Assembly: GCA_015178975.1 (NCBI GenBank)
Contig: WHVD01000153.1
Span: forward strand, 1-64,000
Direction: 5' to 3'
Length of the DNA: 64,000 bases
DNA from: Hysterangium stoloniferum
Taxonomy: Eukaryota > Basidiomycota > Agaricomycetes > Hysterangiales > Hysterangiaceae
Shown here: one piece after another, positions 1 through 64,000 of the stretch
How positions within the stretch are numbered: position 1 is the stretch's first letter
How the letters are laid out: each line of letters opens with the position of its first letter
Translations under genes and position numbers: made by a program
The notes under the pieces: generated by a model
Databases searched by the model: none
What the model saw: only the letters and a program-made list of their open reading frames with translations
What the model was told of the DNA's origin: nothing

Positions 1-702
1 GGACCTAAATATTTTTCAGCAAGCTTCTTTGATGGACGGGTAGTCCAGAAGAATTGAGCTTTGACATAAACACGGTCGCCAATCTTGAAGTTGGGTGGCG
101 GGATCCGGTGTTTGTCCGCTGAATGTTGGTATTGCTCTTGGGCGGACAATATTGCAGTCCGGAGTTCCTCGTGGAGCTCGTGGAGGTCCGTGGTGAACTC
201 TTGAGCACGAACAGAGGCGGAGATTTCATTCTGGATGTACTGTAATGTTTGGATTATATCCTTTATTTGCAAAGAATGGGGAAACGCCAGTAGTGGCCGA
301 GGGTGCATTGTTGTAAGCAAACTCTCCAAGTGGTAACAAGGTTTTCCAATTGTCCTGTTGGTAGTTGCAATAAACACGGAGGTATTGTTCCAATGTCTGG
401 TTGACGCGTTCGGTTTGTCCGTCACCTTCCGGGTGATGTCCGGATGTGAAATGTAATGTCATGTCCAAGGATTTTCTGAGGGATCTAAAGAAGTGAGACA
501 CGAACTCTGATCCTCGATCGGAAGTCATGTGGGACGGAACTCCGTGCTTGGAAAATATGTGGATAATGAAAAGTTCCGCTAACTGCACGGACGTAATTGT
601 ATCATAAGTAGGGATGAATATACCTTGTTTTGAGAATCTGTCAACAACGACTAGAATAGCAGAAAAGCCTTCAGAATCCGGTAGGTGTTCAATGAAATCC
701 AT
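1..702 (-). pseudogene. Gypsy copy 1 integrase catalytic core and C-terminal part
   Basis: This is integrase, which inserts the element DNA into the genome. The frame from 702 to 226 shows the DDE triad: VVDRFSKQ (first Asp), TSDRGSEF (second Asp) and GQTERVNQTLEQYLR (Glu). Downstream of about 228 the conserved C-terminal region continues in another frame. It contains IPPPNFKIGDRVYV and the KKLAEKYLGP signature of gypsy integrases. The shift is explained by one extra T near 228. The protein runs off the left end of the window, so whether a chromodomain follows cannot be seen. Confidence 0.88.
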
Positions 703-2434
703 AGATATAGAATTCCATGGGTGTTCTGGTACCGGGGAGTTGTTTCAAAAGGCCGTATGGCTTGTGTCGCTGAGATTTCGAGCGGGGACAAGTAGTGCAA
801 GATTTACAATAGTGCTTAACGAATCCACGGAGTCCGGGCCAAGTATATTCTCTTCTTATTAATGATAGAGTTTTGTTGTACCCGAAATGTCCTGAGAGTG
901 GATGATCATGTTTGTATTGAAGGATCCTGAGGCGGAGGCCGTGGGAGTCCGGTACATAGATACGATCGTCAAGTCTAATGAAACCATGTTGATCAAGAGA
1001 CCACCGAGGTTGATCGGGGTCCACGGGATTGTCCAGATGAGCTTTAGTAACTAGGTCTAGCGGAATTGCCGATAGAATATCTTGATGTAACTTCTCGATA
1101 TCCATAATGATAATTCCACGGACAATGGGATTGACGAGGAAAGTTGCGCAGACCGATGCGGTAAGTTGTTGATTCGTGAAAATAGGTTTCAGGTTGTGCG
1201 GATTTACCGTTGCATAGTCATTGCTCCCCTCTTTAGGATAGACGTGCCATCGTCTAGTTAAAGCGTCGGGTTTGCCGCCGAGACGGCCGGGTCGAAAACA
1301 GATAATCATGTTGAAAGTGGAGAGATATTCAGACCAGCGGGCCTGCCGGCGGGTCAAGAGTTTTGTGGTAGAAAAGTATTCCAGGTTTTTGTGATCTGTT
1401 ACAACGTCAATAGGAGCTCCTGAACCTTCCAAATAGTGTCGCCACGCTTTGAAAGCTGAAAAGATTGCCAGAAGTTCTTTATCATGAACATCGTAGTTGA
1501 GCTCTGCTCCAGTAAAAGTCTGGGACAGAAAAGCCACGGGGTGGACTTCTCCGTCGGAGTCCTGGATAGACAAAATGGCTCCAAGCGCATAATCGGAGGC
1601 GTCCGTTTCAACGATGAGCGGGAAGTCTGGTTTCCAATGCGACAGAATAGGAGCTGTGGAAAAAGAATTTTTTAAAAGATTGAAAGCTTTTTGACACTTA
1701 TCGTTAAAGTTCCACAGAGTACCCTTACGCGTAAGATGGGTAAGGGGTACCGTGATGTCAGAATATCCACGGATAAAATGTCTATAAAAATTGGCAAAGC
1801 CGAGGAAGGATTGTATATCTTTAACTTTTCGGGGTTCGGGCCAATCTTTGATGACTTGCACTTTAGTTTCGTCCATGCGGAGTCCATCGGGTCCCATCAT
1901 GAAACCTAGGTATTCCACAGAGTCCGTGTCAAAAGTACATTTTTTACCATTTGCGAATAAACCATGTTGTCTGAGTCTCCGGAGAACTTCATGGACTTGT
2001 TTGTCGTGTTCCGCGGGATTCTCGGAGTAGATAAGAATGTCGTCCAAGTAAACAATGATGCATACATCGAGCATGTCGGAGAAAATGTCGTTGATAAAAC
2101 GCTGAAAAACAGACGGGGCATTAGTGAGTCCAAAAGGGATGACCAACCACTCGAAGGCCCCATAACGGGTTCTAAAAGTGGTTTTCCATTCGTCGCCCGC
2201 GGCAATCCGGACCAAATGATAGGTGTGCTTGAGATCTATTTTGGTGTAAATCCGGGCATTCCGCGGAGCATCGAGCAGGTCAGATATAAGTGGGAGTGGA
2301 TATTTGTCCTTTTTGGTGACAGCATTGAGTCCTCTAAAATCAACACATAGTCGAAGGGATCCATCCTTTTTTCTGACAAACAGAACAGGTGCTCCAAAAG
2401 GAGACTTTGAGCGTCGAATAAAACCTATGGACAA
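689..2434 (-). CDS. Gypsy copy 1 reverse transcriptase, RNase H and integrase zinc finger
   Basis: These are the core enzymes for converting element RNA into DNA. RT motifs appear in order: LCVDFRGLNAVT, then the catalytic YLDDILIYS near residue 130, then the thumb GFANFYRHFI. RNase H follows, with ETDASDYALGAIL, an ELLAI helix and VVTDHKNLEYF. The final part carries the integrase HHCC zinc-binding region (HPLSGH..., CKSCTTC). The reading frame is open further upstream to about 2745, so 2434 is not a true start. The protein was presumably made as part of a longer polyprotein. One extra base near 738 shifts the frame so that this ORF ends at 689 instead of running into the integrase core. Confidence 0.92.
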   Translation of the reverse strand: MSIGFIRRSKSPFGAPVLFVRKKDGSLRLCVDFRGLNAVTKKDKYPLPLISDLLDAPRNARIYTKIDLKHTYHLVRIAAGDEWKTTFRTRYGAFEWLVIPFGLTNAPSVFQRFINDIFSDMLDVCIIVYLDDILIYSENPAEHDKQVHEVLRRLRQHGLFANGKKCTFDTDSVEYLGFMMGPDGLRMDETKVQVIKDWPEPRKVKDIQSFLGFANFYRHFIRGYSDITVPLTHLTRKGTLWNFNDKCQKAFNLLKNSFSTAPILSHWKPDFPLIVETDASDYALGAILSIQDSDGEVHPVAFLSQTFTGAELNYDVHDKELLAIFSAFKAWRHYLEGSGAPIDVVTDHKNLEYFSTTKLLTRRQARWSEYLSTFNMIICFRPGRLGGKPDALTRRWHVYPKEGSNDYATVNPHNLKPIFTNQQLTASVCATFLVNPIVRGIIIMDIEKLHQDILSAIPLDLVTKAHLDNPVDPDQPRWSLDQHGFIRLDDRIYVPDSHGLRLRILQYKHDHPLSGHFGYNKTLSLIRREYTWPGLRGFVKHYCKSCTTCPRSKSQRHKPYGLLKQLPGTRTPMEFYIYGFH

Positions 2435-2752
2435 ATGTTCATCCAGGAAATCACGGATTGTGGATAGTTCCGTGGATGAGAGCGGGTAAATATGTCCTAG
2501 GGGTGGCTGGGCGCCATCTTCAAGATCGATTTTTAAGTCGTATTCTCTATGAGGCGGAAGCCGGTCAGCTTTTCGCTTGCTAAAAACATCCGCGAAGTCA
2601 TGGTATTTCTCCGGGACGCCTTCTAGGTCAGCGGCTTGCTCAGATTCGGATACTGGGGTTGAGAAACGTCCAGTTGCTTCATCAATTTTTAAGTTGATAG
2701 TGTGTACGCCTGGGACCCATCCATTTTTGAAGCCCTAATAAAAGCTGCAGCA

Positions 2753-3229
2753 TTAATCAGAGAAATGGACGGAGGTGCCGTGGGTTCCGGGGAAGCTGTA
2801 GGTGCCGTAGGGATCACAGGAGTCCTCGAGACTGCAGGTGCCGGGAAGCCATGGTGCCATGGAGGCCGAGACAGGCGCAGTTTCCTCGGTCGCCGCGGGA
2901 GTCCGGAATGTTATACTGTTAGCTATCCAGTCAATCAACGGATTGTAGCGGGTAAGCCAGTTATGTCCTAGAACCACCGAGCAACTTGAGTCTAACTGGG
3001 TCACATAGAAAGTGACCAATTGAGATGTTCCACAAGGGAAACTGATGGGTAAATCACAAGCTTGGGTAACAACCGAATTACTTGTGCCATCGAAGAGGCA
3101 GAGTCCGACGGGATTTATCGAATAAGTTGACAAAGAATTTTTTTGCGTGAATTTTGTATCTAAAAAACAATGAGTTGAGCCGGAATCTATGAGAGCTGAA
3201 AAAACGAATTTCGGGATCATATTAGACAT
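2753..3229 (-). CDS. Gypsy copy 1 aspartic protease region (frame broken before RT)
   Basis: This is the retroviral-type aspartyl protease that would cleave the polyprotein. The catalytic motif reads ALIDSGSTHCF near residue 12, followed by a glycine-containing flap region and the VVLGHNWLTRYNP segment typical of Ty3-like proteases. The last residues of this frame (after about 2790) no longer match the same region of the second gypsy copy. There, the protease tail runs on through PSIFLINAA into the RT linker. A one-base shift near 2780 therefore separates protease from RT here. The RT frame is open from about 2745 downward. Confidence 0.8.
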   Translation of the reverse strand: MSNMIPKFVFSALIDSGSTHCFLDTKFTQKNSLSTYSINPVGLCLFDGTSNSVVTQACDLPISFPCGTSQLVTFYVTQLDSSCSVVLGHNWLTRYNPLIDWIANSITFRTPAATEETAPVSASMAPWLPGTCSLEDSCDPYGTYSFPGTHGTSVHFSD

Positions 3230-3345
3230 AAGTTTAATGAAAAATGAATCAGAATGTGAAAGAGTGGATGCGTTGAGGCGAGTGAACTCTTGAATGCGCG
3301 GAGAGGCAACGCAACCCCTAACCCGCGCAGAGTCCGCGGGGTTGC

Positions 3346-4638
3346 TTACTCTTTTTTCGAATCAGCAGCTGGTTTATCCTTCGACGGGGTTTCCGTGGAG
3401 GCCTTGGCTGATCGACCCTTTGAAGAGTTTGCTTTTGCCAGTGGACATTCTGGGACTCGATGACCGGGCTTCCCGCACAAGAGACAGAAGTTGTTGTCCA
3501 TACGACGTTGTCTTTCTTGTGGAGTCAATTTGCCATCAGGTCCGAGTTTGCCTGAGAGGTCGGGTTTTCCGGCTTGCTTGCCGGACTGTTGACCCTTGTT
3601 GTTGTCCTTATTGTCCTTATTGTTGTTGTTGTTGTTTGAAGACTTTTTATCGTTCTTCTTGTCGGATTGCGTGGAGTTCTGGTTGCTGGTTGACGAATTG
3701 TTGTTATTGTTTTTATCCTTGGACTTGTTTACTTTGTCCACGGATGTCTCGCGGGCAACTTCTGCGCGACGTTCCCAATAATGTGCATCCGCGTTTTGAG
3801 CTTTGAGGCGCATACGGGACAGGGTTTTTGGCTTGCCATCTTCTCCTTTCGAGACTTTGTCTGTAAGGCGGGACGGCAGACCGGCGTAGAATTGGTGGCG
3901 GAGAGCGGGATCGCCCCACTGACAACGAGCTGCAAGATTATTGAATTGGACGATGTAGTCCGTGATGCGCTGCGTGTCCTTCATATGAAGATTTGTGAGA
4001 CTATTCTCGGCTTCTCCTGTTGGGTCATACGGGCCGAAGTTGGTTTCAAGCTCCTCAACAAACGCCTCCCAATTTTCAAGCCAGAGTGGCTCTTCCTCGG
4101 ATATTCCGCTAAAAGCCGGTTCGAACCATTTCAACGCGGATCCCGACAAATATGACAGTGCGTAATTGACTTTTCGGGAGTCCGTGGAGAATGCAGCGGC
4201 ACGATCACGGAAGTTGAAGCGACATTGCATGAGGAAAGTAGAGAGTTTGTTTGGGTTGGAACCCGTGAAGGGTTCCAGAGCATTGACTTTTGACCGTGGA
4301 GGTTCTTGTTCCTTTTTCTTTCGTTCTTCGAGCAGGTGCGTCATGAATTTATCTATGGTACCTGCTAAAAATTCAGAAGTAGAATCCCCCGAATACGGTC
4401 GTTGAACAGACGGAGGATTTTCAGGAGGGATTTCGACACCTTTGCCCTTGTCGGGGGCCACGGAATTGTCCTCACGCTCGGATTCGTCCAGGTCTTCCGG
4501 GACTTCTTCGATGCGGGTTTCTTCCATGGGTTCTGACTGGTTCGCAAGCGTCTGACTGGTATACAGAGTTAACGGGGAATGAAGAGTCAACGGTCCAGGT
4601 ATTGATGACTGTGCGCGTGTACTTCTTCTTGGTGGCAT
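3346..4638 (-). CDS. Gag polyprotein of gypsy copy 1 (430 aa)
   Basis: This is the structural capsid/nucleocapsid protein of the retrotransposon, which packages element RNA in cytoplasmic particles. The N-terminal 70 residues are acidic and low complexity. The middle, about residues 105-280, is the Ty3-type retrotransposon gag domain (a TFLMQCRFNF-like start and an LKWFEP motif). An Asn/Lys/Ser-rich linker follows. Near residue 385 there is one CCHC zinc knuckle, C-x2-C-x4-H-x4-C, reading CLLCGKPGHRVPEC. The ATG at 4638 lies 36 bases inside the 5' LTR boundary and is the first ATG of the internal region. The frame is open throughout. Gag and the protease frame are separate and about 115 bases apart. 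Confidence 0.92.
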   Translation of the reverse strand: MPPRRSTRAQSSIPGPLTLHSPLTLYTSQTLANQSEPMEETRIEEVPEDLDESEREDNSVAPDKGKGVEIPPENPPSVQRPYSGDSTSEFLAGTIDKFMTHLLEERKKKEQEPPRSKVNALEPFTGSNPNKLSTFLMQCRFNFRDRAAAFSTDSRKVNYALSYLSGSALKWFEPAFSGISEEEPLWLENWEAFVEELETNFGPYDPTGEAENSLTNLHMKDTQRITDYIVQFNNLAARCQWGDPALRHQFYAGLPSRLTDKVSKGEDGKPKTLSRMRLKAQNADAHYWERRAEVARETSVDKVNKSKDKNNNNNSSTSNQNSTQSDKKNDKKSSNNNNNNKDNKDNNKGQQSGKQAGKPDLSGKLGPDGKLTPQERQRRMDNNFCLLCGKPGHRVPECPLAKANSSKGRSAKASTETPSKDKPAADSKKE

Positions 4639-4661
4639 AATGAAAACAATCTGCGAGTATT

Positions 4662-4672
4662 AGTCAGAAAAT
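4662..4672 (-). promoter_or_regulatory. Putative self-primer binding site, gypsy copy 1
   Basis: ATTTTCTGACT lies two bases inside the 5' LTR and is the exact reverse complement of AGTCAGAAAAT at 5018-5008 within the LTR, at the predicted RNA 5' end. An 11-base pairing of this kind is how Tf1 and sushi-type elements self-prime. No match to a tRNA 3' end is apparent to me. Confidence 0.65.
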
Positions 4673-4674
4673 AC

Positions 4675-5513
4675 TGTTAGGATACACACACAGGCCGGGT
4701 TTCCAGAGAAACCCGCGGGATATCCAGTAGGACTTGGCTTCAGCTTATAGGCTGCGCCCTCGCTAGATCGTGTTGTCCAATTTCAAACGGACAGACAGGG
4801 ATCCCGGGGAGTCCGGGCGGGGTTCGTGGGTCGTTGGTTGTAAGTCGGGTCGTGGGTCATAAGTCGGAGGTCGTGGGTCGTGAGTCGAGTTGGTTGAGAG
4901 AGATAGATGTGCTGGAGCCCGTGGGCTCCAACTAGTGCGAGTGATGTGAATTGAGTAAGGTTTTAGAGTGGAAAATATTATTAGATTACTGGGGGGAATC
5001 TAAGCTAATTTTCTGACTGGATTGTATGTACAACATCTGCCAGTTTATATAGACCATGGAATGCATGATATACCGAATCCAGTAATAATGAGATGAAACG
5101 AGCAAAACATAAAACGGGAATAGTAAACACCAAATTGGTGTTAGGAACGGGACGGAACGGAGCGGAGTCCGAATCGTGACAAAGCATAACCCATAACGGG
5201 AAACGGAGCGGGAGCGGAGTCCTAAATCATGACAGGTCATTTGACTAAAACGGGAATGGGGCTCGATTAGAGGGGTGACGGGATTCTGAGCGGGTTCCGG
5301 TGACTGATGCGTGGGACGAAGACGGACATAGACAGAGACGGAGTCCGGGGGAAGTCCGGTGACTGATATGTGTCGTAATGAGGTCGAACGTAACAAGTCT
5401 TGACATAACGGAGTCTGGGCGGGAAATCCTATAAACAGACGATTGGTGCTTGTAGCGCATGGGGGCGTACGAGTTAGTGCCCGGAGTCCGGCGGGATTTG
5501 TCCGGTCGTAACA
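4675..5513 (-). repeat. 5' LTR of gypsy copy 1 (839 bp)
   Basis: On the minus strand it starts TGTTACGACC at 5513 and ends CCTAACA at 4675, directly before the primer site and gag. It holds a TATATAA box (5051-5044), GT-rich degenerate 15-bp repeats near 4810-4890, the shared LTR motif ATAAGCTGAAGCCAAG (about 4733-4752), and a hairpin GGGTTTC-N4-GAAACCC close to its 3' end. Related LTRs recur at 5806, 18612, 20480, 23140 and 48761. Confidence 0.9.
5044..5051 (-). promoter_or_regulatory. TATA box of the gypsy 5' LTR
   Basis: TATATAAA on the minus strand lies 33 bases upstream of AGTCAGAAAAT (5018-5008). That places the expected RNA start exactly at the segment complementary to the primer site. 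Confidence 0.6.
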
Positions 5514-5800
5514 AAATTCCACAACATGGATTGGTTGGCCAGATAGTTCTGGTTGACTTTCTAAACCAAATAAATTTAAATTACATGAACTACATTTGAA
5601 AGTTCATATGTATACTAGAGAATGCATCTCATCCCAAAGATTAAGTCATAACCCAGATAATCTTGACTAACCATGACATTTGTGCATGTTTTAAAAGAGC
5701 ATACAAGTCTTAAAGACATGTAGTCATAGCCAGAGAAAATAGTCTCACTTAAAAATATGAGGATTTTTCCATAAAGTTTTGTATATTCAATGAATTGTGA
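5514..5800. other. AT-rich stretch between two LTRs, no gene seen
   Basis: About 290 bases of AT-rich, CpG-poor DNA with no long reading frame. Together with the sequence right of 6614 it formed the target of the solo LTR at 5806-6609. It is probably decayed mobile-element or intergenic DNA. Confidence 0.4.
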
Positions 5801-5805
5801 CTATC

Positions 5806-6609
5806 TGTTATGACTGGAATTCCCACCGGACTCCAGGCACTAACTTATATGCACCCGCACCCTATACACACCAATTATCAGTTTACCAGAATTCCCACCA
5901 GACTCCATACATCAGACCTGTCCACACTTGACCTTCGTTACTTCATGTATCAGTCACCAGAATACCCACTGGACTCCATCCCCGTCTATCTGTGAGGCTG
6001 TCCCACGCATCAGTCACTGGACCCCACTTGGAAAACCCATCAGCCCTCTAACTGAGCCCCATTCCCATTATAGTCAAATGACCTGTCACGATTCGGACTC
6101 TGCTCCCACCCCATTCCCATTATGGTTTTATGACTTGTCATGATTTGGACTCCACTCCATTCCATCCCGTTCCTAACACCAAGTTTGGTGTTTATTTAGC
6201 TCGTTTAATGTTTGTTAGTTTAGTTTTCATTATTACTGGATTTGGTATGTTATTCATTCCACAGTCTATATAGTCTGGAAGATGTTGTACATACAATCCA
6301 GTCATAAAATCAGCTTAGATTCTCCCCAGTAATCTTAGTATATTTTCCACTCTAAATTCCTCTTTGAAACGCACTGCTCTTACTCATCAGAGCCCATGGG
6401 CTCCAACCCATCTATCACTTGACCTCCGACTTATCTATTTCGACTCCCCAACCTCCTCATGAACCCCACCTGGACTCCCCAGGATTCCCATCTGCCTGTT
6501 TGAAATTGGACAAGATGATCTCACAAGGGCATAGCCTATAAGCTGAAGCCAAGTCCTACTGGCTTTCCCACGGGTTTCTCTGGAAACCCTCCATGTATGC
6601 ACCTTAACA
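5806..6609 (+). repeat. Solo gypsy-family LTR (804 bp) with target duplication CTATC
   Basis: It runs from TGTTATGACTGG to ACCTTAACA and is flanked by CTATC at 5801-5805 and 6610-6614. It has the same family architecture as the LTR of gypsy copy 1, but most CG sites have become TG or CA. It contains the ATAAGCTGAAGCCAAG motif near 6538-6553 and the terminal hairpin near 6575. Confidence 0.9.
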
Positions 6610-6614
6610 CTATC

Positions 6615-7500
6615 CTCCTTTCTGTGTGACAGCATTGAGTCTGCTGAAATCAACACATAGTCTAATAAATCTGTTCTTCTTTCTGACAAAAAGAACAGGT
6701 GCTCCAAAAAGAGACATTGATGGCCAGATAAAACCTATGGACAAATGTTCATCCAGGAAATCCCAGATTGCAGAAAGTTCCATGGAGGACAGTGGGTAAA
6801 TATGTCCAAGGGGTGGCTGGGCCCCATCTTCAAGGTCAATTTTTAAGTCATACTGTCTGTGGGGTGGAAGCCGATCAGCTTTTCACTTACTAAAAATATC
6901 CACAAAGTCATGATATTTCTCTCGGATGCCCTCTGGGTCTGTGATGTGCTCTGATTTCGGAGTTGCAAAATGTCCAGTTGATTGTGAATGCCTGGGATCC
7001 AATTTTGTAGCCCCAATCAAAGTTGCTGCATTAATAAGGAAAATGGATGGAGTTACAGTGGGTTCTGGGGAAACCAGGGATTCTGTAGAGGCCATGGGTG
7101 CCAAAATGGCCAGGGACAATACGGTTATATTGGGTGCTGCAGGTGTCCAGAAAGTAATACTGCCTGATACCCAGTCAATCAACAGATTGTGTCAGGTTAA
7201 CTAGTTGTTTCCTAGGATGACTGAGCAAGTTTAATCCAACTGCATCACATAAAAAGTGACCATCTGAGATGTTCCACACAGGAACTGGATAGATAGGTTG
7301 CAAGCTTGGGTGATAACTGAATTTCTTGTTCCATTGAAAAGTCAGAATCTGACCAGGTTTATCAAATAGGTTGACAACAATTTTTTTCAAGTGAATTCAA
7401 TATCTACAAAACAATGGGTTAAGCCAGAGTCAAGAAGCATACAAAAAACAGAGTTTGGGGTCATATCAGAAGTACGTTTTACAATAATGAGTCAGAGTTC
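6615..7500 (-). pseudogene. Decayed protease and RT start of gypsy copy 2
   Basis: The 6620-6800 stretch matches the RT N-terminal region of copy 1 (the segment around its QLSTI and FLDEHL residues and the following FGAPVLF motif). 6883-7390 carries the protease to RT linker, with IEYHD-like and SIFLINAA text. Stops and frame changes break it repeatedly. It is useful as evidence that copy 1 protease and RT were once one frame. Confidence 0.75.
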
Positions 7501-7589
7501 AAAAGAGCAGATGTGTTAAGATGGGTGAACTCATGAATGCACAGAGTGGTAATGTGTAATGCAACCCTTGTCTCACATTGAGTCCAGAG

Positions 7590-9440
7590 GGTTGCTTACT
7601 CTTTTTTTGAATTGGAAGCTGGTTTTTCCTTTGATGAGGATTCTGTGGAGGAAGTGTTGGCTGTACAATCCTTGGCAGAGTTCACTTTCACTATTGGGCA
7701 TTCCAGGACACAATGGCCAGGTTTTCCACACAAAAGACAGAGGTTGTTGTCCATACGACACTGTCTTTCTTGTAGTGTCAATTTGCCATTGGGTCCAAGT
7801 TTGCCTGTAAGGTCAGGCTTTCTGGTGGATTTTCCAGTTTGCTGACCTTTGCCAGAGTTGTTGTTGTTATTGTTGTTGGAAGACTTTTTGTCATTCTTCT
7901 GGTTGGATTGCATGGAGTTTGAATTGCTGGTAGACAGGTTGTTGCTGTTGGTTTTGTTCACCATGGACTTGTTGGATTTGTTCATAGGAGTCTTGTGGGC
8001 AACTTCCACTTGACATTCCCAATAGCATGTGTCTGCATTTTGAGCTTTGAGGTGCATTTAGGAAAGTGTCTTGGGTTTGACATCCTCGCCTTTCAAGACT
8101 TCATCTTTGAGGCAGGAAGGCAAACCAGAGTAAAACTGATGGCAGAGTGTGAAATTGCCCCATTGACAACATGCTGCAAGGTTATTGAATTGGACAATAT
8201 AGGAGGGTGTTTATAATTACTATAATCTTAGATATTTACTAATAAAAGTCTTATTTTTACAAAATTCCATCTTTAAATAGTGATATATCCTCTGAGACTA
8301 TTATATTGTTAACCACCAACCATCAGAAATAATTCTCCATATTACATCCTAAACAATTCAGAGTCAATTAATAGAACCCATTGTATATAATTTCCCTCCT
8401 TTTACAGATGCCTACTAATACTTTTATTAGTACTTTGTTTTTTAAAAGTTGTAATGTAGTTATTTCCATGTAAAATATGTAAAATATTATTGGAAATTTT
8501 TCATCCCACAGCTGTCTTTATTAAGTAAAACCCCCTATATATTCTGGGTATGTTGAATCAAGTAGAAATCTGTTCAGATTGACAGATCCATTCTGAAGTA
8601 ATACATATGCATGGAATGGACTATCTAAAGGTATCTATTTTTTAAAAGTATTAGTGTTTCAAACTACTAATTTTCTTTATTGTCTACTCATGTCCAGAAA
8701 GATTCTTTAGTTTGTAATGTATGAGAGAGTTTAAAACTTTTTGAAAGTTTTAAAAACCAAATTATGTTTGAATCACATCCCAGATGTTTAAATGACCTTT
8801 AGAGTATATTAGAATTTGGTATACTTAATAGTTTTCAGATACCCTCCATAGTCCATGATGCACTGGTTGTCCTTCATTCAAAGATTAGTGAGGCTATTCT
8901 TGGCTTTTCCAGTCAGGTTGTATGGGCCAAAATTTGTTTCCAATTCTTCAACAATAAATGCATTCCAATCATCAAGCCAGGTCATCTCTTCCTCAGTAAG
9001 TCCATTAAAAGCCAGTTTGAATGCTTTCAACACAGATCCTGAGAGGTAAGAGAGTGTGTAGTTGACTTTGTGGGAGTCCATGGAGAATGCAGTGGGTTGA
9101 TCACAGAAGTTAAAGTGACACTGCACAAGGAAGGTGGACAGTTTGTTGGGGTTGGAACCCATGAAGGGTTCTGGAGCATTGACTTTTGACTGTGCTCCTT
9201 CTTCTTTCATTCTTCAAACAGGTGAGTCATAAATTTATCTATAGTACCTGCTAATGATTCAGAAGTGGGATCTTTGAGATGCAGTCATTCCATGGTTGGG
9301 GGGTTGGAGTCATCCAGATTTTCTGGTACTTCTTTGAAACAGGAATCATCTGTGGTGTCTGGGTTGTTTCTGGATATCTGGGTGATGTACAAAATGAGTG
9401 TAGAGGGCTCTGGTTGTTCAGATGGTTTCTTGCTTGGAGG
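7590..9440 (-). pseudogene. Decayed gag of gypsy copy 2, split by an insertion
   Basis: The C-terminal half (8057-7596) keeps the Asn/Ser/Lys-rich linker and the zinc knuckle CLLCGKPGHCVLEC, with its C-x2-C-x4-H-x4-C spacing intact. The N-terminal half (9210-8878) keeps the gag domain (LSTFLVQCHFNF). The two halves are separated by the insertion at 8202-8847 and carry stop codons. Substitutions relative to copy 1 are dominated by C-to-T and G-to-A at former CG sites. Confidence 0.82.
8202..8847. mobile_element. MITE-like DNA transposon inside gypsy copy 2 gag (646 bp)
   Basis: The ends are inverted: GGAGGGTGTTT on the left and the complement of GGAGGGTATCT on the right, flanked by ATA on both sides (8199-8201, 8848-8850). 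Removing it and one ATA restores the gag sequence to the same length as copy 1 at that place (GGACNATNTAGTCC). There is no coding capacity. A related sequence, without these ends, lies at about 30013-30612. Confidence 0.75.
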
Positions 9441-9463
9441 CATGATCAAGACAATCTGTGAGA

Positions 9464-9477
9464 TCTGATCAGAAAAT
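9464..9477 (-). promoter_or_regulatory. Putative self-primer binding site, gypsy copy 2
   Basis: ATTTTCTGATCAGA lies two bases inside the LTR, the same offset as in copy 1. It is the exact reverse complement of TCTGATCAGAAAAT in this element's own LTR (9679-9666). It differs from the copy 1 site, yet the pairing is kept. Confidence 0.65.
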
Positions 9478-9479
9478 AC

Positions 9480-9928
9480 TGTTAAGCACAGGGCTCACAG
9501 GTGGGTCTCTGGGGGAAACCCGTGGAAGTTCCAGGAAAGGGCTTGGCTTCAGCTTATATACTGCACCCTCACAAGATCACATTGTCCAACTTCAGACAGG
9601 AGTGGATGGGAAACCTATGGGTTCCAAGAATATGCTAAGGCAGATATCAAGTCAAAGCTAAGTTGATTTTCTGATCAGATTGTAAGTACAGATAGTGGCT
9701 AGACCATATACATAGACTAGTAGATTATTGTACTATATATCCAGAGAGACAAAAAAAAACATAACAGGCATACAATAAGACAATAAACTAAATGTCAAAC
9801 AGATCAGGAAACAAGGGGCAGACTGCACCAGATGTCAAACAAGCAAAGACAGATTGGGAACAATGGGTCCAGAATGTCTGGGCCAAGTCTGGTGGTTCCA
9901 GGTCCTGGTGGGTTTCCCAGTCCTAACA
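9480..9928 (-). repeat. 5' LTR of gypsy copy 2 (449 bp)
   Basis: On the minus strand it starts TGTTAGGACTGGG at 9928 and ends CTTAACA at 9480. It is shorter than, and diverged from, the copy 1 LTR. It keeps the ATAAGCTGAAGCCAAG-type motif near 9543-9558 and the self-priming complement at 9666-9679. Confidence 0.85.
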
Positions 9929-11334
9929 CTACCTTAAAAACCGTGACATATTGTTTTCCAGAAATCTCTCTTCAATACAAATTGCCATGGTACACTATTG
10001 GCTACATATGAACCTAGACTCTGGTGCAAGGAACAAGGATAAATGGATCCAATGAGTATCTGCAGCCCATGTTATGACTCTTCTTATCCTGAAACAGTCC
10101 TACACCCAATTATCCCCTGATGGCCCAGCATTTGAGGATCTTCCCAAATATACACACCTTTTCCAGACCTATTGAAGCACTCATGGCATATACAGTATAG
10201 CCAGGTACATATGTACCACCATCCCCTGCCATAGATGTTGAGAAAGAAGCCATTGGATTACTTGAACATGAAATGTTTGAGACTTTAAAAGCAGCAGGGC
10301 CTGCCAGCTTTCAACAATGGGGATTGGATGCAGGTAATAATCAGAATAAATGGAGTCCATATCCATTTATTCCCTACTCTTGGAATGAATGTGATATTCC
10401 TGAACCAGAGGAGACTGAATATCAGGTGGTTTACTATCAATTTCAAAATATGATGTAGATTAATGCTCATACTTTCATATAGCATGGGCCAGAATTTAGT
10501 GAAGGCAGTGAACCAGACACTCAAAAGCCCCACATTTTCTCTCTAAATAGACCAAAATCCCAACCAGCTCAGAAGTGCAAAGGAGAGGGAATGTGTGAGG
10601 AAGCTTTGTTTGAGAAGCAGTCTGAAAGAATACGACCCAGGCTGAATTATAAAGAGACTTAGGTATAAATTGTTTTAATGCAAATAAAAAGGTTTTCTGT
10701 ACATATAACAATATCCTGAAACTGTCCTACATCCAATTATCCCCTGATACTCTACCTTTTGAGCATCTCCCTAAACACACACAACTATTTCAAGACCTAC
10801 TAAAGCACTTGTAGCATATACAGTATAGCTAGGTACTACCATTCTCTGCCATAGATGTTGACAAAGAAGCCATTGGATTACTTGAAATGTTTGAAACTTG
10901 AAAAGCAGCAGGATCTGCTGGCTTTCAATGATGGAGATTGGATGTAGGTAATGTTGGAATATGTGGTTCAGAACCCTCAGTACCCACATGTATCCATAGT
11001 AGTCCTTATCCATGGCTTTGGTTCTGTCCACCATGCAGTCAATCTGAGTCTGAGTCTGAGTATGAGTGGTGGTCTATTCGTCCACTAGGGTCACTATTCT
11101 GTGCCCCGATCCCCCTCCCTTCTTTCATTCTAATAGGTAATGATCAGAAGAAATAGAGTCCATATTTTTTGTTTCCTCCTCTTGGAATGAAACCTAAACA
11201 CTAAACACTAAACCCTAATGTGTTTGCTGTACATGATTTTCATTTAAAGAGCATATAGCACAATATAGAGGATTCCACATAAAGTATTTGACATTTTTTA
11301 GAGCCTCTGTCATCCACAAGTGAAGTTCTTTCAG
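9929..11334. repeat. CpG-poor decayed sequence with a direct duplication
   Basis: A segment of about 270 bases at 10086-10355 recurs at about 10722-10950. Shared text includes CCAATTATCCCCTGAT, ACAGTATAG and AAGAAGCCATTGGATTACTTGAA. No unbroken reading frame of note is present. It looks like a decayed mobile element or a duplicated piece of one; I do not recognise the family. Confidence 0.5.
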
Positions 11335-11410
11335 TGTCGCGGCAGTTCCTTCTTCCTAATCAGGAACTCCTGCGACAAAATTACCCAATTAGGAAGGAAC
11401 TGCCGTGACA
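11335..11410. repeat. Small 76-bp inverted repeat (foldback)
   Basis: TGTCGCGGCAGTTCCTTC on the left pairs with GAAGGAACTGCCGTGACA on the right, giving a near-perfect hairpin with a central part of about 36 bases. A TGTCGCGGCAC start recurs at 11609. It is possibly a tiny non-autonomous element. Confidence 0.6.
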
Positions 11411-11899
11411 TATAAGTTTTTCGTGTAAACCTAGAACCACGTCATTTAGAAGTTATATTTTGGACTCAAATAGGTTTATTTGAGAATCATTATTACTCAA
11501 TGAAGGACTAAAATTAAGGATGTGCCAATTAAAGTAGTGCACAAGATATATTTCACCAGGAAATTGTACACTGGATGTAATATTTATCATGTTTTGAAAA
11601 AAGAAACATGTCGCGGCACTAGCGCGGCACTTTCCTATAGCCCGCTTACCCTCATGTTTATAAAAACTTAAACTCTATTGCAAGCTCCTCAGTCGCCTTC
11701 CTGCTACCTTAGTACAGCGACTAAGGTGAGTGCTTCCATAGCATACGTGATGAACTCATGTAGATTAGTTCGGGCATTGTCTGCCCTCGTTTTAGTTTTG
11801 TCATGTCTTCGCAGTATGCACAAGACCTTAGCTACGCTGAATCACAGACACCGTTTGTCTCAGGTATAAAATCAGAGTTTACACTTATTCTAGACTGAG

Positions 11900-13472
11900 G
11901 CACTCAAACAGAGGAACAAAGAACAACCAATCGTCAACCTTCGCCTACTAAGAATCTCTCAAGTCCCACCGAGACAGTATCCAGTGGCGATAATGGCTTA
12001 GAAAGCGAAGACGATAGCCCTTATAGCAAGCATGTTCAATCGTATTCAACCATATGGTCATTATATCTGAAGGAAAGGGGAATAGAGGACAAAGAAGTTG
12101 CCAACTCATTGAAAGTTGGTGTTGACGATGTTCCCTTATTTGTATGGTTGAATATGTTCTCCTTTATTTCATATTCAATTCATAGTTTCACAGGGGGCCT
12201 TGTTTGGGGGGGTTATTACCGCTTTCCTGATCGAAAGTAGGAAGGATTTACAGGTAGGTCCTGTTCAGGAAATCCTTTAGGCGCTCCGAATTTATCTCGC
12301 TCCACTACCTCAGCCTTTTCAACTCTCCGGGTCATTAGTCTCGCTCTGACTCTCTTCAGTGCGCTTTGTGCTCTACTTGGAAGGGGATGGCTGGCGAGTT
12401 ATTTTCCTATATCACTCGGAAGTCGCTCAAGTGATGCATGCCAACATCTCCTTCGTGCTAAGAGAGCACAGCAATGGCGCCTCGAGTCTGTTGTTACTGG
12501 AATCCCGGCGCGCTTTTGCTTCAACTAGCTCTCTTGCTTTTCTCTGTAGGTTTCGTCTTATCCACATGGAATAACAGCGTAGCCTTGGGCCTTCTTATGC
12601 TTGTTTTCACCATATTTGTATTTGCTCTATATATGCTCAGCACCCTATTGCCCTTGTTCTCCCCGGGCAGTCCATTTCAGACACCGATGTCACAATTTTT
12701 TCTAGCCGTCTCTACCAACGCAAAGTATGAGGCGTCCACATCAGACTACTGGGGGTCTTTTTCACCGACAAGGATGTATACATTTAAAATCTCTGATTGG
12801 GTAGATCGCCTTTCTGGGTTCTTGGTCGAAACGCATCGCAAGCCTCAACGGGCCGAACTTGAAGCTGATGTCCTGGCATGGGTGATTGCAATATCCACAT
12901 CGGCGGAGGCAGTTAACGAGGCACTGAGGGCTGTAGCAGGTGCTAAACAATCTGAAAAGTTGCGGATTGCCTTATGTCAACGACCAGTCACGGAGAAATT
13001 ATGCAAAATTCTGGAGAACTGCTTTCACCTCACCGCGAGCGTCGTCACTGTACGTGATGCACCGCTTGCGGAAGTTTGTCTCCTTGCAATGTCACGAGTC
13101 CTATCGCCGCGAACAGACAATCTCGTGGACAAAGAGTACCTTGCGCCCTTCAAAACACTCCTACATGTTGAGAGACCTATACATCGGTTAGACAGTTTAG
13201 ATCCTTGCGTGAAGACGTTGGGATGGGCGGTTCATATTGGTATTTGGATAAACATGGATGATGACGGCCTAGAGGTGCCGACAGGCCCACAGATTCAAGC
13301 GGTGGCCACAATGGGTGCAGCACCATATGAGCGGAGGACATTGATGACGGCGGCTATCGATGGAGCATTGTCACAAAAGAAGGGCTTACGTGCAACCTGC
13401 GAAGAGTTAATTATGGGATATTGGGATCTTAGTAGGGGCTTGTTCGATGGCTTCGGCAAAGAAACTGATTGA
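11900..13472 (+). pseudogene. DUF6535-like multi-pass membrane protein gene, frame-broken
   Basis: DUF6535 proteins are basidiomycete membrane proteins of unknown function. An exon ending at 12141 carries the typical start (IWSLYLKERG...). A 52-bp intron (12142-12193) precedes GALFGGVITAFLIESRKDLQ, the first membrane helix and its DLQ end. From about 12290 the frame gives LALTLFSALCALLGRGW, then QQWRLESVVTGIP. At about 12510 a shift is needed to continue into ALLLQLALLLFSVGF and two further membrane helices. From there the 12474-13472 frame is open through an AELEADVLAW segment characteristic of this family, and ends in TGA TGA at 13470. The frameshift, the double stop and an unclear second intron argue for a pseudogene. 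The start codon is unresolved. A TTATAAAA box lies at about 11658. Confidence 0.6.
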
Positions 13473-13572
13473 TGAGCGGATTGCCGGAGAATGCTCAAAG
13501 AAAGGGATTACATAGCAGGTAAAGTGGGCGTTTACTATTAGTTAAAATATGCATAACTAATGTATTGTCCCG

Positions 13573-16500
13573 ACGGGAAAAGAAAAAGATTGGATTAAAA
13601 AAGCGGTTGAAAAAGCAGGTTTTTCTGTAGAACGATTATTATTGGAGTGTGGTAAGAAAATACCAAGTGGAGTAGGGGTACGATATAATGGGCACGAATA
13701 TTCAGCTAGACTTCCAACTGGCATCGTTGGTGCCATTCCCAGAATTGTTGGGCTGTTGAAGGACTCCGACAATAACGTTCGGGCAATGACAGGATCGGCC
13801 CTGGTGAAGCTTTCAGAGCAAGGTACGATGTGTGATAATGGGATGGAAATCGAGGCGAGGTTTGACCATAGCTGAATGTCAAGTGGCCATTGCGGATGTC
13901 ATTCCTGACATTGTTGCACTGATGAAGGACGCTGACAATTCCGTTCGATTAAGCACAGTATCGGCCCTGGTGAAGTTTTCAGAACAAGGTGCGGTGTGTG
14001 ATAATGGGATAAGAATCTAGTTGACATTTGACAACAGCCAATTTTCGAGCGGCCATTACGGGTGTCATTCCCGACATTGTTGCACAGTTGAATGACTGTG
14101 ACTATGACGTTTATTCAACCACAGTATCGGCCCTGCAGAAGTTTTCAGAGCAATGTGCGATGTGTAGTAATGGGATGGGAATCTAGCTGACATTTGACCT
14201 CAGCCGAATTTCGAGCCTCCATTGCGGGTGTCATTCCTGACATTGTTTTATGGTTGAATGACTCTGACAATTACGTTCGATTAAGCGGAGTATCAATGCT
14301 GGTAAAGTTTTCAAAGAAAGGTGCGGTGTGTGGTAATTGAATGGGAATCTAGCAGACATTTGACCACAGCCGAATTTCGAGCGGCCATTGCGGGTGTCAT
14401 TCACAACATCGTTGCATTATTGAAGGACACGAACGATGACGTTCGATCAAGTACACTATTGGCCCTGGAGAAGTTTTCGGCGCAAGGTGCGGTGTGTATT
14501 AATCGGATAGGAATCCAGCCGATATTTGACGACAGCCGAGTTGCAAGCGACCATTGCGGGTGTTATTCCCAAAATTATTGCACTGTTGAAAGACTCTGAC
14601 AATTATGTTCGTTTAAGCGGAGTACTCACCCTGGGGAAGCTTTCAGAGGAAGGTGTGGTGTGTGGTGTGTGGTAATTGGATGGAAATCCAGTTGACATTT
14701 GATCACAGTCAAATTTCGAGCCGCCATTGCTCCTGCCATTCCTGACATCATCGCACTGTTGACGCACTCTAATAATAACATTCGATTAAGCGGAGTATCA
14801 ACACTGGTGAAGTTTTTAGAGCAAGGTGCGGTGTGGTAATGGGATGGGAATCCAGCTGAGATTTGACCATAGTCGATTTTCGAGCCACCATTGCCTCCGC
14901 CATTCCCGACATTGTTGCACTGTTGAAGGACTCTAACAATAAGGTTCGATTGAGCGGAGTATCGGCCCTGGTGAAGTTGTCGGAGCAAGGTGCGGTGTGT
15001 GAGAATGGGATGGGAATCTAGCTGACATTTGACCGCAGCCGAAGTTCGAGCGGCCATTGCGGGTGTCATTCACGACATTGCTGCACTTTTGAAGGATTCT
15101 GACAATTCCGTTCGATCAAGCACAGTATCAGCCCAGGTGAACCTTTCAGAGCACGGTGCGGTATCTGAGAATGAGATGAGAATGCAGCTGACATTTGCCC
15201 AAAGCAAAATTTCGAGCGGCCATTGCGAATGTCATTCCCGAAATTGTTGCACTGTTGAAAGACTCTGACAATTACTTTCGATTAAGCGGAATATCGACCC
15301 TGGTGAAGCTTTCAGAGTAAGGTGCGGTGTGCGATAATGGGATGGGAATCTAGCTGACATCTGACCACAGTCGAATTTCGGGCGGCCATTGCGGGTGTCA
15401 TTCCCGACATTGTTGCACTGTTGAAGGACTGTCACAATTACGTTCGATTAAGTGGAGTATGCACCCTGGTGAAGTTTTCAGAGCCAGGTGCGGTGTTTGG
15501 TGATGGGATTGGAATCCAGCTGACACTTGACCACAGTGGAATTTCGAGCGGCCATTGCGGGTGTCACTCACGACATTGTTGCGCTTTTAAAGGACTCTGA
15601 CAATTCCGTTCGATCAAGCACAGTGTTGGCCCTGGTGAACCTTTCAGAGCACGGTGCGGTGTGTGATAATGGGATGGGAATCTAGCTGACATTTGGGGCC
15701 CTGTCGAACTTTCCAGAGCAAGGTGCGGTGTGTGGTAATAGAATGGGAAGCCAGCTGACATGTGACCACAGCCGAATTTCAAGCGGCCATTGCGAATGTC
15801 ATTCCCGAAATCGTTGCACTGTTGAAAGACTCTGACAATTACTTTCGATTAAGCGGAATATCGACCCTGGTGAAGTTTTCAGAGCAAGGTGCGGTATGTG
15901 GCAATTGGGATGGGAATCCAGCTGACATTTGACCACAGCCGAATTTCGGGCGGCCATTGCGGATGTCATTCCTGACATTGTTGCACTGTTGAAGTACTCT
16001 GACAATGACATCCGATCAAGCACAGTATCCGCCCTGGTGAAATTTTCATGGCAAGGTGCGGTACGGGATAATGGGATGGGAATCCAGCTGACATTTCACC
16101 ACAGCCGAATTTCGAGCGACCATTGCGGGTGTCATTCCCGACATTGTTTCACTATTGAAGGACTCTCACTATGACGTTCGATCAAGCACAGTATCCGCGC
16201 TGGAGAACCTTTCAAAACAAGGTGCGGTGTGTGGTAATGATGGGAATCAAGCTGACATTTCACCACAGCCGACTTTCGAGCGACCATTGCGGGTATCATT
16301 CCCGACATTGTTGCACTGTTGAAGCACTCTCACCATGACGTTCGATCAAGCACTGTATCCGCCGTGGCAAAGTTTTCAGAGCAAGGTGTGGTGTGGGGTA
16401 ATGTAATGGCAATCCAGCTGACATTTGACCACAGTCGATTTTCGAGCCGCGATTGTGTTTGTCATTCCCGACATTGTTGCACTTTTGGAAGACACATATT

Positions 16501-16899
16501 TACAAAGTCACACACAAGTTCTCGATCTGCTCGTTCAGCTAGCAGCCCATGGTGTGTGCCTTGACACGCAAGTCAACACCTTCCCCTCACCAATGTTTTC
16601 AAAGATTGCCTTCGTGGAGCTATTATTGGGTGTAACTTAGAACATCACTGTATATCCCTGGTTGAGGTCACTAATGACGAAGCTGTTTTAACTGGTGGAA
16701 ATTTGTTTGTAGCTTTTTCTCAATATGGTAAGCTTAAATTCTTTCCACCATTGACTCCTTTTACCGTCTTGCAGGTTACTTTACCAATATTAAGCTGCGG
16801 ATGGTCCTCTGTGCATTTCGCCACTTCTATATACCTGGATCACCTCTGCAACATTGTGGTACGTTGGTTGAGATCCTCTTGAAATCTAGTAAGAGTTGA
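13573..16899 (+). CDS. Tandem HEAT/ARM-repeat gene with one exon per repeat
   Basis: This is a spliced gene whose product is a helical-repeat protein, presumably a binding scaffold; its partner is unknown. The first exon with clear coding runs to 13822. It is followed by 16 exons of exactly 117 bp (39 codons, phase 1), starting at 13872, 14038, 14204, 14370, 14536, 14709, 14873, 15039, 15205, 15371, 15537, 15772, 15939, 16105, 16269 and 16435. The introns between them are 47-56 bp, plus one of 118 bp. Each unit reads close to AEFRAAIAGVIPDIVALLKD, then SDNYVRLSTVSALVKFSEQ. A tail follows from exons 16605-16727 and 16775-16899 (TGA). All junctions are phase-consistent. One unit (15205-15321) ends in an in-frame TAA (15318-15320) where the others have CAA. 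The 5' end is unresolved; it may continue from the DUF6535 gene upstream. Confidence 0.72.
13872..16551 (+). repeat. 166-bp tandem exon+intron array (16 units)
   Basis: Units of about 166 bp consist of a 117-bp exon plus a 49-bp intron. The introns start GTGCGGTGTGTG, contain the branch-like CTGAC and end in CACAG. Because 166 is not a multiple of three, an unspliced read changes frame each unit. This is why only short ORFs appear. Units starting at 15039/15205 and at 15537/15772 resemble each other more than their neighbours. One unit between 15654 and 15771 has lost most of its exon. Confidence 0.88.
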
Positions 16900-18611
16900 G
16901 ATCCTCTACTTGTGCTGAATGCTAATCTTGGTAGCTTGTGTAAGCCATACCTTTCTTGAAGTTTCTCAGATTTTATCCTTTATAATACATTTCATGGAGG
17001 ATGTTTCTTCTGGGTGCATTTGGTCTTTGATCTTGCAAATGGATAGACATGGACTATTAACAACATTGTAGTCTTGCAGTATTGTTATAAGTGCTAAATG
17101 GTGAAAACTCCACCCATTGTTACACATGGCTCACATCTGATCCCTATGTATTTGATACATCATGCCATTTGGTGTTACCTTACATATTTCTTGTGTTCCT
17201 TCCAAGTTTTTGGAAATCCTGTTAAAGTCTAGATGTCTAAAAGGCTAAAGAGGATGGTATACTGGGGTTGTTAAGATCTAATGTCTAAAGGCAAAAAGGG
17301 GAATCATATTGGAGGGCTGATGGGTATTTCATACTCAACTGGGAGGTGTTAGGCTTCCCATCATTTTGGATCCCTGCTGTTAGGATCCTCACCTTTTTAG
17401 GCCCCCACAACTTGGTCTTACATTGATAACCTTTCCAGGACCCCAACATCAGTGCCTTGGACTATGGAGTCACTGCCTCAGGACCCTGACACTTGGTTTA
17501 TGTTGACATCCCTGTCTTTCAGCCCCTGCAACTTGTTCTTACCCTTGTAACTCTCCAGCACCCCAACATCAGAGCCCCTGGGACATAGCACCACCTCCTT
17601 GGCACCCTGAAACCTGTTTTGTTGTAGATTACCCCTTTAGGGATTCTGTTCCATCTCTGTTCCAATGCTCTCCCTTCATTTGTTCTACATGTAAATGTTA
17701 TTTGCCACCTCACACCTTTTAGGCTGCTTTTGTGACATCACATTTAGTTCTAGCTTGTTCCTTGTTCTTTGTTCTTTCCGATACTTCTTTCAACCTGTCA
17801 TGGCTCTCACTTCTCCAATCAGCCCTCTGATCATTTGTCCCACTGTAGTATAAAGCTCTTTCTGTTAAGATCTAAGCTGAAAAAGAGAAGGAAGGCCCTA
17901 ATTTGGAGGTCTGATGATTGGAAATGAACTAATCAGGGGGCCAATGGTAGGAACCATACTAGTCAGGAGGTCCAACTCTGTAAATGTAGTGGAGCTTGAC
18001 TTCAACTTATGTATGTACCAGGGGGCTGAAATACTAAGAGCTGTATGGTAAGAGTTCACAGCTTGCTGAGAAGTCTTTGGGAGTATGGAGAAAGGGAAAA
18101 TGAGACTGGGAACTAGTAGAGGGTAATCTAAGTTGATTTTTGAACTGAAGTATATATGAAGAAGATTTATACTATAATGAGATGGATGACCAGAGGGCTA
18201 ATCAGGGAAGCAAAGGGTGAAGTGAATATGAGAAGAAGATGATGAGGTGGGGAGAGTAATATACTAAACATTATTAAAAGGGGTCTGAGGTAGCAAGTGA
18301 GGCATGTAAAATGGGAATGGTAATGGGGATTCCATTCACTTCCCCATCTCCATTCCATATATATATTCCATTTGCCACCTCACACCTTTTTAGTATACTT
18401 TGCTATGTTGTATTTAGTCTTGTTTCTGTCCCCATTTCCTTCCCCCACTTCCTTTTGACCTGTCATCACTCTGGCTTCTCTGATCAGCCCTCCAATCATC
18501 CATCTCCCTGTAGTATAAAGTTCTTTCATGTATGCTACAGTTTCCTCAGTTCAAAAATCAACTTAGACCACCCCCTTCTAGTTCTCAGTCCTATTACTCC
18601 TATTCTAATAC
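16900..18611. repeat. Fragments of an LTR family in both orientations
   Basis: A plus-strand piece begins TGTTAGGATCC at 17379. An inverted piece starts at about 17863 (TGTTAAGATCTAAGC...) and a further plus-strand piece ends just before 18612. The same family recurs at 24417-24849 and 25121-25440. CG dinucleotides are nearly absent, and no gene is seen. Confidence 0.6.
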
Positions 18612-18947
18612 TGTTATGACCGGAATTCCTGCCAGACTCCGGGCACTAACTTATACGCACCCACACCCTATACGCACCAATTGTCAGTTTACCAGAATTC
18701 CCGCCAGACTCCATACATCAGACTTGTCCATGTTTGACTTTGTTATGTCATGTATCAGTCACCAGAATACCTACTGGACTCCGTCCCTGTCTATGTCCGA
18801 CCTCGTCCCACACATCAGTCACCAGACCCCACTCGGAAAACCCGTCATCCCTCTAACTGAGCCCATTCCCATTTTGGTCAAATGACCTGTCATGGATTTG
18901 GACTCCGCTTCCACTCCATTTCCTGTTATGGTTTATTATTTGTCATT
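18612..18947 (+). repeat. Truncated gypsy-family LTR (5' part)
   Basis: It starts TGTTATGACCGG and follows the LTR of gypsy copy 1 for about 336 bases. It breaks off just after the GTTATGGTTTAT segment, before the TATA and self-priming region. Confidence 0.8.
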
Positions 18948-19640
18948 GTGAAGAGTGGTGGAAGTTCTAACCGTTCTATATACAAAGAATATCGACTGTT
19001 TAGGTATGACACAAAGATGTATTGACTATCTAAGTCTAATACAGACCGAACACATATTGACTGTTTAGTTCAATACGGTCGAGTGAAATAGCTCTCTAAA
19101 GTAGAATAGAGAGCTGAAATGAATAGGAAGAATCGACTGTAAAGTGTGATTCTGAATGACTGCTTGAGCACAGAAGTGAATAATGAGAGAGTCAAATAAC
19201 AGAGTAGCATGGATGTAGTCCACACGGATTGAGATAAAGATGGAGTTTCGACTAGTGTAGTTCGAAACTCTGATTGTGTGGATAGTTAAAGCCCATCTGT
19301 GACAGTCAAGACGATACCCCAATCACAACTTACAGGACACTAACTGGTGTCTGGGTAAGTTGTGGTTGCGGGGTAAAAAGTGTCTGAGTTCTAACTACAG
19401 GCACTAGAATACATAAGTCTGGCGTGTATGCGCCCACAAGAGTTGATGTACCACATACATAGGTCGTCGAACTAATTATAAGTGTATAATAAAATAGAGA
19501 GAAAGTAGAAATAATAATGGAAATATAGTATGAGCTCATCCAGACTATATTTCCTGAGTATATTTCACCATACCTCTCACACCTGGAGCTTTTGGCACCA
19601 TAGATATGTATATACTTTCTTTCTTGTTTGGAGATAAAAA
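18948..19640. other. CpG-normal insert of unknown kind
   Basis: Unlike its surroundings this stretch retains CG sites. It has no long ORF. It contains an inverted repeat, AATCACAACTTACA (19321-19334) against GTAAGTTGTGGTT (19353-19365), and several short palindromes. It could be a piece of a younger retroelement, but I do not recognise it. Confidence 0.35.
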
Positions 19641-20430
19641 TGAATCCCATTGTGCCTTTCTTTGAATGGCATTGAAAATATCTTGACCACTCAACTTGAT
19701 GGCAAAAGGGAGTTTTTCAATATCAGCTGTAATCTGCTTTTAAAATAGAACAAAGTGAATGAGCAAGAAAAAAAAATACCTCAGACAACTGTTCACTTGT
19801 CATATGTAGTATTGCCTTGATGGAGTTCTCATCAAACTCTTCATCTACTCTTGCATCTAGCCACCTATGAACCACATCTGGATTTTATGATTCCTTCATG
19901 TGTTGAATCATTGAAGGATCTTGATTAAAATTGTAAAAATAAAGAGATGCTAAGCAAAATACTAGTAAAGACTCTAAAAGACACACCATGTCCATTGTGT
20001 TTCCAGTGATGCTCAACAACTACCTTCTCACAGCCAACAACCTGGTAAATATCAATCTTTGCATTACAACCTACTTTGATGCTTTTGGAAGTTTTCCTTC
20101 TCTTTAATGAACTAAGGTTGGATCTTTTTGATTGCGTGGCTGGCCAGCATGGTCACATTTGTAATGAATCTTCCATTCATATATGTGTTTTCGGTTGCTC
20201 TCTAAGGAAGTAAGCTATCTCAGATATATACTTTCAGAATAAATAAAAAATACATACTTGTCACTGGGAGCTCAGACTTGTACCACCAATTAACATAAAT
20301 AGCTTTCTCTGAGTCTAACCAATATTTCCAATTATCATCTTCAAATTCTAACACACAAGGATGAATGGGATATTCCTGAGGGGTGAGAATATGCTCTATA
20401 TTGAGCTTTAATAAAGGATCAATCATGTAA
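19640..20430 (-). pseudogene. Decayed FAR1-like DNA-binding / MULE transposase fragment
   Basis: Minus-strand reading recovers broken segments. They are DDNWKYWLDSEKAIYVNWWY (20220-20426), then a zinc-chelating stretch with YKCDH, LPKASKVGCNAKI, HHWKHNGH, and then VVHRWLDARVDEEFDE. A Cys-Cys-His-His arrangement with SVGCNAKI and HNGH resembles the FAR1/WRKY-GCM DNA-binding domain of Mutator-like transposases. Stops and missing CG sites indicate long decay. The assignment rests on these motifs only. Confidence 0.35.
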
Positions 20431-20479
20431 CATGAGAAGTAGCATATTAGCTGACAACTGTGAGAGGTGTGGGAAGTGG

Positions 20480-21647
20480 TGTTAAGGGTGCATACATGGA
20501 GGGTTTCCAGAGAAACCTGTGGGAAATCCAGTAGGACTTGGCTTCAGCTTATAGGCTGTGCCCTCGTGAGATCGTGTTGTCCAATTTCAAATGGGCGGAC
20601 AGGAATCCCAGGGAGTCCGGGCGGGGTTTGTGGGTTGAAAGGTCATGGGTTGAGAGGTCATGGGTTGAGAGGTCATGGGTTGAGAGGTCATGGGTTGAGA
20701 GGTCATGGGTTGAGAGGTCATGGGTTGAGAGGTCATGGGTTGAGAGGTCATGGGTTGAGAGGTCATGGGTTGAGAGGTCATGGGTTGAGAGGTCATGGGT
20801 TGAGAGGTCATGGGTTGAGAGGTCATGGGTTGAGAGGTCATGGGTTGAGAGGTCATGGGTTGAGAGGTCATGGGTTGAGAGGTCATGGGTTGAGAGGTCA
20901 TGGGTTGAGAGGTCATGGGTTGAGAGGTCATGGGTTGAGAGGTCATGGGTTGAGAGGTCATGGGTTGAGAGGTCATGGGTTGAGAGGTCATGGGTCAAGA
21001 GGTCAGGGATTCGAGATAGATAAGTTGGAAATTGAGTGATAGATGCATCAGAGCCTGTGGGCTCTGACTAGTGAGAGCAGTGTAATTCAAAGAGGAGTTT
21101 AGAGTGGAAAATATACTAAGATTACTGGGGAGAATCTAAGCTGATTTTCTGACTGGATTGTATGTACAACATCTGCCAGACTATATAGACTGTGGAATGA
21201 ATAATATACTAAATCCAGTAATAATGAAAACAAAACTAACAAACATAAAATGAGATAAGTAAACACCAAACTTGGTGTTAGGAATGGGACGGAATGGAAG
21301 TGGAGTCTGAATCGTGACAGGTCATAAAACCATAACAGGAACAGAGTGGAAGTGGAGTCTGAATCGTGACAGGTCATTTGACTATAATGGGAATGGGGCT
21401 CAGTTAGAGGGATAATGGGTTTTCCGAGTGGGATCTGGTGACTGATGCGTGGGACAGAGTCGGACATAGACAGGGACAGAGTCTGGCGGGTATTCCATGA
21501 CTGATACATGAAGTAACAAAGTCGAATGTGGACAAGTCTGACATATGGAGTCTGGTGGGTATTCCGGTGAACTGACAATTGGTGCGTATAGGGCACGGGT
21601 GCATATAAGTTAGTGCCTGGAGTCTGGCAGGAATTCTGGTCATAACA
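20480..21647 (-). repeat. Gypsy-family LTR expanded by a minisatellite (1168 bp)
   Basis: On the minus strand it starts TGTTATGACCAG at 21647 and ends CCCTTAACA at 20480. Its middle and ends match the 4675-5513 LTR. It is longer because of the 15-bp repeat at 20631-21005. No convincing target duplication is seen (AGTGG against AGCAG). Confidence 0.85.
20631..21005. repeat. 15-bp minisatellite, about 24 copies, inside an LTR
   Basis: The unit GGTCATGGGTTGAGA is repeated almost perfectly. The related LTR of gypsy copy 1 has only a few diverged versions of the same unit (near 4810-4890), so the array grew after insertion. Because 15 is a multiple of 3 and the unit has no stop in several frames, long spurious ORFs appear on both strands. 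Confidence 0.97.
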
Positions 21648-23139
21648 AGCAGGACCAAAAGTGCCTCAAACAATGCTTACACAGCGACACATCCTGGCAA
21701 CTTAACATTTGATCATCAATGGGATCAGATCAGAAGTCCAGTGATCATTGTGGCAGCAATCACTGAAATTGATCAGCTAAGCCTTCATATGGGGCAAATA
21801 ACAATATCCCCATGGGCACACAGTGCAAAGCATCGTGTGTCCATCAGGGCATAGGTGGCGGCATTGGCCTTACATCAGCAGCATCATTTGACCATGCCAT
21901 GCTGCATTGCATCACAATGTCACTGCATGACTGCTACAATGTGACCATCATAGGTGATGGCATCATCATTATGTCAGCACCTCTGCTTGGCTGTGCCATC
22001 ATGCAGAATGTGCAAATTGTGACTATGCTGTATATTCATGCATCACAACAGCACGACCACTTTCAATGGCAGTGGCAGCAGTGCAATTATGTAATTGTTC
22101 TCACACTGTGCCTGCACTGCTATATGCACATGTAAATATAATAAAATAAAATAAACCAAAATCAAAAAAATAAATGGCAAATATGTAATCTATATATTGC
22201 CCTGACAGTCCTATTACTCCTGTTCTAATACCTTCAAAGGTGTCTTCAGCAAGCCACAACCCCTTATCTTACAACTCTTAGTAATTCAGCCATCTAGTTA
22301 ATTGAGCTGTGTTGATCTTCATTCCTATCATACTATCTGCTCTGTTTGAAATACCAGAGCACCCTAACAGTTCATGTGAGGGTGCAACACATAAGTTGAA
22401 GCCAAGCTCCACTACATTTATAGAGTTAGACCTCCTGACTAGTACAATCTCTATCATCAGCCTCCCTGATTTACTTAATTACCATCATTAACCCCCCTAA
22501 CTTAAAACCTCCTCTCCCTATTTGCCAATCCTAAAACACCTAACCTATTATTCCTCATCCCTTGAAATGGAAAGATAGTGCTGTTGAATTTCTGGGGATT
22601 GTAAACAATGTCACACATGATGGACAGGTAACTGGCTATGGCATTACCAGTGATAGGTATATAATCTAGCCATTTGTACTGTGTTCCATATACATTTGCA
22701 ATGAGTCCCCATATACCTAACTCAAGACAAGTGTACCTTAAATCTTGAAACCTAACACAAATGTAAGATAGGGGAGCCAGCACCCTTATGTAATGTAATA
22801 TGGGCACCTACTGTATGTCATGTGATGTGCCAAATGTGCCGATAGAAAAATTTTTTTTTCACAGGAGCAAGGCTAGGAAATATGACAAAGAAATTTCTAA
22901 AATTAAAAGAGATCAGGATTGGCCTTCCTCAATGAATGTTAAGAGATCCACTTCATTCTTAATTTCTGCCTCTTCTTCCTCTTTGTCATCCAAATCTGAT
23001 TCATTTGCTTCATCATCCTCCCCCTCCCCCTTCATGTCCCTCCACCTGTTCATTCACTGTCAAACCCATATCAGGTTCAGAATCAAATCCACTATCAATA
23101 TGTATCACCATCCCCTTCTGATTGATCTTCCAGACCTTC
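21648..23139. other. CpG-poor intergenic/repeat DNA, no gene seen
   Basis: 21650-22130 is rich in TG/CA and GATC-like words. 22200-22500 contains an LTR fragment with ATAAGTTGAAGCCAAG near 22391. 22660-22753 matches 26957-27060 (ATAATATAGCCATTTGTA... ending CCTAACA), so both are ends of one repeat family. No supported gene. Confidence 0.45.
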
Positions 23140-23836
23140 TGTTATGACTGGAAATCCTGCTGGACTCTGGGCACTAACTTATATGCACACATACCCTATA
23201 CTCACCAATTATCAGTTTACCAGAATACCCACCGGACTCTGTATGTCAGACCTGTCCATGCTTGACCTTTGCTACTTCATGTATCAGTCACCAGAATACC
23301 CACTGGACTCCACTCCGTTCTGTTCCTAACACCAAGTTTGGTGTTTATTTATCTCGTTTCGTTTCATGTTTGCTAGCTTAGTTTTCATTATTACTGGATT
23401 TGGTATGTTATTCATTCCACAGTCTATATAGTCTGGCAGATGTTGTACATACAATCCAGTCAGAAAATCAGCTTAGATTTCCCCCAGTAATCTCAAGTAC
23501 ATTTTCTGCTCTAAACTCCTCTTTGAAACACACCACTTTACCTCGTCAGAGCCCACAGGCTCCAACCAATCTATCACTCAACCTCTGACTTATCTATCTT
23601 GACCCCTGACTCATCTCCACCTGACCCCTCAACTTCTGCGGGATTCCTGCAGTTGACTCCTCGACCTCTCAACCCACGAACCCCTCCTGGACTCCCCGGG
23701 ATTCCCATCTGCCCATTTAAAATTGGACAAGACGATCTTGCGAGGGCACAGCCTATAAGCTGAAGCCAAGTCCTACCAGCTTTCCCACAGGTTTCTCTGG
23801 AAACCCTCCAATAAGCTCCATGCACGACTCTTAACA
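23140..23836 (+). repeat. Solo gypsy-family LTR (697 bp) with target duplication CCTTC
   Basis: It starts TGTTATGACTGG, ends GACTCTTAACA, and is flanked by CCTTC at 23135-23139 and 23837-23841. An internal segment present in the 5806 LTR is deleted near 23310. It is CpG-depleted. Confidence 0.9.
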
Positions 23837-24416
23837 CCTTCCTGCAATCTTTTGTGTTCATGTGCAGAAGTTCATTGTGCTTATTTACAGCACAGTTGAG
23901 GTTGTTAATCCTGGCCTTATGAGCTAGAAAGTCTACCCATTGATAACCCTTCTAAGGGTATTAAATATAAACATATTAAACATTTAAATGTGAAGTGCAA
24001 GACAAAATATACTTTAATATCAATTGAGACTGGTTTTTGTTAAATTTTTGACCTGGGTTGTTGTTGTGGGATATTTCAGCACTTATTATATTTGGGCAAT
24101 TACTAGGCCATATGCCCTGCCAAATCCTCTCCCTTTGAAAATAGAAAATACCAGCATTTGCAAGAGAATACCAAAAAAAAATATAAGAAAAGATTTTTTT
24201 TTTTGAAGAATATTATTCACTAAATTATTTTTTTAGAAATGTAGTTCCTAGCAATAATACTTAATATATCCTTAAACACTTCCTAGGAGTCATATTTAAT
24301 TTATATATATTTTTGCTATTGCTGAAAGGGATAGAAGTTTGAATGGCAGTTGCTTATGTAAGAGGGTGCTGGATTTGCATTGCCCCTAACTTATAACCTA
24401 GCTTGAAAGGCATTAT
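23837..24416. other. AT-rich CpG-poor stretch, nothing recognised
   Basis: Homopolymer A/T runs are present (near 24172-24225). There is no supported gene or repeat boundary. Confidence 0.4.
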
Positions 24417-25440
24417 TGTTAGGATCCCTGTTGTTTCAGATCTCTGCAACCTGTTCTGGACTCAATACTCTTCATTGTCTCACTGTTGGAACCCCTGCTC
24501 ATGGTATCACTGTGTGCAGTGCCCCTGACACTTGTTTTGTTATAGTAGTTGACCTTTTAGCCTTCCATTCCATCTCCATCTCATTCACTCCCCCATCACC
24601 TTCTCCCTGTACACATCTCACTTTCCACATCAGATCTTTTTAGTATTGTTTAGTATTTTACATTAAGTCACCCCACCTTGCCATCAATTTCTTCTGATCT
24701 GTTTCACCTTTCACTTCCTTGATCGGCCCTCTAGTCATCTGTCTTGTTGTAGTATAAAATCTTCTTCATGTACACTACAATTCTTCAGTTCAAAAATCAA
24801 CTTAGATTACCCTTTACTAGTTCTCAGTCTCTGTCCTCCTTTCTCAACACTCTTGAAGATGTTCTTGGCAAGCCAGTACTTGAGGGATGAGGGATCTTAA
24901 TACTAGTCTGGAAGATGGTTTGGAACCTGATATGATGTCTGGGAAATACATACTCTGTGGAGTCTCTGGGAACAGATCTTCACAATGTATACCTATTGCT
25001 GTTTACCTGTCCATCATGTGTGACATTGTTTGCAATCCCCAGAAACTCAACACCTCCTCAAACAATGGAGCACATACAGAAATGTGGTTTCAGCCCCACT
25101 CAGTGTTGCTTGATAATTGTTAAGATCTAAGCAAGAAGGGGAAGGAAGGCTCTAAGTCAGGGGGCCAATGATATGAAATAAGCTAATTGGGGGGCCAACA
25201 ATAGAGATTGTACTAGTCGGGAGGTCCAACTCTATAAACATAGTGGAGCTTGGCTTCAACTTATGTGTTACACCCCCACATGAACTGTTGGGTGCTTTGG
25301 TATTTCAAACAGAGCAGATAGTACAATAAATATGAAAATTAACACTTAGCTCAATCAGCTGGGGGACTGAAATACTAAGAGTTGTAAGGTAAGAGTTTGC
25401 CTTCAACTCAAAGCCCATTCTGGTATTCTGCCCTCAACTA
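24417..25440. repeat. LTR-family fragments: 24417-24849 (+) and 25121-25440 (-)
   Basis: The plus-strand piece starts TGTTAGGATCCC and ends TCTCAACA. It is followed by internal-looking sequence. The inverted piece starts GTTAAGATCTAAGC and carries the ATAAGTTGAAGCCAAG motif near 25248-25263. It is the same family as 16900-18611. Confidence 0.6.
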
Positions 25441-25450
25441 GATACCTCCT

Positions 25451-27060
25451 GTTATGACCCAGAACCCATCAGACTCTGCCCTTTCCCAGCTAGCATCTCC
25501 AAGTGTCATTGGTCATTTCCTGATCTGGACTCCCAGCATTTGTTCTATATACATCTTTAATCCATGGCCCAACCTTCACTCAATCATCCCTGTCAACCCT
25601 TGTCACTTCTCTATGCCAATGTTCCAACCTGACCAGAACCTGTGGCTCTCTCAGAAATATGCACACTTAATCATTATAGTGTTAGGATCCATTTCTGGAT
25701 AGTATCAGATATCCATGGATATTCTGACTCCCTTTGTTCCACATTCAGTAACTGACTGGTTGACAGATGTTCATTTGTTTGTTTATTGTTCTTGCCCTTA
25801 TTTCCTGATCTGTCCCCATCCTTGTTTCCTCATTTATCTGACTCATTATTATATGCTTAGTTTGGAAACAGTTCCAAATAGGTTTTATTATACTCCCAGA
25901 CTTGTAGCACAATTATTGGAACATCTATATAGTCTTCCATAGTCATGTACTTACCCCTCAGTTTTAATCTTGACTTAGTCTCAAATTAGTTTGTATCTCA
26001 ACTTAGTCTTGACTTAGTTTCTTATCCCTTCCGTCTTTCTGTACACTCAATATCTGGAACTCTCCGGACTCTGGACATCTGGAACTCCCCAGAACTCTGA
26101 GTATCTGTAAACACTCTGGCATATATCTGCCCTCTGAAATATGGACACTCGAGTGAGTGCACAAAGGCACAGCACATAAGCTGAAGCCAAGTCTATCTGT
26201 ACTCTGGTAATATTCTGATACTCCCCAGACTAATCCCCAGAAACTCCCAGACTAATCCCCAGAAACTCCCAGACTAATCCCCAGAAACTCCCAGACTAAT
26301 CCCCAGAAACTCCCAGACTAATCCCCAGAAACTCCCAGACTAATCCCCAGAAACTCCCAGACTAATCCCCAGAAACTCCCAGACTAATCCCCAGAAACTC
26401 CCAGACTAATCCCCAGAAACTCCCAGACTAATCCCCAGAAACTCCCAGACTAATCCCCAGAAACTCCCAGACTAATCCCCAGAAACTCCCAGACTAATCC
26501 CCAGAAACTCCCAGACTAATCCCCAGAAACTCCCAGACTAATCCCCAGAAACTCCCAGACTAATCCCCAGAAACTCCCAGACTAATCCCCAGAAACTCCC
26601 AGACTAATCCCCAGAAACTCCCAGACTAATCCCCAGAAACTCCCAGACTAATCCCCAGAAACTCCCAGACTAATCCCCAGAAACTCCCAGACTAATCCCC
26701 AGAAACTCCCAGACTAATCCCCAGAAACTCCCAGACTAATCCCCAGAAACTCCCAGACTAATCCCCAGAAACTCCCAGACTAATCCCCAGAAACTCCCAG
26801 ACTAATCCCCAGAAACTCCCAGACTAATCCCCAGAAACTCCCAGACTAATCCCCAGAAACTCCCAGACTAATCCTCTGGAACTCTGTGGACACATTCCAG
26901 GAAGTGTCTGGAATATCCACTGGAAATTCCACCCAGAGATCTGGAACTTAACATACATATAATATAGCCATTTGTATTGTGTTCCATATATGTACATTTT
27001 CAACAAGTCCCCCATGTACCTAACTCAAGACAAGCATACCCTGAATCTCAAAACCTAACA
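25451..27060 (+). repeat. LTR-like repeats enclosing a 22-bp minisatellite
   Basis: A TGTTATGACCC start at 25451 and a second TGTTAGGATCC start at 25679 run to CCTAACA at 27060. The terminal 100 bases match 22660-22753. The shared ATAAGCTGAAGCCAAG motif is at about 26175. No target duplication could be found, so boundaries are tentative. Confidence 0.5.
26226..26873. repeat. 22-bp minisatellite, about 29 perfect copies
   Basis: The unit ACTAATCCCCAGAAACTCCCAG is repeated without visible variation, implying very recent expansion or homogenisation. It is not a CRISPR array: there are no spacers. Confidence 0.97.
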
Positions 27061-28629
27061 AGTGTGCCACATGCCACTCTCATAGTTTCTTGTCCCATTT
27101 AATGTTGTTTCAGTTCACAGTGGATCATCAACATAGGCATGTGGATATCTCTTGTTCAATCAATAGATGTGCAAATTGAATTACCCTTCTCATTCCTAAT
27201 CTGTTTATGATGTGTACTCTGTAGCTTCCGCCAGCCTAGAGTTCATGAACCTCTAAACACTAGTAATTAAAGTGACAAGGCAACAGTTTTGGCTTGATTG
27301 ATATCAGAATGAGATAATGTATCACTAAATAGAAGAGGCACCAATTCCGATCCTAATCCCATTCATCGACATCTGGCTGACCACGCATTACCTACCCCAT
27401 GTATTGGCACGCATTAATGCAAGAGATGACGAGGGAACTGTGTGCTCAATCTGTTTATATATAAGTTTTGGATTAATCGCTGTCGCCTTCCGAGTCATAT
27501 GTGACATGGTTTGCTGGAGAATCGTCCCATATGTACAAGTCACGGAGTCGAATTTATGTTGGTCCAAGATGGCAACCCGTTCTAGACCAATTAGTCGCCC
27601 TGGCTCTGGCTCTGGCTCTGGCACTTCTCAACGGCTAACAGTGACACCGGATGTGCGATCATAATACCGAGCTGCCATCTCGACACCAAACTGCATATTT
27701 ATATAAGATATCCCGGATCGCTAGAAATGCGTCGAGCCTCCACTCTTTTTCGCTAAATAACTATGTCATACAATAACACTATATCTTCCTTGGTTCAAGC
27801 AGAAAGTAACTCGTTAGTAACGCTGAAAGAATGGCTTTGTCGAAACTCATCACAGCTACTAGGCAGCTTTTTCTGTACTGGAAGATTGCTGGCTGTGGTA
27901 TACACGTTACTTCAATTCAAAAAAATATATGTTGACCTTCTAAATAGTAATCGCGCTATACGACACACTCTTGACATTTCCTCAGGAAGTACGGTTTATT
28001 TGGACGGGTACATTTCGAGGCATGGCCCTTCTTTATGTGACGACTCGGTTATCTATATTTATCGGTCAAAGTCTCTCTCCAATCTTCCAATTGATACAAG
28101 TCTCGAAAAAGGTGTCCATTTACCATATGTGCTGATATTTATCCGCATATTTACACATTTTTTTCAACAATCTTTTTCAGTAGGTTAACCCTTCTTCCAG
28201 CAATAGGATGATTAATCTATATGACCGGCTTCTCCTAGCGATTGTGTTGCAATTCACAAAGTCGTCCACTCTGTAAATTTGGTCACCGATGTTGCAAGTA
28301 GAGGTATGCCACAAGCTATGAAGGCAACATGATTGTGAATGGGAATAGGAATTGTATTGGCACGTGTATATGCCATTATGCATTCACGGCGGTACCTGTT
28401 CTCAAATTTGGGAATGTTACTCCTTTCGTATTGTATATTGGACATGGTAAGGGGCTGAATTATACCACTGGTTTAAGCTAATGGCTCATAGATAAGCATG
28501 GTTTCCGGAACGTGTGACTCAATGGTGATCACCCGAGAACAAAGTACGTCCATGGTGTCCCTTCACAGCTCCTTGCTCTTAACTCCTAATGGTTTGAAGC
28601 AAGTGGTATATTGTCGCAGCAGCCTGGCT
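27061..28629. other. CpG-normal island; uncharacterised ORF at 27763-28188 (+)
   Basis: CG sites return here, marking unmethylated or non-repeat DNA. The 141-codon frame at 27763-28188 has hydrophobic stretches (residues about 30-55 and 118-140) but matches nothing I know. It may be an exon of the DUF6533-like gene that follows. A GSGSGSG-coding simple repeat lies at 27600-27630 in another short frame. Confidence 0.3.
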
Positions 28630-29523
28630 ATTTGTATTATCTAACCGCCTCGCAAACCAGTGGACAATGTTAGAAATGGATTTGCAATCCTCTATGATGC
28701 AGCGATATTCGGAGTAATTGTGTATCACACATGGGGCATCGGGAGATTGAGACGATCGCTCTCTGCAACGACTGGTTGTACTTCTCTTGCACGGCTAATT
28801 CTCCGCCAAGGTAAGAATACCACCCACACCTGGCTCTATATTTACCGCCGCGCGCCGGGTGTACTAGGTGTATTTTGCTTTTTGTGCGAATGTTTCATTC
28901 ACCAAATATTCCGTTGAGACTTAAATTAATACAGAGTACATCTCTGTTGGGGACTTCAAATAGTAACAACTGAAAAGGTGAGTTTGCGACTCCGATCACC
29001 AATTTCCTCTCTGATGCTCAGCCTCATAATAAAAGTTCATTGTAAGCTCTGAATTCTTTTCAAGCCATATGATGCTGAATTTGGTAGGGCGATTTTGGGA
29101 ATCTAACAGTGCCGGTTGGACGATCGTACGTACATTTTCATGTCCTTGTCATACCTCCCATGTTCATCTTCCGGTGTGAAGCGTGTCCACTCTACTCATT
29201 CTACGGTTATTCCTTGATCTTCGTGAGCGGCTTGCTCACCCAAACGGCATCTTTCAAACAAGGGAGCCTGAGCTTCTTTCCTCATTTAAAGCGGCTATTT
29301 GGAACATTTCAAATGCAGTAATCGAAGATCTTGGAGATCCAGAAAATGATGACCTTTTCGCCAGCCAGACTACAAGTGATGAGAGTGCCTCCAGGCAAGC
29401 ACTTCCTGCGACAACCGAGGCCGACAACAACGATTCACCTTCTACCGTCAATCCTGTGGAGTTTCTGTCGGTAACAGGGGACTTAGATGAGAGGGAAGGG
29501 ATACAAGGAACTATCACTGTTTG
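28630..29523 (+). pseudogene. DUF6533-like membrane protein, C-terminal exons (partial or decayed)
   Basis: DUF6533 proteins are basidiomycete multi-pass membrane proteins of unknown function. The exon ending at about 28810 reads ILYDAAIFGVIVYHTWGIGR and then LARLILRQG, directly before a GTAAGA donor. This is the sixth-helix segment and the LLLRDG-type turn of the family. A later segment, from about 29183, reads LRLFLDLRERL, the usual S-R-L-M-L-N-L region, followed by a polar tail ending TGA at 29522-29524. The family's N-terminal membrane part cannot be found in frame, so the gene is incomplete or its exons are too diverged for me to join. Confidence 0.4.
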
Positions 29524-29524
29524 A

Positions 29525-30012
29525 TGTCACGCAGCTTCATGCTGTAGATATTGATGAAATTATTTGTTTAGAATTTGCTTTAGTTCCATACCTTGTGGTG
29601 TCGTCGCTGAGCCATGAGCCATATACTCAATAGTATTTTAGTTTACTCACCTAGTGGGATTTCTTAAGATTCTCAGGGAGCATACTATATTGTCCATCTT
29701 GAGATTGTCATGTCTGATTCCTGAAATAAATGTGGGGTGGATGGCATGTTTACTACCCTATAATTTTGAGATTGAAAAACCAGCAATACTTGTGGGCCCG
29801 CTAGGCCCTAAAGGTAGAGATCTTTTAACCCAAACTTGACCCGCTTATGAGTGACTTTGGGGTTGTAGGCCATGGCTCTCAGATCTGTGAGATTTGAAGC
29901 ACTAAATAATACTCAGTATTTGCACGCTGTATGCCAAATAGCTAGTGTTGATTACCTAAATAATACTAGGTAATGATAATAAGTGACTGAATCCAGAAAC
30001 AATGATAGGTTG
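29525..30012. other. Intergenic, no gene seen
   Basis: CG content falls from left to right into repeat DNA. No supported feature. Confidence 0.4.
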
Positions 30013-30612
30013 TCCATAGTTACTATAATATCAGATGTTTACTGGTAAAATTTATATTTCTAAAACTCCATCTTTAAATAGTGATATATCTTCTGAGACT
30101 ATTATATTGTTAACCACCAACCATGAGAAACAATTCTCCATATTATATCCTAAACAATTCAGAGTCAATTAATAGAACCTATTGTATATGGTTTTCCAAG
30201 TTATGTAAATACTTGCTAATACTTTTGTTGGTAATTTGTTTTTTAAAAGCTAAACTGGAGTTATTTCCCAGTAAAATATATGAGATGTCATTAGAGATTT
30301 TTCATCCTATGACTTTCTTCATTAAGTGAAACCACCTATGTATTCTTGGTATGTTGAATCAAGTAGAAATCTGTTCAGATTGACAGACCCATTCCAATGT
30401 AATACATATGTATTCAGAGATGTCAATGACATATATATACATGAAATGGACCATTTAAAAGGATATGCTTTTTAAAAGTCTTAATGTTTTAATCTACTAA
30501 ACTCTTTCATAATCTACTCAGCTCCTGAAAGATGCTTTGTTTCATAATATACCAACAAGTTTTAAACATTCCTAAAGTTTTAAAAACCAAATTATGTTTG
30601 AATCACATCCCC
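30013..30612 (+). repeat. Second copy of the sequence inserted in gypsy copy 2 gag
   Basis: It aligns along its length with 8217-8780 (for example TTAAATAGTGATATATC, ATTATATTGTTAACCACC, and TTTAAAAACCAAATTATG at the right end). The GGAGGGT inverted ends are not present, so this copy is truncated or end-eroded. Confidence 0.8.
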
Positions 30613-30879
30613 CATGGGCATCCAGTCCCACCTCCATGTCCTCTCTGGCCCCCTCTATGAGGAGCACTGATACACCCTCCGCTCTGCCTCCCAAGACCTG
30701 TCATTTGCCATCATCTGGCACCCACAAAGGCCTTGAAGCACTGGCTGAATTTATTGCCGCCTCCAACACCTTCCGTAAGATATAAGCACCGCCTCACCCC
30801 CCTCGCAACTCCGTCAGTTCTCCCCACCCCAGGCCCTTTCTCTATCCTCCCTCCCCCTCCCTTCTTTTGACCCTCCTGC
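30613..30879 (+). mobile_element. Probable LINE-like 3' end, left of the copia insertion
   Basis: The C-rich segment encodes a stretch resembling the C-terminus of fungal non-LTR polyproteins (GLEALAEFIAASNTFRKI then stop). It resumes after the copia element at 37330-37475, which ends in an AATAAAATAAAATGAAATG tail typical of LINE 3' ends. The family assignment is tentative. Confidence 0.4.
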
Positions 30880-31145
30880 TGTTGGGATAACACCATAAAA
30901 ACCTTATCATCACATGTAAGGCACATACATGGTCATCGTTCCCCGTGTGGTATTTAAACTGCGTAGTTACAACATTTACACCTCAGTCCATTATACACTA
31001 ATACGAGACTGAGGTGAGTGTTGCTCTGCATAGTATCTCTTTTACTTTTATATTAATTGTATGTATCAGATACATATAGGTATATATAATCAGTCCATTA
31101 TACACTAATACGAGACTGAGAAACATATAGAGTTACCTTTCAACA
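30880..31145 (+). repeat. Copia 5' LTR (266 bp)
   Basis: It runs from TGTTGGGATAACACC to CTTTCAACA. Compared with the 159-bp 3' LTR it has 107 extra bases (31014-31120). These begin GTGAGTG and end with a second copy of the preceding 30 bases (30984-31013 repeated at 31091-31120). A TATTTAA box is at about 30952. Confidence 0.93.
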
Positions 31146-31159
31146 GGTTATGGGCCCTG
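31146..31159 (+). promoter_or_regulatory. Copia primer binding site, internal initiator-Met tRNA type
   Basis: GGTTATGGGCCCTG follows the LTR directly. It closely resembles the primer site of Drosophila copia, which pairs with the anticodon-stem part of a cleaved initiator Met tRNA rather than with a tRNA 3' end. This comparison is from memory of that element. Confidence 0.65.
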
Positions 31160-32631
31160 ACTCGTCTATATAGACTACTTATACACTTGTGACAAGTTAG
31201 ACCGTTGTAAGTTCGTTACTAGGAAAAGACCTAATAACCTGCGTGCAACGGTCAAGTCTTTATGATGGTCACTAACACAGTCGTTCTTGAAACCAGTCTA
31301 TAACCAAACACACTCGGAGCGAGAGGCTAGAGATCGGACCTTGGATGACGTAAACGAAGATGATATCAAAAGGCTGACATAAGCCTAATGTCGAGGAGTG
31401 TAGAACTTCAACAATAAGAGACACCACAGTATCCCTTACTGGCCGTAGGAGTGAGACTGAGAGTAAGACTCAAGAGATTGTCCTTAAGAATGAGCTTTGA
31501 AATGAGATACAACGAAATTGCTTGTTCAATAGTGGGCAAAAGAGAGGCCCTTATATACATGAGGAAGCACAGGTCAAAACAAACATCTACAAACAACGAT
31601 ACAATAACGATGCAATATGGTGTGAGTCATCTCTGAGTCATCACAATAGGAGCGTTAGTAAAGCTGTGAACAATAATAGGGGGAGGCTGCGCTGAACAAT
31701 AGGAGAATGACAAACAAAAGATAGATCAGACATGTGATACGGATAAATGGGGAAACACAATAGAACAATAGGGGAAGTGAGTCAGACAATAGGGATGATG
31801 GAGTAATAGAAGTGATGGCTGATGAAACATCGATGATATGAGTCAGAAACACAAGAATCCCATGATAATGCGTCACCCTCAAATGCTATGCTTGATTTCG
31901 AAATCTTGACAATATTACCAATCGATGAACCGAGATTGGACGTATTGTGTTCCTAGTTTTGCAGTATAAGGAGGGGACACAATCAATCACCATTTTAGAA
32001 CCAGGTGGTGAGTAGGCTCCACAACCACGCAAGGAACACGAATCAATGATGACCTCGACGAGGCTCTACTTGACTTCCCTCTGGAACCGGGGTCATGAAT
32101 AACTTGGGTCCTCTGTGATCTCCTATTGGAGTGAACGTTGCCATGTAACAGATTCCTGATGACGGTGGGGAACAGTCCTGCTGGAACACTCGATCGAATC
32201 AATAGTGGAGGATTTCGGAGGAGCCATCATAGTGTTCTATACGAATGAAGACAGGATCGTCTGGAGCATATGGGAGTCGAATACCTTGTTGACGGAGGAA
32301 ACGATGGTATTTCTTGGAGGAGCATGAGTGAGCTGGTAGGGGCTTGGAAATGATGTCTGAGGATGAGGAGAAGCGAGATGTTATCGGCTGGAGTTCTATT
32401 TGGGAGTGAAGAGTCAGTTTTGAGTAGGAACTGAGGGTTACTTTGGAGGACGATGCAGTGTTGAACATGATGGAGTTTTGGTCATCTGTTTGATGAAACT
32501 GATTTGGCTGTGTAGAAGTCGTCTTGAGTGCCAAAGTATATATAAAAATTTGTGCTTGTGATGTGACTTGAAACTATTGCCATATTAGTCTCTTTCTGAT
32601 TGAACTCTCTACACCGTAACTCTTTTTTATA
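31160..32631. other. Copia long leader (about 1.5 kb) with antisense ORF 32534-32199
   Basis: There are no sense-strand gag sequences here. A 111-codon minus-strand frame reaches from 32534 to 32199 and continues in a shifted frame to 31987. Its product is not recognised. A TATATATAAAA box lies at 32537-32547, about 90 bases before the gag ATG and followed by pyrimidine-rich DNA, and could be an internal promoter. Confidence 0.45.
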
Positions 32632-34056
32632 ATGGCCACCCCTGCGACAGCCTCTGCAGATGAGCTTGCGCCCTCAATTACCGCACTTCGCACCAATCTC
32701 ACTTACTCTGGCCCTAAACTAGATAAACTTCAATCTAACTATCAAGCATGGCTTCGTGCCGCCACTCTATTCTTAACCTTAACTGGTTTCTACGGCTATG
32801 CCAAGGGCACAATCACTCAACCTGGTCCTGAGCACCCCTGTGCCCGAGCCAACTGGGACAGCAATAACTCTCTCACAGCTGCTCTCATTGCTTCCACCAT
32901 CGAATCAACCAAATGGGAATATATTGACTTGGATCTTGGTGCGAAATCCTGCTGGGATACCCTTATAGCCTGCCACAAAAGTGAGGGACCCATTCGTCAG
33001 GTTCAACTGCTCCAAACAGCCCTTCTCAGCCAATTCTCCCATGGTACTCCATTGCCTACAACAGCCGAAGCAATCTGTGCCTCCGTTGACCGTGCGTATG
33101 ACATGGGTGATATCTCACGGGATTTCTTCAAATGCATTGCCTTACTAAACACCTTGGGCATCAATTTTCAACACCTGCATTCTATCATTACCCATGACAT
33201 ATCCCAGTCCACTACAACAAAACCCTTCACTTCTGTACAACTCTGTTCTTACTTGGACAGTGAGCAGGCATTGATGACCTCCGATACCATTAAGCATTCC
33301 ACCACTGCTAACTCCATCGCTTTGACTGCATCCAAGTCTGACAGTCCACCTGTCTGCTCTAATTGTAAGAGACGCCACCACACTGTCGACTATTGTGTGG
33401 CACCTGGTGGTGGAATGGCTGGCAGAAGCATTGAGGAAACCAAACTCGCCAGACTCCGCGATCGGGGGGTTACACAGCCAAAATCTTCCCCCTCCACTCC
33501 TAACCCCGTTCCCATCTCAAAAATCCCTGTCCATGTGAAGGGCACTGATGGTCGCATGTACATTGCACAAATGAATCCTTCTGACTTATCCATTTTACAT
33601 ACTACTGCCCCGGATTTTGCTGGAATCGTTGCCCCTCCATCACACACTATCCCCTCGCCCCCACTTATGCTGGATACTGTTGAGTACGATGGCTGGATTG
33701 TCCTTGAGGAGGAGCTGCAAACTACCGTGGATTGGAACAAGCACAGTCAACCATCTCTCACCGTCCTGAGCACCTCTACTGTCCAACCATTATCACAAAC
33801 AAACCGAACTCTATTATCTACAGAGACTCACCCTTTTTGGTTGGATAGTGGTGCAACTATACACATATCACCTGATCAAACTGACTTCATCACCTTAAGA
33901 GCTGTCACACCTCGTTCTGTAAGAGGTTTAGGAGGATCATCTATATGGGCCATTGGAATAGGTGATATCAAAATACGTCTAGGCCGAGGATCCCACATCC
34001 TTCTTTGGGACATGCTTTACATCCCTGAAGCAGTCGTACGCTTAATCTCAGTTTGA
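32632..34056 (+). CDS. Copia Gag and protease (ends at premature TGA)
   Basis: This is the capsid part plus processing protease of the copia polyprotein. Residues about 25-230 form a copia-type Gag domain (NYQAWLRAATLFL, SCWDTLIACHKSEG, LLNTLG). A zinc knuckle CSNCKRRHHTVDYC (C-x2-C-x4-H-x4-C) lies near residue 245. The protease active site FWLDSGATIHIS is near residue 405, followed by VRGLGGSSIWAIG and the DMLYIPEAVVRLISV strand. A TGA at 34054 replaces what is normally a sense codon; the same frame continues CLTHNSNVIAHF into integrase. The start ATG follows a short pyrimidine-rich leader. Confidence 0.9.
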   Translation: MATPATASADELAPSITALRTNLTYSGPKLDKLQSNYQAWLRAATLFLTLTGFYGYAKGTITQPGPEHPCARANWDSNNSLTAALIASTIESTKWEYIDLDLGAKSCWDTLIACHKSEGPIRQVQLLQTALLSQFSHGTPLPTTAEAICASVDRAYDMGDISRDFFKCIALLNTLGINFQHLHSIITHDISQSTTTKPFTSVQLCSYLDSEQALMTSDTIKHSTTANSIALTASKSDSPPVCSNCKRRHHTVDYCVAPGGGMAGRSIEETKLARLRDRGVTQPKSSPSTPNPVPISKIPVHVKGTDGRMYIAQMNPSDLSILHTTAPDFAGIVAPPSHTIPSPPLMLDTVEYDGWIVLEEELQTTVDWNKHSQPSLTVLSTSTVQPLSQTNRTLLSTETHPFWLDSGATIHISPDQTDFITLRAVTPRSVRGLGGSSIWAIGIGDIKIRLGRGSHILLWDMLYIPEAVVRLISV

Positions 34057-35476
34057 TGCCTCACTCACAACTCCAACGTTATCGCACATTTTGATCATGA
34101 CTCTTGTTGGATCAGTACCAAGTCATCTAACTCCATAATTGCCCGTGGCTCCTTACTCCCACACAAAAACCTTTACTCATTGATGTTACAATCTGCACAA
34201 GTGGAACATACTCTCATCATGCAAAATCTACCCACTCTCGAGACTTGGCACCACCGCCTTGGGCATGCTAATTACAAATCTGTCACTGACATGCTCAACA
34301 ATGGCCTGATCAAAGGTGCACGACCAGCCTCAACTACTGCCCCCCCCCAAATGCAACTCATGTATCATTGGAAAGCAGACAAAGTCTCCTGTTCCAAAAA
34401 TACGTGAGGAGGGGTTAGGGCATAGGGGGACCAGGAGGCTTGAAAAAGTCTGGATAGATCTGTCTGGACCACACACTGCAACATCACGAATTGGAAATAA
34501 TTATATTATGAATATAGTTGATGATTTTACAAGCTACGTATGGACCATCCCTTTGAAACACAAAAGCGATGCCTTCCCTAACCTTCAAACATGGGAACGG
34601 GCTCGGGAAGTCGAGACAGGTCTCAAGGTTGGGGTATACTGCACTGATAATGGAGAACTCAAGAGTCATGAAATGTCAAACTGGTTAGCATTAAGGGGAA
34701 CAGAACAGCAGTTTACTGCACCCTATACATCGGCGCACATTGGGCGCGTTGAGCGAATGCATCGGACACTTATGGGAAAAGCAAGATCAATGTGTATCTA
34801 TGCTGGTCTACCTGCTTACTTATGGGATGAATTATACCTCACTGCAGCCCATCTTCACGTGAAAACTACCACTACTACCCTTCAAAACAAGACCCCATGG
34901 GAACTTTGGTACAGATGTCCCCCTGACTACTCTTACATGAAAGAGATCGGATGTCGTGCTTTCGTCCTCATTCAAAACAAAACAAACCCAAAAATATTTG
35001 AATGCTCTATCGAATGCATACTAGTTGGGTATGATGCGAAATCAAAATCATATTGATGCTATGATACAGTGACCCACCAAATCTATAGTCCTTATCACAT
35101 TCGTTTCCTAGAAAGTCATGATGGCCACCCTAAATCACCTTCATCTAGGACTGACACTCCCCTTACCACATCTCCATTGCCACTATCTTCTGGGTCTACT
35201 GCCGTCAGCTCTTCCATTGATGCCTACAATGAACCCCCACCACTCCCTATCATTTCAGAAGTGCCAGATGCATTACCTCCCCCCAATGAGCAACCTCTTC
35301 GCCGCTCCACGCGTACGACGGCTGGTATTCCTCCAGGGTCCAATAGACTCCAGAAATCCATTCAGGCATCGAAGGATAGTGCTGAATGCCTGCACCTTGA
35401 AAAATTAGTGCGTTCGCAAGCTATCATTAACTTGCCCGAACTATCCTCATCTCCTGAGATGCTCTTTTGTCCCTAA
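34057..35476 (+). pseudogene. Copia integrase and linker, interrupted
   Basis: Integrase of the copia pol is in pieces. The zinc-binding part has WHHRLGHANY and, after a frame change at the C-run 34342-34350, CNSCIIGKQTKSP. The catalytic core shows NIVDDFTSYVW (first Asp), VYCTDNGEL (second Asp) and RVERMHRTLMGKA (Glu). The GKAR-type C-terminus ends VGYDAKSKSY, followed by an in-frame TGA (35054). A Ser/Pro-rich linker to 35476 then ends in TAA. Two stops and one frameshift mean this copy cannot make integrase. Confidence 0.88.
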
Positions 35477-35527
35477 ACTCAGGATACAACTCCCCTAGCT
35501 TCAATCTCACTTTAGCAGCCATCTCCG

Positions 35528-37128
35528 ATGGCATTGGGATCGACCCACTCACTTGCAATGATGAGCCCAAAACTTGGGAGGAGGCATTATGCTCAGGGGA
35601 CGCAGAGTGGTGGTGGGCTGGTCCAAGATGAACTTGATTCCCTCAAAGCGATGGGAGTCTATAAATTAGTCCCTAGGTCCGAAGTCAAGGGTGCAAAATC
35701 AGAAAGGGCCCCATTTTCCGCATAAAAAGGGATGAACATGGCAATGCTGTCCGCTGGAAAGTCAGGCTTGTCTTTAAGGGTTTTGAGCAAATATATGGAA
35801 AGGATTATCATCAAACTACCTCACCTACTGCACGCATGGAGTCCTGGCGCATACTCCTCCACATCGCTGCCACTCTTGGATGGGATGCCCAACAAATTGA
35901 CATTAAGACCGCTTTTCTTTACGGTCTACTCCCAGATGACGAGATTCAGTTTATGGAACAACCTGAAGGTTTTGCTGAGCCTGGGAAACATGATTATGTC
36001 TGGATGATCTTATGTGGTCTATATGGCATGAAGCAGAGTGGACGTATCTGGAATCAAACTATGAATGAGCAAATGCTCACCTGGGGCTTTACCCAGCTTC
36101 CATGTGAACCTTGTCTCTATTATCGCCAAATGCCGACGGGCATTATTATTGTAGCCATCCATGTCGACGACTTCTTGTCCATCGCCAGCAACGCTGCTGA
36201 GAACGAATCTTTCAAGACTCAGATGCGTGCCATTTGGACTATCTCTGAGTTGGGTTCTGTCCGTTTTGTCATTGGTATAGCTGTTGAATTGGACCGACAC
36301 AACCATCTCGCCCTTCTTTCCCAATCAGCTCTGATTGACAAAATCATCCGCCAATTTGGTCAGACCCATGCTTCTATCATCTCCACCCCGATGGACCACA
36401 ACCTCAAGCTTCGTCGGACCGATCGCACATCTCTCCCCCAACCTAGCCTGGATGCCATCCTTAAACTACCCTACCAGTCCCTTGTTGGCTGCTTACTCTA
36501 TCTTGCTATTTCCACACGCCCAGACATTTCATATGCCGTTCAACAACTGTCTCAATACCTTGACAGCTACTCAACTCCCCACTGGACTGCCACCATTCGA
36601 GTTGTTCGATACTTAAAAGGCACTCATGATCTCCGACTATGCCTCAGGCGGTCCAACACCCTTTCTTTGATTGGGTATACTGACTCTGATTGGGCCAATT
36701 GTTTGGATACCCGTCACAGCGTCAGTGGCTATGCCTTCACCCTTGGCTCTGGTATTATTTCTTGGACTTCGAAAAAGCAAAAAACCGTTGCTGCTTCATC
36801 ATGTGAAGCTGAGTATGTAGCCGCCTTTGAGTCTGTCAAGGAAGGCACCTGGCTCCGTAGCCTTTTCCACAGTATTTCCATGCTTCCCCCTTCCCAAACC
36901 ACCATATTCTGTGATAATAATGCTGCCACTGCCCTCTCCGAGGATCCCCTCCTTCACTCCCGGGTCAAACATATTGACATTAAGTTCCATTTCCTCCGGG
37001 AATGTGTCCAGGCTGGGGATTTTTGTCTTTGCTACATCCATACGAAGGATAATTTAGCTGATATCTTCACGAAGGCTTTAGAACCGTCTCAATTTATCAA
37101 ACTACGAGGTTTTCTGGGTCTCAAATAG
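35528..37128 (+). CDS. Copia reverse transcriptase and RNase H (5' part frame-broken)
   Basis: RT begins in broken frames at 35528-35830 (DELDSLKAMGVYKLVPR, then RWKVRLVFKGF). From 35836 an open frame of 430 codons runs to 37128. It contains TAFLYGLLPDDEIQFMEQPEGF, YGMKQSGRIWN, the catalytic AIHVDDFLSIA (HVDD for YVDD), and TRPDISYAVQQLSQY. RNase H follows with TDSDWANCLDTRHSVSGYAF, SSCEAEYVA, FCDNNAATAL and HIDIKFHFLRE. This is the standard copia order, ending about 40 bases before the 3' LTR. Confidence 0.92.
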
Positions 37129-37158
37129 TTGGACTTCCATGCGAGGAGGAGTTTCAAC

Positions 37159-37170
37159 GGTGAGGAGGAG
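37159..37170 (+). promoter_or_regulatory. Copia polypurine tract
   Basis: GGTGAGGAGGAG lies directly before the 3' LTR start TGTTGGG, the expected position for plus-strand priming. Confidence 0.75.
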
Positions 37171-37329
37171 TGTTGGGATAACACCGTAAAAACCTTATCA
37201 TCACATGTAAGGCACATACACGGTCATCGTTCCCCGTGTGGTATTTAAACTGCGTAGTTACAACATTTACACCTCAGTCCGTTATACACTAATATGAGAC
37301 TGAGATACATATAGAGTTACCTTTCAACA
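37171..37329 (+). repeat. Copia 3' LTR (159 bp)
   Basis: It starts TGTTGGGATAACACCG and ends CTTTCAACA. It matches the 5' LTR apart from a few substitutions and the absence of the 107-bp segment. Confidence 0.93.
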
Positions 37330-37475
37330 CCTGCCCCCCCCCCCCCCCCCAAACCGCTGCTACTATACCTTTCTCCTCTCTACCTTTTAAGGTACCTTTC
37401 CTAACCGCTATGTATCTTAGTTATCCGACGCGGTATATAAATGTATTAAATAATAAAATAAAATGAAATGAAATC
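37330..37475 (+). mobile_element. Continuation of the LINE-like 3' end after the copia insertion
   Basis: It starts with a 16-base C run and ends with an AATAAAATAAAATGAAATGAAAT tail. It is the right-hand part of the sequence interrupted at 30879. Confidence 0.4.
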
Positions 37476-37477
37476 AC

Positions 37478-39367
37478 GTGATAATATATGCCCCAAAGAG
37501 GCAAGGCGCCGGGCCGCAACTCGACCCTTACAGATTATGCACAGCTTCAAGATTGCTAAATAGCCTTTCTCGTAATCCCAAATGGAGACAACCAGTGACA
37601 GCGCTCCCCATGGAAGTTGGAAGACTCCTCTTGCATAGGTATAGCATTGGACCTTGTACTATTACGACAATTATGGACGAGAACACATCCTCCCATATGT
37701 CTCCCTCTGAGACAATAAATTGGGAAATGAATGAAGAGAAGCACAAATCATTATCAGAAGACGGTAAAAGCACCGACAGTATTATTACCTCAACCCACCC
37801 AACACACCAGCAATCAATTGGACTGGCAGAATGGCTCGTGGCTGTGCGAATGCCAGGTTCAGGACTTGTTATTCGCATAAGGGAGTATATACTCGATAGA
37901 CGGCTGGCATCTATCGAGAAATACATGAATAACAGCCTAAGCCGTTGGGGTCACAGGGAACGCTCCAAATGCGAGCTCAAACACTTCAATCAAATATATC
38001 ATAAACTTGTTGTTATTTCATCGTAAGTATCTTCCTCAAATGGGCGGTCGGTATCACTGATAGTTGCGACAGAAGGGCATGCAGTGTGAAGACTGCCAAT
38101 CGAATTCTACATCTGCGGTATGACGATCGGGTGTCGTTGCTGCCAAATGACCTGATAATTTTCTTGAAGGTTTTTGCTATTAAAGGAATTTATTCACGGC
38201 ACAAAATCTATCCTCGACTGGCCCGCTTGGTTGCGGACTGAAGTTGACATGCTACCCTTGTGAGCATGAATCTATACGTCAATCGGGAAGGAGTGTATAA
38301 ATTATCGCATTTTATAGTGATACTCATGAGAAGCATATCCGTGAAATGGCCCGTAGTATTAAGTATGGCACATCCATTTCTCAAAACATTGAATAGTATT
38401 AGTAACAGCTAGTAGATCGGCGTACATCACGAAGATCATCGAGGAATTATTAACTGACCAATTCTCCTCCAACCATCAAGTATTCCAAACGGTTATCGCC
38501 AAGGATAACATGATAGAGATACTTTGTAGAGACCTTGCGTATGGTGCCGGGGGTCATTTAGTCCAAATTGCACTCGAGCGCATCTCATATACTCCGTGGG
38601 GCAAAGAAAAACTACAGCAGCTCGATCTTCACAGCAGCATTCTGGCAGACGGTGTCAAAAGACTATTGACCAAGTCAATTCCCTTACTTCAGCGACACTA
38701 CCTTCTTCCTGACTCTGCCCCTTTTCAGGTTTAACAATGCCTATTCGTATGGTATAGCATTTCGTATCTTTGGAGATATATCAACAGAAAAACTCGCGGG
38801 TCTTCTATCTGGGCCCCTCGGAATCGGTTCGTTAATAACCCAATTTTCAGAAATCGTCGACAACGCAGAATGTCGCTATTCTTATGAATTAAATCGTGGG
38901 CATACACACATCGTTGAGGCTTTCTGTGCCGCTTTGATGGATGCGTGTTGCCATGGGTTTATAGACGGGGTTGTTGGGGGAGAGATCGCTCTTCCTTTAG
39001 TGAGGCTGATCTGGGCATTGTAAGCTGACGGTGCATCTGAACATTGTAGACCCTGATACTTATTCAATATAGCGTCCAACGGGATATTTTTGCTGCTTCA
39101 TTCATCGAAGAAGAGTCAGGCGAGGTTATAAATATTGAGAAAGACCAAATGGCTGCTTGCAGATTACTCCTCAAAATTTTCTCCCATGAAGCCGGGCAAC
39201 GAAAACTGTTAGATGCTGGCGCACAAGAGGCATTGGGGGCATTTGATCGGCATTCCAATCGTGTATTCTCTGGTTGGGAGATGAAGCGTCTGCTTTCTTC
39301 TATCCGTCGAGAGTTTAAATTGTCGACATCAAACCTGTTGACCAACGGCGATAATAGCATTGCATAA
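37478..39367 (+). CDS. Hypothetical multi-exon gene, helical-repeat-like
   Basis: I do not recognise the family. The first frame (37478 or the inner ATG at 37610, to a GTAAGT donor at about 38024) is polar and ends in a helical segment. A following segment from about 38090 reads LHLRYDDRVSLLPNDLIIFL. Another, at about 38430-38650, has helices (KIIEELLTDQF, FQTVIAKDNMIEIL). 38730-39020 gives an open stretch (ITQFSEIVDNAECRY, LPLVRLIWA) joined by a clear intron (39020-39073, GTAAGC...ATAG). The last exon then ends at 39367 (CRLLLKIFSHEAGQRKLLDA). The helices recall ARM-like folds. The middle junctions are not resolved. Confidence 0.45.
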
Positions 39368-39844
39368 GAAACCTGATGCAATGGGAGCATATCGAAAAAC
39401 TTCTTTTTGTATGGAAGCTTGCAACGCTTTTGCATGATAATTATTTCGTTGTTCTTGTCGGTAACTAACGGATGACAATCCATTATAATATTTTCCTGTT
39501 CAAATTGTCCAAACCAAGCCTATATCCTGCAATCTCTTTTCCGAATCAGCGATCGGCTCTTTGAAGTGTACCTACTGAGACTCGAGGTGGTTTCTTGGTG
39601 CTTTTTAATATTTTCAAAGCCTGTTGCTCCAGGACCATTTTCGTACTGCGATCGTGCCGATACTATTGGATATTCAGGGCTCCGCCTCAGTATTTATTTA
39701 TTCTGATAGGAGTGAAGGTCGCTGTCATGATAACTGCATGTATAGAGTTCCAAGGAAATGTGCTCCTCCATTCAATTAACTGCAACTGACATTCAAAATC
39801 TAAGTGGTGAAAGCATTTTAATCCGACTTACTTTTTCATGCCAC

Positions 39845-40354
39845 CTACTTAGTTTTCAAGTTATTCCTCGCCCTACCCTGATCTGGACCTCCCAGTCCCA
39901 ATCCCATAAGAAAGCATATTCTTGTTGTCGCACCCAGATATACGAACCCAACGCTCCCCCACATCATAGCATTCCATTCCCATAACCTCCAATAAGCGTC
40001 AGGCCCTAAAGGCGCAAGACTCAAAAGATGTCCAAAATCTGCAACGAGTAGCCCAAACAACAAGCGTTTCCACGTCTTAATGTCATGAGTGGAGGATAAA
40101 ACTAAATGCTCATTGAGAGCAAATAGTAGGTAGAGATTTGCTAGTTGAAAGAGCGTCATTAACGTTGGAATGGGGAGGTCTACCTCGCGTGTAAATTGGG
40201 AGGGAGTATTTGTTAGAGCGAGATCTTTGAGGTATGTTTTGGGCAGAAAGCCTGCATAGATGGCTCCCCCGAGGGCGGAAAGCGGTTCGATGTAGAGAAA
40301 AAAAAGCTTGTAGGGAAAGAAGGGAATTGACATGCTGGTTATTTTCCCATGCAA
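39845..40354 (-). CDS. DUF7704-like four-helix membrane protein
   Basis: This is a small integral membrane protein of a fungal family of unknown function. The 169-residue frame has no introns. It starts near PFFPYKLFFLYIEPLSALGG (helix 1), followed by TLFQLANLYLLFALNE (helix 2), WKRLLFGLLVADFGHL (helix 3) and WNAMMWGSVGFVYLGATTRI (helix 4). The spacing and the ANLYLLFALNE and LLVADFGHL motifs are those of DUF7704 proteins, and the length fits. It may start at the second Met (8 residues in). It is transcribed divergently from the chitin synthase gene about 790 bases away. Confidence 0.75.
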   Translation of the reverse strand: MHGKITSMSIPFFPYKLFFLYIEPLSALGGAIYAGFLPKTYLKDLALTNTPSQFTREVDLPIPTLMTLFQLANLYLLFALNEHLVLSSTHDIKTWKRLLFGLLVADFGHLLSLAPLGPDAYWRLWEWNAMMWGSVGFVYLGATTRICFLMGLGLGGPDQGRARNNLKTK

Positions 40355-41140
40355 ACCTTTGTCTTCTTATATTGAAGTAGGTGCGCGTGGGAGAGGTTGT
40401 TCAAGGCCTGCCCTCAGATAGGGCGTGCTTTCTCTCACTGAGGAAAATCATTACTTATTTCTGCCGAAATCGGGAACCCGAACAGGGACAATGTCATCGC
40501 TTCGCCGCCAGTACCTCCTAGTAAGTTGTTTACCCCACTCTATATCGATGGCACTCGTATTTGATTTTGGAAGAGTGTACATCCAGCAAATTACCATTAA
40601 ATTGGCAGCGAAGCCCCTATGTGCAAGGGGTCTTATAACTTCCCTAGGTACGTTGTCTTACTCACACAAGAGACGCATTCGTAGGCCGTTGTTCCATCGC
40701 TCACGCCACGAGGAAGCCGTGATACTTCAATCACGGAACACTTAATTTCTAAATATAACGAGGACTATTTGCAATATTTAAACACCCGTAAGATTCCTTG
40801 TTTATTATCCGAAAAAAATCTTATTTGCTGAGCAAAAAAATCGCATTTATCTCGGCCTTTTCCTTGCCATCCTTAGCTGAAGTCTATTGCAGAGATCACC
40901 ATGATTGATAATCCATTGATACCGTAGTCTCAACGCGTGGTCAATATCACGTGACCCATGCTACCCGGGGTCCTCACCCGTTGGTTTCTCCCCGCCGTCG
41001 TCAGCAGGAACGACCTACTTCCGACCACCACCATAGGCTTCGCCCTTATACCTTACATTCCTTTAGGTTCGGCCTACGGTAAAACTCAGTATTCATCTAT
41101 AGAGAGGCATTCTAACATCGCTCTTTTCTCCACCCAGACA
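40355..41140. promoter_or_regulatory. Divergent intergenic region, DUF7704 / chitin synthase
   Basis: About 790 bases serve both promoters. In the chitin synthase frame a 61-codon open extension begins at 40958, upstream of the chosen start. It is not conserved in character (no myosin-like features), so I treat it as leader. Confidence 0.4.
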
Positions 41141-44100
41141 ATGTCAAATGTTCCTGAGGCAATAAGCTCCGGCGAACTTACAGACCTCGTAGTATCGTCC
41201 TCTTCATCCACGACAGTTTACCCATCAGATGACAATATTCTATCTGTGCTACAAGCTCGCTTTCGGGCAGATTTACCCTATACTCGCATTGGCGCCTCTG
41301 GCCTCGTTGTAGTCAACCCGCTAAAGGTTCTCGCAAATGTTAATGACGCTTCAGCCGAAGAGTACGAGGAGAGAAATTACAAAGACACCAGTCTACCCAC
41401 TGCAGATGCTCCAAAGGCCCTGCAGCCCCATTTGTACGACCTGGCCGCGAGGATTTACTTGTTAATGCGACGGCGCAATGAATCGCAGAGCGTTATTTTT
41501 CGGTGCGTCATTATTGCGTTCACATATTTCTATTATGCCTTACAATGTTTCAGAGGCATCACAGGATCAGGAAAAACCGAAAGCGGCCGATTACTTGTTA
41601 ACCAGATTCTCCGCCTCTCGGCCCGTTCCAAGAAGGAGATGAAGTTAGCGGAACAAGTAAAGAGCCTGCACCAGCTCCTTGACTCGTTCGGAAATGCCAA
41701 GACATTTATTAACCCCAATGCATCACGTTTCGGACGTTACCTCGAGCTCAGTTTCAACGAACGCGGTCGTATTTCTTCGGCAAAGGTGCTGGCTTATGGA
41801 CTTGACAAGTCCCGCCTAAACCGTTTAGGTCATGAAGAACGAACATACCATGTGTTTTATCAACTATTAGCAGGCGCCACACCAGACGAACGCGATGCGT
41901 TAGGTATCGAAGATGTTTCCGACTATGCACTTCTTGCGTCGTCCGGATGTTACCGTCTCCCAGCTGGCCCCTTTAGCGACGATACCATGCAAATGGACGA
42001 ATTGCGCAGTGCTCTGCGTACGCTCGGTTTCAAGCCCAAGAATACCCTGGCGATATACCAGTTTCTGCTTGCGATCCTCGTTCTAGGAAACCTCCACTTT
42101 TCCGACACCGAGTCACGAAGAGGCGAAGAATCCGCCATTGTGTCCAACCCGATGGTTTTGGATCACGTCTCTCATCTTCTTGGCGTACAATCGGAGGAAC
42201 TCCAACACGCAATGACTAACCGGACCAATTATGTCCGCAGGGAACTATACAGTGTTGTACTTAATGCCGAACAGGCGGCACATCAGCGGGACGCGTTAGT
42301 TCGCGATTTATATGCTATGTTATTTACATATGTGGTGGAAACTGCAAATCATAAAATCTCGCAGCAAGATGCGACACATACCACGCAGATCTCGATACTC
42401 GACCAGCCTGGATACCAAACACGCGCGCCGCAGGGCACGAATTCAATGCTGCTGGTCTCGCCGCTCATTTCCGCCAATGGTCAGAATGGTTTCCAAGAAT
42501 TTCTTTGCAACTTTCAGGACGAGCTGGTCCATTCTTATATTGTTCGGAATACGTTTGAAGATGCTGTGGGATACAATTCGCACATGGTTTCCGATGGAAT
42601 CGCGCTGCCGAAGATTACCACGATGGACAACTCGGCGTGCATCGAGTTGTTGCGCGGAGCCCAACTCAGCCCAACTCCTCAGCGTAAACCTGCCGGACTG
42701 TTGGGTATGGTGAGCAAGGCTGCCACTGCATATCGATCGGGTAAACTTGGCGAAAATAAGGACGAGCAGCTCCTGAAGGAGATAGTTGATAAGTATAACA
42801 CTCACGCTTCGTTTGTTGTAAACCCAAGTGCTACGGTAGCAACAGAAGGCCGTCTTTTTGGAATCAACCATTACTCGGGCAACTGCTCATATGATGCCTC
42901 GCAGTTCGTGGAGAAGGACGCAGATACCCTGGATTCAGGCTTCGTACCGCTCTTGCGTGGGTCATCGGATACTTTCGTCCGCAAGTTGTTTAGTGGCCCC
43001 AGCCTAGCCATCGAGACCCATTATCAAGACCAGAATACCGTAGTTCAAGCCCAGGTCTCGTCGAGGCCTCTTCGCCGTCCAACGCAGACTGTCCAACAAG
43101 CAGACGACCTCGCCCCTCTCGATCCTACAAAGGTCTACCCCGTAACTACCCAACTTAATTTCAACCTCTCCGAACTTCTTGCTGCCATCGACCACACGAA
43201 AATCTGGACAGTGCAATGTATCCGTCCAAACGACTCCATGTCGCCCAATCATTTCGATAAACGCAGGGTCAAGGCGCAAATCCGGTCGCTTTTACTCTCT
43301 GATCTCGCAGCGCGTCGTGCAGCGGAGTATGTTGTGGATTATGATCATGAGGCGTTTTGCGAGCGCTATGTTCCGACGATGCGTGGAGATGTGCCTCTCC
43401 GTATTCGACAATGTATACAGGCGAACGGATTGCGTGAAGGTGAGGACTATGCGATGGGCCACCGTTCGATATGGCTATCGTATGGAGCCTGGAAGGTTGT
43501 TGAGGATGGTTTGCGGGCGATAGAGAAAGAACGGAGAAAGGCCGGACATGGAGGCGATGACGAAAGTATTGCTCACGACATCGGGGATGATGCAACTACC
43601 GATCACGATGGTCCCAGCTGGAAAGCAGGCGGTGCATACAGCGAGAGTTCTGACCACTTTGGCCATGGCCGTGGGCTGCATGGAGCCAGTTACGGATCGG
43701 GTGGACTCAACACGCCGACCCAGCCTCTATACAATCAAGGGCCAATTGGTAGTGCGTATGATTCCGAGTGGGACTTGAAGCGCGAGGGATCGCCGCTGCC
43801 ATCTGACAAGGCTGCCGAGTCCAAAGAAAACGCAGGTTTGATCATAAACCAGAAACAAGGGGTTGTTGAGGAAATCCCACAAACGCGTGCCCGTCGTGTC
43901 TGGATCGTCGTCGTGTGGATTTGTACGTGGTGGATACCCTCGTTCCTGCTACATTACATCGGCCGTATGAAACGGCCAGACATCAGGTTCGCATGGCGTG
44001 AAAAAGTCACCATCTGTTTCATGATCGCGCTTCTGTGTGCCACCGTCCTGTTTTACATCATTTTCTTCGAAACATTGCTCTGTCCGAACCTCAACAAGGT

Positions 44101-47100
44101 ATGGGCCATCAACGAGGTCGCCCAACACACCGCGTCAAATGACCTTTGGGTGGCTATTCAAGGCAATGTCTATGACATCACGGACTTCCAGGGCGATCAT
44201 AGTGATATTTCCGCTAGACCTGTTACGCAGAACGACCTTTTGCAACTTGGAGGGTCGGATCTCACAGAATACTTCCCTCCTCCACCTAATGTCGCGTGCG
44301 CTGGCCTGATCTCGAATCCACAGTTGTCTTTGAGGGTCAAGAATACGACGGTTATCTCTCCCTTGGCTGTTCATACCTCGGGTATACAACAAACCGCTAC
44401 GGGGACGAAGTTGAATGATCCTAATTGGTATCAGACGACGTTCTTGCCGAAGATCACACAATATCGCAAAGGGCCGCTCGTTGTGGAAACAAGCAAGGTG
44501 AAAAGTGAGGCTGCGAATGGAGACAGGTTCGTTTACGTCCTTCGGTCTTGTTTCAGTGTATCTAAGCGATTGATTGTAGGGTCTGGGCAATCTGGCATAA
44601 AGATATCTATGACCTCACGGACTACTTCAACTCGATTAGCGTCTTCGAAGGCAATACTGACTTCACGTTCTTGGACGCCAATATCACTGACATCTTCAAA
44701 CAACAACCCGGGCAGGACATTTCGAAACAGTTGGACGCGGCGCTCGCCAAGTTGGATACTCTCACGAGAGAAAAGAACACAGCTTGTATGAAGAACATGT
44801 TCTTTGTCGGACAGACGGATTTCAGGAGTTCGCCCAGGTGTAAGGTTCAGAACATCTTGCTGTTGGTCTTCTCGAGTGTCCTTGTTGCTACTATTGCTGC
44901 CAAATGTACGTGCTTGTGCTCAATCTCATCTATGAACGTCCTGACACGATATTCTCTCCGGCAGTTTTGGCCGCTCTGCAGTTGTCTGGAAAGCGATCTC
45001 CCGAACTTTTGGATAAATTCATCATATGCCAAGTCCCCTGTTACACTGAAGGTGAAGAGTCCCTCCGGCGTACCATCGATTCACTGGCCGCACTCCGGTA
45101 CGACGATAAGCGCAAGCTGATGTTCTTCATTTGTGATGGGAACATCATCGGAAGTGGAAATGACCGTCCAACGCCGCGTATTGTTTTGGATATTCTTGGG
45201 GTAGATCCGAAGTTAGATCCGGAACCGCTACTGTTCAAATCTGTCGGCGAGGGCTCTAAGCAGATCAATTATGCGAAGGTTTACTCGGGACTGTACGAGT
45301 TTGAAGGTCATGTTGTTCCGTAAGTGGGTTCAATGCTTGCATAGTGTTGGCGCTCATGGTACCTTCTAGTTACATGGTGGTAGTCAAGGTTGGGAAGCCC
45401 ACCGAGCGCTCGAAACCTGGCAATCGTGGAAAGCGAGACTCGCAGATATTGCTTATGCACTATCTCAACCGTGTTCACTTCGATGCTCCTATGACACCTC
45501 TCGAGCTTGAGATCTATCATCAAATGCGCAATGTCATCGGTATCGACCCTGCTTTCTATGAGTATATATTCATGGTGGATGCTGATACGGTATGTTTACG
45601 TGGCTGTTATACTGTCGGCAACGTTAGTTAACCTGTCTGGGTACAGACCGTTGAACCCGATTCCTTGAATCGTCTTGTGGCCTGCGGTGCCGACGACTCC
45701 CGCATCATCGGGATTTGTGGTGAGACCAAGTTGGACAACGAACAGGGATCCTGGTGGACGATGATCCAGGTGTACGAATACTACATTTCCCACCATTTGG
45801 CAAAAGCCTTCGAGAGCTTATTCGGTTCCGTCACATGTCTTCCCGGTTGTTTCAGTTTGTACCGCATTCGAACGGCCGACAAGGGACGCCCGATTATCAT
45901 CTCCAACCGGATCATCGACGAGTACGCGGAACCTAACGTTGACACTTTACACAAGAAGAATCTTTTCTCGCTCGGTGAAGATCGATATTTGACTACGCTT
46001 ATGATGAAGCACTTTCCTACTTACAAAATGAAGTTCACACCGGACGCCATCGCACATACCATTGCGCCCGATAAGTTCAGCATCCTTCTGTCGCAACGAC
46101 GTCGATGGATCAACTCGACAGTTCACAATCTTTGTGAACTTGTCTTTTTGCCCGAACTTTGTGGCTTCTGTTGTTTTTCTATGCGCTTCATTGTCTTCCT
46201 CGACCTCTTGTCAACTATCGTGAGTATTATTTGGGCTCTTTCATAAATCAATCAGGCTAATGTGTCTGAAGATTCTCCCTGCCACTGCGGTTTATGTAAG
46301 TATCTATCAAGTGAGCCCCCGTACTAAAGCTCATGTATGAATTGTAGCTTGTGTGGCTTATAGTAACCGTGTCAACTGGTCGTGCTCCGATTCCTATCAT
46401 TTCACTCGTCATGATTGCAGCTGTCTACGGTCTGCAGGCCATTGTCTTCATCCTCAAGCGAGAGTTCATGCTGGTGGGTTGGATGGTCATATACATCCTT
46501 GCGTACGTCCCAATAATGGGTATTTCATACTGTTTTTTGACATTACACACCATAGATATCCCATATACAGCTTCTTCCTCCCTGTGTATTCTTTCTGGTC
46601 CATGGACGACTTCAGTTGGGGTAACACACGTCTCGTCATTGGTGAAGGCAATAATAAGAAAGTCATCATGGCTGATGATGAGAAGTTCGACGATTCGATG
46701 ATACCACTCAAGAAGTTCAGCGAATACGAAGCTGAGACGTGGGAGACAGGTTCCATCAAGTCCGGCCACACTGGCTTCAGCCAGCCAAGCGGGCAACCAC
46801 CCCGATCAGCCCCGTCTCATCAGCCGTCTCACCAGCCAACCATGCCTCGCTCGGAATCGCCGCGAAGCTATGCAGCAGGATCTCCGTCGGGGGACTTCTA
46901 CCGTGATACCAACCTCACGATGAATAACTCGTCCAACCCACATCTCCGTCTAGGACCCAATGCAAGCAACGTCTCCATATCTCAATACGGGGGTGTACCG
47001 ACTTTGCCTCCGCAGCAGTTTGGCACGCCACAGCTTCCTACGATGCCTTTCATGCCGATGGGTGGCGGTCCCGGATCAATGCACGGATCGGATTATGGCG

Positions 47101-47501
47101 GTATGCCACAGATGGGCTTCCCAAGCGCAGGCAGTATGTATGGTATGACAGCGCCCATGTCGATGTTTGGTGCCGGTTTAGGCGGTCCACCGCCGGCAAT
47201 GGGACGGATGTCGACATTCTCAATGGCGACGTCGGTGAATCCGTTCGCGACTCCCAGTCAGAGCACCAATCCTAGTGATGAGGAGTTGCTTGAAGTGTTG
47301 AGACACTACTTGGGCACACAAGATCTCATGACAGTAACAAAGAAGTAAGTGTATCGTTAAGATTGCTCTGTCAACTTTGTTCATCGTCGCTGTTTCAGAA
47401 CCGCTCGCGAAGCCGTCATGGCTCGATTCCCTAAGGCGGACTTGACCTCTCGCAAGGACTTCCTCAATCAATCTATAGACCGTATTTTGTCAGAGGCATA
47501 G
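41141..47501 (+). CDS. Myosin-motor chitin synthase (class V/VII type), 10 exons, 1,959 aa
   Basis: This plasma-membrane enzyme polymerises UDP-GlcNAc into chitin, with a myosin head for secretory-vesicle tethering. Exons: 41141-41502, 41554-44526, 44580-44905, 44965-45319, 45370-45589, 45647-46219, 46272-46295, 46348-46502, 46556-47344, 47399-47501; the total is 5,880 nt, exactly divisible by three. The myosin head, residues about 30-740, has P-loop [12 protein letters not shown], switch-I-like NPNASRFG and switch-II-like LDQPG. Two membrane helices lie near 900-965, then a cytochrome b5-like domain ([14 protein letters not shown]) and a helix near 1205. The catalytic domain (about 1225-1700) has VDADT, EDRYL, QRRRW and DDFSWGNTR, with further helices. 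A DEK_C domain follows at 1900-1955. The ATG opens MSNVPEA; exon 7 is only 24 bp. Confidence 0.95.
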
Positions 47502-47944
47502 ACTTCACGCTGTATGCTTTCGTTAAAGATTTCCCACCCTAAACGTTCTTTTTACATTCATGGACATCCATTTGCTCTCCCTCGCGCATCGTAGCATCGT
47601 CCCCACCTCTCTTTGCATGTCATGGACAAGAACACTCTTTGCCTGACCAACTTTTGTAATCCCTTTTTTAACATACGGACGGTGAATATTTAATGCCCTT
47701 ACATGTAGCTTATGGGGCTTGGCTGGCGATTTATTACATAAATAGACGCGTGCACTGGTGTGTACTTTTGCATGGTTTATATTACATAATATGATCTTCC
47801 ATAATGCGGATTCATTAAGGCCAGTGTACTTGCAGGAAATGAAATATGAGTGAGAATACACTTTTTAAGGCCCATTAAATTCTCGGGTTTCAGTGTCGAC
47901 ATGATAATACCGCCTTAGGTACTCGGAACAGCTGTAAGGCCAGT
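47502..47944. other. Chitin synthase 3' flank
   Basis: 3' UTR and downstream DNA, repeated in diverged form at 55800-56520. It contains AGTGTACTTGCAGGAAATG at about 47821, which recurs at about 48717 on the other side of the foldback element. Confidence 0.5.
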
Positions 47945-48716
47945 CACCGGGAAAACGCCTCTCTCCAAAAGATTTTAGGATCTGTAGTAGAGCCTTATCT
48001 TATATAAACTTTAATAAACTTTATTGGATCCTTATAAGATTTAAAATTGGTTAAGGATCCAAAAGGTAGGTGATCAGGTGTACATAAGCATTGACCATAT
48101 CATTAAATATAAACTCCTTTAATTTTGTATAGTCCAGTGGGATTCTGTATCCCTTTATCTTTCCTGTGACTTGTCAGAGGATGATCCAATTAAAAATCCA
48201 CAAAAATCCTGGATATGGTTGTAGGATTTTACAAAATGATATAGAATCTGTTAGATGGTCCACAATTGAGTTAAATTCCCTTTGTTCTCTACATGTTGGA
48301 ACAAAGGAGAGTACTCAATTGTGGACCATCTGACAGATTCTATATCATTTTGTAATTCCATCAAATTCAGGGATGTGAATGGGATTTTAAATTGATTGAT
48401 TACACATATGTTCTATGTGATATTAAATCCTGCAACCACATCCAGGAGTTTTGTGGATTTTTAATTGGATCATCCTCTGACAAGTCACAGGAAAGATAAA
48501 GGGATACAGAATCCCACTGGACTATACAAAATTAAAGGAGTTTATATTTAATGATATGGTCAATGCTTATGTACACCTGATCACCCTCCACCTGCCTTTT
48601 GGATCCTTAACCAATTTTAAATCTTATAAGGATCCAAAAGAGATTATTGGATTTTATATAAGATAAGGCTCTACTACAGATCCTAAAATCTTTTGGAGAG
48701 AGGGGTTTTCCCAGTG
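47945..48716. mobile_element. Foldback/MITE with long inverted arms (772 bp), CACTG ends
   Basis: The left arm starting CACCGGGAAAACGCC is the near-complement of the right arm ending GGGGTTTTCCCAGTG. The arms are about 370 bp and meet near 48320. AGT flanks both sides (47942-47944, 48717-48719). CACTA/G ends with a 3-bp duplication suggest a non-autonomous CACTA (EnSpm)-type element. No coding capacity. Confidence 0.75.
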
Positions 48717-48760
48717 AGTGTACTTACAGGAAATGAAATATGAGTGGGGATGAATGGTGT

Positions 48761-50246
48761 TGTTACAACCAGAATTCCCGCCAGACTCCAGGCACTAACT
48801 TATACACACCTGCACCCTATACGCACCAATTGTCAGTTTATCAGAATTCCTGCCAGAATCCGTATGTCAGACTTGTCTACGTTCAACTTTGTTACATCGT
48901 GTATCAGTCACCGGAATACTCTAACAGAGCCCCATTCCCGTTTTAGTCAAATGACCTGTCATGATTCAGACTCCGCTCCCACCCCGTTTCCCGTTATGGT
49001 TTATGATTTGTCACAATTTGGACTCCGCTCCGTTCTGTCCCATTCCTAACACCAAATTTGGTGTTTACTATTCCTGTTTTATGTTTTGCTAGTTTCGTTT
49101 CATTATTACTGGATTTGGTATGTCATTCACTCCACGGTCTATTTACATAAACTGGCAGATGTTGTACATACAATCCACTCAGAAAATCGGCTTAGATTCC
49201 CCCCAGTAATCTAATACATTTTCCACTCTAAACTCCTACTTGAATTACACTGCTCACGCTAGTCGGAGCCCACAGGCTCTGGCACATCTATCTCTCTTAT
49301 TCATCTCAACTCACAACATCTTGACCCACGATCTCCAACCTATGACCCCTCAACCCACGAACCCCACCCGGACTCCCCATCCGCCTGTCTGAAATTGGAC
49401 AACATGATCTCATGAGGGCGCAGCCTATAAGCTGAAGCCAAGTCCTACTGGATATTCCACGGGTTTCTGTTACAACCATGTCGCAGCCATTTCGGCCCCG
49501 AGGTTAGCGCCACCTATTGATGATTCAAGTTATCGCTCAAGTCACCACATCGGAAACCATCGCCCCCGATGCTGATGTATGCTTTTGTGATGATCAAACT
49601 CCATTTATGCCCATGTCAAAATATACTTGTACTATCTGGTTAAACTTTTGATACGTCCCTTTTATTATCATGATCCGTTCTATCCTATGTTTCACATATG
49701 TCTATATATACTTGTAACCCTCGAACTATTTCCTTTTCCCGTAATTCTGCTCTCGGTTATCTCTTTGGCCTCCAAACTAATCATAAACCTCCCATTCCTA
49801 GTCAAGCTTATTGTCAATACCTTGTTCTGCTCTTCTCCTAGTTAGTATTTTCTAGATGCTGGATACTTTTATATGAACCCACTGTATGTAGTTGTAGTTA
49901 TTAGGCAATCAGAATATCGACTCAGAATACCCTCTTACACCTCTAGCAGTCTTGTACTAAGAATCCCCTCATCCACCTTCGTGTACGCTCATCCACTCTC
50001 GGTCACCCACCCTTGGCCCAACACTTGACTTAACCTTTGGTCCCAATCGGTATCTCGCCGAAAGGAACTCGTTAGGATTAGTCTTCACCTGCCCGAAATT
50101 TAAGGACACTCAACAGACATTTGTGAGGGCACAGCACATAAGCTGAAGCCAAGTCCTTCCGATTGGTCCCTGTCGGCCAACTGACATCAGTCAGTTTTCA
50201 GTTCTTAACAGTTTCTCTGGAAACCTGCTGTGTACGTACCCTAACA
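48761..50246 (+). repeat. Solo gypsy-family LTR carrying a nested solo LTR; target duplication GGTGT
   Basis: It starts TGTTACAACCAG and ends ACCCTAACA, flanked by GGTGT at 48756-48760 and 50247-50251. Without the nested element it is about 740 bp. The duplicated locus near 56430 (GGATGAATGGTATGCC) is the matching unoccupied site. Confidence 0.92.
49468..50210 (+). repeat. Nested solo LTR of another family (743 bp), target duplication GTTTC
   Basis: It starts TGTTACAACCATG and ends GTTCTTAACA, with GTTTC at 49463-49467 and 50211-50215. It interrupts the terminal hairpin of the host LTR. It differs from the host LTR except for the shared ACATAAGCTGAAGCCAAG motif near 50137. Confidence 0.92.
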
Positions 50247-50410
50247 GGTGTGCCTGATGTCCATATGAGGTACATCATTCAATTGTTAATTACTTGCAAA
50301 TAATACACTTTTCAAAGGCCATTAAATTTCCTCAACATAATAATAAAATGTCGAGTATGTAGTATTGATGTGCTATAAAATCCATGGTGTGCAGGACACC
50401 AGGGGATAAA

Positions 50411-51375
50411 CTATCGGATGTTATCAGCCTGGATCCAAGCACTGCACGTTACCCTTGCTTTCTGCCACCTCCCATTATCCAAATGTTGGATTATCTTTTC
50501 CCACTCATCGGGGATAACCTTTGATATCATCTCGAGCATTGAAACAAGGATGAAGTCAGCGAAAGTCACTTGGGCTCCTAGCACGAACGGACCATCAGTG
50601 CCATTCTTATCAAGAATTGCAGCCAAGTCAGAAAGGGCTTGGTAAATGCGGGACATCAGCAGACAATTTAATACTCGTCATATTGTGATGCATACATTTT
50701 TGCAAAATCGCCGACTGTGCTTCCCATTTTTGAGATCCTACCGGGCAGAGGTCTTCAAGCTTCGCACCACATGCAGCCTCTTGATACGTGCGCCAATGAC
50801 TGGGGTAGTCTCATCAGACCCAATGGACGACGACTGCGTAAAAGGGAGCAACGTACACCTGGCTCTCATCGGAAAGTAGACCCCAAACCGAATACAACAT
50901 CATCGGGATAGCTTTGTACAGAACATTCGTCATGGCGTAGTCATGGAAGAGGCTCTGCAGGGCTTTCGTTCCACTGGGAAACAACAAGCCTGGCTCGGGG
51001 TACTTCTCGTCCAGATACTCGGCTATCTTCCAGGAATCGGTGATGGGGATAGGTGTGCCATCGGGTGCAGCATGGACAGGATCCACAATCACGGGGATGG
51101 TGTATCGCCTTCCATCGGGTTTTGTGGGGCCGGGGCTGGCGCCGATGCGCTTCATCGTTGGCTCGATATCGGGATACTCGAGCCAGACGGTGCGGTATTT
51201 TAGCCCCTTGAAGTTGAGAGCGAACCTGAGGCAAATTGGCATGGTAAAATGCTGGATGGAAAAGTCGGTATGCATGCGGAGGCGTTTACCTGGCTTTCAT
51301 GCCCATAGCGTTCCATCCCAGAGGCTTGCCTTCACGACAGGCAGCGTCGTAGAGAGTGATGATAGAGCTCGACAT
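50411..51375 (-). pseudogene. GST copy 1 (etherase-related), one-base frameshift in exon 3
   Basis: Glutathione S-transferases conjugate glutathione to electrophiles. This subgroup resembles bacterial beta-etherases (LigE) and its fungal relatives. Exons: 51375-51290, 51225-50857 and 50799-50411. The thioredoxin-like N-terminal domain has LNFKGLKYRTVWLEYPDIEP and DSWKIAEYLDEKYP. The C-terminal helical domain has DGPFVLGAQVTFADFILVSMLEM. Exon 3 is 389 nt against 388 in GST copy 3. The extra base near 50657 shifts the frame before the conserved C-terminus and introduces an early stop, so this copy is probably dead. It is paired with GST copy 3 by the tandem duplication. Confidence 0.85.
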
Positions 51376-52179
51376 CCTTAAGAGTGTACTGTCAGGAATG
51401 GTGATGGGTCACTCTAGAGTAACATCTATATAAATTGGCTCTGTTCTTGAATTCCAACCAGACCTCGTTGCAGACCACCGGTGCAACTATGAAGGGACTA
51501 TACCTGAATCAGCAATTGGCACATTTACGGTCAGATTGAGCGATGTTTTTTTCGCCAGGTTCCCCTTTTGGAATTTGAGGATTGGTAAAAACGGCAGCTT
51601 ATCAATTCCTTGGTCAGTGCTTATAGAGCAACTGATGCAAACAGCTTAGAAATAGAGAACGCGTTAATCTGTTCATGTTACTTACTCAAGCCATAGAAAA
51701 TCAAGAGGTAAATTCAATATAAGGTGTCGATTACCATCGTTTTGGATGATGTACAGGCTGAGGGAGGGAGTGCACTGCGGGCACCAGTTCATGTTGAATT
51801 TATTTGGTTTAATGGCAGGCCTGAAAAAAAGAATCCTTTGTTTAGAAACGCAAATACAACATCTAGGAGTGGGGGTTTTCCGGTCTATGGTATAAAGCTC
51901 CAGCAGGGAGTTGAAACTACGACAATGTACTGAAATATATATTCGAATTGAAATCCTCGCAGGGATTCATATTTAATAAAGTATTTGTTCCCGTGAAAAA
52001 TCACATCACACTGTAAGTACGTATGCCCAATTGCCAAATTCACAAATACACTGTTTGGGCGACGTGAAATCACCTCTTAAATAGTGGCAAGGCGATGCGA
52101 CCAGCCTTATATCAACGGAGGTCGTCTGACTAGGTCGCCATATCCAAAGGATGGACCAGCACTTGCAGTCGTCGATGAT
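51376..52179. other. Intergenic DNA between GST copies 1 and 2
   Basis: No gene seen. It is repeated with high similarity at 57554-58603 between GST copies 3 and 4, as expected from the tandem duplication. An insert of about 200 bases (57850-58140) is present only in the second copy. Confidence 0.6.
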
Positions 52180-52836
52180 TTACTGGATCCAAGGGGCACA
52201 AGCAACCCGCATTTTCTGCCATCGGCTGTTATCCCAATGTTGTATCCTGTTTTCCCATGTTTCCGGAATGATCTTGGCCATTGTTTCCAGCTTGGATACG
52301 AGGATAAAGTCGGCAAAAGTGACTTCCCGGCCCAATACAAAGGGACCGTCTGCCCCATTCTTATCGAGGAATGTACTCAGCTCGGAAAATGCTGTGGATA
52401 CGATTGGGACGTTGGGACACCTTGTTCGGGATGGTCACATTAAGATATGTCGCACCTTTCTGTAGCTTGACCAAGGTATTCTCCCACCTCTCAGATCCCT
52501 TCGGACAAATTTCTTCCAGTTCTACACCGAACACGGCCTCTTGACTCAACCGCCAGTACCTATGGTTTATTTAGGATAATGATGGATCAGATAAAGAAGG
52601 GAAGGGAGGGATTTACTCGTGACTTTCATGGCTGAGCACGTCCATGACAGGATAAATCAATAGTGGGCCTATGGTGAACAGAATGTTTCTCGTAATGTAG
52701 TCAAGGAGGAGACTTTGAAGCACCCTCGTCCCCTTGGGGAATAATAAGCCGGGGCCTGGTACGTCCTATCCAAATACTCCGCTATCTTCCATGAATTGCT
52801 TTTAGGAATGGGTGTACCGTCAGCTGCAAGGTGGCT
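52180..52836 (-). pseudogene. GST copy 2, truncated at the duplication junction
   Basis: It is nearly identical to the 3' two thirds of GST copy 4: exon 3 ending CAPWIQ and TAA at 52180-52182, and part of exon 2 (HESHE side). It has an extra G near 52409 that shifts exon 3, and exon 2 ends abruptly at about 52836, where chitin synthase exon 5 sequence begins. The whole glutathione-binding domain start is missing. Confidence 0.9.
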
Positions 52837-53614
52837 AGGTCGGGAAGCCCACCGAGCGATCGAAACCTGGCAATCGTGGAAAGCGAGACTCGCAGATATT
52901 GCGTATGCATTATCTCAACCGTGTTCACTTCGATGCTTCTATGACACCTCTCGAGCTTGAGATCTATCATCAAATGCGCAATGTCATCGGTATCGACCCT
53001 GCTTTCTATGAGTATATATTCATGGTGGATGCTGATACGGTATGTTTACGTGGCTGTTATACTGTCGGCAACGTTAGTTAACCTGTCTGGGTACAGACCG
53101 TTGAACCCGATTCCTTGAATCGTCTTGTGCCTGCGGTGCCGACGACTCCCGCATCATCGGGATTTGTGGTGAGACCAAGTTGGACAACGAACAGGGATCC
53201 TGGTGGACGATGATCCAGGTGTACGAATACTACATTTCCCACCATTTGGCAAAAGCCTTCGCCAGCTTATTCGGTGCCGTCACATGTCTTCCCGGTTGTT
53301 TCAGTTTGTACCGCATTCGAACAGCCGACAAGGGACGCCCGATTATCATCTTCAATCGGATCATCGACGAGTACGCGGGCCTAACGTTGTCATTTAACAC
53401 AAGAAGAATCTTTTCTCGCATGGTGAAAATCGATATTTGACTACGCTTATGATGAAGCACTTCCCTACTTAAATCCTAGTGATGAGAAGTTGCTAGAAGT
53501 GTTGAGACACTACTTGAATACACAAGATCTCATGACAGTAACAAAGAAGTAAGTGTATCGTTAAGATTGCTCTGTCAACTTTGTCGTTGTTTCAGAACCG
53601 CTCACAAAGCCGTC

Positions 53615-53867
53615 TGTTAGAGTATGATACTACAGCTCTAACATAGTCTATTATGATCTCCATATTATTCTGATACTTGTAGTATTTTTCCCAGCACTGT
53701 AGGTGCAGTATTGAGTGAGTTACCTTAGGTTGGTAACTACTGTATAGGTGCTTATATAAGCACCTAGTAGTATAGTCCACTGTGGGTGTGGGAAAGTCTC
53801 CTTAGTGTTTACTTTCCAATCACACTCACAGGGGTGTTCTGCAAAGTGTTATTCAACTGTTTCAACA
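53615..53867 (+). repeat. Solo LTR (253 bp) with target duplication CCGTC
   Basis: It starts TGTTAGAGTATG, ends CTGTTTCAACA, and is flanked by CCGTC at 53610-53614 and 53868-53872. It sits in the last exon of the chitin synthase copy. Confidence 0.88.
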
Positions 53868-54011
53868 CCGTCATGGTTTTAGTTTAAATACAAAGAGTGC
53901 ACACGAAGTTTAAGTAGACGAAGTAATGCTTTGGGTTTGTTAATTAGTGAGATACAACAACTAAGGTATTTATATACAAATACAGCTCCAAGATGTATGT
54001 CATGCTATGTA

Positions 54012-55614
54012 CAGTGACTTACAAAACGTATCCAATGTTTTGTAGTTTCAGCTTATATATGCTATATCCCAGTAGATAAAATAGTAGAAATCACCAAAAT
54101 ATTTGTGAACATGACCTATCATGTATATATTTATATGGTAGAACTATATTATGTAATATCCATATATGGAAACACTATGAATATTTCAATGGAGAGGGTT
54201 CATTGGATACGTTTTGTAACTGACACATTTAGGCAGGAAATTACTAGTATTTAGTACTTAGTGTAGCCACCCTTTGCCTTTAATATATCTGAAACCCTCC
54301 TAGGCATACTTTCAATCAAATCCTGACACACCTTTTCATCAATCTTGTACCATTCATCCGCCACCCTCTCCCACAACTCTTCCATCCCCTGGGGTGCATT
54401 CTCATACCCTGCCAACCTCCTCTTCAGGTCATTCCATAGGTGTTCAATGGGATTCAAGTCAGGAGACTGTGCTGGCCATGAGAGAACCCTGAAACCATTT
54501 TCTTGGAACCAATACTGGGCCTTCTTACAGGTATGCTTGGGGTCATTGTCCTACTGGAAGATGATACCATTGGCAGATTTACCATAGTCCTTAAGACTGG
54601 CTTGCAGGTCATCCTCCAGAATCTGGATGTAGAGTCCCCATCCATCCTTCCATCAATCTTGCATGCATACCCAACCCCCTCCCACAGCATGCACCCCCAA
54701 ACCATTAAAGATCCACCACCAAACTTCAGGGTTCCCTCAACCAGCCTGTCACTCAAGCCCTCCCCTGCCCTTTTCCACACCCACTTCCTGCCATCTGACC
54801 CCAGCCTATTGATTTTGGTCTCATCAGACCACACCACGTTCTTCCAATCCTTCACAGTCCAATCCTGATATGCCAAAGTAAAATCCATTCTCTCCTTTTT
54901 ATCCCTCTTAGAAAGAAGAGGCCTTTTCTTCTTTACCACAGGCTTCATCCCAGCTGCCTTGAGTCAATGATGCACTGTTTGAGGATTGAGTGACTGGTTG
55001 GTGATAGTGCAAAGTGCCTTCGTTGCATCTACAGCTGTATCAGCCTTTCCAGAGCTGATAAGGCGTTGTGCAATATGGATGTTGGCTGTGGAGAGTTTGG
55101 AAGGGTGACCACCAGAGGACTTAGAAAGGTGGGAATGGTGTTTAGAATGAAGTCTAGAGATAGTAGCATAGCTATAGCCAGTAGAAACTGAAATTTGTCT
55201 GGCAGAATGGCCAGCATCAAGTAGAGAAAGGATCTCATACTGGGCAGCAGTGGAAAGGGGATGCATGGTTAGAATTGAGGGAATCTTAGCTGAGAAAGCC
55301 CTTCAACTTATACTGTAGTATAGAATGATCACATGACATGTTGAAAAACATAAACAAATGCAAACAATCAACATAGGCATATGGTTTTCATGCCAGAACC
55401 TGTCAGTTACAAAACGTATCCAATGAACCCTCTCCATTAAAATATTTATAGTGTTTCCATATATGGATATTACATAATATAGTTCTACCATCTAAATATA
55501 TACATGATAGGTCATGTTCACAAATATTTTGGCGATTTCTACTATTTTATCTACTGGGATATAGCATATATAAGCTGAAACTACAAAACATTGGATACGT
55601 TTTGTAAGTCACTG
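54012..55614 (-). mobile_element. Tc1/mariner transposon (1603 bp), 213-bp terminal inverted repeats
   Basis: The ends CAGTGACTTACAAAACG are inverted at 54012 and 55614 and flanked by TA at 54010-54011 and 55615-55616, the Tc1/mariner target. The inverted repeats are 54012-54224 and 55402-55614. The transposase lies between them on the minus strand. Confidence 0.95.
54251..55266 (-). pseudogene. Tc1-like DD34E transposase, broken
   Basis: This is a cut-and-paste transposase. The N-terminal helix-turn-helix part (55266-54964) has YEILSLLDAGHSARQIS and SYATISRLHSKH, then ends in TGA. A second frame (54948-54454) has VVWSDETKINRLG (first catalytic Asp) and GGGSLMVWGC. The second Asp region (DNDPKHT) lies after an in-frame TAG replacing a Gln codon, near 54550. 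The frame then shifts, and the Glu is in MNPIEHLWNDLKRRL (54457-54251), giving DD34E spacing. The protein is therefore interrupted at least three times and inactive. Confidence 0.9.
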
Positions 55615-55994
55615 TATATGAGATAGTTGGAGCGAATGACGAAATGAGCATAATTGGTAATACAACCTGTTTAGGTAATCAATTGATGGAATACGCGCAG
55701 GCTTGCAATTCCAACACATGGCTCGATTCCCTAAGGTGGACTTGACCTCTCACAAGGACTTCCTCAATCAATCTATAGACCGTATTTTGTCAGAGGCATA
55801 GACTTCACGCTGTATGCTTTCGTTAAAGATTTCCCACCCTAAACGTTTTTTTTTACATTCATGGACATCCATTCGCTCTCCCTCGTGATCGTAGCATCGT
55901 CCCCACCTCTCTTTGCATGTCATGGACAAGAACACTCTTTGCCCAACCAACTTTTGTAATCCCTTTTTTAACATACAGAATATTTAATGCCTTT

Positions 55995-56306
55995 TGTTAA
56001 TAATACAAGTCTTCGCATAAACCGAGACTGGGATTGAATCTGTGATGACGAGTGTATGCACATATACTATGGTGCCATAAGGGGGAACTAACTCCTTTGA
56101 TTATATATCTCTCCTTTAATGATGCAATTAGCTAGAAACTTCGAGTATCTAAATTTCTCCTTCTTACTCTCCTAAAGATTCCTTTAAACAATTACAAAGT
56201 AAATAAAAGGGCACAAAATTCGCCATATACCTCAGTGAAAGTTATTCACTCACTGAGCCGCATATACAGACTCAATCCTTTTGTATTCTTGTCTCAAAAC
56301 TTAACA
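55995..56306 (+). repeat. Solo LTR (312 bp) with target duplication CCTTT
   Basis: It starts TGTTAATAATAC, ends AACTTAACA, and is flanked by CCTTT at 55990-55994 and 56307-56311. The original chitin synthase 3' flank (about 47695) lacks it. Confidence 0.88.
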
Positions 56307-56598
56307 CCTTTGCATATAGCTTTGGCTGGCGATTTATTTTACATAAATAGACGCGTGCAACTGGTGTGTACTTTCTGGTTTATATTACCTAATATGATCT
56401 TCCATAATACGGATTCATTTAAGCCCAGTGGGATGAATGGTATGCCTAATGTAGTACACCATTCAGTTAATACTTTTTTAAAGGCCATTAAATTCTCGGG
56501 TTTCAGTGTCGACATGATAATAAAATGTCGAGTACGTAGGATTAATGTGTTATTTTAAGCTTATAAAATCCATGGTGCGCAGGACACCAGGGGATAAA

Positions 56599-57553
56599 CT
56601 ATCGGATGTTATCAGCCTGGATCCAAGCACCGCACGTTACCCTCATCTTCTGCCACCTCCCATTATCCAAATGTTGGATTATCTTTTCCCACTCATCGGG
56701 GATAACCTTTGATATCATCTCGAGCATTGAAACAAGGATGAAGTCGGCGAAAGTCACTTGGGCTCCTAGCACGAACGGACCATCAGTGCCATTCTTATCA
56801 AGAACTGCAGCCAAGTCAGAAAGGACTTGGTAAATGCGGGAATCAGCAGACAATTTAACACTCGTAATATTGTGACGTATACCTTTTTTCACAATCGCCG
56901 ACTGTTCTTCCCATTTTTGAGATCCTACCGGGCAGAGGTCTTCAAGCTTCGCGCCAAACGCAGCCTCTTGATACGTGCGCCAATGACTGGGGTAGTCTCA
57001 TCAGACCCATGGACGACTGCGTAAAGGGGAACAACGCACACATGGCTCTCATCGGAAAGTAGACCCAAAACCGAATACAACAGCATCGGGGCGGCTTTGT
57101 ACAGACCCTTCGTCACGGCATAGTCATGGAAGAGGCTCTGCAGGGCTTTCGTTCCCTTGGGAAACAACAAGCCTGGCTCGGGGTACTTCTCGTCCAGATA
57201 CTCGGCTATCTTCCAGGAGTCGGTGATGGGGATAGGTGTGCCGTCGGGTGCAGCATGGGCAGGGTCCACAATGACGGGGATGGTGTATTTCGGACTTCCG
57301 TCGGGTTTTGTGCCGCCGGGGCTGGCGCCGATGCGCTTCATCGTTGGCTCGATGTCGGGATACTCGAGCCAGACGGTGCGGTATTGTAGCCCCTTGAAGT
57401 TGAGAGATAACCTGAGGTATATTGGCATGGTAAGATGCTGGTGGACAAAGTCGGTATGCATGCGGACCTGGCTCTCATGCCCATATCGTTCCATCCCAAA
57501 GGCTTGCCTTCACGACAGGAAACGTCGTAGAGAGTGATGATAGAGCTCGACAT
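56599..57553 (-). CDS. GST copy 3, etherase-related, 281 aa, weak first donor
   Basis: Same enzyme type as copy 1: GST N-terminal domain (LNFKGLQYRTVWLEYPDIEP, DSWKIAEYLDEKYPEPG) and GST C-terminal domain (DGPFVLGAQVTFADFILVS, DEWEKIIQHLDNGRWQK). Exons 57553-57468, 57411-57040 and 56986-56599 total 846 nt and are in frame. Exon 3 has HWRTYQEAAFGAKLEDLCP at its start. The first donor is GTCCGC, where copy 1 has GTAAAC. The intron is 56 bp against 64, so 8 bases including donor positions 3-5 were lost, which may impair splicing. It otherwise looks functional. Confidence 0.82.
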
Positions 57554-58603
57554 CCTTAAGAGTGTACTGTTAGAAATGGTGATGGGTCACTCTAGAATAA
57601 CACCTATATGAATTGGCTCTGTTCTTGAATTCCAACTAGACCTGGTTGCAGACCACCGGTGCAACTATGAAGGGACCATGCCTGAATTAGCAATTGGCAC
57701 ATTTACGGTCAGGTTGAGCCATGTTTTTTTTCGCCAGGTTCCCCTTTTGGAATTTGAGGATTGGTAAAAACGGCAGCTTATCAATTCCTTGGTCAATGCT
57801 TAAAGAGCAACTGATGCAAACAGCTTAAAAATAGAGAAAGCACTCTGACAACTATGTCGTGTCACTTGGCCAAGCCTGTTGAATATGCAATACATCGTAA
57901 GCTCCATGCATCAGCTGCCTTGCCTAACCAGATTAGTTCCGTCGCTTGCATTCCGAAATATAACTCGCCGTTTTCTTGGTCTATTCAATCTTCAACATAA
58001 TTATGCTTATTTACGGAACTTACTTGTAGTATCACGAGCCATATAGTTCCGAATCTTACTTATACTCGTTCAGTAGTTAGTTTCACCTCGCGTGCAAACA
58101 CTGAGATAACTTCATTATCTAGTACCCGCTTTAACAAAGCCATAGAAAATCAAGAGGTACGTTCAAATAACGTGTCGATTATCATCGTTTTGAATGATGT
58201 ACGAGGGCGAACACCAGTCCATGTTGAATTTATCTGGTTTAATGGCAGGCCTGAAAAAAAAGAATCCTTTATTTAGAAACGCAGATACAACATCTAGGAT
58301 GGAGGGTTTTCCCGTCTATGGTATAGAGCTCTAGCAGGGAGTTGAAACTACAACAAAGTATTGAAATGTATATTGAAATCCTCGCAGGGATTAATATTTA
58401 ATAAATTATTTGTTTCCGCGAAAGGTCACACCTGTAAGTACGTGTGCCCAATTGCCAGATTCACAAATACACTGTTTGGGCGACGTGAAATTACCCGAAC
58501 TTAAATAGTGGCAATGCGATGCGACCAGTCTTATATCAACGAAGGTCGTCTGACTAGATCGCCATAGCCAAAGGATGGAACGGCACTTGCAGTCGTCGGT
58601 GAT
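57554..58603. other. Intergenic DNA between GST copies 3 and 4
   Basis: It matches 51376-52179 except for about 200 extra bases near 57850-58140. No gene seen. Confidence 0.6.
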
Positions 58604-59548
58604 TTACTGGATCCAAGGGGCACAAGCAATCCGCATTTTCTGCCATCGGCTGTTATCCCAATGTTGTATCCTGTTTTCCCATGTTTCCGGAATGATCTTG
58701 GCCATCGTCTCCAGCTTGGATACGAGGATAAAGTCGGCAAAAGTGACTTCCGGGCCCAATACAAAGGGACCGTCTGCCCCATTCTTATCGAGGAATGTAC
58801 TCAGCTCGGAAAATGCTGTGGATACGATTGGACGTTGGGACACCTTGTTCGGGATGGTGACATTAAGATATGTCGCACCTTTCTGTAGCTTGACCAAGGT
58901 ATTCTCCCACCTCTCAGATCCCTTCGGACAAATTTCTTCCAGTTCTACACCGAACACGGCCTCTTGACTCAACCGCCAGTACCTATGGTTTATTTAGGAT
59001 AATGATGGATCAGATAAAGAAGGGAAGGGAGGGATTTACTCGTGACTTTCATGGCTGAGCACGTCCATGACAGGATAAATCAATAGTGGGCCTATGGTGA
59101 ACAGAATGTTTCTCGTAATGTAGTCGAGGAAGAGACATTGAAGCGCCCTCGTCCCCTTGGGGAATAATAAGCCGGGGCCTGGGTACGTCTTATCCAAATA
59201 CTCCGCTATCTTCCAGGAGTCACTTATAGGAATGGGTGTGCCGTCAGCTGCAACGTGGCTCGGATCGACAAGGACAGGCATGGTGTATATAGGAGTTCCG
59301 TCAGCCTTGGTACGCTCATAGCCGGCACCGATGCGTTGCATAGTCGAGTCTAATTCAGGATATTCCAGCCAGACAATACGGTATTGTACTTCCTTGAAAT
59401 TAAGCGACAACCTGGGCACTGCGTTAATAAAAGCGGATTAGGATAATCTATCCATCGCTTACCTCGCCTTTATGCCCATGGCGTTCCAGCCATATGATTC
59501 TTCTTTGCAACTAGCAATATCATAGAGAGTGATCATAGAGTTCGACAT
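58604..59548 (-). CDS. GST copy 4, etherase-related, 278 aa, intact
   Basis: A glutathione S-transferase of the LigE/etherase-related fungal group, probably cytosolic and involved in detoxifying aromatic or oxidised compounds. Exons 59548-59463, 59411-59040 and 58982-58604 total 837 nt and are in frame. The N-terminal domain opens MSNSMITLYDI, then RLSLNFKEVQYRIVWLEYPE and DSWKIAEYLDKTYPGPG. The C-terminal domain has DGPFVLGPEVTFADFILVSKLE and ends CAPWIQ. Introns are 51 and 57 bp. It diverges from copies 1 and 3 but is almost identical to truncated copy 2, so it represents the second GST of the ancestral pair. Confidence 0.9.
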
Positions 59549-61432
59549 AGGTAGGGTTGTTGTTAGGTCGCAAAAATATTCCTCCTGCGAGTCTCTATTT
59601 ATCTCCACTTGTGCTGCCAGGGATGAGCCAAGGTGGCTCTTGAACATTAGCTCATCTTCGGACGCGGCTTCAATCCGGCTTACATAAGCTACAGTTATTT
59701 TTTGATCCGCAGCTCTCAAGGCGGCGATGCGAAGTCGGCTTTTAATTTTCCCTAATGACCATGACCACTATCAAAGCTTCAGAAAGAAAAAAAAAAAAAG
59801 ATCGCAGATATTATCATCAGCTCCTCCCATCATTGTAATTTCTCCCTTGAGTAATAAAATTGCACCGATGAACAAGTCTGGGGCAGACTCATAAACACAT
59901 GATTTTTTACTGGATATATCTTAGGAAATGCACTTTAATAAAAAATAAGTTTGATGAGATAATGCCGACATGAGATGTTCATGATATTATTCAAAATGTG
60001 TACTTTGCTTGGTCCTCGTGGGAAACCACTAAAATTAAATGTCGGCCCCCCCAATATATTATACGACCGTGTGAAAAGTTGTCGATCGGGCGTTACCCTT
60101 CATAACGGATATATTACAAACTAAACAATCCTTGTGACTGCACTACTTCGATCGTTAATTGAACTTATTGTTACCTCCGATATCACAGTGACTTTTTCTC
60201 CCGCCTTTGGTCAGTCTACTCCAATTTAAATATCTAGCGTACTTTATAGCTACATTTCAGTTCGCTATCCCCGCATGGTATAAGCCCACATAGTTTTATC
60301 CTAACTATTGTCATGTCATATATTTTATTTAGGTAGGAAGCAATACAGTTTGCTATCCCCCGGTAAAATCTACTACAGCTGCCTTTTGAAACACCGTCGG
60401 AATTTAGATTATCTTGGGCATGAGGCTGTTTGCATCAGCGATTTTCCTAATTATGACACAGCACTTCAGAATTGGTATTTGATCACCACCCCTGGCAATG
60501 ATGCAACGCTACTACATCAATGTATGATATCCGTTACAATATTCAACGCTCCCCTCGGGCGAACATGTGGAAATACACCTTGACGGCCATGCGGGACATT
60601 CAGGGGTGTATAATGATGCATTTCCTCCGCCCATCAGATCCCGTTTCCCCAGTTTGTTTGTTTGTTCGCACACTCATCTGTATCGCAGACGGGAGCGATC
60701 TCCAGGCGGCTGTTCGGGCACAGTTGTCGAAGAGATGATTGCGCCCTTCCTTCGGGAGATGAGAATTCTGTTATACTTCCGGCTTTTTGCGAACAACGGG
60801 GGATCTTTCCCGGGACAGTGGCGTTTCACCTCAAATTTCTGCCCAGTTCTAATTCTGAGTTTTCGTCCCTGACCAACACTAATAACCGTCACGGGCAACA
60901 AACGACGTTTAGTCTTGACACCAATAACGCATCGTGACACTCTAATCAACGTACCACTCCAGCCAGGAGGATCTCGCCCAATATTTACAGCTAGAATTAT
61001 GACTTTTATATAATGATGTAGGGCCGTTATAAGAGTTTGCCTCTGACATGGTGTATCAACTATTCCGTCAATCTAAAGTTCAACTTAGATCCTCTTCAAA
61101 TAGTTCAATAGTCTCAAACTATCGGTGTCATTCGACTCCAAGCGCTGAATTCACATTATCTCAAAGTGTGATCTGGATATTCTGCCCTCTCGGAGGCTGT
61201 ACAATGGACTATGCTCCTTAGAGAGGTACTTTGTAAAGTTCCAGACTTTCTTCAATGGTGCTTAACCAACTCTTCCGTCCTCTTCGTTTCTTTCGCGTTT
61301 TTCACTCATCTGACTGTAATAACTCAGCTTTCCGAGATATAACACCCCTCGTCGAAATATGGCCAAGTCAGATGGTTTATTGACATTCCAAGAAAGACAA
61401 CCGTGAATCAAGACCTATACTCTCATAGCAAC
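59549..61432. other. Intergenic region with weak ORFs only
   Basis: A 91-codon frame at 60308-60583 (+) and overlapping frames at 60567-60937 could be exons of a small gene. The first has YYSCLLKHRRNLDYLGHEAV, with the character of a real protein, but I recognise no family and see no clean splice chain. The rest shows nothing. An A-rich run is at 59787-59801. Confidence 0.25.
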
Positions 61433-62483
61433 TTATTGCTTGGCCAGGTTTATAGCACCTGCGTTGCCAATCACCGTGTACTTTGCTCCACCTTTCTCTT
61501 CAATGATCGCCTCTGCCGGGGGGGGAAGGCCCGATGAACCTAGTATCCCGGTGATACGGACAGCTTTCGCCAAGTCCGCCACCGGTATGGCGAGTTTGTT
61601 TGACAAAGCCGTGAATGGGCGAACGACCCACCTGTGAGATTGAGGGTATGCCACAACTAAAAACTTCAAAAATACTTACTGGAATGCCCTTTCTAGCACC
61701 TCCCCATCCGTCCTATTCGTGTCCAATAACACGCCTGGCCGGAATAGTATCGTATCGTCGTATCCAAGAGCAGCGAGTCGCCCTTCAGTTTCTCCTTTAC
61801 TCCTGTTCGGTGGGTTAGAGTAGTAAAATCACGGGAAAAGGAAAAAATCACTTGGCATAAGGAATAGAAGATGAGCTGTCCGCATTCGCATACTGTATAA
61901 ATGGTAAGACTGGCTCTTGTCAGATCGGGAACAGATATTTACGGAAATGTATATCAGACGCTGTTTGATACTCGAGTTCTTCGCAGTCTCTGCCGCTTTC
62001 ACAACATATCTGCAAACCGGTGGGTGTCGACTCTCCGAGCAAAACTACTGCAATAAGCACGCACTCCTGATCGATTTTCCTGAAATTTTCAATGCCACCA
62101 GCCCTCTTGCGTGTCGTCCCCAGGCTGGATTGGGAAGTGTAAGTGCTCACACGCATATGCTGGGTGAATGCCAACCATACGCGATGAAGATCACATCCCA
62201 CTTCTCATCCTTGAGTCCCGCCTCCTCCGGTTTTGCGAGGTCCATGGTCTTTTGGACCAGCTTTTCCGGGTTGACCATGCCTTCTGCATCCAACGGTGTC
62301 GTTCTCCGTCCAAACTCGCCCACGCGCGTGAAATGCGGCGACCCTAGCAGCTCTCGCAGAAGGTGCTTTCCTGTGGCCCCAGTCGCACCGAGAATCAAAG
62401 CGGTTTGCCCTGTTGAATTTTCGACGTGGGTATAGTATACTCTTCAATCCACATATGCGTGCCAAATATAACATACCACTCAT
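61433..62483 (-). CDS. Fmp52/HTATIP2-type NAD(P)-binding protein, 7 exons, 241 aa
   Basis: This is an atypical short-chain dehydrogenase-like protein. Yeast Fmp52 is found at mitochondria/ER, and the function is not well defined. Exons: 62483-62477, 62409-62181, 62124-62065, 62009-61943, 61892-61852, 61802-61680, 61631-61433; the total is 726 nt, exactly 242 codons with stop. The first exon is 7 nt and joins to give MSGQTALILGATGATGKHLL, with the Rossmann GATGATG loop. ALGTTRKRAGG follows, then QRLIYIS, KSKGETEGRLAALGYDD, TILFRPGVLL, and the tail IPVADLAKAVRITGILG. These are the conserved blocks of the family, and the length fits. Confidence 0.9.
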
Positions 62484-64000
62484 GGATCTATGTAACTTTG
62501 GAGTTCGTCCGGCGTTTAAAGGATGGGTTTAAAGAGTTGTGGGGTGACGACATTCGTCTCTCACGGTATCCGAGGTCACCTGATTAAGTGTATGTTCTCA
62601 CGAATGTCAGAGAAATTCACTGACCAATTGATTGGTGTAAAATGTAATATATGAGAGCTGAATCTAAATAGTAATAATAATATAATAAAGCGTGTAGGAT
62701 CAAACGTGCATGCCATGGGAGAGACCAAACAATGTCTGAATTGCATATTAGTTGATGTCGCATGCGGAGAGCCTGGGAGAGTTGAAATTTTTTTTTTTTT
62801 CTAAATTCGTCATCTTTTCTGAAATAGCAATAAAGTGATGAATGGAAAAGACAATTGATCTATGGGGGAGGGGTAGTAATTAATGGATTGATTTTTCAAA
62901 ATAAAATGATTAAAATAATTGGGGGGGTGCCGGTGCGCTAAAATATCACTCATTCGGACAGCGAAAAATTGATCCAGTCTATTAAAAACCTTATGAACAA
63001 CCATGGGACACCGAGTATGCTATTGAGAAGTCAGAGTATGCCGAAGTACTTTTGAACCAGATAAACTTTCGAACCCGGCGGGATTGGACTACGGTTAGAT
63101 ATTAAGGAACAGACTACGTCGATCCTCAGCACAATGTAATACCTACAATATCCGTGTTGGTGATTTGCCCTTACATGGGTGGTATGCTAGTATATGAGCT
63201 TACGAAAACCTCTTGTCAGCCGAAGGCTAAAGTGACACTTTTAAGACGGCGGACACCGATGCTCATGTCACCCCCACAGTGGGAACGGTTCCTCTGTCAG
63301 AAGCAAATTGACCATATGGAGATGTCCGTCTGGTTCGTGCTACAGCGCAACTGTGAATGTCATGCGGGAACCCACAACCCCTCCTCTCCTCCCCGCTAGG
63401 CCGCTAATCCTGTGACACAGGCGATAAAAATACTTCTGTGTGTTTCATTAGCCCTATCTCATCGGGAGCTTTGCATGAGTTCAATAAAATTAAAAACAAG
63501 TTGTCTTTGCCCGAGAAGTTGTTTTATACTGAACATATCACAGCTATGATAAGAATAACCTTTTGCTGGCCTACACCGTGAGCGTACACAGGATTGTACT
63601 ACCTGTCCTGTGCCAACAATGGATCAGCAGTCCAAAAGGCACGCGATACTGGACAATATCTGCATTAAATCTAAGCTAATGAAACTCCACCGGCCTAGCG
63701 TAGCGCTAAATTTAGGTTCGTAGGGTGAGATTACAATTAAATTACGAAGAGTCCGCATCTATCTGCTAATCTAAATTAACTTTTGATGATTATTTAATTT
63801 CCCTTTGGTACATGGTCTCCGATTTTTCACATGATGGCGTGTTATTCCAGACAGGCTCAGGCTGGATATGTTTTGAGTTGGCAAAGGGTGGATCCTCCTG
63901 AGGTTTTCTCTGACTAAAAAGCGGGTATTTTGTAAGAATTCCCAAGAAAACGTAGTGACTGCCTAGCTGGGACTTTCCGAGCATTGAGGCTTGGCCAATG
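62484..64000. other. No convincing gene
   Basis: A short frame at 63154-63399 (+) has no recognisable features. There is a T run near 62789-62801 and AT-rich DNA at 62800-62930. CG content is normal, so this is probably ordinary intergenic DNA. Confidence 0.4.

Follow-up and report, generated by a model that had tools for sequence, protein, structure and literature searches.

The tandem array at 13706-16551 of the window, the whole 64,000-nucleotide stretch of Hysterangium stoloniferum contig WHVD01000153.1 analyzed here, is a member of a large gene family that joins an N-terminal DUF6535 domain to HEAT repeats, with one repeat per predicted 117-bp phase-1 exon. Replacement divergence in this family is concentrated at a few codons of the unit. 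The window holds a decayed member. We consider it probable that the products are anchored in membranes and serve recognition, and that exchange of exon units together with selection diversifies them, much as in the repeats of fungal NLR proteins.

The window array comprises 17 exon units, each of exactly 117 bp (39 codons), which start at 13706, 13872, 14038, 14204, 14370, 14536, 14709, 14873, 15039, 15205, 15371, 15537, 15772, 15939, 16105, 16269, and 16435. All 17 are preceded by AG and followed by GT, and 16 are free of stop codons. The introns between adjoining units are near-identical (GTGCGG...CTGAC...CACAG) and 47 to 56 bp long, mostly 49 bp. Tandem Repeats Finder returned a period of 166 twice, with 11.8 copies (score 2171) at 13729-15695 and 4.8 copies (score 1032) at 15698-16487. 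The near-identical 47- to 56-bp introns and the period of about 166 bp of the original prediction are confirmed. That prediction counted 16 consecutive 117-bp exons; their exact length and phase 1 were confirmed, but there are 17, and a 69-bp fragment interrupts them. Its assignment of the product to HEAT/ARM proteins is supported by matches of PF02985 (HEAT, cut-off 23.5) to units 1 to 9 joined (1.1e-32, 109.4 bits) and to the last five units (1.2e-15, 56.6 bits), which identify a HEAT array. Amplification as genomic exon-plus-intron units rather than cDNA was likewise borne out, and since the unit exons are phase 1-1, gain or loss of units would be frame-neutral. The gene had been placed at 13573-16899; its start lies well upstream, near 11803, and includes the DUF6535 domain. 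The features of this copy, all on the forward strand, are as follows.

11803-13431, + strand: N-terminal remnant that includes the DUF6535 membrane domain; the first ATG is near 11803, and an intron is predicted at about 12142-12193 (DNA alignment and profile)
12278-12280, + strand: in-frame TAG inside the DUF6535 exon (comparison with paralog L019)
13432-13476, + strand: predicted intron, GTAGGG...CTGAT...GATGAG, which takes out an apparent stop between the DUF6535 and HEAT parts (sequence; homologous L019 intron)
13519-13577, + strand: predicted intron with a lost acceptor, CAACAG in L019 and CGACGG in the window (alignment to L019)
13652-13705, + strand: predicted 54-bp intron ahead of the first HEAT unit, GTAAGA...TTCAG (sequence; same place and length in L019)
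13706-15653, + strand: first HEAT run, 12 units of a 117-bp exon (phase 1-1) plus a 47- to 56-bp intron (repeat finding and unit matches)
15205-15321, + strand: unit exon with an in-frame TAA at 15318-15320 as its final complete codon (sequence)
15654-15722, + strand: truncated unit of 69 bp between the 12th and 13th units (sequence)
15772-16551, + strand: second HEAT run, five units of 117 bp (unit matches)
16552-16890, + strand: C-terminal exons similar to L019 7388-7730, with approximate boundaries and the first intron at about 16552-16605 (visual comparison with the gene model of L019)

In-frame stops, frameshifting indels, and the loss of a predicted acceptor identify the window copy as a decayed family member. 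Its DNA aligns with L019 at 81% from 11803 onward, and beyond the TAG the DUF6535 exon lacks 28 bp at 12329 and has 5 extra bp at 12506 compared with L019. The DUF6535 profile (PF20153) scores 32.1 bits against a gathering score of 23.9 and matches only positions 89-157 of 177, at 12304-12507. The interior insert present in most of the paralogous arrays is absent. In the truncated unit, which is 97 bp short of a full one, the 5' part of an intron runs directly into the last part of an exon, possibly as a scar of the deletion that took out the insert; several window-L019 alignments end at 15694-15695. The last window unit is diverged (LLEDTYLQ...), as are those of L019 and several other paralogs.

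The L019 gene was spliced by hand, the choice of introns being guided in part by whether the frame stayed open, into an open protein of 1804 amino acids with more than 30 introns, in which DUF6535 (residues 73-236, E value 1.9e-45, 155.4 bits) is followed by 11 HEAT units, the insert, and 16 further HEAT units. Separate DUF6535 and HEAT genes, as the TGA codons between these parts might indicate, were rejected, since a short L019 intron (GTAGGG..GGGCAG, 48 bp, with a branch-like CTAAT), homologous to window 13432-13476, removes the stop and keeps one open frame. Splicing of the unit exons at GTGCGG/CACAG is predicted from their sequence, the 1804-amino-acid frame, and a homologous protein in Mycena.

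The 111-Mb H. stoloniferum genome contains 75 DUF6535 matches at 68 loci; 40 of the 75 matches are inside open frames of at least 430 amino acids. Interior segments occur at 56 loci, and 35 DUF6535 loci have one within 6 kb. The 3' half of the intron is present in 1116 copies with up to three mismatches (reversed control, 0), and array fragments form 89 clusters. We compared the window with 20 fetched loci, which were taken from among the best matches to its units rather than sampled randomly. Leaving out unit matches below 8 bits, 426 of 493 matches in 22 arrays (window included) have, by sequence, the form AG-117 bp-GT without a stop, in phase 1-1, and 12 further matches have a GC donor; six of the 493 overlap a neighbor (in five cases a unit that carries about 45-51 bp of inserted sequence was matched twice), so the true number of units is about 487. 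The predicted exons carry one repeat each in equal phase, as in exon-modular repeat genes. Two unit blocks parted by an insert are present in 18 of 21 paralogous arrays. Genes of the family have about 20 to 33 near-identical exons, with up to 33 units in a nearly intact array. Every fetched unit is open in the lesion-free arrays L011 (29/29, part fetched), L015 (25/25), L020 (28/28), and L027 (27/27), while L012, L016, and L017 are also decayed. The genomic stretches that hold L019, L027, and L015 are C2:1474-1484 kb, C32:57-67 kb, and C2:1403.5-1413.5 kb.

Alignments of close paralogs indicate that gains and losses involve entire units of exon plus intron. Six paralog pairs show 11 gaps of at least 40 bp, and nine of these deviate by no more than 4 bp from a multiple of the 166-bp unit, consistent, within the one genome compared, with the earlier suggestion that copy number can vary freely. 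For 41% of the 390 units with a measurable intron, the nearest unit is in the same array, compared to 5% with shuffled labels, a sign of homogenization within genes. Higher-order repeats were rejected as the principal mode; successive unit pairs, two or more, that share at least 95% identity at a constant lag were found in 5 of 22 arrays (L011, L014, L015, L019, and L027).

To describe divergence along the unit, we excluded the 67 of 493 matches that failed the AG/GT/no-stop filter and, for counts over 19 of the 22 arrays, those with fewer than nine good units (L012, L016, and L022). Replacement divergence is concentrated at codons 22, 23, and 27, where pN over pooled pS is 2.27, 1.79, and 1.76, with intervals above 1, and in close pairs also at codons 34 and 30. 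Codons 8 and 28 also exceed pS in the 19 arrays. At codons 22, 23, and 27, pN exceeds the pS of other codons in seven of seven collinear pairs, with the caveats that some arrays enter more than one pair and that such pairwise counts assume an absence of recombination, which does occur between units. Within these three codons alone the N/S ratio is only about 1.1, because synonymous differences are raised there as well (pooled pS 0.20 versus 0.085 elsewhere, from few sites), and pS exceeds pN in two of the seven pairs. The hypervariable codons differ more than other exon bases in six of six pairs; between L015 and L027 the values are 24.4% and 6.4%, and introns plus interior differ by 4.4%.

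The most variable codons correspond largely to the positions randomized in alphaRep, an artificial library of HEAT-like binders with six such positions (PMC3754942). Around the variable sites, the alphaRep sequence and the units can be aligned gap-free, and the top five codons by pN (23, 22, 27, 34, and 30; four of the seven collinear pairs, pooled) match alphaRep positions 19, 18, 23, 30, and 26, which are five of the six (probability by chance, 6/501942). Ranked by raw amino acid replacement, codon 35, outside the alphaRep set, is fifth and codon 30 is sixth; codons 8 and 28 also lie outside this set, and codon 26 (alphaRep 22) is slow in Hysterangium. Since the alphaRep set mimics natural HEAT-like variation, the coincidence partly reflects structural tolerance. 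The alphaRep repeat is designed and shorter, whereas the Hysterangium unit is natural, has 39 residues, and is a predicted binder. By this alignment, the variable residues would lie on the binding face of the HEAT solenoid, and the charge rule hints that the solenoid might be cytosolic.

In the reading we favor, DUF6535 would anchor the protein in the membrane with the HEAT solenoid in the cytosol, and residues at the variable codons would line its binding face. The family would then be a repertoire for self/non-self or partner recognition, with specificities renewed by unit exchange plus diversifying selection, and equal exon phase would keep such exchange frame-neutral. It is rather unlikely that the proteins are instead structural scaffolds or trafficking proteins on the membrane, in which unequal crossing over lets the number of units drift and the variable residues are a tolerant surface under relaxed constraint. 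Many scaffolds are HEAT arrays, the best PDB sequence matches to the units include PP2A-A chains, and the alphaRep positions, as noted, follow natural variation. However, relaxed constraint alone should not lift replacement above the silent rate, and mean pN at codons 22, 23, and 27 is 0.454, compared to divergences of 0.155 for fourfold sites and 0.14 for introns. Codons outside 21-23, 26-28, 30, 33, and 34 are constrained (pN 0.150, pS 0.216), with pN above pS in none of 19 arrays.

The raised synonymous differences at the variable codons, and the clear recombination among units, would also be expected if mutation bias or divergent tracts spread by gene conversion, and not selection, had produced the hypervariable sites. 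This origin is quite improbable given that fourfold variation, 0.155 over all sites, is near that average at codons 22, 23, and 27 (0.176) and quiet in codons 24-26 (0.079). Four of the seven collinear pairs show differences at only 11 of 359 fourfold sites in codons 24-26, 28, and 29 (104 of 1704 overall), and in these pairs the transition/transversion ratio is 0.65 at the variable codons, 1.12 at other exon bases, and 1.69 in introns. Introns are also less diverged than exons (0.129 versus 0.177, 390 units). A local mutation hotspot was rejected on the quiet fourfold sites between the variable codons, and RIP-like transition mutation on the ratio of 0.65. A junk origin of the array, as a satellite-like repeat that spread in the genome and has no protein function, is very improbable; the broken window copy, the fragments at many loci, and the decayed arrays would fit, but the fully open units of four arrays, the L019 reading frame, the long open frames around DUF6535, and the homologous Mycena protein do not.

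The closest parallel to the recognition reading is offered by the internally conserved repeats of the Podospora anserina HNWD/het-d/het-e WD40 NLRs and other fungal NLRs (PMC2873952, PMC4986451, PMC1805685). In the HNWD family, diversifying selection has been reported at two pairs of codons per repeat, on the binding surface (PMC2873952, PMC4986451), and P. anserina Pa_6_7270 (sesB-like/NACHT/TPR(HEAT)) has 3 to 12 repeats among typed strains (PMC4986451, Table 4). The Hysterangium family shares near-identical repeats, gain and loss of whole repeats, exchange within and between genes (PMC2873952, PMC4986451), and variation at few codons per repeat, with an excess of replacements there and a surface assigned via alphaRep. 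NLRs carry a NOD, whereas this family has the membrane-type DUF6535; no NACHT or NB-ARC match was obtained with Pfam at E 0.01 in the N-terminal (601 amino acids), interior (142), and C-terminal (127) segments of L019, which indicates that the gene is not an NLR, and membership of the family among NLRs was rejected. Neither domain is among the Pfam families listed for window run 1 (best 25 of 28) or run 2 (all 21). The original remark that the array recalls the recombining repeats of NLRs gains support, as an analogy, from the replacement-biased divergence at few codons. Introns are not mentioned in the portions of PMC2873952 and PMC4986451 drawn on here, whereas each Hysterangium repeat has its own predicted exon and a copied intron. 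One repeat per exon, predicted in Hysterangium from sequence, resembles the LRR domains of human NLRs such as NLRP3, where strict exonic modularity permits module loss and alternative splicing has been reported (PMC6642158). Near-identical introns across the units of a gene are a feature of the Hysterangium family.

Most known recognition genes of fungi are NLRs, and this family would combine a similar evolutionary signature with another protein type and a simple genetic design in which unit exchange stays in frame. Its natural variation falls largely on residues that engineers randomize in HEAT-type binders. The family is a candidate for recognition of self/non-self or of partners in Agaricomycetes, with a possible role for DUF6535, found in the literature searched in one paper, only as an expression-table entry. 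We regard as unlikely a non-NLR membrane-anchored recognition system of mushroom-forming fungi with two combinatorial levels. At the first, interchangeable exon-intron units would be exchanged in the germ line among dozens of genes, their near-identical introns acting as tracts for recombination; at the second, any of the up to 33 exons could be skipped without a change of frame. If true, the HEAT binding surfaces encoded by one genome would be very numerous.

Our literature searches found no description of exon-unit structure of, or selection on, DUF6535 or armadillo-type proteins, and nothing close on exon-unit repeats. DUF6535 proteins of Agaricomycetes (PF20153) and "armadillo-type protein" records from Hysterangium and Mycena share the N-terminal domain and the HEAT unit of the family. 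Hysterangium protein records reach at most 693 amino acids among the matches listed (best 120 of 154; 0.55-1.75 times query length), and no Hysterangium record is among the matches listed in searches that admit longer proteins. The Mycena albidolilacea protein P0198 also has the same layout, with DUF6535 (8.7e-46), 13 units, an insert, and 10 units, the same 39-amino-acid period, and the same junction sequence, SEQ-A-EFR. NACHT and NB-ARC are absent among the Pfam families listed for it (best 25 of 35). Homology of the Mycena and Hysterangium interior inserts was rejected, as BLASTP gave no alignment between them. Variation in P0198 is highest at codons 23, 26, 22, and 21. Mycena venus has a DUF6535-HEAT protein as well.

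The period-166 tandem array in the window, split at GT...AG, resolves into 17 exons at 13706-16551, each exactly 117 bp and phase 1. The original prediction had counted 16 consecutive exons, which is nearly right: there are 17, interrupted at one point by a 69-bp unit fragment. Its description of the introns holds, as these are 47-56 bp long (mostly 49 bp) and have GTGCGG, a branch-like CTGAC motif and CACAG in common. AG/GT borders are present in all 17 exons, and 16 of them are stop-free. Stops within the introns, together with the frame shift that a 49-bp intron causes, mean that a product longer than a few units requires splicing. Window units 1-9, when joined, match the HEAT profile PF02985 (1.1e-32), as do the last five units (1.2e-15).

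A DUF6535 domain lies upstream of the array, matched by its profile only at positions 89-157 of 177. The alignment of the window copy to L019, a paralog in the same genome, starts at 11803 with 81% identity and reveals several lesions. The interior, an insert that splits 18 of the 21 paralog arrays into two blocks of units, is absent from the window copy, where the L019 interior matches only HEAT units; the genome-wide interior search likewise listed no place on the window's contig. We regard the window copy as a decaying pseudogene with a well-kept array.

Features of the window copy
12278: in-frame TAG in the DUF6535 part, relative to L019
12329: 28-bp deletion, relative to L019
12506: 5-bp insertion, relative to L019
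ending at 13577: splice acceptor lost before the linker exon (CAACAG in L019, CGACGG in the window)
15205-15321: array unit ending in TAA
15654-15722: 69-bp unit fragment, the single break in the run of units

Splicing L019 by hand, with the open frame as a guide in picking introns, yielded one uninterrupted frame of 1804 aa. It encodes, in order, an N-terminus, DUF6535 (1.9e-45), about 330 aa, a linker, 11 HEAT units, an interior of about 100 aa, 16 units and a C-terminal part; one of the 27 units has 114 bp instead of 117. Hydropathy is high at residues 91-109, 156-174 and 215-262, the last region being long enough for two helices, and loop charge weakly suggests that the HEAT part is on the cytosol side. 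In Mycena albidolilacea, protein P0198 (1679 aa), identical at 215 of 509 aligned N-terminal positions, carries DUF6535 (8.7e-46), then 13 units, an insert and a further 10 units; its period is mostly 39 and it has the same SEQ-A-EFR junction. This layout provides an independent check on the L019 gene model at the protein level. The Mycena array is split at a similar place without detectable sequence similarity, and BLASTP of its insert against the Hysterangium interior found no likeness. The Mycena venus protein P0199, labelled alanyl-tRNA synthetase in its database record, begins with a DUF6535-like stretch (LLIFAGLFSAILTAFLIES) and carries HEAT-like repeats at a spacing of mostly 41 aa; the label may be wrong. 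DUF6535 is also joined to an AAA domain in Pleurotus pulmonarius (P0011) and to a WW domain in Paramarasmius palmivorus (P0070), suggesting that it is a general, modular N-terminal domain.

Hysterangium stoloniferum is an ectomycorrhizal, truffle-like fungus of the Hysterangiales. The species is reportedly named in a paper on mycorrhizal fungal genomes (PMC7550596). A first protein search of its genome (111,116,353 bases in 554 contigs) gave at least 274 matches with 150 of 2725 candidates scored. From the listed match places, 20 stretches of 10 kb were fetched, containing 21 arrays, to which the window array was added. Two unit blocks surround a spacing of 636-657 bp in 18 of the 21. Across the 22 arrays, 426 of 493 unit matches have the form AG-117-GT without a stop, and a further 12 have a GC donor with borders otherwise intact (in L014, L016, L018, L025 and L028). 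Every unit passes in L011 (whose upstream end is outside the fetched stretch), L015, L020 and L027; L012, L016 and L017 are heavily decayed. An annotated H. stoloniferum protein (P0079) and L016, on contig C346, have one identical unit in common. Genome-wide, DUF6535 has 75 matches at 68 loci, 40 of the matches lying in frames that stay open for 430 aa or more, and the interior segment (L019 4253-4790 and homologous segments) has 91 matches at 56 loci. An interior segment lies within 6 kb of 35 of the 68 DUF6535 loci; the remainder could represent fragments or different DUF6535 genes. The intron's 3' half is present in 1116 copies (495 + 621) with up to 3 mismatches, and the reversed pattern, searched as a control at the same threshold, has no occurrence in the genome.

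Six close paralog pairs differ by 11 gaps of at least 40 bp, nine of which are a whole number of units to within 4 bp. The exceptions are a 51-bp gap and one of 3105 bp, which reflects where a fetched stretch ends.

Gaps of at least 40 bp between close paralogs
L015/L027: 166 and 166 bp
L023/L025: 51, 498 and 164 bp
L018/L026: 162 bp
L021-/L026: 3105 and 166 bp
L024/L026: 162, 660 (near a badly aligned C-terminal end) and 165 bp
L019/L027: none

For 41% of 390 units the nearest relative is in the same array, compared with 5.3% under shuffled labels, and the commonest lags between such units are 1 and 2. At the level of sequence, the phase-1 exon-intron units are seen to be interchangeable and to turn over as whole units. 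The nearest relative of the other 59% is in another array, which means that genes also exchange units or were recently duplicated. An insertion of about 45-51 bp is present mid-repeat in the third unit of five arrays (L018, L021+, L024, L025 and L026), four of them on contig C545.

Entropy peaks at unit positions 22 (3.45 bits), 23 (3.32) and 27 (2.57), and within arrays exons differ more than introns (0.177 vs 0.129). With 19 arrays pooled, the ratio of pN to pooled pS is 2.27 at codon 22, 1.79 at codon 23 and 1.76 at codon 27; the 95% interval stays above 1 at each of the three, as it does at codons 8 (1.64) and 28 (1.38). Outside codons 21-23, 26-28, 30, 33 and 34, pN is 0.150 against a pS of 0.216, and none of the 19 arrays has pN above pS. 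The contrast is weaker in the window array (pN 0.34 at codons 22, 23 and 27, 0.21 outside the nine variable codons, intron 0.19). Each of the seven collinear pairs has a higher pN at codons 22, 23 and 27 than pS at its remaining codons, and hypervariable replacement against remaining silent differences gives a Fisher p of 4e-23 (four pairs pooled, the counts not being independent).

A mutation hotspot or imported tracts could have made this variation, in which case nearby silent sites should vary too. Silent differences are indeed raised inside the variable codons (pS 0.20 vs 0.085 by codon-path counting), where pS exceeds pN in two of seven pairs; the argument for selection therefore depends on comparison with introns and with silent sites nearby. 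Pairwise counts, too, take no account of recombination. At fourfold sites, codons 24-26 differ by 0.079, against 0.155 for all and 0.176 for codons 22, 23 and 27, and in four collinear pairs 11 of 359 such sites differ in codons 24-26, 28 and 29, compared with 104 of 1704 overall. Transitions do not dominate, as ts/tv is 0.65 at variable codons, 1.12 at other exon bases and 1.69 in introns. At the sequence level, replacement-biased divergence is seen at a small set of positions.

The variable positions can be set against those of alphaRep proteins, artificial HEAT-like binders whose library randomises positions 18, 19, 22, 23, 26 and 30 (PMC3754942); alignment to alphaRep chains gives an offset of +4 for the unit. 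The top five codons by pN (23, 22, 27, 34 and 30; four of the seven collinear pairs, pooled) all fall within the equivalent six of 38, for which chance is 6 in 501,942. A ranking by raw replacement puts codon 35 in place of codon 30, with four of the five in the set. The sixth equivalent, position 26, is slow in Hysterangium and variable in Mycena P0198, where the most variable positions are 23, 26, 22 and 21, although entropy there is inflated by three or four of the 23 Mycena units that seem to be aligned out of register.

The variable positions would form a binding face, the DUF6535 part would hold the protein in the membrane, and binding may serve recognition. The closest parallels are the Podospora HNWD family, with two codon pairs per WD repeat under positive selection and recombining repeats (PMC2873952), and P. 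anserina NLRs, which carry ANK, TPR or HEAT repeats (PMC4986451). Membership of the NLRs was rejected: the family appears to work like these proteins, yet a domain search of the N-terminal, interior and C-terminal segments of L019 found neither NACHT nor NB-ARC, the defining NOD. Human NLRP3-type LRRs are likewise reported to form an exon-modular repeat domain (PMC6642158). No description of the DUF6535-HEAT family was found in the PMC literature, a scope that leaves subscription papers and preprints outside; DUF6535 occurs there in one paper, as an expression-table entry. What emerges is a putative family diversified through its repeats, similar to recognition families but not of the NLR type, in which each repeat has its own exon.

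The window also holds two minisatellites, one of 15 bp at 20631-21005 (TGGGTTGAGAGGTCA; 25 copies, 99%), both strands of which can be read through as a short peptide repeat, and one of 22 bp at 26224-26874 (29.6 copies, 100% matches). Judged by eye from translations, ORFs at 226-4659 (-) and 32620-37128 (+) resemble Ty3/gypsy-type and Ty1/copia-type retrotransposons, and those at 40955-47348 (+) look like a myosin-motor chitin synthase gene.
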